64,000 nt of DNA from Gammaproteobacteria bacterium. GTDB lineage: Bacteria > Pseudomonadota > Gammaproteobacteria > Steroidobacterales > XN24. The translations under genes and the position numbers were made by a program. Below are positions 1 to 64,000 of this stretch, piece after piece. The notes under the pieces are model-generated. The model was not told where the DNA came from. It was given only the letters and a program-made list of their open reading frames with translations, and made no database searches. The stretch spans positions 1 to 64,000 of the forward strand of contig JAHEFR010000003.1 in assembly GCA_024640085.1 (NCBI GenBank), written 5' to 3'. Within the stretch, counting starts at the first letter, position 1, and each line of letters opens with the position of its first letter.

Positions 1-435
1 GGCCGGGGCCCGGCGGTCTCCATCGAATCTACGAAATTGATGCGTATGACCTGCCGGGTTTCGGCCACCCAACCGCCCCGGACCTGATCGGTGAATCCAG
101 CGACGAGGCCGACCCGGTGACTGGCGTTGCCAGCATCGTCGAGGACTTGCGGATCGCCTAGACCCCGGCTTCCCGACCCCTCCCCCGGGTCCGTCACTAT
201 CGGCCAGCGGATACAAGGTCAAGGGGAAGCAGGTGGTGGACCTGACCTGGACCGGGCCGCCGGTGACGTGGATCTCTATCGTGACGCGGTACTGATCGGC
301 ACCGCAGGATCTAACGGCGACGGGGCCGGCAGTTACACCGACGATATCGGCGCCAAGGGAGGTGGGAGCTACGGGTACCAGGTCTGCGATGGCGGTACGG
401 CAGTGTGCTCGGATATTGAGCAAGTCATCTTTTGA
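1..435 (+). pseudogene. 3' end of a secreted exoenzyme-like gene, frameshifted
   Basis: This is the 3' end of a gene that enters from the left edge. Coding signal changes frame twice. Frame 3 runs from base 3 to a stop at 159-161. Frame 2 then carries a Pro-rich linker and the start of a beta-sandwich-like domain (about 155-257, ending VDLTWTG). Frame 1 completes that domain (about 256-435: GDVDLYRD, GSYTDDIGAKGGGSYGYQVC, ends at TGA 433-435). Read across the shifts, it resembles the small FN3-like C-terminal domain found on secreted subtilases and other exoenzymes of gammaproteobacteria. That family link is from memory and the catalytic part lies outside the window. The shifts may be real decay or sequencing errors. 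Confidence 0.5.
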
Positions 436-479
436 TGGGAGAGTAAGCAACCCGCGCGCCCACAAGGCACGCTCCTGGG

Positions 480-503
480 CCCGCCTGATGCGGGACTTTT
501 TTT
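480..503 (+). terminator. Rho-independent terminator
   Basis: A GC-only stem (480-484 with 490-494, 5-nt loop) is followed by AC and a run of seven T (497-503). It lies 45 bp after the stop of the frameshifted exoenzyme-like gene and would end that transcript. Confidence 0.75.
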
Positions 504-505
504 CG

Positions 506-947
506 GACAACCGCAGGGTCGGCCTCCCTGATCAGATCACCCGGGCCGACTATGGCCGCCAATCTCCCGGCCGCCCCGGATATCCACCAACTTTGCGGCC
601 GCGCAGCCGTATGTAGAGTCAGGACGCTCTGTCCTGTGGGGTCCGGCCGGTGCCCGTCTCGATGATACGGACGGGCAGTCCATGGATTGGATTGCGGAGT
701 TTTCCGCCCGGCTCGGACCTGTTTTTTTGGCTGATCCGCCGCTTCCATGACTCGGCTTCCGGCCGGTCCGCGCCTCGTCCGGACAGTGCGTGGATCGATC
801 GAACGGTTCCCGTCAAACCTGTGACCAGGTGACACCGACGAACGGTACGGGCGTTGCGCGCCAGGGGCAATCATCGACCCGGACTCCACCAACTTTCCGC
901 CCTTCCCGCCGTATATTTAGTTCAAGGACGCCAGATCAGGGCGGACG
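506..947. other. Gap with no recognisable gene
   Basis: No open frame here looks like a real protein; the longer ones are Arg/Pro/Ser-rich and overlap one another. Two perfect inverted repeats are present: 621-625 with 631-635, and 651-658 with 670-677 (11-nt loop). There is no T-run after either, so I do not call terminators. The promoter of the following membrane-protein pair presumably lies near the end of the gap. Confidence 0.5.
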
Positions 948-1370
948 ATGGACCAGAATCACCTCAACATGCCTGGAACGAATAATCGGCGGGCCGGGAT
1001 GGCGCTCGCGGTCTACGCTGGGGTCGGCTCGGCGACAACACTGCTGCTATTGGCCGCCCGGGCGGAGTCAGGACTTCCGGACGCACTGGACACGGGCTTC
1101 ATCGGAGTCTTCGTCGCGGGATTTATCGCAACCATCCTGCTCATGAAGACGCGGATCGCCGGTGGCGGACCGCCCATCTTCCATGCCTTGCGCGCCTTGG
1201 CCGTGGCGTTGGTCATCGCCGCAATGGGGCTGCTCGTCGCGCACTGGATCGAACTCGGCAACCCGACCGCCCATGCGCAGGCCGCGGCCCGTGCGTCGGT
1301 CCAGGGCCACGATGCTGGATGTGTGGAGAACATCGAGATCCGAGGCGAGTGCAGCGGGGAGACGCGGTGA
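948..1370 (+). CDS. Small integral membrane protein, first of a tandem pair
   Basis: A 140-residue protein with about three hydrophobic segments (roughly 17-36, 48-65 and 80-102) and a charged C-terminus. The middle holds a short basic loop LLMKTRIAGGGPP before the last helix. The next gene encodes a clear paralogue (LLLKTRVAAGGSP, then ALRAFAVALLLAGAALLASHW). I recognise no family and infer only an inner-membrane location. The start is the first ATG in frame; internal ATGs at codons 8 and 18 are possible. The stop TGA overlaps the next start, so the two are probably translated together. Confidence 0.6.
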   Translation: MDQNHLNMPGTNNRRAGMALAVYAGVGSATTLLLLAARAESGLPDALDTGFIGVFVAGFIATILLMKTRIAGGGPPIFHALRALAVALVIAAMGLLVAHWIELGNPTAHAQAAARASVQGHDAGCVENIEIRGECSGETR

Positions 1371-1753
1371 CCGACGACAGGGCGACGGGCCAGCGTGCCC
1401 GGAGGGTACGATTCTGGACCGCCATGATCGTCTATTGCGGCGCCGGCTGGCTGGCGGCCGAACTGCTGATGTCGGCCAGGGAGATCTTTCGCCTCCCGGA
1501 GTTCCTCGACGTGGTCTTCACCGCTCTGTTCCTGGCGGGCCTGCTGGCCACAGTGCTCCTGCTCAAGACGCGGGTTGCCGCGGGCGGCTCGCCCATGCTC
1601 CAGGCCCTGCGGGCATTCGCAGTCGCCCTGCTGCTCGCCGGAGCGGCCCTGTTGGCAAGCCACTGGCTCTTGCCGGCGGGGGCTGTCGAGGCGACCTCTT
1701 CCGTGATCGTCCGCCCCGATCTCGCGGGGACCTTCAGCGACATCTCAGGCTGA
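1367..1753 (+). CDS. Small integral membrane protein, second of a tandem pair
   Basis: A 128-residue protein with three predicted membrane helices, paralogous to the protein encoded just upstream; the similarity is strongest over the last two helices and the KTRxAxGG loop between them. I chose the GTG at 1367 because it overlaps the upstream stop in a GTGA arrangement and has a purine-rich AGCGGGGAGA before it; a longer reading from 1319 would lie inside the upstream gene. Translational coupling and a hetero-oligomeric pair are plausible. Function unknown. Confidence 0.6.
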   Translation: MTDDRATGQRARRVRFWTAMIVYCGAGWLAAELLMSAREIFRLPEFLDVVFTALFLAGLLATVLLLKTRVAAGGSPMLQALRAFAVALLLAGAALLASHWLLPAGAVEATSSVIVRPDLAGTFSDISG

Positions 1754-1898
1754 TCGCGGGATCGGTCCCCGGGGAACAGGTTGCCGTCGGGCGGATAGTG
1801 GCCCGTCGGCGCCGCGGACGATTACGCTCAACGGATGCATTGACCGCCGGGCGGAGCGCCCCTAGCATCGCGGTATCAGCCACTGGAACGGACGCCCC

Positions 1899-2657
1899 AT
1901 GACCTACTGTCTCGCCGTGACCGTCGACCGGGGCCTGGTCTTCGCCTCGGATTCCCGCACCAACGCCGGGGTCGACCAGATTTCGACCTTCTCGAAGATG
2001 CATCGCTTCCTGGGCAACGGCGAGCGGATCTTCGTGTTGTTGTCCTCCGGTAACCTGGCGACGACCCAGGCGGTCGTGACCCGCCTGAAGCGGGATATCG
2101 AGAAAAAAGCGAAGCGAAGCCTGGCTACCGTGGAGCACCTGTCTGAGGCTGCCGAATACGTCGGCGGCATCAGCCGCGATGAACAGCACAAGCACGCCGG
2201 CGAGGGCGACGAGGGATTCAAGCCGGATGCCAGCTTCATCCTCGGCGGAGAGATTGCCGGGCGGCCTCCGTCCATCTTCCACATTTACCCGGAAGGCAAT
2301 TTCATCCGCGCCGCCGACCGGACGCCGTTCCTGCAGGTCGGCGAACTGAAGTACGGCAAGCCGATCCTGGACCGGATCATCAGCGCCGACATGAGCCTCG
2401 AGGACGTAGCCCGGTGCGCAATTGTTTCCATGGACTCCACCATGCGAAGCAACGTGACCGTCGGCCCGCCGATCGAGGTTCTGATCTACCGGGCGGGGAC
2501 CCAGGAGCCGGGGCGTCACATCGTTCTGGGGGAGGACGATGAGTACCTGCGTGCCTTGCGCATAGCCTGGCAGGAAAGCCTAAGAAAGGCGTTCAACGAG
2601 TTGCCGAAGCTGCCGCGTCTGCCGACCTCGGTACGGCTCGTCGATGGACAAAGCTGA
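1899..2657 (+). CDS. Anbu-type proteasome-like peptidase
   Basis: A 252-residue Ntn-hydrolase of the Anbu (ancestral beta-subunit, COG3484) type, related to HslV and 20S beta subunits. It begins M-T-Y-C, so removal of Met exposes Thr2 as the expected nucleophile. Asp18 (in SDSRTNAG) and Lys33 sit where the catalytic Asp and Lys of beta subunits lie. It is full length for the family. In other bacteria Anbu genes travel with alpha-E, circularly permuted ATP-grasp and transglutaminase genes. Here the first two are present on the opposite strand, and this gene's last 65 bp overlap the 3' end of the zinc peptidase gene. The substrate is unknown; a role in processing a peptide-like product of the ATP-grasp protein is inference. 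Confidence 0.9.
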   Translation: MTYCLAVTVDRGLVFASDSRTNAGVDQISTFSKMHRFLGNGERIFVLLSSGNLATTQAVVTRLKRDIEKKAKRSLATVEHLSEAAEYVGGISRDEQHKHAGEGDEGFKPDASFILGGEIAGRPPSIFHIYPEGNFIRAADRTPFLQVGELKYGKPILDRIISADMSLEDVARCAIVSMDSTMRSNVTVGPPIEVLIYRAGTQEPGRHIVLGEDDEYLRALRIAWQESLRKAFNELPKLPRLPTSVRLVDGQS

Positions 2658-3642
2658 GCTTGTCCGCCACCAGTTCCGAGAGCACGAAGGGATAAGGATC
2701 ATCCGTGCCCATGCTGCGATTGAGTTCGTTCATGATCACGGAAAGATCCATCCATGCATCGATCCACTGATCCGAGTCTCGCGTCGTATCCGGCGCCGGC
2801 ACCACCTCCCAGGCTCCGGCAGTCTCCAGGGTGTCCCTGATGTGCAGATAGTGGGCCCACGTCTCGGCCCAGTCCTCCCAGGGGTGTGAGGAGGCATAGG
2901 CGCTGACGTAACGCCCCTGCCAGGTCACGCGGGTGCCCATGACCGAGTAATAACGCTCCATCGCCGCCGCGTAACCCTCGCGTTCGTCTCCGAAGAGCCC
3001 GCGAAATTCTCCGAGCGCCGCGGGCTCAGCCGCAACAAGGGGATAGAAGTAGAAATGCGCGCTCTCGTGGCGGAAATGACCCAGGAGAGTCCGGTAGCGT
3101 TCCTGCATGTCCTCGCGGACTGCGTGGCGCACAGAATCATCCGCCTCGGTGGTGTTGATGGTGATGGTGCCACCCATGTGCCCGGTGGCGACGAAGGACT
3201 CGCTGACGTTCGGGTTCTGCCGCTGGTCCTCGAGAAAGCGGAATGACAGCGTCACCGAGTCCGGCAGTTGCAGAGGTAATCCCAGCGTCAGGAGGTCAAA
3301 GATCATGCGCCGCTTGGCGGCCTCCAGCCGCGCCCACAGCAACTGGTTCTTGCCGGATTCGAGGGCCGGGATGACCTCGTTCAAACGACAGGCGACGCAG
3401 TAATCGAGACCAGCCGCGGCCGGCACGAGCCAGTTGCAGACGTCGTGCTCGATCCGGTTTCGACAATGGTGATACTCGCTGGCCGTGTGCTCACCCGCGG
3501 CGTGATAACCGCCGCCTGCGCCTCGTTCAAGCGTTACCAAATCGAGGCACTCGGGATCGAACCCCAGCGGACGGCTGCAGGCTAGGCAGTAACTGTTCTC
3601 GAAGAAGACCGGGCTGCCGCAGGCACAGAAGAAGCGTTTCAT
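2593..3642 (-). CDS. Zinc-ribbon putative metallopeptidase (Peptidase_Mx-like)
   Basis: A 349-residue protein. The N-terminus has a zinc-ribbon-like set of cysteines (Cys6, Cys8, Cys19, Cys22), with further Cys pairs near residues 60-85. A metalloprotease-type HExxH motif (HESAH) lies at residues 192-196, followed by a WAETWAHY segment typical of the putative zinc-binding metallopeptidase family. There is no signal peptide, so it is probably cytoplasmic. The start ATG overlaps the stop of the alpha-E gene (ATGA), making it the third gene of an operon with the ATP-grasp and alpha-E genes. In many Anbu loci this place is taken by a transglutaminase-like protease; here the metallopeptidase seems to fill it. 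Confidence 0.85.
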   Translation of the reverse strand: MKRFFCACGSPVFFENSYCLACSRPLGFDPECLDLVTLERGAGGGYHAAGEHTASEYHHCRNRIEHDVCNWLVPAAAGLDYCVACRLNEVIPALESGKNQLLWARLEAAKRRMIFDLLTLGLPLQLPDSVTLSFRFLEDQRQNPNVSESFVATGHMGGTITINTTEADDSVRHAVREDMQERYRTLLGHFRHESAHFYFYPLVAAEPAALGEFRGLFGDEREGYAAAMERYYSVMGTRVTWQGRYVSAYASSHPWEDWAETWAHYLHIRDTLETAGAWEVVPAPDTTRDSDQWIDAWMDLSVIMNELNRSMGTDDPYPFVLSELVADKLSFVHRRAVPRSADAAASATR

Positions 3643-4580
3643 GCTGTCTTGCCGTGCGCGAACCAGGTTCGGTGGATAGCGACGTGGACCACGCCAAGCT
3701 CGAGCTGGGTCATGTCGATCCAGTCGTGGAGGCCCTGGTGATCGAGCTTGTTGAAGTCGAGTTCGTCCACCTGGCGCTGCAGGCGGGCGACCGCCCTCAG
3801 TCCGTCCTCGGGCCTCGGAAGCTGCCCCAGAGCGGTTTCAAGCTGGTGCAGGCAGTAACGCAGCGCCCGCGGAAACTGGTCGTCGAGCAGCACGAAGGAA
3901 ATGACATCCTCCGGGACGATACGGCGGCGGACGGATTGCCTGTACATCTGGTAGGCGCTCAGCGAACGCAAAACCGCCATCCACACGGTATTTGTGAATG
4001 GCGTCAGTTCATCACGGCCCTTCATGATCGTGGCCGCCGCCACATCGGTTACCCGCGTTGTCATATCGGCTCGCTCCACGTTGCGGCCGAGACGGACGAA
4101 CTGGTAGGCGGGACCATGACTCATGTTGGCGGTCAGCATCCCGTTGATCTGCTGGCAGCTCGCGACGATCCGTGTCAGCACCTCGTGGCGGTGACGATCG
4201 CTGATACCGCCCCGCAATGACTCCTTGCAGTAGAGGTACAGCTCGTTGACGTTGCGCCAGGCCTCGGAGGGGAAGATGTCGCGGGTCGTGCGGATATTCT
4301 CACGGACCATCCGGAGCGAAGCGCGGATCGAACTGGGGTTGTTCCCGTCTGAGACCAGGAATCTCAGGGGCGACCGCTGGTTCGGGCTGGGATAGAGCTC
4401 TGCATAGATATCGTTGTTACCGTCGATGTCGATCAGCGTGTTCCAGTCGACACCGGCCTCGTCCGGGAGGTCCAGAAGCAGGTTGCCATAGACGCTGATC
4501 AGGCGCGCACTGTTCTCGGCCCGCTCCAGGTATCGCGCCGACCAGTAGGCGCGCTCGGCCACTCGCGACAGCAGGCTCAC
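3639..4580 (-). CDS. Alpha-E domain protein (DUF403)
   Basis: A 313-residue all-helical protein with the family opening LSRVAERAYWSARYLERAEN and a conserved VERADMTTRV segment. DUF403 (alpha-E) proteins are found beside circularly permuted ATP-grasp proteins and Anbu and are thought to act with them in making or modifying a peptide-like compound; the chemistry is unproven. The GTG start at 4580 overlaps the stop of the upstream ATP-grasp gene and its own stop overlaps the next start, so the three genes form a tightly coupled operon. Confidence 0.9.
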   Translation of the reverse strand: MSLLSRVAERAYWSARYLERAENSARLISVYGNLLLDLPDEAGVDWNTLIDIDGNNDIYAELYPSPNQRSPLRFLVSDGNNPSSIRASLRMVRENIRTTRDIFPSEAWRNVNELYLYCKESLRGGISDRHRHEVLTRIVASCQQINGMLTANMSHGPAYQFVRLGRNVERADMTTRVTDVAAATIMKGRDELTPFTNTVWMAVLRSLSAYQMYRQSVRRRIVPEDVISFVLLDDQFPRALRYCLHQLETALGQLPRPEDGLRAVARLQRQVDELDFNKLDHQGLHDWIDMTQLELGVVHVAIHRTWFAHGKTA

Positions 4581-6025
4581 GACTCTCTCCCCACGATCCA
4601 GGTGTCCTTGCTCCCGCCGCCCTGGGACGAGTTGACCACGAACGAGCCCTTCCTGAGCGCGACCCGGGTCAGCCCGCCGGCGGTCACGGCCATGCGTTCT
4701 CCCTGCAGGATGAACGGCCGCAGGTCCACGTGGCGCGGCTCGATGCCGCCGTCGACCACGCTGGGCACTGTGGACAAAGAGATCAGCGGCTGGCCGATGT
4801 AGTTGCGGGGATTCTCGCGGATGAGCCGGGCGAATTCACGGATGGATTTTCGCGACGCCTGGGGCCCTACCAGCATCCCGTAGCCACCCGATTCATTGGC
4901 CGGCTTGACCACCAGTTCATCCAGATGCGCGATCACGTGCTCCCGGCCCTTCTCGTCGCTGCACAGGAACGTGGGCACGTTTGGCAGGATCGGATTCTGG
5001 TCCAGATAGTAACGGATGATGGCCGGCACGAACGCATAGACAACCTTGTCGTCCGCAACGCCGGCGCCGGGAGCGTTGGCCAGGGCCACGTTCCCCGCCC
5101 GCCAGGCCCGCATGAGACCGTGGACACCGAGCATTGACTGGGGATCGAAGACTTCCGGGTCCAGGAACGTGTCGTTGATCCGCCGGTAGATGACGTCGAC
5201 TCGCTCGAGGCCCTCGATGGTGCGCATGTAGACGCAGTCGTCGTCGAGAACGACCAGGTCGGAGCCCTCGACCAGTTCCACGCCCATGCCCTGCGCCAGG
5301 TACGCGTGTTCGAAGTAGGCGGAGTTGTAGATGCCCGGCGTAAGCACCACCACCTCCGGATAGTCGGACGGACGGGGCGACAGGGACGCCAGCATGTCGA
5401 ACAGGTCCGACGTGTAGTCGCCGACGCTCTGGATCTGCGAGTTGGCGAAAAGCTCGGGAAACACCTGCTTGGTCACCACCCGGTTCTCGAGCATGTACGA
5501 CACGCCGGAAGGCACGCGCAGGTTGTCCTCGAGGACGTAGACGGTGCCGTCCGAGTCGCGGATGAGGTCCGTGCCACAGATATTCGCCCACACCCCGAAC
5601 GGCGGATGCACGCCACGGCACGGCTCGAGGAAGTTGGGTGAACTCTCGATGATCTCCCGGGGGACCACCCGGTCGGCGAGGATCTTCTGGTCGTGGTAGA
5701 GATCCTCGACGAACAGGTTCAGCGCGGTAAGTCGCTGTTCCAGACCTGCTCTGATCCTGGCCCACTGACGGGCCGGGATCACCCGCGGGATGATGTCCAA
5801 CGGCCAGGCGCGATCGATGTTTTCGCCCTCGGAGTAGACCGTGAAGGTGATGCCCATCTCCAGGATCGACCGCTCCAGGTCGGCCTGTCTCTCCCGGAGT
5901 TGCGATTCGTCGAGGCTGGCGAGGTGACGCACCAGGGCGCCGGCCCCCTGCCTGGGCTTGCCGTCCTTCCTGATCAGTTCGTCGTAGAACGCGCCGGGCT
6001 CGTATTTGGACCAGTCGATTTTCAT
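4577..6025 (-). CDS. Circularly permuted ATP-grasp protein (DUF404/DUF407)
   Basis: A protein of about 482 residues with hallmarks of the circularly permuted ATP-grasp family: YEPGAFYDELI near the start, a central SGVSYMLENRVV, VKPANESGGYGML for nucleotide binding, and a C-terminal SSQGGGSKDTWIV. It is the first gene of the ATP-grasp / alpha-E / metallopeptidase operon. Family members probably form peptide or amide bonds, but no substrate is known. I chose the ATG at 6025 (MKIDWSKYEPG) because conserved sequence starts there; in-frame ATGs at 6058 and 6079 would add a non-conserved extension. Confidence 0.88.
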   Translation of the reverse strand: MKIDWSKYEPGAFYDELIRKDGKPRQGAGALVRHLASLDESQLRERQADLERSILEMGITFTVYSEGENIDRAWPLDIIPRVIPARQWARIRAGLEQRLTALNLFVEDLYHDQKILADRVVPREIIESSPNFLEPCRGVHPPFGVWANICGTDLIRDSDGTVYVLEDNLRVPSGVSYMLENRVVTKQVFPELFANSQIQSVGDYTSDLFDMLASLSPRPSDYPEVVVLTPGIYNSAYFEHAYLAQGMGVELVEGSDLVVLDDDCVYMRTIEGLERVDVIYRRINDTFLDPEVFDPQSMLGVHGLMRAWRAGNVALANAPGAGVADDKVVYAFVPAIIRYYLDQNPILPNVPTFLCSDEKGREHVIAHLDELVVKPANESGGYGMLVGPQASRKSIREFARLIRENPRNYIGQPLISLSTVPSVVDGGIEPRHVDLRPFILQGERMAVTAGGLTRVALRKGSFVVNSSQGGGSKDTWIVGRES

Positions 6026-6163
6026 AGGTGCCGATACCGGAGGTTGACTGCCTAGCATAACAAATGACCGACAGCGCACCGATTGCCATTGGTGAATGTG
6101 ACACTCAGGCGGGCCCCGGACAGGTGCCGCAACACGCTGGCAGATTCCCCCGGGACCGGGCGG

Positions 6164-7822
6164 TCAATCCGGGCCGATCGGAAACGGTTTCAAGGCCATG
6201 CGCTCGATCTCCTGACCGGACAGTCCCATGCCCTCCAGGAAGCGCGGCCAGCGCGGATCGCCGTGCAAGTCCCTGAACTCCGGTAGCAACCGAATATCGC
6301 AGAGATTTCCGTCACGTTCCTGGCGCGCTTTCTCCAGCCACTCGAACGCGAGATCGGCATCGTTACGCATGGCGTAGGCCGTTGCCAGATCGAAAGCGGG
6401 CACTCCGGGCGACGACTCCATCGTTGCCAGATGTTCATCCGCCTCGGCCCGACGCCCCTCTGCATCCAGTATCAGCACCAGACCGGCCTGGCGCGCAACG
6501 GAATGGACTTCGCTCTCGAAGGCTTCCCGGGCCGCATCGAAACGTCCCTGGGCGATATGAATTCTGCCCAGGATGTATCGATGGATCGCCGCATTGGGAT
6601 TCAAGGCAATCGCTCGCCCGATGGCAGCCTCAGCATCCTCCAGCCGGCCCACGTAGTAATACGCCAACGCGAGGTTGTTGTAGGCCGGTACGTTGAGGGG
6701 ATCCAGGCGGGTCGCCCGCTCATAGAGCGACAGGCTCTCTTCCGATCGGCCAAGCGTGAGGGCAATGCAGGCAGCCGTGTTCAGCGCCCGCGGATTGTCC
6801 GGCTTGGCCGCGAGAGCCCTGCGAATCGCCCGGTCGGCCTGTGGCCAGTCCCAATCATTGGACCAGGCCACCCAGGCCATGAACTCATGGGCATCCGGCG
6901 ATTCCGGATCAAGTTCGAGGGCGCGATCCAGAGATTGCTGTGCCTGGCGGATTTCGTCCTCGATCGGTGCTCCCAGGCCCCAGCCGCCGGTCGCCATGTA
7001 GTAGTGGGCCCGCCCCAGCTCGATCCACGCTTCGAGATAGTCGGGAATGATTGCGACAGCCTTGTCCAGGCAGGCTATGGCCTGAACGAGTGATTCTGGC
7101 GTCCGCTCGTAGAGCTTGTGGCGCCCCATCAACAGCAGGTTGTAGGCCTCGGGATCGACGGACCGGACCGTCGGCATCTCCGCTGGTGTCAGCTCGAGCT
7201 GCAGCTTGTCCACCACGGCACGCGCGATCTCATCCTGGACCGCGAAGACGTCTTCCAGTCCCCGGTCCCAGGCCTCCGACCACAGGTGATAGCCATCCCG
7301 TGCTTGGATAAGCTGGGCGGTGATACGGACCTTGTTGCCCGACTTCCGGACACTTCCCTCCAGGACCTGGGCCACGTTCAACATCGCGGCGATCTCGGCG
7401 ATCGACACATCCTTTCCCTTGAAGGCGAAGGCCGAAGTGCGCGCCGCCACCCTCAGGTGCGGCACCCGCGCCAGCAGATTCAGCAATTCTTCCGCCAGCC
7501 CATCGGCAAAGTACTCCTGCTCCGGATCCGAGCTCATATTGACGAAAGGCAGGACGGCGATGGAGTCCTCGGGCGCCTCCGGCCCGCCGAGTCCCAAATC
7601 CCGCTTGAGTCCTTCCGGGGTCCATTTGAATATCCAGGCCAGGACCGCCACGGGCACGAACCCGGTCACGTAGAGCCAAGCGATGTTGCTGCCGACCCAC
7701 TGGGGGATCCCCAGCCACGGAACCATGATGTCGGCCACTTCCATGACCACGAATCCCACGATCGCGTAAGCCACCGTGACCCGGATGACGTGGCGGCGTC
7801 TGAGTTCCCCGAACAAGGACAT
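6164..7822 (-). CDS. Membrane-anchored TolB-like / TPR protein
   Basis: A protein of about 552 residues. The N-terminus (MSLFGELRRRHVIRV, then two hydrophobic helices up to about residue 65) is the short membrane module common before adenylate-cyclase-like and TPR sensors. Residues about 80-220 form a TolB-N-like domain (IAVLPFVNMSSDPEQEYFADG, VLEGSVRKSG, YHLWSEAWDR). The rest is a TPR superhelix. There is no kinase or cyclase domain. The same TolB-like/TPR module occurs three times in the kinase encoded at 9.4-14.5 kb. The start at 7822 is set by the conserved N-terminus; a longer frame to 8035 is Arg/Pro-rich and unlikely. Probably a scaffold or sensor, unproven. Confidence 0.85.
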   Translation of the reverse strand: MSLFGELRRRHVIRVTVAYAIVGFVVMEVADIMVPWLGIPQWVGSNIAWLYVTGFVPVAVLAWIFKWTPEGLKRDLGLGGPEAPEDSIAVLPFVNMSSDPEQEYFADGLAEELLNLLARVPHLRVAARTSAFAFKGKDVSIAEIAAMLNVAQVLEGSVRKSGNKVRITAQLIQARDGYHLWSEAWDRGLEDVFAVQDEIARAVVDKLQLELTPAEMPTVRSVDPEAYNLLLMGRHKLYERTPESLVQAIACLDKAVAIIPDYLEAWIELGRAHYYMATGGWGLGAPIEDEIRQAQQSLDRALELDPESPDAHEFMAWVAWSNDWDWPQADRAIRRALAAKPDNPRALNTAACIALTLGRSEESLSLYERATRLDPLNVPAYNNLALAYYYVGRLEDAEAAIGRAIALNPNAAIHRYILGRIHIAQGRFDAAREAFESEVHSVARQAGLVLILDAEGRRAEADEHLATMESSPGVPAFDLATAYAMRNDADLAFEWLEKARQERDGNLCDIRLLPEFRDLHGDPRWPRFLEGMGLSGQEIERMALKPFPIGPD

Positions 7823-8262
7823 GATCTGTTCCCGGCTCCCCAGCCGGGAAGGATGGCGGAAATGACCCGGCCGGGCAAAGCCCGACGGGCCGAGGCGAAG
7901 ACAAGTCCTCCCGTCGGGCGTTCCACCGGCGTGGGCATCGACTGCCTCGCGGATCTGCCACAAAGGCCTCGGCGGCAATGGCCGGTGGGGCCCCATCGGC
8001 GCCCGTTCCGGGGTCGGCCACGCTGTCGCTCCCACCTGCCTGGATCGGGTGAGGTCGCCGGAACTCCCGGACGAAGAGACGGGCCCGGCGCAGAAGACAT
8101 AATGTACTATTTACATCAATTGTATCTCATAATTTATTGTTTATGCACAATATTACACATTACGTCACGCACTTGTTCGTGCGGACTCGGGAGGACATGC
8201 AATGCCGAGATGCAATCAAGACCCGGGCCGCGTTTCTGCTCCGGGTCAGGAGCGGGAGGAAA
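7823..8262. other. Divergent intergenic region with an AT-rich island
   Basis: No gene is supported here. About 70 bases (8097-8166) are strikingly AT-rich against the GC-rich surroundings, with many TTTA/TAAT/TATT words. The island sits between the divergent starts of the TolB/TPR gene and the sulfotransferase-like gene and probably holds their promoters. I could not assign a -35/-10 pair with proper spacing on either strand. Confidence 0.5.
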
Positions 8263-9390
8263 ATGAGTAAACTGTCCCGGCCTCGAGCTTGCGGGAGGTC
8301 CTGCGTTTCTGCAACGGAGATCAGCGACATCGGTTCCATCCATCAGAAAGACCTCGACTCGCTCTTCCGGTCGCCCGACATCTACGTTCGGGACATGAAC
8401 TGGATGACACAGCAGGCAGCCTGTTTGCGGATGTCCCGCGAGGCATATTCGCGCTCCAGCTTTTTGGACCACCGGACCGAGGCCGAGGACCCTGAGGAAT
8501 GCAGTGTGCCGATCGGGTCTCTGATGGACGCGTACCTCGAGCAGCACCCGGCGCCTCGGCCGCTCATGTTCATCGCGCACACGGCCCTATGTGGATCGAC
8601 GCTGCTGACCCGATGCCTGGACGCTCCCGGGGCGTGCATGCCCTACCGGGAACCCTATCTGCTACATAATCTGAGCGGGATCTGGCGTCTCAGGTTGCAG
8701 AAGAAACTCCACGACAACCTTGGTCGAGAGGAACCCTTCATCCTTGACCTCGCCCTGTCGTTGCTGGCCCGCACCTACGGTGAGGCAGAGAAGCCACTGA
8801 TCAAACTGAGCGATACATGCACCAGCCTCCTGCCGTCAATACTGGCACGAAACCCGGGCTCCAGGATCCTGCTGCTCTACCACGACTTGCGGCGATTCCT
8901 CATCGCCATGCTGCGATATCCCTACCGCCGGGAGTATGCACGCAACATGCGGATCCGCGCCGAAGTAGACCTTCGCGCGACCGGCCAGGAACGGATACTC
9001 GAGGACAAGGATCTCAACGACGGGCGTTGCGCCGCCCTGGTCTGGATGGGTTTGATGTATCCCTACATGTGGCTCCTGGCGGCAGCGCCGGACCGGGTCC
9101 GGTCCCTGAAGGCCACGGTGTTTTTCGATGATCCGGGCGGCACATTGAAAGCGGCCGACGAGTTTCTCGATCTCGGGATCGGTCGCGCGCGACTCGAGGC
9201 CGGCCTCGCGACAGCCTCCCTTTCACGGCACTCCAAGGATGTCGACCAGGCCTTCGACAGGGATCGCTACATGGCGGACCTGGCGTCCGCCGAGACGCAA
9301 TTCCAGGCCGAGATCGATGACGCGGTGGAATGGGTCATGCGTGTATCCAGCGCCGATCCCATTCCGGCCACACTACCGAATCCTCTCTGA
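8263..9390 (+). CDS. Sulfotransferase-like P-loop protein
   Basis: A protein of about 375 residues. Near residue 100 it has FIAHTALCGSTLLTRCLDA followed by YREPYLL, which resembles the PAPS-binding P-loop region of the bacterial sulfotransferase family (HxxxCGSTLLxRxLD). The central part is helical with Arg-rich segments. There is no signal peptide or membrane helix. I chose the ATG at 8263, which follows GGGAGG with a short 3-nt gap; an in-frame ATG at 8137 lies in the AT-rich promoter-like island. It ends 6 bp before the convergent kinase gene. The acceptor substrate is unknown, and a related nucleotide-binding fold is possible. Confidence 0.65.
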   Translation: MSKLSRPRACGRSCVSATEISDIGSIHQKDLDSLFRSPDIYVRDMNWMTQQAACLRMSREAYSRSSFLDHRTEAEDPEECSVPIGSLMDAYLEQHPAPRPLMFIAHTALCGSTLLTRCLDAPGACMPYREPYLLHNLSGIWRLRLQKKLHDNLGREEPFILDLALSLLARTYGEAEKPLIKLSDTCTSLLPSILARNPGSRILLLYHDLRRFLIAMLRYPYRREYARNMRIRAEVDLRATGQERILEDKDLNDGRCAALVWMGLMYPYMWLLAAAPDRVRSLKATVFFDDPGGTLKAADEFLDLGIGRARLEAGLATASLSRHSKDVDQAFDRDRYMADLASAETQFQAEIDDAVEWVMRVSSADPIPATLPNPL

Positions 9391-9396
9391 TTCCGG

Positions 9397-12300
9397 TTAT
9401 GACCCGCGGACAACCATCGGCCGGACCGCGGGGAATCCCATCTCCTGGACCATTTCCACGATCCGCGGATCCGACCTGGGCACATCGCAGACCGGATGGT
9501 TGGCCAGGAATAGGACCCCGGGATTGCGCTCCGCGAAGGATCGCCGAAAACACTCCACCGCCTTGTCGTACTCTCCCAGCCAGCCGTGCAGGAAACCTCT
9601 CTGGTTAGGGAATTGCGCCTCGTCGCTCTCCAGTGACTCGACCCGACGCATGATTCGCCGGGTCTCTTCGGGATGGCCGCTCATGAAGTAGGTCGCGCCG
9701 AGTACGGCCAGGAAGTCCGTGTTGCGCGACTCCGGTTCCAATTGCTCCGCATGGCGGGCCCATTCGAGCGCCTTTTCCTTGTCACCCATCATCCCGTAGG
9801 CCGTACCGGTCCAGAGCGGACCGTACGGCAGCGTGGGATCGGCTTCCATGGACGCCTCGAAAATCTCGATCGCCTCGGGATATTGCTCGAGCAGGAATCG
9901 TGACCACCCCACCCAGAAAATCGTCATCGGCGACATGGGGTCCAGTTCGGCAGCACGATCCGCGATCCTGGCAGCTTCCTCGGCCGATCCGGTCAGCGCG
10001 AGGATGAGGATCGAATCGTTCAGAACCGAGACGTTGTTCGGCTCCATCTCCCGTGCCCGTTTCAGTTCCTCGATCGAGGTCTGCCAGTCCCATTCGAGCA
10101 GCAGCATGACGTAACCATGGATCGATCTCGCTTCGCCCGAGTCCGGATCGATCTCCATTGCCTTGCGAGCAGCTGTCGCCGCTCTCTCCAGCACCTCGGT
10201 GGGAGATGCCGCACCCAGGGTGGCCTGATAGACCAGGTTGCGAGCCATCCCCGCATAGGCAAGTGAGAACTCCGGGTCGAGTTTGATCGCCTGCTCGTAC
10301 AGCCTGATGCCGCGCACGTTCTCGTCGAACGAAACGTAACTGAGGTGCCTCGCCCGCAAATAGATCTCGTAGACCCTGGGATCCACCTCGCGCTGAGTTT
10401 CCAGACGCTTCTTCTCGTCCGCGGTCAGCGTTGCGCACACGGCCTTCGAGACCTCCCTGGCGACCCGCCCGTGCAAATCGAGAATGTCCCGGGCGGCGCC
10501 GTCGAAACTGTCCGCCCAGAGGTGACGCTCCGGGCTGGCGTTGACGAGTTGCAGGTTGATCCGCACCTGATCTCCGGCCTTCAGCACTGATCCCTCGATC
10601 ACCGCATCCACATCCAGCTTCGCGGCGATCTCCGGCAGGCGCTCGGTACTGTCCCTGAACGGTATCGTCGAGGTGCGCGAGATGACGGTCAGCGCACGGA
10701 TGCGTGCCAGCTCGTTGATCAGGGCATCGTGCATGCCGGCGACGAAGAACTCCTGTTCCGGATCTCCGGACAGGTTGGCCAGCGGCAAGACCGCCAAGGA
10801 TCTGGGCATGGCGTCGCCGGGCGTCGACACGACAGATGGCGGTGCTGTCGATCTGTCCGCACGCAGGGCTGGCCGCGACGTTGACGGCGGCGATGTGATC
10901 GCCGCAGGGGACGGCTCAGACGGAGGGGCCTCCCCTGGCGACGGAATCCGGTCCGGGGGTCTGGGCAACCCCATTCGCTGCAACAGCGCGTCGAACCGCG
11001 GGTCACCGCTCAGCGAACCGAATCCAGGCATGCCCACGAAGAGCAGCATCATCTGGCATTCCTGCTCCGACTTCTCCACTGCCTGCCACGCGGATTCCGT
11101 ATCCCCGAGGGCTGCCAGCAGCCATGCTTTCGGCACGACGGCGGGCGCATCCGGTCCCCTGGCGTCCAGTTCGGCGAGTATGGCTTGCGCTTCCCTCGTC
11201 TGACCGGCGGCGGCAAGGGCCCATCCGTACACGGCGAGGATGTGCGCACCTCGCCTCGCCTTCTCGACCGCGCGTTCCAGAAGCGGGACTGCTTCTTCGT
11301 GGCGATGAAGCCCGGTCAGCACCATGCCGCCAGCCCATAGCGCCAGCGTATTGTCCGGATCAAGATCTCCTGCCCGTTGCAGGAACGCCAACGCCTCCTC
11401 CTCCAATCCCATCGCACTGAGCCCGCAGCCCGTCATGGCAAAGGGATAGGACCCCAACGGATCAACCTCCCGTGCCAGGTCGAACCAACGCCGGGCTTCC
11501 TCCGGCCTCTGCATGATGCTCCGGTGGAATCCCAGCCAGCAGAGGGACTGGACGTGATCCGGCCGGAGCTCGGCGGCCCGGGACAACGCAGACAGGGCGG
11601 CATCCCAGTGATGCTGAATGCACTCGAGCATGCCCTCCACGTAGAGGGCTTCAGCGGACTCGCCCTGCAGCCCGGCGGCTCGCGCCAGTGCCATACGGGA
11701 CTCCGAGTAGGCCTGGTTGGCCGGGATCAAGCCGTACCCGCCGGCCAGCGCGCGTGCCTCGGCAAGCCCCACCCACGAGGGTCCATAGCTCGGATCCAGC
11801 GTTGTCGCCCGCTCGTATTCCTTAACGGCGCTGCCATGGTCGTTCGTGGTGTAGCGGTAGTACCGGCCCTTCAGATAATGTCGATACGCCTCCAGATTGC
11901 TCACCTGCTGACGCTGGCGGACTTCGCCCGCGTCCGGTGAAAGTCGCTCCTTGACGACCTCCACGACGCCCCGGGCAATCTCGTCCTGCAGGGCGAAAAT
12001 GTCGCTGGCGTCCCGATCGTACCGCTCCGACCAGAGCTGGTAGCCGCTCTCTACGTCGATGAGCTGGGCGGTGACCCGCAGCCGGTCGCCAGCCGTCCGG
12101 ACGCTCCCCTCAAGCACATGGCCAACGCGCAGGATGCGGCCGATCGCGGATAGGTCCTTGCCGTCCTGACCGGCTCGGAATGCTGAGGTCCGGGAAGCGA
12201 CGCGAATTCCGTCTATCTGCCCGAGCCCGTTCATGACCTCCTCCGCCATGCCTTCGCACAGGTAATCCTGGTCCTTGGCCGGGCTCATGTCCTTGAACGG

Positions 12301-14526
12301 CAGAACCGCGATGGCAACGGTCGCCTCACCTCGCCCCGATGACCCAGCCGGAGCCTCCCCCTCGGGTCTTGCGGGATGTGGAAGCGGGCTGGCGGCACCG
12401 CCGATCCCGGCGGCGTCCACCGCCCTCTCACCGGGCTCTTCCGGCATCTCCAGACCCGCCTTGCGCAGGCCGTCCAGCAGAGGCTCCATCAGCCCGCTGG
12501 CGAAATGCCAGCTCTCGATATTGTGGCGGGCGTGAGCGGCAAATTCCGGATCGATCTCCAGCAGCTTCCGGACGGCCTCCCGCCCTTCCGTTGTCCTGCC
12601 CAGGTGCCCGCAGATGGACGCGATTGCGAGATAGGTCCAGAACATGCCCGGCATGTTGACGCGGGAGGCCCAGTCGAGGGCCCGCTCGTATTCTCCTCGG
12701 GAGAAATGCAGCCAGATCAGGCCGAAGTGATACCACCCGGCGTGGTGTGGATTCAGTTCCATGGCCTTGCGTGTCAGCTCGGCGCCGCGCTCGAACTCGC
12801 CAGTGTGGGCCGTAATGAGCCCGAGAATGCCGACGGTGTTGGTGTCCAGCGGATTCAGGCTGATGGCCCGATCTGACGCCGCCCGGAAACGGACCAGGTC
12901 CTGGCGGAAGAAATGCACCTGTGCCAGGAGCTGGTAGGCCAATGGATTGGTCCGATCCAGGTCTACCGCTTTCTCTGCTGCTGCCAGGGCCCGATCCAGG
13001 GAATCGGGCTTCGGGTCGAAACCGAAATTCCACTCGTTCAGATACGTCTGTGCCACCACCGCCCAGACGTCAGAATCCCGGGGATAGCGCTTGACCGCCT
13101 GTTCTATACCGTCGCGCAGGGCGGCATGCGTCTCCGCCGTGTACTGCAGCAGGTAGTCGAACATGCGCAGAACCCATTCGGACGAGCTGAGCTCCTGCGC
13201 AGGTTTGGTTTCGATGGCGTCGATCATCGATCGAACGAGCACGCCGTAACCGTCGGCCACGGTCGCCACGACCCGACCGGTGATGTCGTCCTGCACCGAG
13301 AAAATATCGAGCGAAGCCATGTCCCGTGTGTAGGTCTCGGCCCACAGATTGGCGCCGCTTCTGGAATCCACCAGCCGGGCACCGACGCGGACGATCGAAC
13401 CCGACTTGCGCACGCTGCCCTCGACGACGTAGCGGGCGCCCAGGCTGTCTCTCATTTCGCTGACGCTCTTGTCCGCAGCGTTGAGCGCAGGTTCCCGGGC
13501 CACCACGGACAGGTAGCCGAATCGGGACAGGCCCGCCGTGATGTCCTCCGCGAGTCCCGCTGCAAAGTCTTCCATCTCCGGATCGGTGCCGCTGACCTTG
13601 AACCCGCTGACCAGGATCCAGGGCCGCTCGTAGAGATGCGCCCGACGATCGGCCGACGACGATGTAGAACCCGCATCGGTGGTCTCGACCCGCAGACTCC
13701 TGAGCTCGTTGCATATGCTGCGGGCGGACTGGTAGCGGTCCCTAGGATCCTTCTCCAGGCAGCGGCGGAGGATGCGCCCCAGGTGCCGCGGCAGATCGGG
13801 GCGAATCTCGGATAGGCACGGCGGCTGATCCCGCAGGATGGACGACATCAGGGCCGGCGAACTGTCACCGGAGAACGGCCGGTGGCCGGCAGCCAGCTCG
13901 TACAGAATGGTGCCCAGGGAGAACAGGTCGGTGCGCTGATCGAGTTGCTTGCCCTCCACCTGCTCCGGCGACATGTAGGGATAGGTCCCCATCACCGCGC
14001 CGTCCTGGGTCAGGAGCCTGGAGACAGTGGCCGCCTCCGCCAGATCCGTGTCCGCGCCCTGGAGCTTGGCCAGCCCGAAGTCCAACACCTTGATCCTGCC
14101 GTCCTCCGTGATCATGACGTTGGCGGGCTTGAGATCGCGATGGACGATGCCCTTCTCGTGGGCACAGGACAGTGCGTCGGCCAGAGGGACTGCAAGGTCG
14201 AAAATATCTTTCAGCGACAGACCGCCTTCTGCGATCAGGTGATCCAGGGTCTGTCCCTCCACCAGCTCCATGGTGATGAAGTGGGTGCCACCGGCCTCCT
14301 CCACCGAGTAGATAGTGACGATGTTGGGATGGTTCAGCGCAGCCACGGATCGAGCCTCCCGGCTGAACCGCTCGAGCCTGACCCTGTCTCTGGCCATGTC
14401 CTTGGGCAGCACCTTGAGGGCCACTTCGCGGCCGAGCTTTGTATCCGCCGCCCGGTATACCTCGCCCATCCCGCCCGCGCCCAGTCGGCCCGTGATGCGG
14501 TAATGGGAAAGGGTTTCTCCGATCAT
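9397..14526 (-). CDS. Giant Ser/Thr protein kinase with three TolB-like/TPR modules
   Basis: A 1709-residue protein. Residues about 9-275 are a complete Hanks-type kinase: GAGGMG at 16-21, Lys38, Glu57, HRDLKPAN from 129, DFG at 149-151, and MSPEQ near 185. Three successive modules follow, each a TolB-N-like domain plus TPRs: about 302-430 then TPRs; about 735-865 (VLPFKDMSPAKDQDYLCEG) then TPRs; about 1240-1370 (VLPLANLSGDPEQEFFVAG) then TPRs to the end. I see no membrane helix, so it is likely cytoplasmic or recruited to the membrane. The gene starts 4 bp after the stop of the FHA gene, indicating one operon. FHA domains bind phosphothreonine, so the pair probably acts together. Related proteins usually have one such module. 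Confidence 0.9.
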   Translation of the reverse strand: MIGETLSHYRITGRLGAGGMGEVYRAADTKLGREVALKVLPKDMARDRVRLERFSREARSVAALNHPNIVTIYSVEEAGGTHFITMELVEGQTLDHLIAEGGLSLKDIFDLAVPLADALSCAHEKGIVHRDLKPANVMITEDGRIKVLDFGLAKLQGADTDLAEAATVSRLLTQDGAVMGTYPYMSPEQVEGKQLDQRTDLFSLGTILYELAAGHRPFSGDSSPALMSSILRDQPPCLSEIRPDLPRHLGRILRRCLEKDPRDRYQSARSICNELRSLRVETTDAGSTSSSADRRAHLYERPWILVSGFKVSGTDPEMEDFAAGLAEDITAGLSRFGYLSVVAREPALNAADKSVSEMRDSLGARYVVEGSVRKSGSIVRVGARLVDSRSGANLWAETYTRDMASLDIFSVQDDITGRVVATVADGYGVLVRSMIDAIETKPAQELSSSEWVLRMFDYLLQYTAETHAALRDGIEQAVKRYPRDSDVWAVVAQTYLNEWNFGFDPKPDSLDRALAAAEKAVDLDRTNPLAYQLLAQVHFFRQDLVRFRAASDRAISLNPLDTNTVGILGLITAHTGEFERGAELTRKAMELNPHHAGWYHFGLIWLHFSRGEYERALDWASRVNMPGMFWTYLAIASICGHLGRTTEGREAVRKLLEIDPEFAAHARHNIESWHFASGLMEPLLDGLRKAGLEMPEEPGERAVDAAGIGGAASPLPHPARPEGEAPAGSSGRGEATVAIAVLPFKDMSPAKDQDYLCEGMAEEVMNGLGQIDGIRVASRTSAFRAGQDGKDLSAIGRILRVGHVLEGSVRTAGDRLRVTAQLIDVESGYQLWSERYDRDASDIFALQDEIARGVVEVVKERLSPDAGEVRQRQQVSNLEAYRHYLKGRYYRYTTNDHGSAVKEYERATTLDPSYGPSWVGLAEARALAGGYGLIPANQAYSESRMALARAAGLQGESAEALYVEGMLECIQHHWDAALSALSRAAELRPDHVQSLCWLGFHRSIMQRPEEARRWFDLAREVDPLGSYPFAMTGCGLSAMGLEEEALAFLQRAGDLDPDNTLALWAGGMVLTGLHRHEEAVPLLERAVEKARRGAHILAVYGWALAAAGQTREAQAILAELDARGPDAPAVVPKAWLLAALGDTESAWQAVEKSEQECQMMLLFVGMPGFGSLSGDPRFDALLQRMGLPRPPDRIPSPGEAPPSEPSPAAITSPPSTSRPALRADRSTAPPSVVSTPGDAMPRSLAVLPLANLSGDPEQEFFVAGMHDALINELARIRALTVISRTSTIPFRDSTERLPEIAAKLDVDAVIEGSVLKAGDQVRINLQLVNASPERHLWADSFDGAARDILDLHGRVAREVSKAVCATLTADEKKRLETQREVDPRVYEIYLRARHLSYVSFDENVRGIRLYEQAIKLDPEFSLAYAGMARNLVYQATLGAASPTEVLERAATAARKAMEIDPDSGEARSIHGYVMLLLEWDWQTSIEELKRAREMEPNNVSVLNDSILILALTGSAEEAARIADRAAELDPMSPMTIFWVGWSRFLLEQYPEAIEIFEASMEADPTLPYGPLWTGTAYGMMGDKEKALEWARHAEQLEPESRNTDFLAVLGATYFMSGHPEETRRIMRRVESLESDEAQFPNQRGFLHGWLGEYDKAVECFRRSFAERNPGVLFLANHPVCDVPRSDPRIVEMVQEMGFPAVRPMVVRGS

Positions 14527-14530
14527 GAGC

Positions 14531-15187
14531 CTAGTGGGAGTCCATTCGCGTCATGGCGTCCCGGGTGAGAACCGTCTTCTCGATCATGTGGATCGACAGG
14601 TCGATCACCGGCCCCTTCTCGTGAAACCGGAGCTGGCACGATGCCGGCAGGTCGGCCTTGGAGACTCTGCTGCCGTCAATGAATGTGCCGTTGGAACTGT
14701 TGATGTCGCGGATCTTCCACACCTTGTCCTCGGCAAAGACCACCGCGTGAACCCGGCTGACCCGGCGATCGGCCAGCTGGACGTCATTGGCCGGGTCCCG
14801 TCCAACGACGAAGGGGTCGAAGAACTGCCTACGGACGAGTTCTCCGGTCGGACTGGTCCAGATGGCGGTAACGTAGCCCGCCCCTTTGGCATCGTGCCGG
14901 TTGCGGGCCCAGGCAGTGGCATTACCGGGCGCCAGATCCTCGTCCGCAAGGATCCCGGGGTCGCTGAAGGGGTCCGGGACGACGCCCTTGAGTGTCAGAT
15001 TGAATCGCCAGGAGAGCAGCGCCACCACCGGGATTCCGACGATCAGGACGATGATGAAGGCCCGGATCCATTGTTCGTCGAGCCCAAAATGAGGGAACAG
15101 TTCGGACGCGCCCTGGGACAATGCCCAGATAACGACCAGGTAGGCGATCACCGTCCGGAAGACGCGGCGGCGACTCAGTTCCCGCAT
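14531..15187 (-). CDS. Membrane-anchored FHA domain protein
   Basis: A protein of about 218 residues. It opens with an RRRVFR segment and two hydrophobic helices, the same type of N-terminal module as in the TolB/TPR protein at 6.2-7.8 kb. Residues about 110-200 are an FHA domain (VVGRDPANDVQLADRRVSR, then INSSNGTFIDG), which binds phosphothreonine peptides. The kinase gene follows after 4 bp, so the FHA protein probably anchors or reads the output of that kinase at the inner membrane. The ATG at 15187 is used here; in-frame GTG (15208) and TTG (15220) starts would add MAYFSKL or a little more and are possible. None has a clear Shine-Dalgarno. Confidence 0.8.
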   Translation of the reverse strand: MRELSRRRVFRTVIAYLVVIWALSQGASELFPHFGLDEQWIRAFIIVLIVGIPVVALLSWRFNLTLKGVVPDPFSDPGILADEDLAPGNATAWARNRHDAKGAGYVTAIWTSPTGELVRRQFFDPFVVGRDPANDVQLADRRVSRVHAVVFAEDKVWKIRDINSSNGTFIDGSRVSKADLPASCQLRFHEKGPVIDLSIHMIEKTVLTRDAMTRMDSH

Positions 15188-15220
15188 CAGTTTTGAAAAA
15201 TATGCCACGCCTGGGACCAA

Positions 15221-15744
15221 ACCCGTCTCACTGCCCGGATTACGAGCGGATCGAGTATATACATCGGGCTATTGGGTCGCACTCGACCCCCCTGCATGAG
15301 ACAGCTCCAACACGCGGATCGCGGGTGCGGGTAGCCACCATGTAGCGGCGTGTCCCTACCCTCCGCCAGTGACGCCCGTAAGCTAGGATATCCCGCGTCG
15401 CGGGCTCGCCGTGACGATGACATGAGTCCTCGGCGGGACGGAGGGTTCTGTTCGGCGCGACTTTCTCACCGATCGAGACATCCTGATTGGCAAGTACATC
15501 GGCAAACGCGTCGCGTCCGCAGGCTGGGCCCGCGGTCAAACGATCTGACGCCGTAGATCGTCCAAACAGGGTGGGCCGCTACGCGCGAAACGTGTCTGCT
15601 GCCCCGCCGATGCGATAAGTCGACGACCTGCCGCGCCAGGCAGCCCGAAATCTTGGTCAAAAGAATTCACACTTTGCCTGCATGCTCTCCGTGGTTGCCG
15701 AATTGCGCCACGACCAGTGATCCGACACCTCGAGGCCCAGCCCG
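15221..15744. other. Gap with no recognisable gene
   Basis: This 520-bp stretch separates the FHA-kinase operon from the RND genes. Small open frames on both strands are Arg/Ser-rich and unconvincing. A TATACT-like hexamer near 15255-15262 on the minus strand could be part of the FHA promoter, but I see no good -35. Nothing else is supported. Confidence 0.4.
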
Positions 15745-18700
15745 ATGAATCTGACAAAGACTGCGCTGAACAATCCGGCCGGACTGGTGGTGGCCGTCGC
15801 CATGATCGCCTTCCTCGGCATCTACAGTGCCAGCAAGCTGCCGATACAGCTCTTCCCCGACACTGAGGAGCCACAGCTCAATATCGAGACGCGCTGGCGC
15901 GCCGCGTCGCCGCGAGAGGTCGAATCCGAGATCCTCGAGCCTCAGGAAGAGGTCTTCCAGGGGCTCCCGGGGCTGAAGAGCCTCGATAGCAACGCGAATC
16001 CTGGGGTCAGCTGGGTGAGCCTGCGGTTCGGTCTCGAAACCGATATGCAGCAGATGCTGATCGAGGTCATCAGTCGGCTGAACCGCCTGCCGCCCCTGCC
16101 GAGAGACGCGGATGCACCGATCATCCATATGGGTGACGGCGGCGGGGGCGGGGCCAATCAGGCCCTGTCGTTCTTCTTTGTCCAGCTTCTGCCCGGCACG
16201 CCGGGACCGATCGAAAATTTCCGGCCCGTCATCGAGGAACTGGTCAAGCCGCGACTGGAGAGTATCGACGGTGTCGCCGGCGTCGCTGTGACCACCGGCG
16301 GCCTGGAGCAACTTCAGGTCGTATTCGATCCGTACCGGGCGGCTGAGCTCGGCGTGGATATCCCCACGGTGGCCGGGATCGTCGGCCGGGCCAACGACGC
16401 ATCCGGCGGATTCGTGGACGTCGGCCGTCGCCAGTACACACTGCGCTTCGCCGGCCGCTATACCCCGGAGCAGCTCAGGGAATTGATCCTGGAGTGGCGT
16501 AACGGCCGGCCTATCAGGCTCGGAGATATCGCCGACGTCAAGGTGGCCCTGGCCGACCGCGCGGACCTCTCCATCCAGAACGGCAATCCGGCCTTGGCGA
16601 TCCGCGTCGACCGGGAGAACGGGGCCAATGTGCTGGAGGCCCTGAACGGCGTGAAGGCGGCGGTGGCGGAACTCCGTGACGGCCCGCTGAAGGAATTCGG
16701 CCTGACCATGCACCAGTCCTTCGACGCCTCGGTGTTCATCTACCGTGCGGTAAATCTGGTGACAGGCAACCTGTTTATCGGCATGTTCCTTGCTATCGGC
16801 GTGTTGTGGTGGTTCCTCCGCAAGGGCCGTGCGACCTTGCTGGTGGCCATCGCGATCCCCGTGTCGCTGCTGGCCACGTTCATGGTGCTGAAGCTGGCCG
16901 GGCGCACTCTGAACGTGATCTCCCTGGCCGGCCTCGCATTCGCCGTGGGCATGGTCCTGGATGCCGCCATCGTGGTGCTCGAAAACATCGTCAGACTACG
17001 GGAACGGGGTGAATCGGCCCCCGAGGCCTCGGCCCGTGGCGCTCAACAGGTATGGGGTGCGCTACTGGCATCGACCGCTACCACGGTCGCCATCTTCCTG
17101 CCGGTGATATTCCTCAAGGATGATGCCGGCCAGTTGTTCGCCGACCTTGCCCTGACCATCGCCATCGCTGTATCCATATCGCTGCTGGTGGCGGTCACCG
17201 TACTGCCTGCCGCGGCACAGCGGTGGCTCAAAGACATCCGCCTGAAGGATGACCATGCGGGGATCTGGAACCGATTCGCGGCGCGCCTGATGGCACTGAC
17301 CGGGACGTCGGGACGGCGCTGGGCCCTGATCGGGACGCTCATGACCGTCCCGGTGCTCGCGACCTGGATGATGATGCCGCAGCTCGACTACTTGCCGCCG
17401 GTGAAGCGGGATGCCGTGGACGCCTTCTTCAATTTCCCGCCGGGAGCCAACACCGACATGATCGAAGACGAGATCGTGGACGTGGTTGTGCGACGGCTCA
17501 GACCCTACATGGATGGCGAGAAGGAACCGGCGCTCAAGAATTACTACATCCTGACCTGGCCCGGTGGCGGTACACTCGGCATCCGGGCGCTTGACCAGGA
17601 CAAGGTCAAGGACCTGGAACGCCTTGTCCGCGAGGACATCACGGTCGGGTTCCCTGACACGATGACCTTCGCCTCCCAGGGGAACCTCTTTGGCGGCTTC
17701 GGCGGATCGAGAAATATCTCCATCATGCTGCAGTCCCGGGATACGGAGGCATTGATGGAGGCCGGTCGACTGGGCATGGGCCTGGTCCAGGACGCCCTCC
17801 CCGGCGCCCAGGTGCAGCCCTGGCCGGGACTCGAGATGGCCGAGCCTGAGCTGCGGCTGACACCGCAGGATCAGAGGATTATCGAGGCTGGCTGGACCCG
17901 GGGCGAAATCGCTACCATCATGCGCGCACTCGGCGATGGCGTATGGGTCGGCGAGCACTTCGATGGCGAGAAGCGCATGGACGTCATCCTGCGCGCCGAC
18001 GGCTGGGACAACCCGGAAGAACTGGCCAACGTGCCGCTGGCGACCCCATCCGGGACTGTGATGCCGCTGGGCGAACTGGTCGATATCGAGCGCACCGTCG
18101 GCCCCGACCGCATCCACAGGGTGGACCGCCGCCGGACGCTCAGGCTCAACGTCAATCCGCCTGAGCGGGTATCGCTGGAGACTGCTCTCAACGTCATCCA
18201 GAACGAGGTCGAGCCCCAGCTACGGGACGCCCTGCCCCGAGACGGCGCCATTCTTTACGGCGGCAGCGCGGACAGCCTCAAGACCGCCATCGCCAACATG
18301 TCGGAAAATCTACTGCTGGCGGTGCTGGTTCTGTTTATCCTGATGAGCGCCCTGTTCAGGTCTGCCAAGGACAGCGTGCTCGTGCTGCTTTGCCTGCCTC
18401 TGGCCACGGTCGGTGGCGTGGCCGCCATCCAGGTGCTCAATCTGGTGACGTTCCAGCCCCTGGACCTGCTGTCCATGATCGGATTCGTCATCCTGATGGG
18501 GCTGGTGGTCAACAACGCGATTCTGTTGGTACACCAGACTCGAGTCGCCGAGCGGGAAGGCCTGTCGAGAGCCGACGCGGTCCATCAGGCATTGAGGCTG
18601 AGGCTGCGACCCATCTTTATGAGCACCCTTACGAGTATATTCGGCATGCTGCCGCTGGTACTCATGCCGGGCACTGGCAGCGTCATCTACCGCGGCCTGG

Positions 18701-18849
18701 CCACAGTCATCGTCGGCGGTATGTCCGTCAGCACGATCTTTACCCTCGTCCTGCTCCCATGCCTGCTGCGTATCGGCGAGCGCTCCCTGGTCGCGAGCGG
18801 GGAGACGCCTCACCCGACCCGGCAGCCCGGACTGGAGCAGGCCGCGTGA
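15745..18849 (+). CDS. RND-family efflux pump, inner-membrane permease
   Basis: A 1034-residue protein with the AcrB/MdtBC-like RND layout: N-terminal helix, first periplasmic pore region (about 30-330), a helix bundle near 335-500 with GMVLDAAIVVLENI in TM4, a second periplasmic region (about 550-850) and a final helix bundle with GLVVNNAILLV. RND pumps use the proton gradient to expel substrates from the periplasm through a trimer. GAGG lies 8 nt before the ATG. The fusion-protein gene follows with a 4-bp or closer junction, but no TolC-like outer-membrane gene is in the window. The substrate cannot be read from sequence. Confidence 0.92.
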   Translation: MNLTKTALNNPAGLVVAVAMIAFLGIYSASKLPIQLFPDTEEPQLNIETRWRAASPREVESEILEPQEEVFQGLPGLKSLDSNANPGVSWVSLRFGLETDMQQMLIEVISRLNRLPPLPRDADAPIIHMGDGGGGGANQALSFFFVQLLPGTPGPIENFRPVIEELVKPRLESIDGVAGVAVTTGGLEQLQVVFDPYRAAELGVDIPTVAGIVGRANDASGGFVDVGRRQYTLRFAGRYTPEQLRELILEWRNGRPIRLGDIADVKVALADRADLSIQNGNPALAIRVDRENGANVLEALNGVKAAVAELRDGPLKEFGLTMHQSFDASVFIYRAVNLVTGNLFIGMFLAIGVLWWFLRKGRATLLVAIAIPVSLLATFMVLKLAGRTLNVISLAGLAFAVGMVLDAAIVVLENIVRLRERGESAPEASARGAQQVWGALLASTATTVAIFLPVIFLKDDAGQLFADLALTIAIAVSISLLVAVTVLPAAAQRWLKDIRLKDDHAGIWNRFAARLMALTGTSGRRWALIGTLMTVPVLATWMMMPQLDYLPPVKRDAVDAFFNFPPGANTDMIEDEIVDVVVRRLRPYMDGEKEPALKNYYILTWPGGGTLGIRALDQDKVKDLERLVREDITVGFPDTMTFASQGNLFGGFGGSRNISIMLQSRDTEALMEAGRLGMGLVQDALPGAQVQPWPGLEMAEPELRLTPQDQRIIEAGWTRGEIATIMRALGDGVWVGEHFDGEKRMDVILRADGWDNPEELANVPLATPSGTVMPLGELVDIERTVGPDRIHRVDRRRTLRLNVNPPERVSLETALNVIQNEVEPQLRDALPRDGAILYGGSADSLKTAIANMSENLLLAVLVLFILMSALFRSAKDSVLVLLCLPLATVGGVAAIQVLNLVTFQPLDLLSMIGFVILMGLVVNNAILLVHQTRVAEREGLSRADAVHQALRLRLRPIFMSTLTSIFGMLPLVLMPGTGSVIYRGLATVIVGGMSVSTIFTLVLLPCLLRIGERSLVASGETPHPTRQPGLEQAA

Positions 18850-18866
18850 AACCGGAGATCAACACC

Positions 18867-19970
18867 ATGCATGGCTATTTCCTGCCACGAATCGCCCTTG
18901 CCGCCGCCGGGGCACTGCTGATGACCTGGTCCCTGACAGCCCGGGCCCAGGAACCTCCGCCGGCCCCCGTCAGGGTCTCACTGGCCGAGGTCCGTAGCAT
19001 GGCCTCTACAGTGCTGGCGCCGGGGACAGTGGTCAGTCGCCAGGACGCTGCGGTCGCCGCCGAAGTGCCGGGACGACTCACCTGGGTGGCGGACGTGGGC
19101 GTGGAAGTGGAGGCCGGAGACGTGATTGCAAGGATCGACGATCATCGCCTCCAGCTCCAGCTCCAGGACAACGAGGCGACCATACGTCGGCTCGAGGCGT
19201 CCCTGGCGTATTCGGACAAGCAACTGACACGACAGCGGCAACTGGCCAGCCAGAATATTGCGGCGAAAAACGCCCTGGACGAGATCGAAGCCCAACGTGA
19301 CATGACCGCCCAGGACTTGGTCCAGGCGAGAGTCGCTCGCGACCAGACCCTCTACCAGATCGATAACTCATCCATCCGCGCGCCCTTCGGGGGGCGCATC
19401 GTCGAGCGTTACCGGGATGCGGGCGAGTATATCCAGGTAGGCGGGGAAGCAGCCAGGCTCGTGGACACCCGCAATGTCGAGGTCCGCGCGCAGGCGCCTT
19501 TGTCGGCGGCAGCCCACATCAGCGAAGGCATGGAGGTCAGCGTCAGGGAAGGGCAGCACGAGCGGCGCAGCCCGATTCGGGCTGTGATCCCCGTGGGCGA
19601 CGAGCGTTCGCGGATGATCGAGGTGAGGATCGCGCTGGACGGGGCCGATTGGGTCATCGGCTCCGCGGTCCGCGTGGCGCTGCCCGTAGAGGAACCGGTC
19701 GAGGTCGTGGCGGTGCCCAGGGACGCACTCGTCCTGAGGCAGAACGCCATCTTCGTGTTCAGGCTCAATGACGACGATACGGTGGACCAGGTGGCAGTGA
19801 CCACGGGTGTCGGAAGTGGCAGCTTCATCGAGGTGCGCGGCGAGATCCGCGGGGGCGATCCGGTTGTGATTCGGGGAGCCGAGCGCCTGCGCCCGGGCCA
19901 GCGGGTGATGATCGCCCGTGATGAAGCGGCCTCAGCGGAAGAACTCCGCCTGGTTCAACAGCAAACCTGA
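18867..19970 (+). CDS. RND efflux periplasmic adaptor (membrane fusion protein)
   Basis: A protein of about 367 residues with a signal peptide (about residues 1-28, ending ARAQ), a biotinyl-lipoyl-like domain (VAAEVPGRLTWV, GDVIARIDD), a coiled-coil hairpin (about 90-150) and beta-barrel segments (SIRAPFGGRIVERY). It would connect the pump encoded just upstream to an outer-membrane channel encoded elsewhere. The ATG at 18867 has GGAG 9 nt upstream; a GTG at 18846 overlapping the pump stop is an alternative. Permease-before-adaptor is the reverse of the commoner acrAB order. Confidence 0.9.
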   Translation: MHGYFLPRIALAAAGALLMTWSLTARAQEPPPAPVRVSLAEVRSMASTVLAPGTVVSRQDAAVAAEVPGRLTWVADVGVEVEAGDVIARIDDHRLQLQLQDNEATIRRLEASLAYSDKQLTRQRQLASQNIAAKNALDEIEAQRDMTAQDLVQARVARDQTLYQIDNSSIRAPFGGRIVERYRDAGEYIQVGGEAARLVDTRNVEVRAQAPLSAAAHISEGMEVSVREGQHERRSPIRAVIPVGDERSRMIEVRIALDGADWVIGSAVRVALPVEEPVEVVAVPRDALVLRQNAIFVFRLNDDDTVDQVAVTTGVGSGSFIEVRGEIRGGDPVVIRGAERLRPGQRVMIARDEAASAEELRLVQQQT

Positions 19971-19990
19971 CGTCACCGAACCCCGCCCCG

Positions 19991-20028
19991 CCGCCGCCTG
20001 ACTGGATGACCGCGCCGTCAGGCGGCGG
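19991..20028. repeat. 12-bp perfect inverted repeat after the RND genes
   Basis: Arms 19991-20002 and 20017-20028 are perfect complements with a 14-nt loop, 20 bp after the adaptor stop. The RNA stem would be very stable, but no T-run follows on either strand, so it may protect the transcript end or pause transcription rather than act as a canonical terminator. Confidence 0.55.
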
Positions 20029-20151
20029 TGCCTGTCCGCGCTCGGGACGCCTGCGAGTCACCGGGAAGCGCCGGGACCGCCATCTCAGACGTCAGGGAAC
20101 GCCCGTGACTCTTGGACTCTATAATCCGCGGCAGGGTAGCGGAGTACGTCC

Positions 20152-21774
20152 ATGTCCAGACGTGAGGCTTTCGATGCGGTCATCATCGGCGGTGGCCACA
20201 ATGGCCTGACCTGTGCCTGCTATCTCGCCGCGGGCGGGCTCAGCGTCAAGGTCATGGAGCGGAGAGGCGTCGTCGGGGGCGCGGCCGTCACTGAGGAGTT
20301 CCACCCCGGGTTTCGCAATTCCACCGCCAGCTATACGGTCAGTCTCCTCAATCCAAAAGTCATTCGTGACCTCAGACTGGCGGAGCACGGACTCAGGATA
20401 CTCGAGCGACCGATGTCCAACCTGCTGCCGCTGCCCAACGGCGACGCCCTCAGGGTGCCGTCGGATGAAGGGGAGTTTCGGCGGGAGGTGGCCCGGTTCT
20501 CAGCTGGTGATGCCGAACGACTGCCTGACTTCATAGGCATGATTGGGCGGGTAGCGGACGAGGTCCGGTCGCTGGTGCTGCAGACGCCGCCCTCGCCTGG
20601 GGGAGGCGTCACAGACCTCTGGCGGACTCTGAAGCTGGGCCTGGATCTGAGGCGCCTCGGGCCTGCGGGGCAGCGGGATCTTCACGAGATCTTTACCCGC
20701 AGCGCCGGCACGGTCCTGGACGACTGGTTCGAATCCAATCCCGTCAAAGCCCTGTACGGGTTTGATGCGGTAGTGGGCAATTACGCCAGCCCCTACAGCG
20801 AGGGTTCTGCCTATGTCCTGCTTCACCACGCATTCGGAGAGGTCAACGGCAGGCGCGGGGTCTGGGGGCACGCCGTCGGCGGGATGGGGTCCATCACCCA
20901 GGCCATGGCGGCCGAGGCCCGGCGTCTCGGCGTAGACATCGAAACTCATGCGGCTGTCTCCAGGGTCCGCATCGATCAGGGCCGCGCCGACGGCGTGCAC
21001 CTGGCGGACGGCCGCGAGATTTCCGCGCGGTCAGTGGTCGCCAACGTCAACCCGAAGCTGCTGTACCTGGATCTGATCGAGGACTCGGCCCTGGACCCGG
21101 AATTCCTGGGCCGCATCCGCAGGTATCGGTGCGGATCCGGTACCCTCAGAATGAATGTGGCGTTATCGGAGCTTCCGAGGTTCGACTGCCTGCGGGGAGA
21201 CGGACTTCAGGCTGGCCATCAGTCGGGCATCATCATCGGCCCGAGCCTCCAGTACATGGACCAGGCATGGATCGACGCCCGCAACTACGGGTGGTCGAGG
21301 AGCCCGGTGGTGGAGATGCTGATCCCCAGTACCATCGACGATACGCTCGCGCCGGAGGGACGGCATGTCGCGAGTCTTTTCTGCCAGCACTTCGCCCCCG
21401 AGCTTCCGGCCGGGCAGACCTGGGAGACCAACCGTGACGCGGCGGCGCAAACCGTGATCGACAAGGTCACCGAGTACGCTCCCAATTTCCGCGAAAGCAT
21501 ACTCGGCAAGGTCGTGCTCACCCCGGCCGACCTGGAGCAGGAATTCGGCCTCGTCGGCGGCGACATCTTCCATGGCGCCCTCGGTCTCGATCAGTTGTTC
21601 AGCGCGCGCCCTGTCCTTGGATACGGCGCCTATCGCGGTCCTGTCGAGGGACTGTACATGTGTGGGTCAGGCACCCACCCGGGGGGAGGCGTTACCGGGG
21701 CGCCCGGACACAATGCCGCCCGGGAGATCCTCCGTGATTTTCGCAAGTCCGGTGGGTGGAAGAAGGCGCAGTGA
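20152..21774 (+). CDS. FAD-dependent oxidoreductase, PYROXD2/phytoene-desaturase-like
   Basis: A 540-residue flavoprotein with an N-terminal dinucleotide-binding motif (VIIGGGHNGLTCACYLA), then ERRGVVGGAAVTEE. Near the C-terminus is the FAD-contacting CGSGTHPGGGVTGAPGHNAA typical of the COG1233 / PYROXD2 group. No signal peptide. These proteins resemble carotenoid desaturases, but no phytoene synthase or other carotenoid gene is near, so carotenoid function is not supported. The stop is 54 bp before the parvulin gene, so cotranscription with the following two genes is possible. Confidence 0.85.
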   Translation: MSRREAFDAVIIGGGHNGLTCACYLAAGGLSVKVMERRGVVGGAAVTEEFHPGFRNSTASYTVSLLNPKVIRDLRLAEHGLRILERPMSNLLPLPNGDALRVPSDEGEFRREVARFSAGDAERLPDFIGMIGRVADEVRSLVLQTPPSPGGGVTDLWRTLKLGLDLRRLGPAGQRDLHEIFTRSAGTVLDDWFESNPVKALYGFDAVVGNYASPYSEGSAYVLLHHAFGEVNGRRGVWGHAVGGMGSITQAMAAEARRLGVDIETHAAVSRVRIDQGRADGVHLADGREISARSVVANVNPKLLYLDLIEDSALDPEFLGRIRRYRCGSGTLRMNVALSELPRFDCLRGDGLQAGHQSGIIIGPSLQYMDQAWIDARNYGWSRSPVVEMLIPSTIDDTLAPEGRHVASLFCQHFAPELPAGQTWETNRDAAAQTVIDKVTEYAPNFRESILGKVVLTPADLEQEFGLVGGDIFHGALGLDQLFSARPVLGYGAYRGPVEGLYMCGSGTHPGGGVTGAPGHNAAREILRDFRKSGGWKKAQ

Positions 21775-21828
21775 GAAAATCCGACAGGGGTTGTTAGAAT
21801 GGCAGCTCACCACGGCAGGGGAATCTAG

Positions 21829-22107
21829 ATGACGACGGCAAGCGCAAGACACATCCTGGTGGAGAGCGAGACCGAGTGCCGGGACCTGATCTCGAAGATC
21901 GAATCTGGTGAGGACTTCGGCCAGCTCGCCGCGGCTCATTCCAAATGTCCTTCCGGTCGCCGCGGTGGCGAACTGGGCACCTTCGGCCGTGGCCAGATGG
22001 TCCCGGAATTCGACAAGGTCGTATTCGAAGGGGATCTCAACAAGCCCCTCGGCCCGGTGAAGACCCAGTTCGGTTACCACGTGGTCGAGGTCACGTCCCG
22101 ATCCTGA
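21829..22107 (+). CDS. ppiC: Parvulin-type peptidyl-prolyl cis-trans isomerase
   Basis: A 92-residue single-domain parvulin, matching the length of E. coli PpiC. It contains ARHILV, the GEDFGQLA segment, SGRRGGELGTFGRGQMVPEF and the terminal GYHVVEVTSR. No signal peptide, so it is cytoplasmic. It would speed proline isomerisation during folding. It sits 10 bp before the DJ-1/PfpI gene, likely in one transcript. Confidence 0.93.
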   Translation: MTTASARHILVESETECRDLISKIESGEDFGQLAAAHSKCPSGRRGGELGTFGRGQMVPEFDKVVFEGDLNKPLGPVKTQFGYHVVEVTSRS

Positions 22108-22117
22108 GCGAGGCCCT

Positions 22118-22819
22118 ATGGGAACCGGCGGCGATCGACTGATCCTGTTCGTCGTCACCAGTCACGGACGACTGGGCGACTTGGGAAAGCCCACGGGTTT
22201 CTACGTGCCCGAGGTCACTCATCCACACAGGGCCCTGGTCAATCGTGATTTCGCGGTGGAGTTCGCCAGTCCACGTGGCGGCAAACCGCCCATGGATCCG
22301 GGAAGCATACAGTCCAACGACGATGTCAGCCGCAAGTTCCTGGCTACCGAGACTTGGCGAGAGGCGTTGGACAACAGTATGCGCCCGGATCAGATCGACC
22401 CGGGTCGTTATCGCGCGATTTTCTTCGCCGGCGGGCACGGAACCATGTGGGACTTCCCGGAGGACGAGGGGCTGCGATCCATCGCGACCACCATATACAC
22501 GCGCGGCGGCGTGGTCGCCGCGGTCTGCCATGGGCCGGCAGCGCTGATCAACATCAGGATCGGAGACGAGTTCCTAGTGGCCGGGAAGACCGTTACCTGC
22601 TTCACTAACGAAGAAGAGACTGCGGTTGCCCTGGCCGACGTCGTGCCGTTCCTCCTCGAAGACCGGCTGAAGGAGCGCGGCGCCACTATTATCCCGGCCG
22701 CTCCGTTTCAACCGCAGGTGGTGACCTCGGAGCGTCTGGTGACCGGCCAGAACCCGGCTTCTGCCGAGGGCGTCGGGCTGGCCATTGCGAGACTGCTGGA
22801 CAGCAGCCCCGCATGTTGA
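22118..22819 (+). CDS. DJ-1/PfpI superfamily protein
   Basis: A 233-residue protein with the class I amidotransferase-like fold signature: AIFFAGGHGTMWDF, then VAAVCHGPAALI with the nucleophile-elbow cysteine, and a late LVTGQNPAS. It resembles the HchA/Hsp31-like and YDR533C-like glyoxalase/chaperone group (about 230 residues). A role in methylglyoxal detoxification or protein repair is known for relatives but inferred here. No signal peptide. It closely follows the parvulin gene. Confidence 0.87.
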   Translation: MGTGGDRLILFVVTSHGRLGDLGKPTGFYVPEVTHPHRALVNRDFAVEFASPRGGKPPMDPGSIQSNDDVSRKFLATETWREALDNSMRPDQIDPGRYRAIFFAGGHGTMWDFPEDEGLRSIATTIYTRGGVVAAVCHGPAALINIRIGDEFLVAGKTVTCFTNEEETAVALADVVPFLLEDRLKERGATIIPAAPFQPQVVTSERLVTGQNPASAEGVGLAIARLLDSSPAC

Positions 22820-23098
22820 ACGTCTTTACGGCAGAGGTGCTGCCTTGCTCCCGAGACTGGTCGGCGCCGTTGGCCCCCGTGCTGGCCCTGCGGGAGCGCC
22901 TCGGTGGAGCTCGATCGTCACCCCTCGCTTCGGGGATTTACCAGCCGCTCCGGGGTCCTCACAGGCGCTGGAAACGGCCGCTAAGGGTACCTGTCCCCTC
23001 CTCCGACAGCCGACCCGGCAAGTTCCAGTTTCGTATTGGTGTCGTCGGCGACGGATGTAAAGCAGTTCACTCCGGGTTGCCGGGAGTTATCGTTGCCC
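22820..23098. other. Gap with no recognisable gene
   Basis: No coding frame is convincing. There is a short stem near 22922-22937 (CCCC...GGGG around a small loop) and a GGGTTGCCGGG segment near 23073, neither followed by a T-run. The far end carries the candidate promoter of the lipoprotein gene. Confidence 0.4.
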
Positions 23099-23127
23099 TT
23101 GATATGGCCCCGCGTATCAGCTAATTT
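23099..23127 (+). promoter_or_regulatory. Candidate sigma70 promoter of the Lpp-like gene
   Basis: TTGATA (23099-23104) and TAATTT (23122-23127) are separated by 17 bp. The -35 matches consensus at five of six bases; the -10 keeps only the first T, second A and last T. It would give a leader of about 75 nt for the lipoprotein mRNA. Confidence 0.35.
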
Positions 23128-23207
23128 GACGCCGTCGGGGCTCACGAAGCACGCCGGCTGTCCTTAGTCCTGCCCCGATGAATTTCGTTTATCCGGAGAT
23201 ATCTCAA

Positions 23208-23528
23208 ATGATGAAAAAGGTTGCTCTCACTGCTGCTCTGATGATGGTCGTCGGCCTGTCAGGCTGCGCCAGCACGGACAGCGTCAAGAAGGCTCAGGCC
23301 ACTGCTGACGAGGCCAAGTCTCTCGCCCAGCAGGCGTCCTCCGACGCGACTGCCGCGAAGTCCACTGCTGATTCCGCCGCCAGCGCCGCCGCAGACGCCA
23401 AGCGTATGGCCGCCAACGCTCAGAACACCGCTAACAGCGCCGCCCAGGCCGCTGCCGCAGCCCAGAGCTGCTGCGACGCCAACTCGGAGAAGCTGGAGCG
23501 CATGTTCAAGAAGTCCATGTCCAAGTAA
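23208..23528 (+). CDS. Lpp/OprI-type alanine-zipper outer-membrane lipoprotein
   Basis: A 106-residue lipoprotein. A signal peptide ends in the lipobox LSGC, giving a lipidated Cys at about residue 19. The mature part is an Ala-rich heptad coiled coil (about 30-85) as in OprI and Lpp, which trimerise. The sequence ends in Lys (KSMSK), the residue through which Lpp is attached to peptidoglycan, so covalent anchoring is plausible. An adjacent Cys-Cys pair precedes the C-terminal helix. The ATG at 23208 follows GGAG by 9 nt; a second ATG is the next codon. A strong terminator follows, fitting an abundant, singly transcribed mRNA. Confidence 0.88.
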   Translation: MMKKVALTAALMMVVGLSGCASTDSVKKAQATADEAKSLAQQASSDATAAKSTADSAASAAADAKRMAANAQNTANSAAQAAAAAQSCCDANSEKLERMFKKSMSK

Positions 23529-23550
23529 CGGGGACTTCTGGTCAACAGGG

Positions 23551-23586
23551 AAGCCGCGGCCCTCTGGGTCGCGGCTTTCTTTTTTG
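23551..23586 (+). terminator. Rho-independent terminator of the Lpp-like gene
   Basis: AAGCCGCG (23551-23558) pairs with CGCGGCTT around a GCCCTCTGGGT loop and is followed by CTTTTTT. It begins 22 bp after the lipoprotein stop codon. Confidence 0.85.
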
Positions 23587-23674
23587 CCTCTGGAAACCCT
23601 GCGGCCGGCAAGGGCCTATTGACCCTCCGGCCCCTACTCCGTAGGCTCTGCGGAGCATCAAGTGGGGCAGCACT

Positions 23675-24238
23675 ATGTCTATGCGCGTGAGCTTCGATAT
23701 CAGCGACAGGGACCTGTCGCACTTCCGTGAATGTATGCAGCGGGCCCGGGAAGCCGTCAGGGACGCCGAGGACTCCGAGATTATCGAAGCCGCGGAGGAA
23801 TTATTCGAGGAGGTCAAAGGCGCCAAGGCTCCGGCCTTCGTGCGTGACCGGCTGGAGCGCCTCGAATCCATGGTGAACATGGTCCGCGACGACGAGTGGT
23901 CCCTGCCAGCAGCTCAGCGGCAGAGGGTCTTGTCCGCCCTCGTGTATTTCTGCGATCCCGAGGACCTGATCCCGGACAGTATCCCGGGCCTGGGTTATCT
24001 CGACGACGCCATCATGATCGAGCTCGTGTTCCGCGAACTGAAACACGAGATAGAGGCCTACGACGATTTCACGAAATGGCGAACGGCATCCGACAAGGGC
24101 TTTCATATCAAGCGGGACGCAGAGTCGCGCTCGAAACGGATTGCCGTCAGGCGCGACAAGCTTTTCCAGCGCATCGAACGCCGCAAGGCCAAGGACGAGG
24201 AAGACCGAGCCAAGGGCAAGCGTCCGGAACTGTTCTGA
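23675..24238 (+). CDS. YkvA-family protein (DUF1232)
   Basis: A 187-residue soluble protein. The DUF1232 signature YFCDPEDLIPDSIPGLGYLDDA lies near residues 90-110 and is followed by a charged helical C-terminus rich in Lys/Arg/Glu. Most YkvA proteins carry membrane helices at this motif; this longer form looks soluble. Function of the family is unknown. It lies 90 bp upstream of the ParA-type gene and may be cotranscribed. Confidence 0.8.
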   Translation: MSMRVSFDISDRDLSHFRECMQRAREAVRDAEDSEIIEAAEELFEEVKGAKAPAFVRDRLERLESMVNMVRDDEWSLPAAQRQRVLSALVYFCDPEDLIPDSIPGLGYLDDAIMIELVFRELKHEIEAYDDFTKWRTASDKGFHIKRDAESRSKRIAVRRDKLFQRIERRKAKDEEDRAKGKRPELF

Positions 24239-24329
24239 TGCGGCGGAACCGGGGCTGGATAGCTTGATGCATCCCCCGGGCTCCGCAAGGCTGCGCTGCC
24301 ATAGAGCGACCCTGGGAACGGTCACCTAG

Positions 24330-25103
24330 ATGAGACGGGTGGTATTCAATCAGAAGGGCGGTGTGGGCAAGTCCAGCATCACCGCCAATCTGGCCGCTAT
24401 CAGCGCCAGCCGCGGCATTCCCACGCTGCTGGTAGACCTGGACCCCCAGGCCAACTCCTCCCAGTACCTCCTGGGCGAGGCCTATGACGACGCCCCGGCG
24501 GGGATCACCGAATTCTTCCGGGACTGCCTGGGATTTCGGTTGTTGGCGGACGACCCGTCGGCGTATGTCACCTATACGGATTTCGAAGACCTCGCCGTGA
24601 TCCACTCAGGACCCGAGCTTACGGAACTGGAACCCAAGCTGGCAGCCAAGCACAAGATATACAAGTTGCGGGACACGCTGCTGCGTCTGGAAAGCCAGTT
24701 CGATGCCATCTACATCGATACGCCCCCCGCCTTCAATTTTTTCACGCTGTCTGCGCTGATCGCCGCCGAAGGATGCCTGATCCCGTTCGACTGCGACGAT
24801 TTCTCCCGACGGGCGCTCTACCGGCTTCTCGAGAACGTAGAGGAGACCCGCGGAGACCACAATCCGGATCTGCACGTCGAGGGCATCGTCATCAACCAGT
24901 TCATGTCGAGGGCCAAGTTACCGGCCCGGCTGGTGGAGGAGCTTTGCAACGAGGGGCTCCCCGTGCTGGCGACACGGCTCTCGAGCTCGGTGAAGATGCG
25001 CGAGTCCCATGAGCGCGCCATGCCGCTTGTGCACATGGCGCCACGACACAAGCTGACTGAGCAGTTTGTCGCGCTTTTCGACGAACTCGGCGACGACATC
25101 TGA
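24330..25103 (+). CDS. ParA-family ATPase
   Basis: A 257-residue P-loop ATPase of the ParA/MinD/Soj class with the deviant Walker A motif KGGVGKSS near residue 10, LLVDLDPQANSS (Walker A') and YIDTPPAFN (Walker B). Such proteins position DNA or protein cargo in the cell. No parB or parS site is adjacent, so this is probably an orphan positioning ATPase rather than the main chromosome partition system. The preceding YkvA-like gene is its only close neighbour on this strand; the pyrophosphatase gene is convergent 19 bp downstream. Confidence 0.9.
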   Translation: MRRVVFNQKGGVGKSSITANLAAISASRGIPTLLVDLDPQANSSQYLLGEAYDDAPAGITEFFRDCLGFRLLADDPSAYVTYTDFEDLAVIHSGPELTELEPKLAAKHKIYKLRDTLLRLESQFDAIYIDTPPAFNFFTLSALIAAEGCLIPFDCDDFSRRALYRLLENVEETRGDHNPDLHVEGIVINQFMSRAKLPARLVEELCNEGLPVLATRLSSSVKMRESHERAMPLVHMAPRHKLTEQFVALFDELGDDI

Positions 25104-25122
25104 CGCCCTCCGCCCCTCCGGC

Positions 25123-25791
25123 TTACGACCGCCCGAACATCCGCGCTTCGGCTTTTTCCCAGGCCCGCCGCTGCGCGCCGAAATGCTGTTCGTAGTCAGC
25201 CATGGCCGCCTCGATTACCCGGGCCGCCTGGCCGGGTCCGTAGGTGCCGGTGATACGGATGGAGGAGTCCATCCCGTCGGTCATCTTATAGGTGCCGAAA
25301 TAATGCTTCAGGCGCTGGATGAGCACATCCGGCAGATCTTCGATCTCGTTCGCCCCGCTCCAGATGTAGTCGTTGCTCAGGACGGCGATGATCTTGTCAT
25401 CGGCCTCGCCGCCATCGAGCATCTGGATGCCTCCGATCACCCGTGCATCGATGAGGATGCCACCGCGATCAATTCGCCGTTCGCTGATCACGCAGATGTC
25501 CAGGGGATCACCGTCGGCGACTTTCGCTTCGGGCGTGAGGCTGCAGACGCGCTCAGCGCAATAGGTCCGCGGGATGAATCCGTATAGGGCCGGCGGCTGG
25601 GCTGAAGTGCGCTGGGGCCTGTCCACGATGGTGTAGCCCGTTTCCTTGTCGACCTCGTATTTGACCAGGTCGAATGGCGTAATCTCGATGAATGCGCGCA
25701 CCTGTAGCGGCGGCGCCTTGCCGGGCGACAGGCCGTGCCATGGATGGGGGCGCCAGCCATGATATTCCACTCGATCGTTTTCATCCGACAC
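25123..25791 (-). CDS. ppa: Inorganic pyrophosphatase
   Basis: A protein of about 222 residues of the soluble family I type, which splits pyrophosphate to phosphate. The metal-binding signature [10 protein letters not shown] is present, with further acidic residues in [12 protein letters not shown] and a YKMTD segment. I chose the GTG at 25791 because GGAGG (complement 25800-25804) lies 8 nt upstream; a reading from 25833 would put that ribosome-binding site inside the gene. It is longer than E. coli Ppa (about 175), with extra N-terminal sequence ([11 protein letters not shown]). Confidence 0.87.
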
Positions 25792-25883
25792 GTCGATCAC
25801 CTCCGCATTCCACCGGTTCCGGCGCCAACCCACCCGATCGGGCGAGTATCAGGCCGGAATATTGTACGTCCCCGGGAATCCGC

Positions 25884-26471
25884 GTGCGAAGTCGGCGCGA
25901 ATTAGCCGTGACAGTCGTCGGAGCCATACTCATCAGCAAGCTGGTCAACATCGTCGCATTCCAAACGGTCTGGTTCGCCAGCGTCCTCGGCGCGGCCAAT
26001 GGGTGGCCGTGGTTGGGGACGCTTTGTCTCGCGCCTTTTCTCGTCTGGCAGCTTTCCACCAGCAGAGACCCGACCTATGACCGCAACGCTCTTTTGCTCA
26101 TGGGCGCGGCCGGCCTGATTGTCGACAGCGCCTATCCGCTGGCTGGCGTAGCGAGCTACGCCTCGCCATGGCCTTCGCCGCGTCTGGCACCGGTCTGGCT
26201 GTTGATGATGTGGCTGAATCTCGCACTCACGATGAACCAGTCGCTTGCCTGGCTGCGGGGCCGCTACCTGCTGGCGGCGTTGTTCGGCGGTCTCGGCGGC
26301 GGACTTTCCTACTGGGCCGGCTGGCGGCTAGGGGCTGTGGAATTTCTCTGGCCGCCATGGGCGGCGGCCTGCCTAATCGGTCTGGTCTGGGCTATCTTGC
26401 TACCGCTGGCCTACGCCTTCCTCGAGCGGTCGGCTCCGATCAGTACCGAATCAGCGCAGAGCCCCAGGTAA
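25884..26471 (+). CDS. DUF2878 family membrane protein
   Basis: A protein of about 195 residues with five or six hydrophobic helices. It carries the family features [16 protein letters not shown], a short LIVDS segment and [15 protein letters not shown], which I recognise as DUF2878 (inner membrane, function unknown). The true start is uncertain: GTG at 25884 (after CCCGGGAATCC) or GTG at 25908; upstream sequence is Arg/Pro-rich. Its 3' end overlaps the convergent fabH by 32 bp. Confidence 0.7.
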
Positions 26472-27405
26472 AGCCGCCGCCGAAGGCCTCGAGCAGCAGT
26501 AGTTCGCCGCGCTTGATCCGACCGTCCCTGACCGCGAGATCAAGGGCCATGGGGACCGACGCCGTGGACGTATTGCCGTGTTCGTGCACGGTGACGATCA
26601 CCCGCTCCAAAGGCATGTCCAGCTTGCGGGCAGTGGCCCGGATGATCCGCATGTTGGCCTGATGGGGAATCAGCCAGTCGATGTCATGCTTGTCCAGGTT
26701 GTTGGCCGCCAGCGTCTCATCGACGATCCTTCCCAGCGTACTGACGGCGACCTTGAAGACCTCGTTGCCTTTCATCACCAGCGTGTCAGTGCCCGCCAGG
26801 AAGTCCTTGGACTTCTTCGAAACCCCGGAAGGGAAATACAGCAGGTCCTTGTACTTACCGTCCGCGTGCAGGTGGGTGGAGATTATTCCGGCCTCCTCGT
26901 CGGCCCGGAGCACCACCGCGCCCGCGCCGTCGCCGAATAGAACGCAGGTTGACCTGTCGGTCCAGTCCACCATCCGCGAGATCGTCTCGGCGCCTATCAC
27001 AAGGGCAGTCCTGATCTCGCCGGTGCGGATGAACTTGTCGGCGATTCCCAGAGCGTAGATGAATCCTGTGCACGCAGCCTCCACGCTGAACGCCGCGCAC
27101 CCATGGATGCCCAGCCTCGCCTGCAAGAGACAGCCGACGTTCGGAAAAACCTGGTCGGGCGTCGTGGTCCCGACCACGACCATGTCGATATCCTTCGCCG
27201 TGACGCCGGCAGCCTTCATGGCCCGCCGCGCTGCGACCTCCGACATGTCGCAGGTAGTCTCATCGTCTGCTGCGATATGGCGCCGCTCGATCCCGGTGCG
27301 GGCGCGGATCCACTCGTCGGTGGTATCCACCATTTTCTCCAGGTCGGCATTGGTAAGTATGCGCTCCGGAAGATACCGACCTGTCCCGATAATTCGCGAA
27401 TACAT
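26440..27405 (-). CDS. fabH: Beta-ketoacyl-ACP synthase III
   Basis: A 321-residue condensing enzyme that joins acetyl-CoA to malonyl-ACP and starts fatty acid synthesis. The catalytic Cys lies in [12 protein letters not shown], His in [11 protein letters not shown] and Asn in EHGNTSTAS, completing the Cys-His-Asn triad. Full length. The ATG overlaps the plsX stop (ATGA), so the two are translationally coupled. In E. coli fabD follows fabH; here the next gene is convergent and fabD is absent from the window. Confidence 0.97.
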
Positions 27406-28433
27406 CAGACTGCCCGCTCCAGTATTGTTTGTCGTTTGAGGAGATCCCCGATCTGAGTCGGAACGCCTTTGCGCACCTCGACCAGCGCGGTCCGGATCGC
27501 ATTGGCAAATGCCATCGAATCGGCGCCGCCATGGCTCTTGATCACGATGCCATTCAGCCCCACCAGACTGGCTCCATTGTAACGGCGTGGATCCACTCGA
27601 TCCCGTATCGCCCGGAAAAGCGGCGCAGCCGCGACCGCACCGAGCCGGCTTACCCAGCTCCGTTGGATTTCCTCCCTGGCGGTCTCGAACAGCATGCGCG
27701 CCACGCCCTCCATGGTCTTGAGGGCGATGTTACCCGTGAATCCATCGGTGACAACCACATCCACCCTGCCCGACATGATGTCATGACCCTCGACGAAACC
27801 AACGTAATTCAACTCGCTCCGAGCCAACAGCTGACCCGCGAGACGGATGGTCTCGTTGCCCTTGATCTCCTCCGTGCCGATGTTGAGCAATCCGACCCTG
27901 GGGCTGGCGAGACCATGCACGTCGGCGGCCACCACGGTACCCATCACGGCGAACTGGGCGAGCTGTTGCGGTGTGCAGTGCGCATTCGCACCCAAGTCGA
28001 GCATGTGCGTGTGTCCGCCCCGGGACGGGATGGCGGACATGATGGCGGGGCGGTCGATTCCCGGCAGGGTTTTGAGCACGTATCTGGCGGTCGCCATCAG
28101 CGCACCCGTGTTGCCCGCGCTCACGCAGGCGTGGGCCCGATGCTCCCGGATAAGGTTCACGGCCACGCGCATGGAAGAGTCTTTCTTCTTCCGGAGTGCA
28201 TCGGCGGGCGGCTCATCCATCGAAACCACCTGACTGGCCTCAACCACATCGAGGCGCTCCGATCCGCCGCGGATGTAGCGCTTCAGGAGCGGGTCGAGGT
28301 CTTCACCGCGCCCGACGAGAAGGACAGCGGCGCCCTCATCGGCGCGAAGAAAATCCGCCACCGCCGGCACGATGACCGGCGGTCCGAGGTCTCCTCCCAT
28401 CGCATCGATGGCGATGACCGGAAGCTCTCGCAT
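27405..28433 (-). CDS. plsX: Phosphate acyltransferase PlsX
   Basis: A 342-residue enzyme that converts acyl-ACP to acyl-phosphate for phospholipid synthesis. Recognised by [17 protein letters not shown] at the start, [30 protein letters not shown] and [15 protein letters not shown]. It sits between rpmF and fabH in the usual yceD-rpmF-plsX-fab order, with a strong hairpin between rpmF and this gene. Confidence 0.97.
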
Positions 28434-28453
28434 CGTGCTCCCCGGAAATACGA

Positions 28454-28485
28454 GGGCCCGGGACGGCGCTGACCGCCCCGGGCCC
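28454..28485 (-). repeat. Strong hairpin between rpmF and plsX
   Basis: Nine-base GC-only arms (28454-28462 and 28477-28485) are perfect complements with a 14-nt loop. The hairpin lies in the 63-bp rpmF-plsX gap, with no T-run, so it may set the ratio of ribosomal-protein to lipid-gene mRNA by processing or pausing rather than stop transcription. Confidence 0.6.
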
Positions 28486-28496
28486 CAGGATATGGC

Positions 28497-28688
28497 CTAT
28501 TCCTCGTCCTCGACGGACGCGGTTTCGATCACCTTTCGGCCCCGATAGAAGCCGTCGGCGCTGACGTGATGCCGGCGGTGTACTTCGCCGGTCGTCTGCT
28601 CGATGGAAAGGGCCGGCCTTTTCAGCCCATCGTGGGACCGTCGCATGTTGCGCCTGGATCCCGTCTTTCGATTCTGTTGAACAGCCAT
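28497..28688 (-). CDS. rpmF: 50S ribosomal protein L32
   Basis: A 63-residue basic ribosomal protein starting [19 protein letters not shown], the usual L32 opening, then [14 protein letters not shown]. There are no cysteines, so this is the zinc-free form. Slightly longer at the acidic C-terminus than E. coli L32 (57). It follows yceD and precedes plsX. Confidence 0.97.
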
Positions 28689-28740
28689 GACATCTTCCTT
28701 CTTGGCCGGAGCTCGCGCCCCGGAAACATAACAATCCGGT

Positions 28741-29247
28741 TCAGTCCCGCTTCAAGTCCCTGAGGACCGCGAAGGGGCTCTCCCGCCCGGGCGGTTCCTC
28801 CGCCCTCTCATCGGCCCGGCGAGCGACATCTCCGCACTGGGCCCGGTCATCGTGCCTGGCGATCATCGGCAGCGCCAGCAGCAGTTCATCCTCGAGCAGG
28901 TCCCTCAGCACCACTTCCGCCTCGTCCGACTGCCAGCTCTCGACACCAGTCGGGACCAGATCCGCGCCGCTTGTCCCGGTTACCGCGAACCGGAGTACAA
29001 CGTCGATCTCCATATCCACGGGCTCGAGGCACCGTTGGCACGGGCGTCGGAACGTACCGCCCAGGCTGCCCTCCACCAATGGCACACCCGTTGGAGTCCG
29101 AGAGACGCGTATATTCACGTCAACCGCACCCCCTGTATCCGCCAGCGTCTCGGCAAGCCTCGGAAAGGCCTTGATCGGGATCGGCTGGCAGAGCCGGCCC
29201 TCGACGGGAGTCCCGCCAGTCAACAGGTCCGTCAGCGCAAGCGGCAT
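28741..29247 (-). CDS. yceD: YceD (DUF177) family protein
   Basis: A 168-residue protein with the family core [10 protein letters not shown], an acidic [16 protein letters not shown] and the terminal [11 protein letters not shown]. YceD/DUF177 has been linked to 23S rRNA processing or accumulation in some bacteria. Its usual place just upstream of rpmF is kept. The start is predicted only 3 nt after the transcription start of the promoter at 29257-29285 and has no Shine-Dalgarno. Confidence 0.93.
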
Positions 29248-29256
29248 AATCGGTTA

Positions 29257-29285
29257 ATGTTATCCCTGTTTGATTTCACTGTCAA
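29257..29285 (-). promoter_or_regulatory. Sigma70 promoter for the yceD-rpmF-plsX-fabH operon
   Basis: On the minus strand a perfect TTGACA (29285-29280) and TAACAT (29262-29257) are 17 bp apart. The predicted start is near 29250, leaving a leader of about 3 nt before the yceD ATG at 29247. Confidence 0.65.
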
Positions 29286-29356
29286 AATCTGTTCCACTGC
29301 AATCCCTTGTTTTTCCGACAGAAGTTCAGCTCCCAAAGGCAGTCGCATCTGATCCC

Positions 29357-29965
29357 ATGACCGCGGATCGCTCTAACCTCAATCCGACCCTGGTACTCGC
29401 CTCCGGTTCCACCTACCGGCGCGAACTCCTTTCGCGACTCGGCCTGCCGTTCGAGATCGAATCTCCCACCATAGACGAGACCCCGGAGCAGAACGAGGAA
29501 CCGGCGGAACTCGTCGTCCGCCTGGCATCCGCGAAGGCGGCGGCGGTACGACCCGGTCGGCCAGGCGCCGTGATCGTCGGATCGGACCAGGCCGCGACGC
29601 TGGATGGCCGAACTCTCGGGAAACCGGGAACGACAGAGACAGCGATCACCCAGCTGAGCGAATGCGCCGGCCGGTCGGTTGAATTCCTGACCGGAGTCTG
29701 CCTGCTGGACGCTCGCCAGCCACGAGCCGAACCGATCCTGCATCTGGACATCACACGCGTCGTTTTCCGTGCCCTGACCCGCGGCGAGATCGAGAGTTAC
29801 GTTGCCCGGGAGAATCCCCTGGATTGCGCGGGGGGCTTCAAGAGCGAGGGGCTGGGCATCGCCCTGTTCGATCGGATCGACTCCCAGGATCCGACGGGAC
29901 TGATCGGGCTGCCGCTGATCTGGTTGTCAAAGGCCCTGATCCAGATCGGATTCGAAATTCTCTAG
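29357..29965 (+). CDS. yceF: Maf-family nucleotide pyrophosphatase (YceF type)
   Basis: A protein of about 202 residues. LVLASGSTYRRELLSRLGLPFE opens the Maf fold, and VGSDQAATLDGRTLGKP carries the SDQ motif of the YceF subgroup, which hydrolyses 7-methyl-GTP in E. coli. The start at ATG 29357 matches the conserved N-terminus; the longer frame from 29270 would cover the divergent yceD promoter. It is divergent from yceD, a neighbour it also has in enterobacteria, and overlaps the convergent HAD gene by 39 bp. Confidence 0.92.
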   Translation: MTADRSNLNPTLVLASGSTYRRELLSRLGLPFEIESPTIDETPEQNEEPAELVVRLASAKAAAVRPGRPGAVIVGSDQAATLDGRTLGKPGTTETAITQLSECAGRSVEFLTGVCLLDARQPRAEPILHLDITRVVFRALTRGEIESYVARENPLDCAGGFKSEGLGIALFDRIDSQDPTGLIGLPLIWLSKALIQIGFEIL

Positions 29966-30607
29966 CCACGTCGGGAGATCGGTGACCGCATCCAGGCATG
30001 CCAGCGGCGCGCTGGCCTGTAGACGGCGCCGGTCGTGGGCGCCCCAGGTGACAGCAACGGCGCCGGCGCCGGCCTGGTGCGCCATGTGCAGATCGAACTC
30101 CGTGTCCCCCACCATCAAAGTGCGGCTCGGCTCCACTCCAAAAAAATCGATGATGCGCGTGAGCATCTCCGGATGGGGCTTCGACCGGGCCTCGTCAGAA
30201 GTCACAGAATGTTCGAAGAAACGTCCCAGGCCCGTCTCTTCCAGATCACGATCAAGGCCGCGGCGGCTCTTGCCCGTTGCGACCGCCAAATGGGCGCCGG
30301 TGCGACGCAGGTCCTCCACCAGGGCCTCGACGCCAGGATACAGACGGATCCCGAGACGCTCGGTCGACAGAAAGTGCTCGCGGTATCGCTCCACGAAGTT
30401 TCCGAAATCCTGCTGTCCCCTGCCAGGGAAAAGCCATTCCCAGGATTCCTGGAGCCCCAGACCGATGATTTCACGAATCCGCGCTGGCGGCGGCATGGGC
30501 AGACCGATCTCGCCGATGGCGCGCTCGGCGGCCCGCACAATGGCGCCAGTCGAGTCCATGAGCGTTCCGTCCCAATCGAAGACAATCAACTTCCAGTAAC
30601 TAGGCAC
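29927..30607 (-). CDS. HAD-family phosphatase (Gph/PGPase-like)
   Basis: A protein of about 226 residues. It has motif I FDWDGTLMDS with the nucleophile Asp, motif II LAVATGKS, a KPHPEML motif III region and motif IV MVGDTEFDL. It fits the phosphoglycolate-phosphatase-like group found next to rluC in gammaproteobacteria. I chose the GTG at 30607, which has a GGAGG 6 nt upstream and overlaps the end of rluC by 8 bp; a longer reading from 30679 lies inside rluC. The true substrate is unknown. Confidence 0.9.
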   Translation of the reverse strand: MPSYWKLIVFDWDGTLMDSTGAIVRAAERAIGEIGLPMPPPARIREIIGLGLQESWEWLFPGRGQQDFGNFVERYREHFLSTERLGIRLYPGVEALVEDLRRTGAHLAVATGKSRRGLDRDLEETGLGRFFEHSVTSDEARSKPHPEMLTRIIDFFGVEPSRTLMVGDTEFDLHMAHQAGAGAVAVTWGAHDRRRLQASAPLACLDAVTDLPTWLENFESDLDQGL

Positions 30608-31574
30608 GGGCGACCTCCAGCGCGTCCAGGACCGGTCGCAGGTCGTCGGGAAGAGGACAACTGAAAGAGCGCCACTCACCGCTCACCGGATCCTCGTAGG
30701 CGAGCGAATGGGCATGGAGAAACATTCGCCTCAACCCGAGCGCCCGGACTTCACCGTTGAACTGGGCATCCCCGTATTTCTCATCACCAGCCAGGGGGTG
30801 CCCGGCGCCGGCCGCCTGTACCCTGATCTGGTGAGTGCGTCCTGTGTGCAGCTCCACTTCCACAAGCGACGCTGTCTTGAAGATCTGCACCGGAGAGAAC
30901 AGGCTTGCGGCAGGTTTGCCACCCTCCTGAAGCTTGACGTGCCGCTCGCCCCCTTCCCGGTGATGCGTCTTCAAGAGGTCCTCCATCAAGCGCTTCCCCA
31001 GGTGCCACTGGCCCCGCACCAGGGCCAGGTAGCGCTTTTCCATACGCCCCTCCCTTAGCAGGGCGTGGAGCGACCGCAGGTAGCTCCGACGCTTGGCCAC
31101 CATCAGGCATCCGCTGGTCTCCCTGTCCAGCCGGTGGACCAGTTCGAGATAGGGCGCTTGCGGCCGGCAGGACCGGAGCGCCTCGATGACCCCGAAGCTC
31201 AACCCGCTGCCGCCGTGAACCGCCATACCCGCAGGCTTGTCCAGCACGAGCAAGCGCTCGTTCTCGAACAGCACGCGGCTCTCGAGGACCTGCCGCGCGC
31301 CCGCTCCGACCGTCGGCGTCGGTCCCGGCGGTGTCAGGCGTACCGGGGGGATCCGGACCGTGTCGCCAGCGCATATCCGGTAGGATGCCGACGAGCGACC
31401 CTTGTTGACCCGGACCTCGCCCTTGCGAAGCATGCGGTAGATTCGGGTCCGGGGGATCCCCTTGAGCCTGGAGATAAGAAAATTGTCCAGCCTCTGGCCC
31501 GCCTCGTCGGGTCCGACGCGGACGTGGGCGACCTTGGTCGGCTTCGATTTGTCTTCGCCCCGCAAATTGCTCAT
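30600..31574 (-). CDS. rluC: 23S rRNA pseudouridine synthase RluC
   Basis: A 324-residue RluA-family enzyme. An N-terminal S4 RNA-binding domain (about 25-85: AGQRLDNFLISRL) is followed by the catalytic domain with YLELVHRLDRETSGCLMVAKR, whose Asp is the active-site residue, and HTGRTHQIRVQ. E. coli RluC modifies U955, U2504 and U2580 of 23S rRNA. It lies divergent to rne as in most gammaproteobacteria, which supports the RluC over the RluD assignment. Confidence 0.95.
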   Translation of the reverse strand: MSNLRGEDKSKPTKVAHVRVGPDEAGQRLDNFLISRLKGIPRTRIYRMLRKGEVRVNKGRSSASYRICAGDTVRIPPVRLTPPGPTPTVGAGARQVLESRVLFENERLLVLDKPAGMAVHGGSGLSFGVIEALRSCRPQAPYLELVHRLDRETSGCLMVAKRRSYLRSLHALLREGRMEKRYLALVRGQWHLGKRLMEDLLKTHHREGGERHVKLQEGGKPAASLFSPVQIFKTASLVEVELHTGRTHQIRVQAAGAGHPLAGDEKYGDAQFNGEVRALGLRRMFLHAHSLAYEDPVSGEWRSFSCPLPDDLRPVLDALEVARA

Positions 31575-31604
31575 CTTTTCAGCAGCTTAGAACGAAATTA
31601 CAGA

Positions 31605-31633
31605 TTGCCCCGAAGTCAGGCGGTTGCTATAGT
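31605..31633 (+). promoter_or_regulatory. Sigma70 promoter of rne
   Basis: TTGCCC (31605-31610) and TATAGT (31628-31633) are 17 bp apart. The predicted start near 31640 gives an rne leader of about 358 nt, close to the long leader known for E. coli rne. Confidence 0.65.
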
Positions 31634-31639
31634 ACGCGA

Positions 31640-31997
31640 GAGACGCTGGAGACGTCGCCGGATCATCGGCGATTCCTCGAACGTCAGGACAGGATATGTG
31701 CGTAGCCCCCGATCAATCAGCGGGGGCTCCGTTTGTAAGTAGGCACTGAATTTTCAGTCCTTCGCAACGCCGACGTCTCCGGCGCGACGATGTTGCCATC
31801 GTCCACGATGCCGACGGACAGTGCGGGCGGGAAGAGTTCTATGATCGGGCTGTACTGGCTGCTGCTCGCGCTGGGCGCGAGTGCGAAACTTTCGATCGCG
31901 TGTGACGGAACCAACCGTCGCATCGGTCCGCTGGCCATGCATCCCTACCCACCGACGCCCGGGACGTCGGCTCCGCCATCCGGAAGAGCCGAACAAC
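31640..31997 (+). ncRNA. Long 5' leader of rne, probable autoregulatory element
   Basis: The stretch from the predicted transcription start to the rne ATG has no convincing gene. It contains a strong hairpin: AGCCCCCG at 31704-31711 pairs with CGGGGGCT at 31721-31728 around a 9-nt loop. In E. coli RNase E binds structured elements of its own leader and cuts its mRNA. Position and length fit such a role here, but I did not match the rne5 family base by base. Confidence 0.5.
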
Positions 31998-34901
31998 ATG
32001 AAGAGAATGCTTATCAATGCGACTCAGCAGGAAGAGTTGCGCGTAGCTATGGTCGATGGGCAGAAGCTGTTCGACCTAGACATTGAGTCCCCCGGCCGGG
32101 AACAGAAAAAGGCCAATATCTACAAAGGCCGCATTACGCGGGTAGAACCAAGCCTCGAGGCGGCATTCGTCGAATTCGGGGCCGATCGCCATGGGTTCCT
32201 CCCCCTCAAGGAAGTCTCCCCCGAGTACTACATCAAGCAGGTCGACGGCGGGCGCGTCAACATCAGGGAAGTGTTGCGCGAGGGCCAGGAGATCGTGGTT
32301 CAGGTGGAAAAGGAAGAGCGGGGTAACAAGGGTGCCGCTCTTACGACCTATCTCAGCCTGGCTGGGCGCTTCCTGGTGCTGATGCCCAACAATCCGCGGG
32401 CCGGAGGCGTATCGCGGCGGATCACCGGGCAGGACCGGGATGAAGTGAGAGACGCGTTCAGGGACCTGGACATCCCACAGGGCATGGGCGCCATCGTGCG
32501 CACCGCCGGAGTAGAACGCAGTCCGGAGGAATTGCAGTGGGATCTGGACTACCTGTTGCAGATATGGGAGGCAATCAAGGCCTCCGTGGTCCAGCGCAAG
32601 GCACCGTTCCTGATCTACCAGGAGAGCAACGCCATACTCCGCGCGCTCCGCGACCACTTCTCGAATGACGTGGGCGAGATCCTCGTTGACGAAGAGCACG
32701 CCTTCGAGGACGCGCGCCAGTTCATGGACCGGGTCATGCCGCACAATCTGCGCAAGCTCAAGCTTTACAGCGATCCCGTCCCCTTGTTCACGCGCTTCCA
32801 GATAGAGAGCCAGATCGAGTCTGCATTCTCACACGTGGTCGAACTCCCTGCCGGCGGCAGCATCGTAATTGATCACACCGAAGCACTGGTGTCCATCGAC
32901 ATCAATTCGGCGCGGGCCACCAAGGGCGACGACATCGAGATGACCGCCCTACACACCAACCTGGAGGCGGCGGACGAGATCGCCAGACAGCTCCGGATCA
33001 GGGATATCGGCGGGCTCATCGTCATTGACTTCATCGACATGGGCCCACAGAAGAACCAACGGGAGGTCGAGAACCGGCTGCGTCAGGCTGTCCAGTCCGA
33101 CCGGGCCCGCGTTCAGATCGGCAGGATCTCACGCTTCGGACTGCTGGAGATGTCACGCCAGCGGCTCCGGCCTTCCCTCGGGGAGTCGGCGCACAACGTC
33201 TGCCCCAGGTGCCTGGGCCGAGGCACGGTGCGGGACGTGGAGTCGCTGTCCCTGTCTGTCCTGAGGCTGATGGGCGAGGAGGCTCGCAAGGAACGCACCT
33301 CGAAGATTATCGCGGAAATGCCGGTGGACGTGTCGACCTACCTCCTCAACGAGAAACGGACCTGGCTCGCCAGCATCGAGGATCGCGAAAAGATCGCGGT
33401 CATCATCGTCCCGCGACCGGAACTCGAATCTCCCCATTTCCGCATCCGGCGGGTCCGGGATGACGCGGCGCGCCTCCCGGAGAATGCGCCGGCTAGCTAT
33501 CTCCTGCCCTCCACCGAGGAGGAAGACACAGCATCTGGGCTCGGCAACGAGAAGGTGAAGAAGGCACTCGAGCAGCCGGCCGTGGGAGGGGTTGAGCCTG
33601 CGACGCCAGCGCCTGCGCCGAAGCGCACCCAGCCCGAGACACCGGGTCTCCTGGCTCGACTGATGGCGTGGCTTACCGGCGCCGGGCAAAAGGAGATGAA
33701 AGCCGACAAGAAACCAAAGAGCGCGGCCAGAAAGGTCCAGACCCAGGGGCAACAGAAACGCCAGCCCAGAAGCAGGGACAAGGAAGACTCCGGCAACCGA
33801 CGTCGCGGTCAGCGCAGCGGCAAGGGCTCAGGGAACCAACGGCAGTCCCGCAGCGGGCGGCGGCCGGCAAGCGGAGGCGGCGGCAAGGAGCAGTCGAAGC
33901 CCGCCTCGGCAGACCAGAGCCAGCCACAGGGAACACAGGAAAGCGGATCTGACGGGGGGGCCGGGCGCAGCCGACGGGGCGGACGCCGTCGTCGTCGAGG
34001 TGGGCGCCAGCGGAAACAGGGCGGTGATGTTCGGCAGGCTGATCAGCGGGATCAGGCCACTCGGGGAGGCCAGGAGGGCTCCCCGGCCGACAAGGATTCG
34101 CAGGCCGCCAACCGTTCGCGTCCGCGCGGCGGCGCCAAAGTCGCTGCCGGCAAGCCCGAGGGAATCGACAATCACGGCACAGCGACTGACGTGAATCAGG
34201 CAAAGCCTGCACCGGACGTCGGCGCCACCGGAGCACGCTCGACAGATTCGACGGTGCCCCCGGCGGCGGACAAAGGCAAGTCACCGGAATCCCGCCCGCA
34301 GAGCGCGAACGAGAGAACTGTGCCGACAGCCCAGAGTAGTCCCGCCGGGACCGACAACCGGCCGCAGCCAACCGTTGCACCGAGAACGGCAGCACCGCAA
34401 AGTGCGGAGACCAGGATCCCTGCCAGCACCGGGAAGGCCCCGAAACCGGTCGTGGGGGACTCCGAGTCGCCGGCCGCGGTGCAACCGCGGCCGCCTGCTC
34501 GGGCACCCGGCGGTCCGGCGTCCGCGCCGAATCCGCCAGTAGAGGCGCGACCGCACCCCCCGGCCACCACGATGAATTCGGACCAGCAAAGCGGTTCTGG
34601 TCAGGCAGTACCGGGCGCAAAGTCGCCGAGTCCTTCGCCGATACCGCCGAAGGCCGCGGCCGCCCCAACGAGTTCGGGCCGGCAGAGCGGTCCCGGTCAG
34701 GCAGTGCCGACCGGGGATTCTCCGAACCCGGCGCCAAAGCCGCCAGCATCGTCGGGGAATCCACCGGCGACGCCGTCCCCGAAGTCGTCGGACGAGAAGT
34801 CCAGACCGGTCGCCTCAGCGGTCCGCGAGGCAGTCGCGGAATCCAAACCCAGAACAGAGGCTCCAGGAACGGATCTGAGGTCTCGGGAGGGCCGCGACTA
34901 G
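31998..34901 (+). CDS. rne: Ribonuclease E
   Basis: A 967-residue endoribonuclease, the core of RNA decay and rRNA/tRNA processing. It begins MKRMLINATQQEELRVA as in E. coli. An S1 domain lies at about 38-120, catalytic Asp residues fall in VSIDINSARATKGDD and GLIVIDFIDM, and the zinc-link CPRCLGRG near 400 joins dimers. After about residue 520 it is low complexity: Arg/Gly/Gln-rich (RNA binding), then Pro/Ala/Ser-rich, the expected degradosome scaffold. The ATG at 31998 is set by homology; the frame is open further upstream. Divergent from rluC. Confidence 0.97.
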   Translation: MKRMLINATQQEELRVAMVDGQKLFDLDIESPGREQKKANIYKGRITRVEPSLEAAFVEFGADRHGFLPLKEVSPEYYIKQVDGGRVNIREVLREGQEIVVQVEKEERGNKGAALTTYLSLAGRFLVLMPNNPRAGGVSRRITGQDRDEVRDAFRDLDIPQGMGAIVRTAGVERSPEELQWDLDYLLQIWEAIKASVVQRKAPFLIYQESNAILRALRDHFSNDVGEILVDEEHAFEDARQFMDRVMPHNLRKLKLYSDPVPLFTRFQIESQIESAFSHVVELPAGGSIVIDHTEALVSIDINSARATKGDDIEMTALHTNLEAADEIARQLRIRDIGGLIVIDFIDMGPQKNQREVENRLRQAVQSDRARVQIGRISRFGLLEMSRQRLRPSLGESAHNVCPRCLGRGTVRDVESLSLSVLRLMGEEARKERTSKIIAEMPVDVSTYLLNEKRTWLASIEDREKIAVIIVPRPELESPHFRIRRVRDDAARLPENAPASYLLPSTEEEDTASGLGNEKVKKALEQPAVGGVEPATPAPAPKRTQPETPGLLARLMAWLTGAGQKEMKADKKPKSAARKVQTQGQQKRQPRSRDKEDSGNRRRGQRSGKGSGNQRQSRSGRRPASGGGGKEQSKPASADQSQPQGTQESGSDGGAGRSRRGGRRRRRGGRQRKQGGDVRQADQRDQATRGGQEGSPADKDSQAANRSRPRGGAKVAAGKPEGIDNHGTATDVNQAKPAPDVGATGARSTDSTVPPAADKGKSPESRPQSANERTVPTAQSSPAGTDNRPQPTVAPRTAAPQSAETRIPASTGKAPKPVVGDSESPAAVQPRPPARAPGGPASAPNPPVEARPHPPATTMNSDQQSGSGQAVPGAKSPSPSPIPPKAAAAPTSSGRQSGPGQAVPTGDSPNPAPKPPASSGNPPATPSPKSSDEKSRPVASAVREAVAESKPRTEAPGTDLRSREGRD

Positions 34902-34939
34902 GGCCTGTTCACTCTATCGGCGAGGCTCTGGACCGCGTT

Positions 34940-35443
34940 TCAACTCGGTCCGGAATCCTGCCGGCAGAAAATCTCCCGGATCAATCCGTCGGCAGCCTCC
35001 TCCACGAGGTCCAGGACTTTTTCGAAACCGGTCAGTCCGCCGTAATAGGGATCGGGGACCTCATCGACGGCCTCATCGTCTGCGAATGCCATGAACAATC
35101 CCAGCCGGTGCCGCAATTCCTGCGGGCACGATTCTTCCAGATGGGCCAGGTTATCCCTGTCCATGGCCAGGATCAGGTCAAATGCCTCGAAGTCCTCATC
35201 CGACACCATCCGCGATCGAATCGACGACAGATCGACCCCGCGCTTTCTCGCCGCGTCCACCGCCCGGCGGTCAGGCGGACGGCCGACGTGATATCCATGG
35301 GTACCGGCTGAATCCAGCTCCACCCCAATACTCGGGTCCCGTCCCTGAAGAGCTCGCTCCAGCCGCGCACGGACCACGCCTTCCGCGGTAGGAGACCGGC
35401 AGATATTGCCCATACATACAAACAGTATCTTCAATCGATTCAC
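34940..35443 (-). CDS. Low-molecular-weight protein tyrosine phosphatase
   Basis: A 167-residue phosphatase with the P-loop CMGNICRSPTAEG (Cys10, Arg16) and the general acid in DEVPDPYYGG. In Pseudomonas-like genomes this gene (ptpA) sits between rne and kdsB. Here it is convergent with rne, 38 bp apart, but kdsB is 23 kb away, the envelope-machine block lying between. A Wzb-like role with exopolysaccharide tyrosine kinases is possible; no such kinase is in the window. Confidence 0.93.
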   Translation of the reverse strand: MNRLKILFVCMGNICRSPTAEGVVRARLERALQGRDPSIGVELDSAGTHGYHVGRPPDRRAVDAARKRGVDLSSIRSRMVSDEDFEAFDLILAMDRDNLAHLEESCPQELRHRLGLFMAFADDEAVDEVPDPYYGGLTGFEKVLDLVEEAADGLIREIFCRQDSGPS

Positions 35444-35525
35444 CAGTTATCAGAACAGTCCATCAGCCCGCTGCACATAGGCGGAACGCCCCGTTCAGCG
35501 TTCGTACTACAAAACTCATGAATGA

Positions 35526-35548
35526 GTCCCGGCATGAATATCCGGGAC
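35526..35548 (-). repeat. Hairpin after the OmpA/barrel gene
   Basis: GTCCCGG (35526-35532) and CCGGGAC (35542-35548) are perfect arms with a 9-nt loop, about 85 bp past the 3' end of the minus-strand operon. Only a short TTTT follows on that strand, so it is a weak candidate for the operon terminator. The rest of 35444-35633 shows no gene. Confidence 0.35.
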
Positions 35549-35633
35549 ATCGGCAGACTGAATCAGGTCACGATCCCGACCGTCAAACCGACTATGTGGG
35601 TTTCACTTCCGATCGTCCCGTTCATTGACCGGC

Positions 35634-38600
35634 TTACATGGCACCGACGAGATTCAGGAACACCCCGTGATCATCGTAACTCAGATCCGTCAGGTCGTCT
35701 GAAAAGTCGGTGAAATTGTAACCAACCCCGACCTTGAAGTGTTCTCCGAAGCATCTGTACAGCGTGACGAGAGCGCCGCTGCGTCGATCGTTCAGGTCGG
35801 GCATATCCAGCATGCGACCCTCGACAAGCCCCTCCCAGTTGCGGCGGAATCGCCAGTCGACCCGCATGATGTACAGGCTGGCACTGTTGTCGAAGAATTC
35901 GTGATTCTCCCGATCCAGACTGACCTGGCCGAGCCGGTAGGCGTATTTTCCACCCACTGACCAGTTGGCGCTCAGGTCGTAGGTGACATCCAGCGCGGCG
36001 ATGTGACTCTTCTGGATGTACTCGATCGGTACGCCCTCGGTCGATACCTGGTCGGTGGTCGGCACGTTGTAGAAGTAGGTGTACTTCGCCAGCATATACA
36101 GCCGGTCGTTGCTTATCGGGCGATAGGCGTAGCCGAGCACGCCCTCGGTATATCCACCGTCGTAGTATTGTCCAATCGAACTATCGCTGGTCGAGTAATT
36201 GAACTTGCCCACCAGCCGCCAGTCCGGCGTCACCTGGTATTTCAGGCCGTTCCTGTACAGCCAGGTCGTCCGGTCCGACCAGATCCCGTCGAGTTGCTCC
36301 GTCTTGTCCAAGCGGTACTCAATGCCGCTGGACAACTGCACGGACTCGAACCCGTAACCGACTCGGGCCCCGCCCGCGGTCCGCTTGGTCTCGGCCCCGG
36401 TCTGGCGATTCGTGAGGGTGCCGATATCCGAATTGGCGCTCAGGTTCCAGCGATCGCCCGGAGTCAGGGAGATTCCGTTTGCGTGGGTCAGTCCTGTTTG
36501 TGTGTTCGAATGTTGGTATCTTTCCTCGGCATATACGCTGGCGCTGTCCGAGAGTCGCGTGCGCGCCCCGGCGACCAGATTACCGCTGGGCCCCTGCGCC
36601 CCGTCATCGGCTCGTTCATCCTCGAGAGCGTAACTGAGATACAGGCTGGTTCGCTCAGACAGCAGGTAGTTCGACCGTAGCTTGCCCGCTCTACCGAGAT
36701 CACCGTCGGAGACCTCGCCCTCGAGCATCAGTCGGTCGTTGAATCTGTAGGAACCCCCGGCGCCGACACGGTTGTTGTCCTCTCTGTCACCGCTGGCAGC
36801 CAGAGTTCCCTGTACGAACCCGTAGCTGCGCCACTGTGCCTTCGAATCGTAAGCAACCTGCAACACCGCATCCGTGCGCTCACCAAGCTCCTGGGTAATC
36901 GGCACGACGGGTGCCCGATCCTCTCGATTCTCGTGACGGACCCCCGTGCTCACGCTCCACTGGTCGGTTAACTGCATACCCAGATCGACCTCCTGGGCAT
37001 CTGTCTTCAGACCGTCCTTCTCGTCCTCGCTGTCCGCCTTGGCCGTGACTGACAGCCGGTCAGTCAGGCCCATGTCGATTCTGCCACCGAATTTCTGCGT
37101 ATCGGTAAACGCGATCAAGCCCGGGGCAGTGTAGCCGCCGTCGAGGTTCTGGAAATAGACACTCATTCGGCCCTGCCCGCCGTCGAATATGTCAGCCAGG
37201 CCCACACTCAGATCGGCGCGGTATGCATTGGCATCAGCGTCGTCGAAAGCGGGACCGTCGGTGCCGACAAAGTCGAAGCCGCCGTCATTGGAACTCCAGG
37301 CTTGTGTCACCAGCCCCTCACTCCTGCCCGCCTGCAGCTTGAACCACGTCTCGGTATTCTTCCTGATAGTCACGTCAGCCGCGTGGAGGCTGTTGTCGCC
37401 AGTTCCGTCGTCACTTGTCCTGCTTGTGGTCAGGCCTACCCGCACGGCATCGTTGAGCCAGTAATGTCCCTGCCCACCCGTGGCGAGGCTGTCGATATTT
37501 TCGAACCCCGGGGTGTACTCGTAATTGACGACCAGCCAGGCCTCGTCGCCGCTCAGGCCGCTGCTCCGCACCAACAGGTTGTCGTCCGCGGTGGATGCAA
37601 GGGGTTCCGACAACAGGACGCGCCCCTGCAGATAATCGATGTCATAGTCCAGCGCCGGGCGTAGGTTCACCACCCCCGTGACGGTACCCGTATCCTTGTC
37701 CCTTATCTCGATCCACACCTTTTCGGATCCCATCAGCAGGTCCTGGCGAGTCAGGAAGTAGAGGGAGCCCCCGGTGCCGCGGAACTGCTCCCGGCTTGTA
37801 ACCGTGCCGGGATCGGCCGCGAATCCGTCGACGGCGTAGCGTTGCTCACCGGAGCTGGTTGTGGCTTCAGACTGATAGTGGATGTTGCCTCCATACAGGC
37901 CGCGATCCACCCTGGCCAGCTCGTTGTCCGTGTAATCGACCCGGAAATTGCCCCACAGTGCCTGGTTCTCCTGTTGACCCAGCTTCACATAGAACTTGCC
38001 CTGAGTCGGAGCGTTCTGCTCTACGGTGCCGTCGTCACCGAAGGTCGGATAGTGATAATCCGGATCGATGCGCCTGAACAAAGACTCGGGCGACTTGTCC
38101 AGGAAATTGCTGAACAGATCCTGCACCGGCGCTTCGCGCGTGTCCGCGCTGGCGGTCAGGTGCCAGTCGTCACCGAACTTGCCTGTGACGTAGAAAGCCA
38201 GTCTGCCGTCCGCCGACGAATCCTGGTCAAAGGGATTGTCATCTCCCTGGAGCGCCTTGGCCGCGTCGCCCGAACTGTTTTCGGACAGCGTCAGATCCGC
38301 AATGCCCACATAGAACCAGTCGTTCTGCTTGAACTCCAGATCGCGAAGGAACAGCTCGCCGTTGCCCTCCTCGTCGAGTACCGCCACCTCCACGGTATGG
38401 GCGCCGTTTGGCAGGATGACTTCTGCCACGAAGTTTCCTTGTTCGTCCGTGGGCACGGGTTTGCCTGCCAGCCACACCGCGTGCCGCGGGGGAACGCCGC
38501 TGCCATGGACGTTGACCGTGCCGCTTCCGAGCGGGATATTCCTGACCGACAGTTCGTTCCGGCCGTAGCCAGCGAGCAGTACACGCTCCTCCTGCTCCAT

Positions 38601-40760
38601 TGGAATCGGCCTGTCGTCCTGCTCCTGCCGGTCGTCGTCGGCCAACGCTTCCTTGGTAGCGTCTCCGGGCTCGTCCTCCTGATCGGCATAGACCATCCAC
38701 AGAGGTTGCGAAACTGTCTCGTCGAAGTGGCCATCCCCGTCGTATGCGCGGAGTACGTATTTCAGCTCGCGCACGGGCGCCGCGAACCACTCGGCAGCCG
38801 GCTGCCACACCGCAAGTCCGTCGGGACTAACCTCGATGACGTCCAGGGGATCGGCCAGCACGGATGCCTGCTTGTCGAAGATCCGTACTTCGGCGCGATC
38901 GATGAAGTGCCAGTAATTCGTGTACATCTGGAACCGTACCGTCGATACGCTCGTGCCTTCCTCCGGAAATATCCTCAGGGGCACCGACGTCGGCTCGGCG
39001 GTAACGCTGAGCCTCGGGTCGGATTCCAGGTTGTCGAACCGGAACTGGATGTCGGCCTCCTGCAAGGCGACGTCCGTGCAGCGCTGAATATCAGACGAAC
39101 TCCGGCCGGGGTCGTCGATCGGCTCCCCGTCGACAGTAATACGCATCAGGTTCAACCCCAGTGGGTTCTGGACGCTCAGTTCCCTGGTGAGTCGGGTTAC
39201 GTCCACACCTTCGTAATCGTCCATCACGGCCAGCTCGTCATAGACGACCTGGACGGCAACATAGGACTCCTGTCCCTGGATGAACCCGGCGTTCACGACG
39301 TCATCGGATTGCACGTATCCCCTGCCCTCATGCTCGGCCTGGTTTGCGTCGAGCGCGAGTTGCTCACTGACTGCCTCCATGGCCCTGCGGGCACGGGCGG
39401 CTGACAAACCTATGTCATCCCCGTAGACAAGCGCTGTCCGGCGGTCCAGGTTCTTGTTGCCGGTGTAGCCGATGAACCTCAACCGGACATTAGTTCTGTC
39501 GCTCACGTCATCCATCGCGCGGCGGAGATTCTCCGTGTAGCCGGATGGAATGATGGCCTGGCCGCCCTCTATCTCGATGGAAGCTATGCCTCCCCAGGGT
39601 GGATCATAGACCCGGGTCACCAGCTCGGCACCGGCAGCGTCCGGACACAGCTGCGGTTCGTCGGGGAGCTCCTGCAAAGGATCGTCGTGCCAGAATTCCA
39701 CTTCGATCCTTCTGTTGAGCGCCCTGCCCTGGGCCGTCTGATTGGATGCCAGTGGTGCAGTCTCGCCGCGTCCATCGCTCGCGATGGCGGAGGTGGGCAG
39801 CTCCAGTGCATCCTGGACCGCCAACGCCACCCTGTGTGCCCTCGCTTTGGACAGGGCCAGATGAGTGCCATAGATGCTCGCATTCCTGCCCGTCAGTGGC
39901 AGGTCGTCCGTGTACCCGATGAACTTGACCATAACGTTCTGCTTGTCCGCCAGGTTCTGCAGGGCCCGACCAATGTGATCGACAAACTCGGCCGAGATCT
40001 CGATTGCCTCTTCGTCGAAATGCAACGGCGGCACGAGGTTCTTGACCCGCGCGCGATGCTTGTGCCCTTCCTTGTAACGAAGCTTGCAGACGGTCTCCAT
40101 CCGACAAACCTTCACGCGTTTGAAATCTTCGTTAACCAGGTATTCTTCCACTGCGGGCTTGGTTCCGATCTCGTCGTACCAGACCTCTACCTCGACGCGA
40201 CGGTTGAGCGCCCGCCCCGCGTCGGTATCGTTAGTGGCGATCGGTTGGGTATCGCCCTTCCACTCGAAGGAAATCGCTTCCGGAGGCAGCGACAGTGCGG
40301 TCTGTATGTACTCGGCGACCTCGCCGGCCCGCTCTCTGGACAACCCGGAGTTGTCACCAAAGACCCCGACCAGCCTGTCGGAGAGAGGTTGGTTGTCCGC
40401 ATGCCCGACGAGATGGAGCCGGACGTTGTTAAGGTGACGCATGTCGTCGAGGATGCCGCGCAGCGTCTCGATGTAGCTCGGGGGGATGTCGGCGATACCG
40501 GACTCGAATCGAATCGGCGGCACCACACCGGTCAGCTTGATGGTATTCACGTCCTCGGCCAGCACCTCGCGGGTCTCAAGCCGATCGCCAGACTCGTCTT
40601 CGAGCAGTCCCGCATCCTGGGCCCACACACCGAACGGCTGGTCACCAGACAGGTGGCGTTCCACGGCCTCGCCGAACTCCGCCTCGTCCACGGTCTGGGC
40701 CTCCAGGGCGGTAGCCGCCAGAGAAGCCCACAACATCAGAATTAAGCTGAGCCTGTTCAT
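35634..40760 (-). CDS. Giant outer-membrane protein: three OmpA-like domains plus beta-barrel
   Basis: About 1708 residues. A signal peptide (MNRLSLILMLWASLAATALEA) is followed by three OmpA-like domains, each with a GYTD/GHAD-type strand and an SxxRA helix: about 55-195 (VGHADNQ, ALNRRVEVEV), 230-370 (GYTDDLP, ALNRRIEVEF) and 385-530 (GYTGNKN, with the NRRVE end lost). Next come Ig-like segments (about 650-830). The C-terminal half, about 950 onward, is alternating aromatic/polar strands typical of a large beta-barrel, ending GVFLNLVGAM. It could span the outer membrane and grip peptidoglycan. AGGTGA precedes the ATG. It starts 5 bp after the DUF11 gene and shares its riboswitch-controlled transcript. 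Confidence 0.85.
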   Translation of the reverse strand: MNRLSLILMLWASLAATALEAQTVDEAEFGEAVERHLSGDQPFGVWAQDAGLLEDESGDRLETREVLAEDVNTIKLTGVVPPIRFESGIADIPPSYIETLRGILDDMRHLNNVRLHLVGHADNQPLSDRLVGVFGDNSGLSRERAGEVAEYIQTALSLPPEAISFEWKGDTQPIATNDTDAGRALNRRVEVEVWYDEIGTKPAVEEYLVNEDFKRVKVCRMETVCKLRYKEGHKHRARVKNLVPPLHFDEEAIEISAEFVDHIGRALQNLADKQNVMVKFIGYTDDLPLTGRNASIYGTHLALSKARAHRVALAVQDALELPTSAIASDGRGETAPLASNQTAQGRALNRRIEVEFWHDDPLQELPDEPQLCPDAAGAELVTRVYDPPWGGIASIEIEGGQAIIPSGYTENLRRAMDDVSDRTNVRLRFIGYTGNKNLDRRTALVYGDDIGLSAARARRAMEAVSEQLALDANQAEHEGRGYVQSDDVVNAGFIQGQESYVAVQVVYDELAVMDDYEGVDVTRLTRELSVQNPLGLNLMRITVDGEPIDDPGRSSSDIQRCTDVALQEADIQFRFDNLESDPRLSVTAEPTSVPLRIFPEEGTSVSTVRFQMYTNYWHFIDRAEVRIFDKQASVLADPLDVIEVSPDGLAVWQPAAEWFAAPVRELKYVLRAYDGDGHFDETVSQPLWMVYADQEDEPGDATKEALADDDRQEQDDRPIPMEQEERVLLAGYGRNELSVRNIPLGSGTVNVHGSGVPPRHAVWLAGKPVPTDEQGNFVAEVILPNGAHTVEVAVLDEEGNGELFLRDLEFKQNDWFYVGIADLTLSENSSGDAAKALQGDDNPFDQDSSADGRLAFYVTGKFGDDWHLTASADTREAPVQDLFSNFLDKSPESLFRRIDPDYHYPTFGDDGTVEQNAPTQGKFYVKLGQQENQALWGNFRVDYTDNELARVDRGLYGGNIHYQSEATTSSGEQRYAVDGFAADPGTVTSREQFRGTGGSLYFLTRQDLLMGSEKVWIEIRDKDTGTVTGVVNLRPALDYDIDYLQGRVLLSEPLASTADDNLLVRSSGLSGDEAWLVVNYEYTPGFENIDSLATGGQGHYWLNDAVRVGLTTSRTSDDGTGDNSLHAADVTIRKNTETWFKLQAGRSEGLVTQAWSSNDGGFDFVGTDGPAFDDADANAYRADLSVGLADIFDGGQGRMSVYFQNLDGGYTAPGLIAFTDTQKFGGRIDMGLTDRLSVTAKADSEDEKDGLKTDAQEVDLGMQLTDQWSVSTGVRHENREDRAPVVPITQELGERTDAVLQVAYDSKAQWRSYGFVQGTLAASGDREDNNRVGAGGSYRFNDRLMLEGEVSDGDLGRAGKLRSNYLLSERTSLYLSYALEDERADDGAQGPSGNLVAGARTRLSDSASVYAEERYQHSNTQTGLTHANGISLTPGDRWNLSANSDIGTLTNRQTGAETKRTAGGARVGYGFESVQLSSGIEYRLDKTEQLDGIWSDRTTWLYRNGLKYQVTPDWRLVGKFNYSTSDSSIGQYYDGGYTEGVLGYAYRPISNDRLYMLAKYTYFYNVPTTDQVSTEGVPIEYIQKSHIAALDVTYDLSANWSVGGKYAYRLGQVSLDRENHEFFDNSASLYIMRVDWRFRRNWEGLVEGRMLDMPDLNDRRSGALVTLYRCFGEHFKVGVGYNFTDFSDDLTDLSYDDHGVFLNLVGAM

Positions 40761-40765
40761 CCCGC

Positions 40766-43700
40766 TCACCTGTTCTGCGATGTCCGCAGCTCGGGCTGCC
40801 GGGGTGGGCCGCCGAGGCGCCAGAACACCTCGGGCTCGATGGTCAGCTGGTAGCAGCAATCGAGCTCCTGCCAGGCGTCCATGATCTGCTGTTTGACCGC
40901 CTTCATCCTCCTGTCTACGAGATCGGCGTTCTCGACATCGGCTACGTAGGAGAGACGCAGGGTGGCGGGTGCCTTGCGTAATTCATTGAGAAGCAGCCCT
41001 ATTCTCGGCTTCCACTGGGGACGCATCTCGACCGTGCCGGGTTCGAAGACTGCGTCGGCGATATCCAGACCGACGACGCGGTGGATGGAAGCGCCGTAGT
41101 TAATCTTCAGGGCCTTGCCACGCGTGGCTCGCTGGACCTTGACCTCGTCCGTCGACATGCGGAAACCGCTGGGAAGGGTCCGGTCATCGAGCTTGAGGAT
41201 GAAGTTGCTGCCCCGATTCTCGCGGGGAACCACAGCGCAGGTGATGTGGTAGCGCCCATGCTGATCCGTGGTCGCATAGAGACCCCGGGCCGTCACCAGC
41301 CTGACTCCCTGCAGGCCGGCTTCCCCCGGGTCCTGGATGCCGTTGCGGTTGGCATCATCAAAAACCTTGCCAACGACATCGGTACAGTCGAATGTCGGGT
41401 CCGGGACTACGCGGACCGTGGCCGTAGCCACCTCGGAAAGGGGTGCGGCGGTAAAGGTATTGAGGACCTGGGCCTGATTGACGAACTCACCCTCGCCGAC
41501 ACCGGCCCCGACACCAAGCAACAGCTGGACCCGGGTTTCGTTGGAAGCTGAAACGCCGACGCCGTCCCAACTCAGTTCCCGCCCATTGATGACGGGCTCG
41601 ACGGGCATGCCGTCGACGCTGGCCGAACCCTCGATGTACCTGAAGCCGGCCGGATAATTGTCGACAATCGTCAGGTCGGCGAGATCGACGCCCAAAACGT
41701 TGTTGACGGTGATCGTGTAAGGCACCAGCTGACCCCGGCTGACATTGACTGACGGCGTGGTCTTGGTGATGCCCAAAGCCCCCTCGAGGTTCGGGTCGAT
41801 CGGGATGTGGTTGTTGAAGACCTGGCTGGATCCGGGCGCCTGGCTGTCGTCCAGGGTCAGATGGACGTAGTAGGTGGTGCCAGAGCTGCGCGCCTGAACC
41901 GATGCGGGTGGTGCCAGCTCAGAAGCCTGAACCTCGCAGTACGCGGTGGTGCCGGGGACGGCGTCGTCGACGCTACCCGGGCAGGTCGGTACCTGGAACG
42001 GGTTCGTGCCGGCGTCAGACGCCGGTGGGATGATCTGTGAATAACCATCCACATAGCCCGAACCGGGCACCGTGATGCCAATGAGATAACTGCCGCCACT
42101 GGGACACGCCGGGTCGGTGAAGTTCAGGTCGAATTTGTAGTAGCCGTCACCGCGCGTTAGCTGGCCCTGCTGAACCGGGTCATCGAAGCAATTCGCGGGC
42201 AACGGCGCGCCGGCCCCACCCTGCAGCAGGGTCAGGGTTGCACCGGCGACCGGTGCCCGCCGGATGGTGTCGTAGACCATGCCGTTAGGATCGATGGGCA
42301 GGTTGAGCTTCTGCAGATTGCTGCCCGGAGTCACAACGATGTCGGCTATCCGTTGCGGTCCGTTGGTGAAAGGAGAGTCGCCGCTGCCGAGGCTCGCGGT
42401 GCGCGGTCCGGCGTCGGGCGCGCTGAACCGCAGTTCGTACACCAGGCCGGTCGAGTCATAGGCCGCAAGACCGGTGATCCTGTAGGCGCCGTCGACATCG
42501 GTGAAAGTGGAGAACACCTGTTGGCCATCCCGGTACAGGTCGACGGACCAGCCCGCCAGGAGCCGCTCAACTGCTCCCGGAGCACGGTCGAAATCGGCGT
42601 CATGCCAGACCGTGCCGTTCACGGTGCCGACGCCGACCACACCGCCCACGTCGAGCGAAACGCTGGCGCTTGCGGACTGGCTCGGCGTGTTCCAGGTGAC
42701 AACACCGGTGTTGGTGACCGGTGTCCCGACAGCCAGAGCGGGGTCTATTACGGCACGGAACCTCAGCACCACCGTGTCACCCGGTTCCAGCGGTCCGTTG
42801 ACGGAGAAGTAGTCTGCGGTCAACGCGGACCCGGCGACGCTGATGCCTGCCGCGGAGCCATTCATGGTGGCGGACTGGTCGACGTAAGACAGAGTGCCCG
42901 GCGTATCAGCCTCGAGGTCATCGGTGATTACCACGTCATAGGCCGGCACGGCGGCGACGTTGGTCACACGCACTGTGTACTCGAGCTGGGATCCGGCGAA
43001 CGCAGCACCGCCACCGACGACGGCCACTTGCTTGCTGATCGCCAGCACCTGGCCGTCGCCCACGATGACCACGGTCGGCTCCGGACCGGTTGCCGGATCA
43101 CCGTCTCCATCCGTGAGGAGATCGGGAAGTTGATCGCTGGCGACCAGAGCCTGGTTGCTGATCACCGTGCCGCCCGGGACGCCATCGTTGACCCGCAGGT
43201 CAAACTGAAGCACCGCTGTCTCGCCGGCGGCGATGGTGCCTTCCCCGGCGTCAGGCAGCGGAGGAGTCATGGCGGTTGAACTGACGTCGATCCCCGCCGC
43301 GAGTGGAGGTACCCCTGCGTCGGGTTGCCCGACCGCCAGACCGTTCAGCGTTGTAGAGTCAGCGATATAGGTCGTATTTGCTGGGACGTCGTCCTGGACT
43401 ACCACGGCGGTGGCAGCCACGCTGCCGCTGTTTTCGATCGTGATCGTGTAGCGCAGCACGTCACCGGGGTCGACGATTCCCGGCGTGCCCGCATCGGCCA
43501 GAATGACAACGTCCTTGGCCGCGAACAGCAGTGGGAAGGCCCCCACGACGTCTCTGGTGGGATCATCAGGGGTGGTCGTACGCGGGTCATCCGACGGTTG
43601 GTCAGAAACGCCACCGTCGACTGCGCTGACAAACGCCTGGTTCGAGATCACCGTGCCGTCCGCCACGTCTGCATCGACGACGACGTCGAACACGACAGTT

Positions 43701-46700
43701 GCCACGTTGCCCGCGGTCTCCGAGGCATCAGCGCGGAGGAATCCCGGCGTGGCGTCCTCTGGCGCGTTCACGAGGATCCCCTCGCTCAGCGGCGAGAGGC
43801 CGCTGGCAGTGTCGGCAACTGAAACACCGTTCAGTGTCGTGCTGCCAGCGACGTAGGTGGTGTTGGCGGGAACCTGGTCCCGTAGGACTGCGTCCGTCGC
43901 GTCGTCGGTGCCGACATTCTTGATCGTGATGATGTAGCGCAGCGTCTCACCGGCCAGCAATACGTTCGGGTCACCGGTCATGTACTGCGACGTCTTCTCC
44001 ACCTGGAACACAGGCGCCGACTCGACAAGTATCTGGGTCGGGTCCTCGTCGCCGTCTACGTAGGGGTCGGCGGCGCCGTTGACATTCGGGTCGTCACTGA
44101 CGGTGATGAGAGCCGCATTGGCGAGGATCTGCGACTGATTCAGCACCACGGTGCCATTGCTGATGACCGGCGTGAGCTCGATCTCGAACTCGATCAGCAG
44201 GCTGTCACCAAGACCAGCCAGGCTCAGATTACGGATGTCCAGCACGCCCGTGCCGCTGGCGCCGCCGACTGCGTTGGTGTTGGAAGCATCCGCTCCCGGG
44301 GGGACGGTAATCAGATTGAGGGTGCCGGGCTGGAACACCGGCGAACCGTTCAGGCGGTCCAGCTCGTCGACGATGCTGAAACCATTGACCTCGCCGTCGG
44401 TGACGTTCTCGACGACAAGCCGGTAACGCAGCGTTTCGCCCGGACTCGCCACGGTCCCCGGATCGTCTCCCCGGGTGACGTTGACGACCGTCTTCTCGAA
44501 CCTCAGCACCCCCACGTTGACGGTGTGCGCATCCTCGTGGTCGAGCACGCCAACCGTTCCGTCCGTAAGGGTGCGTGAATACTCACGTGCCTGGTCATTC
44601 GAATCCGCCGGGTCCGCGCTGGACCATACTGTGGCGCCCGCGATGTTGGTCAGAATGGCATTCTGCTGGGTATCCGCATCGAGAGATGCCTGGTACGTGA
44701 CGATCAGTCGCTGGTCCGGCCCGATGACGGTTGCGGCCGTCAGCATGGAGAGGGTCAGGCTGCAGGCGGGCTCGCCCTGGAAGTCGACGGAGAAATCTGT
44801 CCCCGGGACGAGCGCCGGGCCGATGGGTGTTACACCGTCAGCCTGGAACAGTTGTGCCGTCACCTGCGTCGGCGAGGCGTCACACATGCCACCCGATGCC
44901 GTACTTGGCAGAACATCGGCGATGGTCAGTGCATAGGCAGGCGAATCGCCCCTGTTGTGGACGTCGAGCGAAAACGTACCCGGCGTGTCGTCACGCATCA
45001 GCGTCGTCCCGCTCTTCTCGAGAGTGAGATCGGGCTCGACAATGGTCATGGGTCCACTGGCGCCAGGCCCGCCGGGCCTCAGGGTTGTCGGGTCGTCATC
45101 CAGCAGGTTGTAGGAATATGTGGCCGTATTGGTAAACGTCAGGCCCGCCACGTTGGTGCTGGTGTCCAGCAGCCTGACGGTAATCTCGATGACGGCCTGC
45201 TCGCCGACGGGGATGTCGATGCCGCTCCCGTTGTCTTGGATCACCAGGTTTGTAGCCGAGCCTGTATTCACCGGGTTCCATGACCCGGAGCCCGAGATTT
45301 TTGTGACAGATACGAACTCGAGACCGGCGGCGGATACGCCCAGATCGTCGAAGACACGGACATCGTGCAGAGGTGACGTATGCGGCACGGAGGGCACGGT
45401 GATCCGGTAACTGAAGGTTTCCCCGATCGTCGCGGTCGCCTGTGTGTTGGCTTTCAGCAGTGCCGCCGGCGGCTCGCCTTCGATGAGAACCTGGGTCGGG
45501 TCCTCGTCACCCGGCACAATGGGATCAGCCTGGCCGTTAATATTCGGGTCGTCGCTATCGGCGATCTTGACCGTGTCGATCAGGTCTGCCTGATTCAGCA
45601 CCACCGTACCGTCGATCAGACCCGTGGCCAGGGTGATATCGAACTGGATCAGGATCTCGTTGCCGGCCTGGACGTGCAGATTACTCACATCGAGGAAGCC
45701 AGCCCCGTTTGTTCCGCCATTCGGATCCGTGTTGCCGGCATTGGCGCCTGGGGGCAGGCTACCGGGGACCAGCGCCAGGGAACCCGGCACAAAGACCGCC
45801 CCGGCGTTGAGCGCCCCGAGATCGTCCTGGATGACGACACCATTGAAGGCGCTATCGATGGCCTGCAGCCGCAATGTGTAGCGCAGCGTGTCACCCGGGG
45901 CGGCCGTCTGGGTCGGGCTTACGCCCGTGGTGAGATTTGCGACACTCTTTTCGAACAAGAAGCCGGTAAGCGCCACATTGACGGTATGAGCGTCCTGGTG
46001 GTCCAGGACGCCAACGGTACCGTCGGTCAGGGCGCGCCGATAAGCGACGCGCCCGGTGACGCTGCTGTCGCCGTTGAACCATTCCGTCGCTCCGGCGACA
46101 TTGGTGTGTGTGGTGCCATCCTGGGTATCGGCGTCGAGCTGGGTCTGATAGGTGATGACCAGACGCTCACCCGGATCCATGGCGGCTGTAGCAGTGAGCA
46201 TCGTCAGGGCCAGCGCGCAGGCGGGGGCGCCGTCATAGCTGAGCAGATAGTCGGTACCCTGGGCCAGCGGACCTTTGCCGGGTACCGGTGTTCCATCGGA
46301 GGCAACGACCCGGGCGCCAAGCACCTCGGGCGTGAAATCACACATGCCCCCCGAAGGCCCGTCAGGGAGACGGTCGACAATCGTCGCGTCCCAGGCCTCG
46401 GTATTGCCGGTGTTCTGGATATCGAGCGTGAACTGTCCCAATTCGCCCAGGTTCATTGTGGCCGGGCCCGACTTGGTTAGCGTCAGCTCCGGGCCCGCGA
46501 TGGTCAGGGGTGGCGAGATTCCCCACTCACCCGGCAAGGGCTCGTAGAACACGCCGTCGATCAGTCGGCCAAAATCCCACTTGGCCGTATTGACGAACTG
46601 GGTCCCCGGGGCATTGACCGGCGTGTCCTCGAGGATCACCGTGATCTCGACTACGACCTGGTCTCCCGCCGGGATGACCGGGAAATTGTCGAAGGTGAGG

Positions 46701-47374
46701 AAGCCATTCGTGTTATCGAAGGTGTGCGGTACAGGCGCCCCGCTATCCTCCCAATAAACGACATGACTCAAATAGGTCAGGTCGACGCCGGTGGCATTCA
46801 GGTCGTCCCAGATGGTGGTGCTGTGCAGGTCATTGGGTGACCCTTCGGTGTTGATGGCCGAGCCGGTCCCCGGGTCGAACAGTATCGGCATGGTCAGCGT
46901 GTAGGTGAAGGGCACCCCCACCGTCACGGTACCGGGTCCCGGCGGATTCGCCTTGTCGATCTTTTCGACCGGGATCAGCAGATTCTGGCAGTTCTGCTTG
47001 ATCTTGCTGGACGAACCGTTGGTGAACCAGATCTTATGGTCGTGGACAGCATCGCACGACATGTTGCCGGTGTGCACGACGTTGTCGAAGATAACCAGCC
47101 AGCGCTCATCGCTCTGGCCCGGCTGCGTAAGGAAGCTGAAGTTTGTCGTCAGTGGATTGTCGGCGGGGAAGTTCCGGACCGTGCAGTTGCTGTCTATCTG
47201 CACCTGGTCCGGAGGCGGCACGACGTCCCCGTCGATCACGCCGAAATACGGTGGATCGGAGCAATTCACGGCCTTCGCGGCCAGCGACGTACCTGTCAGC
47301 AGCACGAAAGCGAGCAACTGCAGCCACCTAAGGCTGCGGCTCGCGTCCGCTCTGTCGGTACTGCTGAAATTCAT
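40766..47374 (-). CDS. Giant DUF11-repeat surface protein
   Basis: A 2202-residue exported protein with a signal peptide (about 1-36, ending LAAKA). About eight or nine DUF11/isopeptide-type beta-sandwich repeats follow, recognisable by openings such as LTKSG, FEKSV, VEKTS and the pattern PGDTLRYTITIEN. Two SdrD B-like domains lie near 1580 (GTVWHDADFDR) and 2050 (GKVFDDANRNGIQDPGEAG). The last 100 residues look like a degenerate OmpA-type domain (FEPGTVEMRPQWKPRIGLLLNELRK). There is no LPXTG or PEP-CTERM anchor, so attachment is probably through the partner OmpA/barrel protein encoded next. GAGGG lies 5 nt before the ATG. Likely a long fibre or adhesin. Confidence 0.85.
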   Translation of the reverse strand: MNFSSTDRADASRSLRWLQLLAFVLLTGTSLAAKAVNCSDPPYFGVIDGDVVPPPDQVQIDSNCTVRNFPADNPLTTNFSFLTQPGQSDERWLVIFDNVVHTGNMSCDAVHDHKIWFTNGSSSKIKQNCQNLLIPVEKIDKANPPGPGTVTVGVPFTYTLTMPILFDPGTGSAINTEGSPNDLHSTTIWDDLNATGVDLTYLSHVVYWEDSGAPVPHTFDNTNGFLTFDNFPVIPAGDQVVVEITVILEDTPVNAPGTQFVNTAKWDFGRLIDGVFYEPLPGEWGISPPLTIAGPELTLTKSGPATMNLGELGQFTLDIQNTGNTEAWDATIVDRLPDGPSGGMCDFTPEVLGARVVASDGTPVPGKGPLAQGTDYLLSYDGAPACALALTMLTATAAMDPGERLVITYQTQLDADTQDGTTHTNVAGATEWFNGDSSVTGRVAYRRALTDGTVGVLDHQDAHTVNVALTGFLFEKSVANLTTGVSPTQTAAPGDTLRYTLRLQAIDSAFNGVVIQDDLGALNAGAVFVPGSLALVPGSLPPGANAGNTDPNGGTNGAGFLDVSNLHVQAGNEILIQFDITLATGLIDGTVVLNQADLIDTVKIADSDDPNINGQADPIVPGDEDPTQVLIEGEPPAALLKANTQATATIGETFSYRITVPSVPHTSPLHDVRVFDDLGVSAAGLEFVSVTKISGSGSWNPVNTGSATNLVIQDNGSGIDIPVGEQAVIEITVRLLDTSTNVAGLTFTNTATYSYNLLDDDPTTLRPGGPGASGPMTIVEPDLTLEKSGTTLMRDDTPGTFSLDVHNRGDSPAYALTIADVLPSTASGGMCDASPTQVTAQLFQADGVTPIGPALVPGTDFSVDFQGEPACSLTLSMLTAATVIGPDQRLIVTYQASLDADTQQNAILTNIAGATVWSSADPADSNDQAREYSRTLTDGTVGVLDHEDAHTVNVGVLRFEKTVVNVTRGDDPGTVASPGETLRYRLVVENVTDGEVNGFSIVDELDRLNGSPVFQPGTLNLITVPPGADASNTNAVGGASGTGVLDIRNLSLAGLGDSLLIEFEIELTPVISNGTVVLNQSQILANAALITVSDDPNVNGAADPYVDGDEDPTQILVESAPVFQVEKTSQYMTGDPNVLLAGETLRYIITIKNVGTDDATDAVLRDQVPANTTYVAGSTTLNGVSVADTASGLSPLSEGILVNAPEDATPGFLRADASETAGNVATVVFDVVVDADVADGTVISNQAFVSAVDGGVSDQPSDDPRTTTPDDPTRDVVGAFPLLFAAKDVVILADAGTPGIVDPGDVLRYTITIENSGSVAATAVVVQDDVPANTTYIADSTTLNGLAVGQPDAGVPPLAAGIDVSSTAMTPPLPDAGEGTIAAGETAVLQFDLRVNDGVPGGTVISNQALVASDQLPDLLTDGDGDPATGPEPTVVIVGDGQVLAISKQVAVVGGGAAFAGSQLEYTVRVTNVAAVPAYDVVITDDLEADTPGTLSYVDQSATMNGSAAGISVAGSALTADYFSVNGPLEPGDTVVLRFRAVIDPALAVGTPVTNTGVVTWNTPSQSASASVSLDVGGVVGVGTVNGTVWHDADFDRAPGAVERLLAGWSVDLYRDGQQVFSTFTDVDGAYRITGLAAYDSTGLVYELRFSAPDAGPRTASLGSGDSPFTNGPQRIADIVVTPGSNLQKLNLPIDPNGMVYDTIRRAPVAGATLTLLQGGAGAPLPANCFDDPVQQGQLTRGDGYYKFDLNFTDPACPSGGSYLIGITVPGSGYVDGYSQIIPPASDAGTNPFQVPTCPGSVDDAVPGTTAYCEVQASELAPPASVQARSSGTTYYVHLTLDDSQAPGSSQVFNNHIPIDPNLEGALGITKTTPSVNVSRGQLVPYTITVNNVLGVDLADLTIVDNYPAGFRYIEGSASVDGMPVEPVINGRELSWDGVGVSASNETRVQLLLGVGAGVGEGEFVNQAQVLNTFTAAPLSEVATATVRVVPDPTFDCTDVVGKVFDDANRNGIQDPGEAGLQGVRLVTARGLYATTDQHGRYHITCAVVPRENRGSNFILKLDDRTLPSGFRMSTDEVKVQRATRGKALKINYGASIHRVVGLDIADAVFEPGTVEMRPQWKPRIGLLLNELRKAPATLRLSYVADVENADLVDRRMKAVKQQIMDAWQELDCCYQLTIEPEVFWRLGGPPRQPELRTSQNR

Positions 47375-47444
47375 TTACGCCCTCGTTCCATCCAGCGACT
47401 CATCTCATCACCGGGGGGACCGAGGCAGCCCGTGCTGCAGACTG

Positions 47445-47537
47445 GATTCCGGCGGTCCCGCTGTCATGGGGCTTGTGGCCCTTTAGACCGGTGACTTTGC
47501 GTCGCCATCTTTCGATGGCTTTGCCTTTATCTGAATC
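47445..47537 (-). ncRNA. Cyclic di-GMP-I (GEMM-I) riboswitch, upstream of the DUF11 gene
   Basis: Read on the minus strand, the aptamer contains the class I c-di-GMP signature in order: GGCAAA, a P2 stem capped by GAAA, GACGCAAAG, CGGTCTAAAGGGC, a P3 stem, and AGCGGGACCGCCGG. P1 is GATTC (47537-47533) with GAATC (47449-47445). It lies about 70 nt before the DUF11 start. Just past the aptamer, ATCCAG (47447-47442), which shares bases with P1, can pair with CTGGAT (47395-47390) beside the ribosome-binding site, a plausible switching pair. A perfect GCAGC-ACGG-GCTGC hairpin lies between. Confidence 0.88.
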
Positions 47538-47545
47538 GCGTTGCT

Positions 47546-47551
47546 TCTATG
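47546..47551 (-). promoter_or_regulatory. -10 element before the 47.5 kb riboswitch
   Basis: CATAGA on the minus strand predicts a start near 47539, two bases before the aptamer P1 strand. The surrounding CCATAG-N10-ATTCAG is shared with the promoter at 57.47 kb. No good -35 is visible, which suggests an activator-dependent promoter. Confidence 0.45.
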
Positions 47552-47593
47552 GATCTGTCAGTTGATTACCTTGCTCGAATTGAGACCAATTCA

Positions 47594-49003
47594 CTACGCC
47601 GCCGGCAGGAAGTCGATCGGATAGAGGATCGTAATAGCCGGAACGTCCTTGGCGCCGAAGTCGAACGTCCGCACCCGGTCAAGCACCTGGGCCGAAAGTT
47701 GCGGTGCGTCCATATCGGATGCCTCCAGTTGGCACAGGGAAACGCTGCCGTCGGGCTCGATCTTGAGGCGCAACACCATCTGCCCCTTCAGGGTCGGGTC
47801 CTTGCGGAGTTCCCGGTTGTAGAGTCTGTACAACGCCGCCTTGTGACGGTCGAAGACGATCTGGATCTCCTCGTCGGTACGTCCCGCGCCGTGGCCGGCC
47901 GCCAGTGGCCGGTCCACGCCACCGCCAGGCCCGATGGAGCTGGCTACCTGTGTCAGCTGGACACCGGCCATGGCGCCGCCACCGCCGCCACCACCACCGA
48001 TGTCGCGGCTCAGCGAAGACAGGTTGATGCCGCCGCTGGATCCCGGTGCCTGGGTGGTCACCATATTCCGCTCCGGTTTGCCTGGAGTCGCCGCGCTGGC
48101 GGCGCTGATCCGGGCGTCATTGCCCAGCCTCGCCGAAGGCTTGCCGGCGGCCATATTGTTGAACTTCTCGCGGAAGGCCAGTATGCCTTTGGTCGCCGGT
48201 TTCTTTTCCTTGGTCATCCTGGGTGACGGCTCCGGTTCCGGACCCTGGGCCAGGACTGGCTCGTCGGTGGGCTTTACCGGCTCGTCGATGGGCTCGGGCT
48301 CGGGCTCAGTCTTGGGTTCCTCGGGCTTCGCCTCCTCGACTACAGGCGGTGGGGGCGGCAGGGGCCGCCGCTCCCGGACCAGGCGTGCCAGCCGCTCCGG
48401 CACTTCGATGACCTCCCACGGTTCCGCCAGCGGCAGATCGATCTGGGGAAGAATCAGTCCGATCAGCAGACCGACCAACACGGACGCAAGCAGACTCTTG
48501 CGGAACCGCTGGTCGTCCTCGCCACCCCGGGACCAGGGCATGACGGCCATACGTGCCGGCAGGGCACTGATCTCCCGTTCGACGATCCACTCCAGCTTGC
48601 GGCGCTCTTCCTGCTCCTGCGCGTCAAACAGATCCTCCTCCAGGATCTCGATCCCTTCCTCCTCCTGGCTGATTTTGTCGACGACAGCCTGCCGGCGGTC
48701 CGCGATCTCGTCGAGGCGCGCCTGGAATGCCTGCAGCTGTCTGCGCGCGCTCTCCATCAGCGCATCGCGCCGGGACGCATCGATTCGTTCGCCCCAGAAC
48801 AATTCGCCGCCGCCAAGCTCGTCGAGCCGATCCAGCGCATCACAAGCAGTGGTCAGCAGCTCGTGGTGCTGCTGTTCTTTCGAGAGCGCCTCCAGCTCGC
48901 CCTCCACGCCACGCAGTTCCTGGATCAGGGCGTCGAGCCTCCCGCGAGCCTGACCGAGGTCTTCCCGCAGCGCCTGCTGGTCTTGGGGTATTACAGTATT
49001 CAC
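47594..49003 (-). CDS. TonB-like energy transducer with AgmX/PglI C-terminal domain
   Basis: A 469-residue protein. Residues 1-150 are a cytoplasmic coiled coil, unusual for a TonB protein. One membrane helix lies at about 170-188, then a Pro/Glu-rich periplasmic stretch with PPPPPP (about 200-250), a Gly-rich linker, and a C-terminal domain (VFDRHKAALYRLYNRELRKDP, LKIEPDGSVS) of the AgmX/PglI type named from Myxococcus gliding proteins. It would link the ExbB/ExbD motor encoded just upstream to periplasmic or outer-membrane partners. The GTG start overlaps nothing and lacks a clear ribosome-binding site. It is the last gene of the 57.3-kb transcript before the second riboswitch. Confidence 0.85.
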   Translation of the reverse strand: MNTVIPQDQQALREDLGQARGRLDALIQELRGVEGELEALSKEQQHHELLTTACDALDRLDELGGGELFWGERIDASRRDALMESARRQLQAFQARLDEIADRRQAVVDKISQEEEGIEILEEDLFDAQEQEERRKLEWIVEREISALPARMAVMPWSRGGEDDQRFRKSLLASVLVGLLIGLILPQIDLPLAEPWEVIEVPERLARLVRERRPLPPPPPVVEEAKPEEPKTEPEPEPIDEPVKPTDEPVLAQGPEPEPSPRMTKEKKPATKGILAFREKFNNMAAGKPSARLGNDARISAASAATPGKPERNMVTTQAPGSSGGINLSSLSRDIGGGGGGGGAMAGVQLTQVASSIGPGGGVDRPLAAGHGAGRTDEEIQIVFDRHKAALYRLYNRELRKDPTLKGQMVLRLKIEPDGSVSLCQLEASDMDAPQLSAQVLDRVRTFDFGAKDVPAITILYPIDFLPAA

Positions 49004-49012
49004 GGCATCACA

Positions 49013-49516
49013 CTATGTCTGAATGGCTTCCGGCGCCTTCTGGATCACGGCCAGTGAGATCCTGGCGTAGCCCTGGGCGGTACAGGTAGACATCACCTTC
49101 TTGACAACGTTAAAGGGCACCGACTTGTCCGCCAGGATAGTCACCTCCTGACTTTCAGCGACCCGCATGGTATTGCTGCCGATCACATTCTCGCTAAGTT
49201 CGGCCAACCGCTGGCTAATGGGCTCGATGTCCTGCCCCTCCATGGCCTGTATGTCTTCGACGCGCGCGACCGCTTCACCCTGAACCGTAACCTCCGTCGC
49301 GCTGACAAATATCACGACTGTCTCCCGTGGCTTGGACTCGACGGTCGAATCGGGCAACGTGATTCGTTTGGGTGTCTCCAACACCTCGGTGGTGGCGGAG
49401 TTCACCAGAAGGAAGAACACCAGGATCGTGAACACGTCCATCAGAGACGTGAGATTCATCTTGCTGATCTTCGTCCGATTGCGGTTCATCCGCTTGATTC
49501 TGCGAGTGTTCTTCAT
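49013..49516 (-). CDS. ExbD/TolR-type motor subunit with intact Asp
   Basis: A 167-residue protein with a short basic cytoplasmic tail, one membrane helix (NLTSLMDVFTILVFFLL) carrying the conserved Asp at residue 27, then a periplasmic domain. In ExbD, TolR and AglQ this Asp is part of the proton path. It is the second of two ExbD-type genes after the ExbB/TolQ gene, the arrangement of aglRQS in Myxococcus. Its ATG overlaps the stop of the first ExbD gene. Confidence 0.93.
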   Translation of the reverse strand: MKNTRRIKRMNRNRTKISKMNLTSLMDVFTILVFFLLVNSATTEVLETPKRITLPDSTVESKPRETVVIFVSATEVTVQGEAVARVEDIQAMEGQDIEPISQRLAELSENVIGSNTMRVAESQEVTILADKSVPFNVVKKVMSTCTAQGYARISLAVIQKAPEAIQT

Positions 49517-50004
49517 GGCGCATCTCCGATGGAAATGTCCGTGAACAGGGCGACCCGCTCGATCTCCTCCGGATTCTCGCCGGGTAGGTCGACGCTCCTT
49601 ACGGCATCCATGACCTTGATCAGATAGTCGTACTCGATATCCGGCTCCAGCAGGACCGAAGCGTCCTCCTTGTCCGGGTAGTCTCGCTTCAGGGAGACCA
49701 GATACTCGGACAGGGTCTCGAAGTCGTACCCGTCGTCGGCATTCGGTATGGCGGCGATCACCTCCTTGCCGTTGGTGATCTCCAGCCCCTGGTCACGGAC
49801 GATGACTTCCACCCGGAAACCGGGATCGGCAGGCGTACTCGCGCTGTTCGCGCTGGGAAGGCTCAGCTCGACGATGGTGATCCTGGAAAACACCGCCGTA
49901 ATCAACAGAAACGGCACCAACACCACCATCAGGTTGAGGAATGTGGTCATGTCCAGCTCGGCCGGCTCTTTGGTGCGCCGCCTGTAGTGGTGTTGCCTGG
50001 CCAT
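49513..50004 (-). CDS. ExbD/TolR-type motor subunit with Asn in place of the helix Asp
   Basis: A 163-residue protein with the ExbD layout: basic N-terminus, membrane helix and periplasmic domain. The helix reads DMTTFLNLMVVLVPFLL; aligning it with NLTSLMDVFTIL of the neighbouring ExbD puts Asn24 where the proton-carrying Asp is normally found. Asp18 lies just outside the helix. The periplasmic part contains ITNGKEVIA and an acidic stretch. It lies 4 bp after the ExbB/TolQ gene and overlaps the next ExbD gene. It may be a structural rather than conducting partner. Confidence 0.9.
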   Translation of the reverse strand: MARQHHYRRRTKEPAELDMTTFLNLMVVLVPFLLITAVFSRITIVELSLPSANSASTPADPGFRVEVIVRDQGLEITNGKEVIAAIPNADDGYDFETLSEYLVSLKRDYPDKEDASVLLEPDIEYDYLIKVMDAVRSVDLPGENPEEIERVALFTDISIGDAP

Positions 50005-50008
50005 TGCC

Positions 50009-50659
50009 TTATACCTCGACCTGCCGCTTGGCCTTCGCCGAGATCACGTTGAGCGCCTTCACGGAGGCCATCTCCAGACTATCGACGATGGCACCGGTCT
50101 TGGCGGTGAGAATCGTATGCGTTACCAGCAGCGGGATGGCCACCATCAGACCGAACGCCGTGGTGTTCATGGCCACGGAAATGCTGGCCGACAACAGGTC
50201 CGCCTTCTCGGCGGGATTTGCATTGGCCACCGCGGTAAACGCCTGGATCAGGCCCATGATGGTGCCCAGCAGGCCCAGAAGAGTCGCGATGCTGGACGCC
50301 AACGCAACATACGGCGTCCGTTTCTCGAGCTGAGGGATGATCTCCATCATGCTCTCTTCCATGGCTATCTCGATATCTTCCCGACGCCGGACCGCACCCT
50401 GCCTCGCCAGCCCCATTCCGAGAAGCTGGGAGACCGTGGACTGGTCCTTGGTCGTCATTTCCCGAGCCTTGTCGAACTCTCCTTTCATCAATGCGGGCTG
50501 GATCTTGCTCCAGCTGCTCTGGTTTTCATTGGTAACCGAATTGAGGGTGATAAACCGCTCTACGGCAATCGCAGTCCCGACCGCGAAAACGATCAGGATC
50601 GGATACATAAACGGGCCTCCCGTAACGAAGAACCCTACGAGTGAATACAAACTGTCCAT
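50009..50659 (-). CDS. MotA/TolQ/ExbB proton channel family protein
   Basis: A 216-residue inner-membrane protein with three helices (about 10-30, 118-140, 160-185) and the family core ASSIATLLGLLGTIMGLIQAF, then AMNTTAFGLMVAIPLLV. With the two ExbD-type proteins encoded next, it would form a proton-driven motor as TolQR, ExbBD or AglRQS do. AGGAGG lies 8 nt before the ATG at 50659, the strongest ribosome-binding site in the operon, fitting a subunit needed in excess. A GTG at 50665 is too close to that site. Confidence 0.94.
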   Translation of the reverse strand: MDSLYSLVGFFVTGGPFMYPILIVFAVGTAIAVERFITLNSVTNENQSSWSKIQPALMKGEFDKAREMTTKDQSTVSQLLGMGLARQGAVRRREDIEIAMEESMMEIIPQLEKRTPYVALASSIATLLGLLGTIMGLIQAFTAVANANPAEKADLLSASISVAMNTTAFGLMVAIPLLVTHTILTAKTGAIVDSLEMASVKALNVISAKAKRQVEV

Positions 50660-50714
50660 GACCACATCCTCCTGAACATTGCCTGTGAGTTGCCTTGCGG
50701 CTCCAAAAAGGGTC

Positions 50715-51044
50715 TCACTCCGCCCTTATCCGGTAGTACTCCAGCCTTCGCATGAAAACCTCCTTGTCGACAGGCTGGGGTCCGTCGTCAAGAAGCCTCG
50801 ATACATCGAGCCTTGCAGCGAGCTCGGAGCTCTTCCAGGGCACGATGACAAGAGACTTGGGCGCCTCGTGGTCACCCACGATCGACATGCCTGACAGCTG
50901 CTTCTCGCCGGCTTCCGGCGTCTCCCCGGCGGGGACCGATGCCGCGGCCAACAACTGTTTCTCATCAGCCTGCGGCGTGTCCTCGGCGAGGACCGAGACA
51001 GTAGCCAGCAGTAGCGAAATTCCGATGACGAGCTTGCTCGACAT
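50715..51044 (-). CDS. Small exported protein
   Basis: A 109-residue protein with a clear signal peptide (MSSKLVIGISLLLATVSVLA, cleaved before EDTPQ), then a Glu/Ala/Pro-rich linker with a repeated DTPQADEKQL / ETPEAGEKQL, and a short C-terminal segment (KSLVIVPWKSSEL ... VDKEVFMRRLEYYRIRAE). I know no family. TAGGAG lies 6 nt before the ATG. It lies between the TPR lipoprotein gene and the motor genes, 8 bp from the former, so it is likely a periplasmic accessory of the motor. Confidence 0.75.
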   Translation of the reverse strand: MSSKLVIGISLLLATVSVLAEDTPQADEKQLLAAASVPAGETPEAGEKQLSGMSIVGDHEAPKSLVIVPWKSSELAARLDVSRLLDDGPQPVDKEVFMRRLEYYRIRAE

Positions 51045-51052
51045 GATTGCTC

Positions 51053-51691
51053 CTACTGCCCCGTCCGATTGCGGAGATCCGCCACCCACATGGCGGCCTC
51101 CTTATCGTCCGGGACCTCTTCGCTATACAACTCGTAGTTCTCGATCGCACAGGCTGTGTCTGCGAGATACATGTCGCAAAGGATCGCGAGATTCAGCCTG
51201 GCGAAATGGAAATCCGGATGAATTTTCAACGCCCTCTCGTAGCTGGCCCGTGCCTCCTCGAAACGTCCGGACTTGCGGTAGACCATCCCCAGCTCGTTGT
51301 AAGCCACGGGGTGACGGGGATTGAGCTCCAAGGCTTTCTTGATGTTCGCCTCCGCGGATGCCAGATCGCCCACGCGGCTATAGGCGATGCCCAGATTGAT
51401 ATAGGCGGCAGTCGCGTCCGGTACGCTGTCCGCGACCTGCTGGAGCAGGGCGATTCCCTCCTGGTATCGCTCCTGGCGAAGCAGCTGCATGGCGTCGTCA
51501 AACTCGCTCCGCTCTTCACTGCTGATACGGACGTCCTCGACAATGGTGAATCCACCGTCGCTGCCGGTTTCTGACTGCGCGGGACGCGTAGGTCCTGTCG
51601 CCGAGCAGGCGGCCAGCAACAGGACCCCCGGCAGCATCAGCATGGATGCCGCGACTCGAACTCTGCACAGTTTGCTGGAGTGATCTCGCAT
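51053..51691 (-). CDS. TPR lipoprotein
   Basis: A 212-residue lipoprotein. The signal peptide ends in the lipobox LLAAC (Cys about 29). The mature part has three to four TPRs (AAYINLGIAYSRVGDLASA, PVAYNELGMVYRKSGRFEEA, DFHFARLNLAILCDMYLAD). TPRs bind partner proteins; the layout recalls PilF/PilW pilotins and the TPR parts of Glt complexes. The residue after the Cys is Ser, not Asp, which favours the outer membrane. Two bases separate it from the upstream TPR gene. Confidence 0.87.
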   Translation of the reverse strand: MRDHSSKLCRVRVAASMLMLPGVLLLAACSATGPTRPAQSETGSDGGFTIVEDVRISSEERSEFDDAMQLLRQERYQEGIALLQQVADSVPDATAAYINLGIAYSRVGDLASAEANIKKALELNPRHPVAYNELGMVYRKSGRFEEARASYERALKIHPDFHFARLNLAILCDMYLADTACAIENYELYSEEVPDDKEAAMWVADLRNRTGQ

Positions 51692-51693
51692 GA

Positions 51694-54600
51694 CTATCCC
51701 GTTGCAGCCGCAGGTGCGGGTGCCTCCTGTTTCGTTTGCGATGAATCCTCGCTGCCATCCTGGGTAGCGGAATCCTTCGGTGCCGCATTTTGTTCGCCGG
51801 CCTGGCCACCTTCCGTCAGGGCGGATGCCCCAGGGGATCTGTAGGCGTAGGTGTCTATCGAGTCGAGGAAGCCGGTGCTAATTTCAAACTTCGCGTAACG
51901 GCCCGGCATGAGGTCCGCAAGCTCGTCCAGACTCTTCTCGATCCACGGGTTGAACACTCCATTGGCCAATAGCTCCAGATTCTTTTCGTGGACCTCTATG
52001 GCGCGTTCCTCGAATGGAAATGCCTCTTCCTCGATCATCATCTCGTAATCCTGCAACTCGTCCGCGCTCAGGTCTGCCGGGCGCTCGGAGTCGATCAGGG
52101 ACTGGCTGAACTCGTAGTAGACCTCCGCGATGTAGAAGGTTGCCGCGGCGGTGACCTCGCCGTCCTCGTAGTCGACGAGGGCTTCGAGAGCAGCGAGTGC
52201 TTCGTCCATGCGGGCCTGCTTGTCCTGGAGGCTCTGTTCGAACGGCTGGACCAGGCGAACCTCGTCGAAGCGGGCATAGAGATCCTGGGCCAGCACCAGC
52301 CCTGCACGGGCAGCGAGGTACCGGGTACGCGGAGTGCGGGCCTCTCCGGCGGCGGCATCGATGTCGACGATGGCCTGGAGTTGTTCGCGATAGCCGTCCA
52401 GGTCGCTGGCCGCCTCATACATTCCGGCGACCTTGTGGCGGGTTTCGACAGCTGTCTCGACTGGCTCGGGATACTGGTCTACGTAACGCAGATAGACGTC
52501 CAGCGCCCGATCCTTGACGCCGGACTCATCGTACAGGTCACCCGCCAGCAGCAAGGACTCGCGGCCGAGTTCGGGGTCCTCGGCCTCTTCCGCGACGCGT
52601 TCGTATTCTTCTGCAGCACGGGCACTCTGGCCGTCCTCACGATATATGTAGGCGATCTGCCGGGTGGCGTCGCGATTTAGCTCGTTTTCGGGGAAGGTTT
52701 TCCGGAAGTCATCCAGTACTGCTGCCGCGCCACTCCAGTCCTCGAGTCGCATCAACGCGGCGCCCGCATCGTACTCTGCCGCCGGCCGGATCTCGGATGT
52801 CGGCGCTACTTGCGTGATGCGCAGGAAATGGTCGGCGGCAGCCCGGAAGTCCTCAAGCTGGTTGGCCTGTTCGCCCTGCTTGTAAATCGCCGCAGCCAGG
52901 TTATCGACGATAGCCTGCCGAGACTCGTCGTCAACGGGCGTCATTTCGAGCACGCGGCTGTAAGCGTATTCGGCTTCGGGATAGCGCGCGATATCCATGG
53001 ATGAGTGCGCGATAACGGCCCAGGCGGCGCGGTGGATCACCGGGTCAGCCTGAGGGTACTGGTCGACGAGGCGGTGCCCATTGGCAATCGCGGACTCGAA
53101 CTCCTTCATGTCGTAGAGATCGTCCACGGCTGCACCGAGGACCACGTCTGCATTCTCGTGCTCCGGGAATACATCCACGAACCGTAGCGTGCTGTTCACG
53201 GCATCACGTCTCACCACCGATCGTTCCGCGCCTGTGGCCACGTTCTCGTGCTCCCGGTGCGAATATATGGCTGCGTAACCGGCAGCCGCCGCCTGCTCGT
53301 GGGTCCCGTAGCCGTAAGCCGTACGTTCGTATTCCAGCGCTGCCTCTCCAAAGTCCTCGTTCTCCAGCAAGAGATCCGCGAGCTGATAGTTGATACCCGG
53401 TGTCTCCGCGTCCTGCGGGAAGGATTCCAGATACTCGTGATACCAACGCAATGCCTCCTGGTAGTTGGTCGGTTTCTCCTCCGCCAACTCCTCTACCTGA
53501 TACAAGGCGTGGTAGTGATGCGCCAGGTCCTCGAGATTGTTCTTGAGGTAATCCAGCACCTCGGGATCTTCTGCCGTGTCGTGGTGCTGCCAGTATTCAG
53601 ACTGCAGACCATAGTTGGCGGCGAAATCCCTTTTCGATTCCAGAACCAGCTTTGGAAATCCGCCAGCGTCGAAGATCTCCACCACTCTCATGCTGAAGTG
53701 TGGGGACGACTTGTGAAGCGGGTAAAGACGGATAAATGCCTTATAGGCCTTTGCGGCGTCGTCGTAACGCAACTTCTCGAAATAGAAGTCGCCCAGGTGA
53801 CTGTAGATCCGGTCCTCGTAACTGCGGTGGCCGTTGGCGGCGAAGTACTCGTCCACGACGTCGGGACCGCCCAGGTTGGAGAAACTCAGGCTGATGACGC
53901 GATAGGTGTCTGCTACCCGGCGCTCCTCGGCCTCCTCCTGCTCCTGGTCGAAGTCATAGCCCTGGGAGAGCTTGTAATCCAGCAGCGCAACATACTGGTG
54001 CACCGCCTCCTCGTGGAATTGCTGCTTGTATAGAGTCCAGCCCAGCTTGTACAAGGCGAGTTCGTAATATTCAGAACCTTCGCCCATGGTGACGATAGCC
54101 GAGTAGGCCGTCTCGGCGTCCAGGTACTTCTTTCTGGTAAAAAAGTACTCGGCGCGCCTGAACTGGACCTCGTCGAAGTACTTCGAGTAGGGGTGCCGGG
54201 ACACCAGCTCGTCCATCACCGACATGGCATCGTCGGGCCTGCCCAGTTCGTCGTAAGCGCGGGCCTTCTGGTAAAGGACGCCGTCGTTGTGTTCGTAGTC
54301 CGGATAGGCGGCAAGGATTCGGTCGTACAGTTCGATAGCTTCCAGGGGACCGGCCCATTCGGGCTTCTCCTCGCCGGCCGGCAACTGGACATCGGCCTCG
54401 TCGGCTCCCGCAAGTGGCTCCAGCTCGCCGCCCGCACGCAGTTCGAATTCCTGATCGGATTCGACGTCTTCGCCCTTGACGTCGGGAGCCGACTGCTGCC
54501 CGTCATCACCGGTGGATCGCGCGGCCCGGATCTGACCGGACTCCGGAGTGGGCAGCTCCACCAGTTTCCCGTCGCCGATGATTCCGTATTCCTTTTCGAT

Positions 54601-54831
54601 CTTCAGGTCGGCCAGACGGCGCATGGCTTCCGGGGTCAACTCGGACTCGGGCGTCTCCTCCAGAAAGGCCCGATACCCCAGGATCGCCCTGTCCAGACCA
54701 TTCTCGACCGTCACGTCCTCGACGTCGGCTTCCACGCCCTGGAGTTCCGAGAGCGTGTGTTTATCCGGGTTCGAGGCACATGCAGCCACGAACAGCGGAC
54801 TCAACAGACAGATTGCAGGAATCGTGCGCAT
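51694..54831 (-). CDS. Large TPR lipoprotein
   Basis: A 1045-residue lipoprotein: lipobox VAAC near residue 18, followed by Ala. An acidic linker follows (about 30-150), then a long TPR superhelix from about 150 to 950 (for example RAYDELGRPDDAMSVMDELV, GWTLYKQQFHEEAVHQYVALL). A charged tail ends in Ala/Pro. Its size and place beside motor genes resemble the large TPR proteins of Myxococcus gliding (GltD/GltI), but I infer this from layout. The ATG directly follows the stop of the upstream gene (TGAATG), so the two are coupled. Confidence 0.87.
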   Translation of the reverse strand: MRTIPAICLLSPLFVAACASNPDKHTLSELQGVEADVEDVTVENGLDRAILGYRAFLEETPESELTPEAMRRLADLKIEKEYGIIGDGKLVELPTPESGQIRAARSTGDDGQQSAPDVKGEDVESDQEFELRAGGELEPLAGADEADVQLPAGEEKPEWAGPLEAIELYDRILAAYPDYEHNDGVLYQKARAYDELGRPDDAMSVMDELVSRHPYSKYFDEVQFRRAEYFFTRKKYLDAETAYSAIVTMGEGSEYYELALYKLGWTLYKQQFHEEAVHQYVALLDYKLSQGYDFDQEQEEAEERRVADTYRVISLSFSNLGGPDVVDEYFAANGHRSYEDRIYSHLGDFYFEKLRYDDAAKAYKAFIRLYPLHKSSPHFSMRVVEIFDAGGFPKLVLESKRDFAANYGLQSEYWQHHDTAEDPEVLDYLKNNLEDLAHHYHALYQVEELAEEKPTNYQEALRWYHEYLESFPQDAETPGINYQLADLLLENEDFGEAALEYERTAYGYGTHEQAAAAGYAAIYSHREHENVATGAERSVVRRDAVNSTLRFVDVFPEHENADVVLGAAVDDLYDMKEFESAIANGHRLVDQYPQADPVIHRAAWAVIAHSSMDIARYPEAEYAYSRVLEMTPVDDESRQAIVDNLAAAIYKQGEQANQLEDFRAAADHFLRITQVAPTSEIRPAAEYDAGAALMRLEDWSGAAAVLDDFRKTFPENELNRDATRQIAYIYREDGQSARAAEEYERVAEEAEDPELGRESLLLAGDLYDESGVKDRALDVYLRYVDQYPEPVETAVETRHKVAGMYEAASDLDGYREQLQAIVDIDAAAGEARTPRTRYLAARAGLVLAQDLYARFDEVRLVQPFEQSLQDKQARMDEALAALEALVDYEDGEVTAAATFYIAEVYYEFSQSLIDSERPADLSADELQDYEMMIEEEAFPFEERAIEVHEKNLELLANGVFNPWIEKSLDELADLMPGRYAKFEISTGFLDSIDTYAYRSPGASALTEGGQAGEQNAAPKDSATQDGSEDSSQTKQEAPAPAAATG

Positions 54832-56712
54832 TCAGCCCTGCTCCTCGCTCGCCTGCATCTTCGCCGCACGATCGAAACTTTCCGCGAAGGCATAGCGGGC
54901 CTGATTCTGATACGAATCCAGCAGATCCCTGCGGGCGACAAGTTCTCTGACCGCTACGGTTTCAAGCATGTGACCCTGTCGGGCCATCAGCAGGTTCAAC
55001 CGCTGGGTCGCGTCAGCGACACGCGTCCGCAGCCGCTTGATCGGGATGTCATAGCCTTCGAAACTATGGACCGCGGCCTGCCGGGTCCTGACGAATGACT
55101 GGTACTGGGCCGTCAGTACGTCGATGTCCGAGTTGAGCTCCTGCAGATGCTTGTAAGCCTCGGTCAGGCGTTCGTGATATTCGGTTTCGAGCGTCCAGGT
55201 CTGGACCCCCCTCAACCGGTCGATTCGGTTCTGCAGCTGAATGTCTTCGGGATCCGCAGTCTGCAGGCGCGTCTCGAGTTCCGAGATACGCATGCTGACC
55301 AGCCTCTCGTCGGCTGTTGCGAGCAGATCGGGCCGTGGCGCGATCAGCATGGCCTGGATACGCTGATCGAGGTGCTCTCGTTGCTCGAGACGCAACCGGA
55401 TCTTGGCGTCTAGCTCCCTGAACTGGCTGTCGATCCCTGGCAGGAGGGGCTCGTAATACTGGCGCCGTAGACGGATGAGATCATCGAATGCATCGAACCC
55501 GTGCTGCCAGGCGACCAGCTTCTTCCTCAGATCCTCCAGATCCAGGTAATTCTGCAAGGCCGTCTGGAAATCATGGGACGCCATCAGCGCCATCAAGTAA
55601 TAGGTTTCCGGGGTCTCCGGCAGACTTCGCAGGCGGATGACCCAGTCCTTGTCCTGCCGGATTTCTTCTCGCACCAGGGCTTTCAGGAACTTACCCTCTC
55701 TGATGCTCTTGATCGACGCGTTCACCTTGTTGAGCTCATTACCGAACGTTTCGACGGCACGGCCATACAACACGGCCGCACGTCCGTAGACGTTCAGTCT
55801 GCTGTAGGCATAGGGGAGCGCTAGAATGGCTTCCTGGACCGCAGCGTCCGTCGAGTCTCGTTTAGCGAGGATGCTCCAGGGAACGACAGCGCGCTCGAAA
55901 TTTTCTGCCGAGACATCGGCCCAACCAGCCCTCAGCAGGGCGAGGTTGGAATACGGTCCCTCGAGGCGGACGCGGTCAAGAGAGTGCTGGGCCGGACCGA
56001 AGTCGGCCGACTCGAACTGCAGGGTGCCCAGAACCAGATTCGACTTGTCCCGAATCGCCAGGGTCCCCTGGTCGCTGGTCCTGAGCTGGCCGGCCTTGTC
56101 GAGTTGGTGCAGCGCCTCCTGCTGCTGCCCCGCCTGCAACAGGGCGATGCCAAGGTTGTACGCGGTGAATCCCTTCAGATCCTGCGAACCCTGCAGCGGA
56201 ACTAAGGTCTCAACCGCGTCGGAAGGTCGCCCCATGGCCATATATACGTTGGCCCGGAGAAACTCCAAGTCATCCTTGATGGCATCCGGAACAGGGCCCT
56301 CGATTCTGGTCAGGGTGCGTAGCGCATCCTCCGGCTGGTCTTTCTGAAAATAGATCCGTGCCAGCCGGAAGGCAGCCTCGTTGCGCACTTCGTCGTCCAC
56401 GTCTCCTTCCAGCACAGCTTGCATGGCCCGCCCGGCGCGAAGATGCATGCGGTAGCGGAGTTCGAAGTCGCCGACGAAGAATTTCGCGTCCCCGACGTGA
56501 TGCCACAACGTATCCAATTGCGGTTCGTCGACGCTGTCATGCAGAGCCATCTCCGCATCGAGACGCGCGATAGCTTCGAAGTACTGTCCCTGGTCCGCGT
56601 AGTAGAGAGCTTCGCCGTAGTACAGGTCCTTCAAGTCCCCACCCACGGCCGCGCCGGCAACCATACACATGGTCAGCCCAACAACCAGCGTTCTTGCGAG
56701 AACTGCGGCCAT
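54832..56712 (-). CDS. Exported TPR and coiled-coil protein
   Basis: A 626-residue protein with a signal peptide (about 1-25, ending AAVGG). The N-terminal two thirds are TPR-like helical pairs (EALYYADQGQYFEAIARLDAE, LGIALLQAGQQQEALHQLDKA). From about 430 the sequence is charged and helical with heptads (LDAKIRLRLEQREHLDQRI, LQELNSDIDVLTAQYQSF), a likely coiled coil. It is the second gene of the 57.3-kb operon, 3 bp after the first. Probably a periplasmic scaffold; no enzyme motif is present. Confidence 0.85.
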   Translation of the reverse strand: MAAVLARTLVVGLTMCMVAGAAVGGDLKDLYYGEALYYADQGQYFEAIARLDAEMALHDSVDEPQLDTLWHHVGDAKFFVGDFELRYRMHLRAGRAMQAVLEGDVDDEVRNEAAFRLARIYFQKDQPEDALRTLTRIEGPVPDAIKDDLEFLRANVYMAMGRPSDAVETLVPLQGSQDLKGFTAYNLGIALLQAGQQQEALHQLDKAGQLRTSDQGTLAIRDKSNLVLGTLQFESADFGPAQHSLDRVRLEGPYSNLALLRAGWADVSAENFERAVVPWSILAKRDSTDAAVQEAILALPYAYSRLNVYGRAAVLYGRAVETFGNELNKVNASIKSIREGKFLKALVREEIRQDKDWVIRLRSLPETPETYYLMALMASHDFQTALQNYLDLEDLRKKLVAWQHGFDAFDDLIRLRRQYYEPLLPGIDSQFRELDAKIRLRLEQREHLDQRIQAMLIAPRPDLLATADERLVSMRISELETRLQTADPEDIQLQNRIDRLRGVQTWTLETEYHERLTEAYKHLQELNSDIDVLTAQYQSFVRTRQAAVHSFEGYDIPIKRLRTRVADATQRLNLLMARQGHMLETVAVRELVARRDLLDSYQNQARYAFAESFDRAAKMQASEEQG

Positions 56713-56715
56713 AGG

Positions 56716-57300
56716 TTACCAGTCTCCGAGCTGTATGCTGCTGCCGGAACCAGGCCCCGCGAGGGTGATGCCGACCAGCTTGGGCTCGATGTCCTTGCTG
56801 AAACTGAAGCTGTCGGCAGTGCTGAAGTCATGTCCACCGGAGGACTTGCCGGCGATGGCAACGTCCAGCTGGTGAGCACCGGTCGGGACGTTGCCGGTGT
56901 ATATCCGTTGCACACCGCCGTTCTGGAGGGCATCCAGTTCCTTGAAACTGTAAATGTGGTGGGCGACGACTTCCCCGTCGATGCTTACCTGCACGGAGTC
57001 CAGTCGAAATTCGTCGCCTTCTGCGATGGATACGAAAACCGCCAGTTGGGTATTCGAGGGGTACAGCAGCTGCTCTTCGAGGTTATCCAGTTCCGCAGCG
57101 ATGCTCAGGACGTCCGACTTGATTTCCTGGACCTGCTCGTCCAGACCCTGCATCTGCTCCCTGGACAGATCCTGTGCGGCGCCGGCAGGCGTCAGCAGAC
57201 TGATGCCCAGACAAAGAAGTGCAGCGTGAAGGATGCGCTGGCATCTCACGGCACGTTCGCGCACCCGTCCAGAAATGAGGATCTCAAGTCTTCTGATCAT
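56716..57300 (-). CDS. Exported protein with coiled coil, first gene of the envelope operon
   Basis: About 194 residues. A signal peptide follows a basic N-terminus (ILHAALLCLGISLLTPAGAAQ); next come a short coiled coil (about 45-75: LDEQVQEIKSDVLSIAAELDNLEEQL) and a beta-rich domain (LAVFVSIAEGDEFRLDSVQVSIDGEVVAHHIY) ending GSSIQLGDW. No family recognised. The ATG at 57300 is chosen because the sequence before it is the expression platform of the riboswitch: GGCAGCC touching the start can pair with GGCTGCC 40 nt earlier. An ATG at 57357 in frame would lie inside that platform. Confidence 0.7.
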   Translation of the reverse strand: MIRRLEILISGRVRERAVRCQRILHAALLCLGISLLTPAGAAQDLSREQMQGLDEQVQEIKSDVLSIAAELDNLEEQLLYPSNTQLAVFVSIAEGDEFRLDSVQVSIDGEVVAHHIYSFKELDALQNGGVQRIYTGNVPTGAHQLDVAIAGKSSGGHDFSTADSFSFSKDIEPKLVGITLAGPGSGSSIQLGDW

Positions 57301-57354
57301 GGCTGCCCCGTTCCCACCTAAGGCCTCGACGCCTCGCCGGAAACGATGGCAGCC
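57301..57354 (-). promoter_or_regulatory. Probable translational expression platform of the riboswitch
   Basis: GGCTGCC (57354-57348) is a perfect complement of GGCAGCC (57307-57301), which ends next to the start codon at 57300 and follows the only purine-rich stretch. Pairing would close the ribosome-binding site. No T-run is present, so translation rather than termination is the likely control point. Confidence 0.45.
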
Positions 57355-57370
57355 CATGACGGAGGGCTCT

Positions 57371-57461
57371 GATTCCGGCGGTCCCGCTATCCTGGGGCTC
57401 GTGCCCTTTAGACCGGAGACTTTGCGTCGCCACCTTTCGGTGGGTTTGCCTTTGACTGAAT
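57371..57461 (-). ncRNA. Cyclic di-GMP-I (GEMM-I) riboswitch, upstream of the envelope operon
   Basis: On the minus strand: GGCAAA, a P2 stem CCACC-GAAA-GGTGG, GACGCAAAG, CGGTCTAAAGGGC, a P3 stem with GAGCCCC, then AGCGGGACCGCCGG. All the conserved blocks of the class I c-di-GMP aptamer are in order, with P1 ATTC/GAAT closing the fold. It is about 80 percent identical by eye to the copy at 47.5 kb, most of the change being in P2 and P3 with pairing kept. It lies 70 nt before the first gene of the operon and starts about 3 nt after the predicted transcription start. Confidence 0.9.
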
Positions 57462-57470
57462 GTCGGGCCG

Positions 57471-57518
57471 ACTATGGCCTGCCAGATCCGCTATGTAATG
57501 TGAATCACGTCACAATTT
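57471..57518 (-). promoter_or_regulatory. Promoter with CRP/Clp-type site before the envelope operon
   Basis: On the minus strand a -10 CATAGT (57476-57471) and a weak -35 ATTACA (57499-57494) with 17-bp spacing predict a start near 57464. A perfect TGTGA-N6-TCACA palindrome (57499-57514, wider match 57497-57518) is centred about 42 bases upstream, overlapping the -35 as at class II CRP promoters. CRP, Vfr and Clp share this target; Clp of xanthomonads also senses c-di-GMP. Confidence 0.65.
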
Positions 57519-57755
57519 TTGGAGGTTGCCGACTGTACCCGATGGGCTTTAGGGCCGGGCATCCAGCCATACGAATACTGCGGAAATCTGAAAAGGTATT
57601 TAAAAAACATTAGGTTGCAAATGTAATCTCAAATAGTTTCTGGACTCCGGATGAGCATTTGAGAACAGAGAAACAATGAATTTCGTGAACCCGGTCACGG
57701 TCGTCCCGGGGAAAGACAGTTGAGAGTGCCTGCAAGCTTCCCTGGAACAACGACG

Positions 57756-58436
57756 ATGTCTACTCTGCCGACATACTCACCGCGGCCCTACGAGTACGTT
57801 TACCTGATTTCGGACGATCTCGAAGAAGTGGTGCCCTCAACGGTAGACGCGACCCTGGACCAGTCGGATACCGGCGTCCGCTCCAGAATCACGATATTCA
57901 ACGGCAGCTACCTGGGCGTCCGCCGGAAGGGTCCCCGTCAAGAGCGACATGACTACTGGATCAACTTGGCGTTTCTCGATCCGAGGCCTACCCGACGCGG
58001 GGATCGATTCTGGTCAATATCGGCCGCAATACTCGCCATCGTCACGGCGTGCGCCCTGTCAGTCAGCTATTCACAGACCATGATCGCGCTTGGGCTAGGT
58101 GTAACAGTAACTATTGTCTCACTGTCAGCCGCTACACTGCTCAGCGTGGCCCTCGCCGTACGCCGTTACTGGGGCAAGCTATTCTTTCTGACTCGGCATG
58201 GCCGAGTTCCCGTGCTATGCCTCTCAGTGAACAGACCGGACCGGAAGTGTGTCCGCGAGTTCATCCTGGCCATTCAAGCAGCAATCGCCCGTGCGTCGGC
58301 TGACCGCGCCGATGTCTCCCGAGCTCATCACCTCCGAGACGAAATGAAGGAGCACCGTCGGCTACAACATGGCGGCGTGCTGGATGAGCGCCAGTTCAAG
58401 ATCGCCAGGCGGTTGATCCTGGGAGCGCACGACTAA
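57756..58436 (+). CDS. Membrane protein with SHOCT-like C-terminus
   Basis: A protein of about 226 residues with a soluble N-terminal part (about 1-90), two membrane helices (about 95-115 and 120-145), then a basic region. The end (RRLQHGGVLDERQFKIARRLIL) resembles the SHOCT motif, a short helical oligomerisation tail. No catalytic motif seen. The ATG at 57756 begins MSTLPTYSPRPYEYVYL; a TTG at 57720 is possible. Divergent from the riboswitch operon, so it may share upstream control. A 15-codon open frame with ATG (57676-57723) lies in its leader. Confidence 0.65.
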   Translation: MSTLPTYSPRPYEYVYLISDDLEEVVPSTVDATLDQSDTGVRSRITIFNGSYLGVRRKGPRQERHDYWINLAFLDPRPTRRGDRFWSISAAILAIVTACALSVSYSQTMIALGLGVTVTIVSLSAATLLSVALAVRRYWGKLFFLTRHGRVPVLCLSVNRPDRKCVREFILAIQAAIARASADRADVSRAHHLRDEMKEHRRLQHGGVLDERQFKIARRLILGAHD

Positions 58437-58541
58437 CCGGTAACGGCAGCAGTAACAAGTCCCGGGTCCTCGACATCAATAGCCGGCCGATGGATGCCGG
58501 TCGACTTGCGCTGAGGGACCGGCTACGCTCAGTATCCATTC

Positions 58542-58814
58542 ATGTCTGACCATAGCAAGATCCTCGATCGCCTCCGGGCCATGGTCGAGCAGCCCGTCAG
58601 TTACCTCGGGATCCCATGCCGACTCGCGGAAGTCCTGGATGAGCCTGCGAGGATCGTCCTCGCGCCTGTCGGACCAGCCCGGACAATCGTGCAGGACAGT
58701 TATGGTCACCCGACCGGCAAAGGACGCGAATTCCTGGAGTTGCTCGTGTTTGACGACCAAGGCGGATTGAGAGAAGAGATCAGGCAGGTGACGGTCTCCG
58801 CCCGACAGGACTGA
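58542..58814 (+). CDS. Small soluble protein of unknown function
   Basis: A 90-residue protein with balanced charge (HSKILDRLRAMVEQPVSYLGIPCRLAEVLDE ... in two halves: an N-terminal helix, then beta-rich sequence ending QVTVSARQD). No motif, signal peptide or membrane helix recognised. It ends 7 bp before the convergent kdsB gene. Codon and residue use look like a real protein, unlike shadow frames nearby. It marks the right border of the block lying between LMW-PTP and kdsB. Confidence 0.6.
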   Translation: MSDHSKILDRLRAMVEQPVSYLGIPCRLAEVLDEPARIVLAPVGPARTIVQDSYGHPTGKGREFLELLVFDDQGGLREEIRQVTVSARQD

Positions 58815-58821
58815 CGGGCTC

Positions 58822-59583
58822 TCAGGGCTCCATCAGTCGGCGCACGCCCTCCAGACCCTCGGCAGTATCTACGCCCGGGCCGGGCTCCTCGGCCGCTACG
58901 TCCGTGAGTATTGTGTAGCCGAGCCACAATGCTCGCAGCTGTTCCAGTGCCTCCGCATGCTCCAGCGGACAGGGTGGCGTGGCCGCCAGCCGGTGGAGGG
59001 CGCCGACCCGGTAGCCGTAGATGCCGATGTGCCGGAGGCTGTCCGTGAAGCGCCTCTGGCTGGCCAGGCCCGCGGGCGCAGAGTCCCGGTGCCAGGGAAT
59101 GGGTGCGCGGCTGAAATATAGAGCCCTGCCGTCCTCTGAGCGCACCACCTTGACCACGTTGGTATCAAGATACTCGTCCAGAGAATTGATACCGGTGCAC
59201 AGCGTCGCCATCTCCGCGGACGGCCTGGCGTGCAGCAGCGACGCGACCTGGGCGATATTGGCGGGAGGGATAAGGGGCTCGTCGCCCTGGACATTGATGA
59301 CGAGGTCGTCGTCGTCCCACCCTTCGGACAACGCGACCTCCGCGATCCGGTCAGTCCCGGAAGCGTGGCTGGAGGCGGTCATCACGGCGGCTGCTCCGAA
59401 GCTCTCGCAGGCCTGCACGATGCGTTCGTCGTCGGTGGCGACGATGACCTCGTCGGCACCGCTAGCGCAGCTTCTCTCCCAGACATGACGGATCATCGGA
59501 GACCCGGCAATGTCCAGCAGCGGCTTCCCGGGCAGGCGTGTCGACGAGAAACGCGCCGGAATGACGACACGGAAGCGGGTCAT
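58822..59583 (-). CDS. kdsB: CMP-Kdo synthetase (3-deoxy-manno-octulosonate cytidylyltransferase)
   Basis: A 253-residue nucleotidyltransferase that activates Kdo with CTP for LPS inner-core synthesis. It opens [17 protein letters not shown], the CTP-binding loop, then has [10 protein letters not shown] with the metal-binding Asp and RHIGIYGYR near the middle. Full length. The start overlaps the trm112-like stop (ATGA), the end of a tightly packed exbB-exbD-msbA-lpxK-trm112-kdsB series. Confidence 0.97.
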
Positions 59584-59768
59584 TTCTGCTCGTCCAGTTC
59601 CTCCGGGCCCACTTCCCGGGCTTCGTCCACGAGCATGATCGGGATACCGTCGCGGACCGGGTAGGCCAGTCGGTCGCCGCGGCAGACCAGTTCCTCAGGA
59701 TCCTTCCTCAGCTGAAGAGGACCCTTGCAGACGGGGCACGCCAGGATGTCCAGCAGTTTCTTGTCCAT
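59580..59768 (-). CDS. Trm112/YcaR-family small protein
   Basis: A 62-residue protein with [18 protein letters not shown] at the start, the usual Trm112/YcaR opening; only one CxxC pair is clear, with a later Cys in ELVCRGDRL. It almost always sits between lpxK and kdsB in gammaproteobacteria. Eukaryotic Trm112 activates methyltransferases; the bacterial role is unclear. The ATG at 59768 is chosen over 59804 because the conserved sequence starts there; it lies 5 bp after the lpxK stop. Confidence 0.93.
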
Positions 59769-59773
59769 CGGGT

Positions 59774-60778
59774 TCAACCTCGCCGATGCCCGTCCTCCGG
59801 GCACAGACTAATAATGTGATCGACGATCGCCTCTCCGCCACGACCCAGCCGGGCATCCACCGGCAGGTACCAGGCATCGAACCGATCACCATCTGCATAT
59901 TTTACGGCATCCTTCTCCGTCATCAGCACTGTATCGCCCTCCTCCAGGCCCAGCTCCGCCAGGCGGGGCACGGCGTGATCAGGTATCGGATGCGGTATCA
60001 CGTCCACGCCGGCTTCCCGGAGGGACGCGAAAAATTTCCCGGGATTACCGATTGCGGCGACCGCATGACACCGCGCCCCCCGGAAATCGCTCAATGCCCG
60101 CGACCGATCACCACCCACCCGCCGGACAACCGATCCCTCCAGCCGCATTCCAATCTCACCCGGACCCGGAGAGCCCCCGCTGCAGACGCGCCAGTCCGTC
60201 GTCCGCAACCTGGCCACTGATTCCCGCAGCGGACCCGCTGGCAGCCGTCGACCGTTACCGAATCGCCGTTCCCCGTCGATGACGACGATCTCGAGATCCC
60301 TGGCCAGGGCGTAATGCTGCAGACCGTCGTCGCAGAGGATCACGTCGACGCCCATATCGATCAGCAGTCGGGCAGCCTCGCCCCGGTTTTCGCACACGAC
60401 CACGGGCGCGATATCCCGCCGGGCCATCATCAGAGGCTCATCCCCGATCCGGGCCGGATCATCATCGCCCTCAACCAGGCGTGGCCCACCACCCTGGCGT
60501 CCGCCAAATCCCCGGCTGGCTATGCCCGCTCGGAACCCCCGCTGCCGGATCTGAGCGGCCAGCCATAGGGTGAGGGGGGTCTTTCCAGTGCCTCCCGCGG
60601 TAAGGTTTCCGATGACGACGACCGGGACATCGAGTCGGACCACACCGAATGCCCCGGCGCGATAAAGCGCTCGCCGCAACGCCGTGACCGCAGTGAACAA
60701 CCAGGAGAACGGCAGCATCAGCCAGCCGCCCGCCGCCGAGCCGTACCAGACGCGCTGTAACCAGTCGTGCAGGGGCAC
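59774..60778 (-). CDS. lpxK: Tetraacyldisaccharide 4'-kinase
   Basis: A protein of about 334 residues that phosphorylates the lipid A disaccharide at the 4' position. It has an N-terminal hydrophobic segment ([21 protein letters not shown]), the Walker [19 protein letters not shown], then ASRGFGGR and [12 protein letters not shown], all conserved in LpxK. I chose the GTG at 60778, four bases after the msbA stop; the frame is open for another 42 codons but those overlap msbA. Inner membrane, cytoplasmic face. Confidence 0.95.
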
Positions 60779-60782
60779 GGCC

Positions 60783-62516
60783 TCAGGCCGCCTGGAACTG
60801 CATCCGATGAAGCGCCGCGTACTGACCTCCCAGGGCGAGCAATTCCCTGTGAGTACCACGCTCCAAGATGCGTCCGTGATCCATGACCACGATCCAGTCG
60901 GCATTCTCGATAGTCGACAGTCGGTGGGCGATCACCAGGGTGGTCCGGTCCTCCATCAGAGTTTCCATCGCGGCCTGGATATGGCGTTCCGCCTCGCTGT
61001 CCAGCGCGGAGGTGGCCTCGTCCAGGATCAGGATGGGCGCATCCTTGAGCAGGGCCCGGGCGATGGCGATCCGTTGACGCTGCCCACCGGACAACAGCAC
61101 GCCGCGATCGCCGACCATGGTGCCGAGGCCGTCGGGAAGAGCGGCGGCAAACTCCATCACCCTGGCCCTCTCGGCGACCTGCTCCACCAGGCGGTCAGGC
61201 GCCTCGTTCATGGCGCCGTATGCGATGTTGTTGTGTATCGAGGCGTTGAACAGCTTTACCTCCTGGGAGACCAGGCTGATCTGACGGCGAAGATCCGACA
61301 TCCGGTACTCGCGGAGATCGTGCCCGTCCAGGAGGATGCTCCCTGATGTCGGGTCATAGAACCGGGGTAACAGGTTGACCAGCGTGGTCTTGCCCCCGCC
61401 GGAGCGCCCGACGATGGCCAGCCGTTGACCGGCCGGTATGTCCAGATCGATATCCTCGAGCACCGGCCCCTTCTCTGCCGAGTAGACGAAGGACACCCGG
61501 CGATAGGAAACGTGGCCCGCGCTCCGTCCGATATCCCGATCACCGCCACCGTCCTCCGAGGGCTGGTCGAGCAACGAGAAGATGCTGTGTCCGGCGGCGA
61601 TACCCTGCTGTATGGGCGCGTTGATGTTCGTGAGCCGCTTCAGGGGCGTCATCAAGAGCAGCATGGCACTCAGGAACGAGCCAAAATCGCCTACCGTCAC
61701 CGACTGCGCAGACGACTCCAGAGTTGCGACATAGATGACCGCCGCCAGGCCGGAAGCCGCGATAAGCTGGATGACCGGCGTGCTCCCGCCCTTGGTGGCC
61801 ACCAGCTTCATGTGCAGACGCCGGTTCCGCTCGTTGACTTCCTCGAACCCCCGGGACTCCCGTTCCTCCCCCTGGAACACCTTGACGACCTTGTGGCCCT
61901 CGAGCACCTGCTCGGCCACCCGCGTCACATCGCCCATGGACCTCTGGATCCGCGCGCTGTAGCGTCGGAAATGACGGCTCACGAATCGGATCATGGCGGC
62001 GATCAGGGGGCCCACGATCAGGATGAATAGGGAGAGCCGGAGATTGACCCAGAACATGTAGCCGATCAGGCCGAGGATGGTTAGAGCGTCACGCACCAGG
62101 ATGGTGATGACGGCTGAAGTGCACTGAGCGACCTGTTCGATATCGTAGGTCAGCTTGGATAAGAGGACGCCGGAGGAATTGCGGTCGAAATAACGTGTCG
62201 GTAGCGACAGGAACTGGTTGAACACCTGGCGGCGGAGTGTCTTGATCACGCGCCGGCCGACGGAGGCCATGCAATAGTCGGACAGGAAGCTCGCCAGCCC
62301 ACGGATGACGAAGATGGCCAGGATGGCCAGGGGCATGATGCGGATGTAGTGGGGATCCCGCTGGACGAAGCTCTGGTCCAGAAGGGGCTTGATGAGGGCG
62401 GCGAAGCCGGTCTCCGTGGCCGCGTAAACGACCATGCCCACCAGCGCCAGGGAAAACATGCGCCAGTGTTCCATCGAATAGCGCAGCAGGCGTGAGTAGA
62501 CGCCTGATCCGCTCAA
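60783..62516 (-). CDS. msbA: Lipid A export ATP-binding/permease protein MsbA
   Basis: A 577-residue ABC half-transporter that flips lipid A-core across the inner membrane. Six helices in the first 310 residues precede an ATPase domain with Walker A VGRSGGGKTTL, signature LSGGQRQRIAIARALL, Walker B ILILDEATSALD and H-loop VIAHRLST. Full length. It starts at TTG (62516), overlapping the ExbD stop in a TTGA arrangement, with GGGAGAGGA just upstream. Confidence 0.96.
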   Translation of the reverse strand: MSGSGVYSRLLRYSMEHWRMFSLALVGMVVYAATETGFAALIKPLLDQSFVQRDPHYIRIMPLAILAIFVIRGLASFLSDYCMASVGRRVIKTLRRQVFNQFLSLPTRYFDRNSSGVLLSKLTYDIEQVAQCTSAVITILVRDALTILGLIGYMFWVNLRLSLFILIVGPLIAAMIRFVSRHFRRYSARIQRSMGDVTRVAEQVLEGHKVVKVFQGEERESRGFEEVNERNRRLHMKLVATKGGSTPVIQLIAASGLAAVIYVATLESSAQSVTVGDFGSFLSAMLLLMTPLKRLTNINAPIQQGIAAGHSIFSLLDQPSEDGGGDRDIGRSAGHVSYRRVSFVYSAEKGPVLEDIDLDIPAGQRLAIVGRSGGGKTTLVNLLPRFYDPTSGSILLDGHDLREYRMSDLRRQISLVSQEVKLFNASIHNNIAYGAMNEAPDRLVEQVAERARVMEFAAALPDGLGTMVGDRGVLLSGGQRQRIAIARALLKDAPILILDEATSALDSEAERHIQAAMETLMEDRTTLVIAHRLSTIENADWIVVMDHGRILERGTHRELLALGGQYAALHRMQFQAA

Positions 62517-62941
62517 GGTTCCTCTCCCGACCCCTGCTCCATGGTGGCGATGTTGATACGCATGAATCCCAGGCGCCCCGCCACGTCCATGGCGGTGACT
62601 ACGGCCTGGTGGCTGCTGCGGGCATCGGCCCGGATGACGATGGTCTGGTCACGCCTCTCGTCTGCCTCCTCCGCCAGGGCCCGGCGAAGCGTAACCGGCC
62701 TGCGGTTGATGGTCTGCCTGCCGTTGACGAGATAATCGCCATCGGCCGTGATGGTGATCTCCAGGGCATCGTCTACGCTGGCCGGGGGTGCGGTTTCGGC
62801 TTCCGGGAGCTTGAGACGGATCTCCGTCTCCCGGACGAAGCTAGTCGTCACCATGAAGAAGATTAGCAACAGGAGTACGACGTCGATCAGCGAGGTCAGA
62901 TTGACCTCCGGCTGTTCCCTTGGCTGGCTACGCAGGTTCAC
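62513..62941 (-). CDS. exbD: ExbD/TolR-family biopolymer transport protein
   Basis: A 142-residue protein with one membrane helix (VNLTSLIDVVLLLLIFFMV) carrying the conserved Asp20, and a periplasmic domain. With the ExbB-type protein encoded just upstream it forms a proton-driven unit. This pair sits between comEC and msbA-lpxK in many gammaproteobacteria and is distinct from the two ExbD-type genes at 49-50 kb. Its ATG overlaps the exbB stop. Confidence 0.94.
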   Translation of the reverse strand: MNLRSQPREQPEVNLTSLIDVVLLLLIFFMVTTSFVRETEIRLKLPEAETAPPASVDDALEITITADGDYLVNGRQTINRRPVTLRRALAEEADERRDQTIVIRADARSSHQAVVTAMDVAGRLGFMRINIATMEQGSGEEP

Positions 62942-63561
62942 GGGTCCCTCGCGGACGGCAGCTCACGGTGCATGGCGTCCACCAGCTTGGTCGCTTCTTT
63001 CTCCATCTGTACCACGAGACTGTCGACGCGGCCTCGCAGGTAGCGGTACCCGATCAGTGCAGGGATGGCGATGGACAGGCCGGCCGCCGTGGTGATCAGT
63101 GCTTCCGAAATCCCCGCGGCGAGTACCCCCGGGTTGCCCACGCCGTGGGTCGTGATCGCCGTAAAGACCTTGACCATGCCGATCACGGTGCCGAGCAGAC
63201 CCAGCAACGGCGTAATGGCGGCGATGGTGCCGAGGGAATTGAGATACCGCTCAAGCTCGTGGACCACGTGTCGGCCGGTGTCCTCGATCGCTTCCTTCAT
63301 GATCTCGCGGCTCCGGTCGCGATTCTGAAGCCCTGCAGCGAGAATGATTCCCAGCGGGGAACTCTCGGCCAACGCCCGCAGATGACCTTCGTCAAGCTGC
63401 CGGCTGTGGGCCCAGGACCAGACTCGCGCCGTCAGATCCTCCGGGAGGACGCGCTTGCGACGCAGGGTCCAGAGTCTCTCGATGATGATGGCCACGGCCA
63501 CGACAGAGCACAGGATCAGCGGCACCATGAGCAAGCCGCCTGATTTGACGATTTCGAACAT
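62938..63561 (-). CDS. exbB: MotA/TolQ/ExbB proton channel family protein
   Basis: A 207-residue protein with three membrane helices (about 10-28, 110-130, 150-172) and the core NSLGTIAAITPLLGLLGTVIGMVKVF, then GISEALITTAAGLSIAIPAL, typical of ExbB/TolQ. It pairs with the ExbD encoded next. The ATG at 63561 begins MFEIVKSGG with GGGAAG close upstream; a longer frame to 63633 is less likely. The comEC gene ends 88 bp upstream. Confidence 0.94.
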   Translation of the reverse strand: MFEIVKSGGLLMVPLILCSVVAVAIIIERLWTLRRKRVLPEDLTARVWSWAHSRQLDEGHLRALAESSPLGIILAAGLQNRDRSREIMKEAIEDTGRHVVHELERYLNSLGTIAAITPLLGLLGTVIGMVKVFTAITTHGVGNPGVLAAGISEALITTAAGLSIAIPALIGYRYLRGRVDSLVVQMEKEATKLVDAMHRELPSARDP

Positions 63562-63649
63562 CGCTTCCCGTCTCGCCCCCGCGGTGACCTGCGCCCTGCG
63601 CAGTTGCGGCGAATGATACTTTGATTCCGCCATGCTCGAAAATCCGCTC

Positions 63650-64000
63650 TCAGCCCGGGCCCCCGCCGGAGCAGTCCCGCCATCGCCAGAACCGCCGCGA
63701 GGTGCACCGGTAGGTCTGCACTACGGGCCCGTCGATGGTCGGGCCAAAGCGGAACCGGACGGCGCCGCTTTCGCCGGTAGTCACCGCCCTTGCCCCGCGG
63801 TGTCGCCACCGTCGCTCGACCTCGGGACGGGGGAATCCCCAGCGATTCCGGTAGCCAGCGGCGTACACGACCCACCGTGCCCCGGTGGCGTGGACGAAGG
63901 CGGGGACGGATGAACTGGCGCTGCCATGATGGGCGGCAACCACCACATCCGCAGAAAGTCCCGCCCCGGCCGCCAACAGGTCACGCTCAGTTGCGGCCTC
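63650..64000 (-). CDS. comEC: ComEC/Rec2 DNA-uptake channel, C-terminal part
   Basis: Only the last 116 or so residues lie in the window; the gene continues past the right edge. The fragment has DVVVAAHHGSASSS, the HHGS signature of the metallo-beta-lactamase-like domain at the C-terminus of ComEC, then WVVYAAGYRNRWGFPRPEVERRW. ComEC carries single-stranded DNA across the inner membrane during transformation. Its place before exbB-exbD-msbA-lpxK agrees. Confidence 0.85.
   Translation of the reverse strand, partial: EAATERDLLAAGAGLSADVVVAAHHGSASSSVPAFVHATGARWVVYAAGYRNRWGFPRPEVERRWRHRGARAVTTGESGAVRFRFGPTIDGPVVQTYRCTSRRFWRWRDCSGGGPG

Follow-up and report, generated by a model that had tools for sequence, protein, structure and literature searches.

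A c-di-GMP-I riboswitch heads a putative motor-plus-TPR envelope operon in a gammaproteobacterium, with a second aptamer before the adjoining surface-protein genes and a candidate CRP/Vfr promoter

We analysed a 64,000-nt stretch of gammaproteobacterial DNA (the window) and found that its minus strand carried, at 57374-57460, an element that was almost certainly a c-di-GMP-I (GEMM-I) riboswitch. This aptamer (UP) stood before genes a to i, which encoded a putative machine of the cell envelope, and a related aptamer (DN) sat between genes i and j, heading j and k (Table 1). The machine and its likely partner j appeared to answer to the same lifestyle signal. As a whole, we judged the following explanation reasonably probable: the riboswitch heads a to i, its related copy heads j and k, a CRP/Vfr promoter would drive the head leader, and c-di-GMP would turn translation off through helix P1. 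The head RNA itself was ordinary, being another example of a known riboswitch class. What was new was the wiring, namely two second messengers that would act on a putative motor operon.

Table 1. Features on the minus strand of the window, listed from the promoter downstream
Feature	Position	Strand	Basis or remark
CRP/Vfr-like box TGTGA-N6-TCACA, perfect, putative	57499..57514	-	centre 46 nt before UP aptamer
Putative -10 hexamer CATAGT	57471..57476	-	30 nt after box centre
P1 5' strand (AUUC)	57458..57461	-	alignment and pair counts
c-di-GMP-I aptamer UP	57374..57460	-	RF01051, 77.3 bits
Switching strand A (CGCCGGAA), aptamer 3' end	57373..57380	-	pairs with strand T in nascent fold
P1 3' strand (GAAU), overlapping switching strand	57372..57375	-	alignment and pair counts
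5' strand of helix sequestering the ribosome-binding site (RBS)	57339..57354	-	folding
Strand T (UUCCGGCG)	57335..57342	-	folding
Ribosome-binding region, 3' strand of sequestering helix, just before ATG	57301..57315	-	folding
Gene a, 194 aa, conserved first gene, without Pfam or NCBIfam match	56716..57300	-	
Gene b, 626-aa TPR protein	54832..56712	-	
Gene c, 1045-aa TPR protein, lipoprotein-like start by eye	51694..54831	-	
Gene d, 212-aa TPR protein, lipoprotein-like start by eye	51053..51691	-	weak GltE match far below cut-off
Gene e, 124 aa, no family	50715..51089	-	
Gene f, MotA/TolQ/ExbB channel, AglR-like place in cluster	50009..50665	-	PF01618, 3.6e-25
Gene g, ExbD/TolR, Asn at usual Asp position	49513..50004	-	PF02472 and residue check
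Gene h, ExbD/TolR, Asp present	49013..49516	-	PF02472 and residue check
Gene i, AgmX/PglI C-terminal domain protein, GltG/GltJ-like tail	47594..49003	-	NF033768, 57.4 bits, cut-off 40
c-di-GMP-I aptamer DN	47448..47535	-	RF01051, 84.8 bits
Gene j, 2202-aa DUF11 / isopeptide-domain / SdrD_B surface-type protein	40766..47374	-	
Gene k, 1741-aa frame with OmpA domains	35634..40859	-	PF00691, 1.4e-24, two stretches

An earlier note on this DNA had claimed a c-di-GMP-I riboswitch at the head of an envelope operon and had suggested a covariance-model search with RF01051. We ran this search, and the claim was borne out well above the cut-off, with 77.3 bits against a gathering score of 35. The E-value was 1.8e-13 when the whole window was searched and 1.2e-15 with a stretch of 421 bases, and the alignment spanned model positions 1-87 of 87. 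All the conserved blocks read in that note were present on the minus strand, including the GAAA-capped P2: CCACC-GAAA-GGTGG, GACGCAAAG and CGGTCTAAAGGGC. P1 was indeed short, with 4 pairs (AUUC/GAAU) in the window copy and GAUUC/GAAUC in most family copies, and the lower limit given before, 57371, took in the 3' strand of this helix. Among 27 aligned aptamers of both types, 15 of the 24 pairs showed pair-keeping changes on both sides, a level that none of 500 shuffles reached; the weakest pairs were those of P1, where 74% of cells were paired. A G at position G20 of GEMM-I favours c-di-GMP over cGAMP. The head aptamer had G at the position taken as G20, and we infer that c-di-GMP is its ligand.

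It seemed very improbable that the head aptamer was a decayed relic that no longer binds. Degenerate DN copies did occur in relatives: the copy at L070 (genome G056) reached 32.0 bits with Rfam, which was below the cut-off, and the stretches between i and j at L146 and L147 reached 26.4 and 17.1 bits with our home-made clade model R1. The head copy, however, scored 77.3 bits, retained every conserved block and covaried with its relatives, and a chance match was ruled out by the same score and covariation. A second, degenerate aptamer just upstream was rejected as well: positions 57300-57720, searched at E up to 5, gave only RF01051 with two overlapping matches of the same clan and a weak COG2908 match on the opposite strand.

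The motor-plus-TPR operon described in the earlier note was confirmed by the gene content. PF01618 was found once and PF02472 twice, giving one TolQ/ExbB-like (MotA/TolQ/ExbB) and two TolR/ExbD-like proteins, together with an AgmX/PglI tail and three TPR proteins. To call a to i an envelope machine, putatively proton-driven, was fair, and the label implied no role in gliding or export. We infer that these genes are co-transcribed. The ATG of gene a was at 57298-57300, and a mechanical 213-aa ORF from 57357 began within the leader. We set the start at 57300, since in ten further leaders of the family the start codon came 70-81 nt after the aptamer, as here, so that this spacing was found in eleven leaders. 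At the position that we take to be the usual proton site of ExbD/TolR, the pattern of Asn in g and Asp in h recurred in 37 of 37 aligned loci (29 gammaproteobacterial-type, some of them the same record twice; six of the Desulfuromonadales group; two of type B). A separate ExbB/ExbD-looking pair at 62513-63633 of the window lay beside MsbA-, LpxK- and KdsB-looking genes and looked ordinary.

In its make-up, the a-to-i set resembled the AglRQS-Glt core complex. This complex has been reported in Gammaproteobacteria and Geobacter, with its role in Gammaproteobacteria unknown (Luciano et al. 2011; PMC3169522). The likeness lay in the TolQ/ExbB- and TolR/ExbD-like proteins, the putative GltG-type tail, the TPR proteins and an extra conserved gene in one locus (PMC3169522). 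Among equivalog models, GltG, GltJ and GltE were matched by the gene products far below their cut-offs, and the AgmX/PglI domain above its own. In contrast to the AglRQS-Glt complex, the locus here carried riboswitches and was associated with j, the DUF11 giant, and k, the protein with OmpA domains. The excerpted passages of PMC3169522 did place an OmpA-like protein in the G2 cluster of Myxococcus, and they mentioned neither a riboswitch nor a DUF11 protein.

The DN aptamer (47448-47535) was the stronger of the two in the window; the earlier note had overlooked it, along with seven more in the genome. It headed gene j and gene k, the latter likely with a later start near 40760 and with a C-terminal half that read, by eye from the translation, as an outer-membrane barrel. 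We examined all seven available genomes of the source family, five of which had the type A operon, and the UP aptamer preceded gene a in all five. Outside the family, model R1 found no UP aptamer at any of 17 loci that had 400 nt or more in front of the first aligned gene a codon (L042, L043, L045, L059, L062, L068-L074, L086, L088, L091, L092 and L094), and an Rfam scan found no aptamer before gene a at L044, L046 and L047. At L071, an aptamer was located 9 kb away on the other strand. Between i and j, 22 of 28 loci matched R1 at 45 bits or more. These 28 were members of the order plus six named MAG loci, excluding L064, whose operon was broken, and L062, where this stretch was not covered. 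Nineteen of the 22 were members of R1's own alignment, each past an Rfam cut-off, and the other three were L058, L059 and L070; no R1 match was found between i and j at L069, L091, L092 and L148. From these distributions we read DN as the older aptamer. UP is likely its duplicate, but identity comparisons did not separate UP and DN copies cleanly.

A search for gene b in 196 genomes of the order gave some match in 135. Among the matches listed, at least 29 close homologues besides that of the source genome had 56-71% identity, and most other matches were the more distant type B, at about 29-38%. A close match covered part of the protein in G156, G171 and G188 and a short piece in G162. Aptamer counts per relative genome were lower bounds, as several whole-genome RNA searches scored the first 150 candidates. 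In G074, the only other genome examined of the source genus, the type A operon was split (L064, L100): contig C1 had the end of i, a DN-type aptamer and j at 1.726 Mb and the a-b part near 1.365-1.368 Mb, which may reflect a rearrangement or a MAG artefact.

Upstream of UP, the CRP/Vfr-like box kept a fixed place in the family. Namely, in all five UP promoters the distance from its centre to the aptamer was exactly 46 nt, with 0, 0, 2, 0 and 2 mismatches out of 10, and the other four promoters had [CG]ATAGT where the window had its hexamer. Two related leaders, G011_UP2 and G025_UP2, carried the box at the same place with one mismatch each. Of the 59 leaders of the family, 6 had a box with at most one mismatch at 38-54 nt (after letter shuffling, the mean was 0.01 and the maximum 1), and five equally wide bins further upstream held 0 or 1 boxes. 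There was no excess in the window as a whole, with 1 CRP box against 1.42 expected. Moreover, the genome encoded a 217-aa Vfr/CRP homologue, whose best solved-structure matches were Vfr and CRP (E = 5.6e-77). A -10-like hexamer 30 nt from the box centre would fit a class II site, in which the box is centred near -41.5 relative to the start of transcription. The fixed spacing of box and hexamer and the CRP-type protein made the UP promoter a class II-like CRP/Vfr candidate. A sigma-70 consensus promoter was looked for at the UP leader and not found.

The DN copies of the family had no CRP-like box at that distance, and therefore j may be expressed there by read-through from i. Outside the family, the hexamer was present in 14 of 16 DN promoters, 13 of them with a box of at most two mismatches 29-30 nt away and one (G006) with a box of three mismatches; the two promoters lacking the hexamer had a box with two mismatches, 40-41 nt ahead of the aptamer. 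Upstream of gene a, a CRP-like box with at most two mismatches was found in 16 of 16 loci outside the family, within up to 450 nt. We drew nothing from these since the distances varied and there was no shuffle control. A third leader of the UP type with a CRP-like box (L067:891-1438, L125:327-862) preceded a 126-127-aa frame, the C-terminus of which looked, by eye, like the final strands of k. This third leader was retained in G025 even though that genome lacks the type A operon.

We folded eleven leaders of the family, four of which precede j and the other seven gene a or the UP2 gene, leaving out the DN leader of G074. They shared one layout, in which strand A (in P1) was followed by a nested hairpin, strand T and a segment pairing with the RBS. 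In the window leader, the sequestering helix paired GGCUGCC..CGUUUCC with GGGAACG..GGCAGCC, and the RBS was unpaired only 2% of the time with P1 held. The leaders as a set exceeded their shuffles in RBS occlusion (reached in 0 of 200) and strand-A gain (1 of 200), although these set tests overstate independence because the eleven leaders are related; singly, 4 of 11 leaders passed the 5% shuffle level for occlusion and 1 of 11 for strand-A gain. Of 5000 permutations of the partners, 74 came up to the leaders' own segment-to-RBS pairing and 49 to their nested hairpin. The same kind of swap found own partners no better for A:T pairing (1120/5000 in the family, 5916/10000 outside it), for P1 in the family (1110/5000) and for T:RBS pairing outside it (1298/10000). 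Folding of the nascent RNA, up to just before the RBS, gave a strand-A helix in 11 of 11 leaders, with a partner that varied between them. At equilibrium, the RBS was largely paired with or without strand A, and any control must therefore be kinetic.

In the mechanism that we propose, transcription would begin at the promoter with the CRP/Vfr box in its class II-like place, and strand A in the nascent mRNA would have two options: to close P1, with c-di-GMP bound, or to pair with strand T. With c-di-GMP holding P1, strand T and its neighbour would be free to pair with the RBS, and translation would be off. Without c-di-GMP, the A:T pairing and the nested hairpin would keep the RBS open, and translation would be on. 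We considered control of the head leader at the level of translation to be likely, and we leaned slightly towards c-di-GMP as the off signal. The off direction and the explanation as a whole were graded lower because of the start codon: with the strand-A helix held, AUG exposure was split, going up in six of the eleven leaders and down in five.

The opposite sign was rather unlikely, although several points spoke for it. In that case c-di-GMP would turn the operon on by exposing the start site, as for an adhesin machine of the sessile lifestyle. Surface machinery is often raised at high c-di-GMP, and the products here, the DUF11 giant and the OmpA-domain protein, looked like such machinery. 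The five leaders in which the AUG became less exposed, and the single one (G059_dn) in which the unpaired share of the RBS fell, would agree with it too. GEMM-I switches of both signs exist, and the Vc2 switch of Vibrio cholerae is translational, with P1 key to switching (PMC9262584). However, holding the strand-A helix exposed the RBS more in 10 of the 11 leaders, and in the window leader by itself the RBS was nearly always paired once P1 was held. The off sign thus remained our preferred reading.

Attenuation of transcription instead of control at the RBS, through a Rho-dependent or unrecognised terminator, was improbable for the head leader. It was brought to mind by the Desulfuromonadales, where the aptamers before j were followed, by eye, by hairpins with U-runs, and therefore control there is probably by termination. 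In the UP leader, however, no terminator-like site was found on the minus strand, so that a recognisable terminator was excluded, and RBS sequestration exceeded the shuffles in the set of leaders. We accordingly kept control at the RBS as the favoured reading here.

Desulfuromonadales and Gammaproteobacteria belong to different phyla. Seven genomes of the Desulfuromonadales group were searched whole, and the gene order in the loci read was j-k-a..i. One to three aptamers stood directly before j, on the same contig as the operon, in 4 of 4 genomes with a readable operon head: three in G197, two in G199 and one each in G201 and G202 (L139, L140, L141, L142). G196 and G200 (of these, G200 is titled Desulfobulbaceae) were outside this count, and G198 had four aptamers before a j homologue on a different contig. 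All eleven aptamers scored above an Rfam cut-off; c-di-GMP-I-GGC (RF03167) accounted for ten of them and -UAU (RF03168) for one. Seven loci covering about 10 kb on either side of gene b had suggested that the Desulfuromonadales lacked the riboswitch, and the aptamers before j at the operon head overturned this. Thus, aptamers of these two classes likewise preceded a homologous operon, with the differences that they had terminator-like hairpins (by eye), often came in tandem copies and had j first. An aptamer at L143:640-718 (G196:C22) had A at the key position, which in GEMM-I selects cGAMP, and it lay before genes that resembled, by eye, a chaperone-usher cluster.

Compared with RF01051, whose 87 positions it matched in full, including the conserved blocks and the tetraloop P2, the head aptamer showed no difference; the downstream operon and the CRP-like promoter box were what was unusual here. 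The target genes also differed from those of Vc2, whose target is tfoY. In published work, CRP reportedly acts on tfoX and c-di-GMP on TfoY. In the open-licence PMC literature, we found no work joining a c-di-GMP riboswitch, ExbB and gliding motility, and none joining Woeseiales with c-di-GMP or with gliding motility. Our tentative proposal, which we would put at somewhat less than even, is that the non-myxobacterial core complex may be a force machine acting on or through j and k. Bacteria of two phyla would have brought the machine and its partner under the control of c-di-GMP riboswitches in different ways, with j first in the Desulfuromonadales and with a second riboswitch heading a to i plus cAMP-Vfr in the gammaproteobacterial family, making the complex a c-di-GMP lifestyle device. 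The riboswitches in the gammaproteobacterial order and in the Desulfuromonadales point to a signal to vary and to a likely client protein, and the predicted sign (off at high c-di-GMP) would separate a motility-type from an adhesion-type role.

Nine c-di-GMP-I aptamers were found in the source assembly (3.19 Mb, 73 contigs), and therefore this riboswitch class was in regular use. The genome also encoded ten GGDEF domains, so c-di-GMP is probably made by the organism. The known targets of these aptamers appeared to be mostly envelope or surface genes. On contig C19, the aptamer preceded a peptidase M23 gene adjoining a SecA-looking frame, and two further sites were on C25 and at C44:291396. On C48 (L082), within a type IV pilus gene cluster, an aptamer stood before pilM, pilN and a gene for a PilQ-type secretin. 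At C5:1052-1365 (L083), two aptamers 144 nt apart stood before a 597-aa Calx-beta protein, and similar close pairs were present in G074, G011, G025, G049, G059 and G067.

The remaining case concerned type B, a paralogous core complex about 7.5 kb behind another aptamer (L075, L076, L077, L078; L080, L081). In four family genomes (G059, G067, G025 and G049), the type B gene b followed an aptamer on its own strand at a distance of 7.4-7.5 kb, and in G059 the reading frames between the two were co-directional. In the source genome, an aptamer also preceded a type B cluster. The end of C34 and the start of C44 held matching pieces of this cluster, and the two contigs presumably adjoin. The type B pieces of the source genome included HZS_alpha-domain, SH3-domain, thioredoxin-type and DUF3570 proteins.
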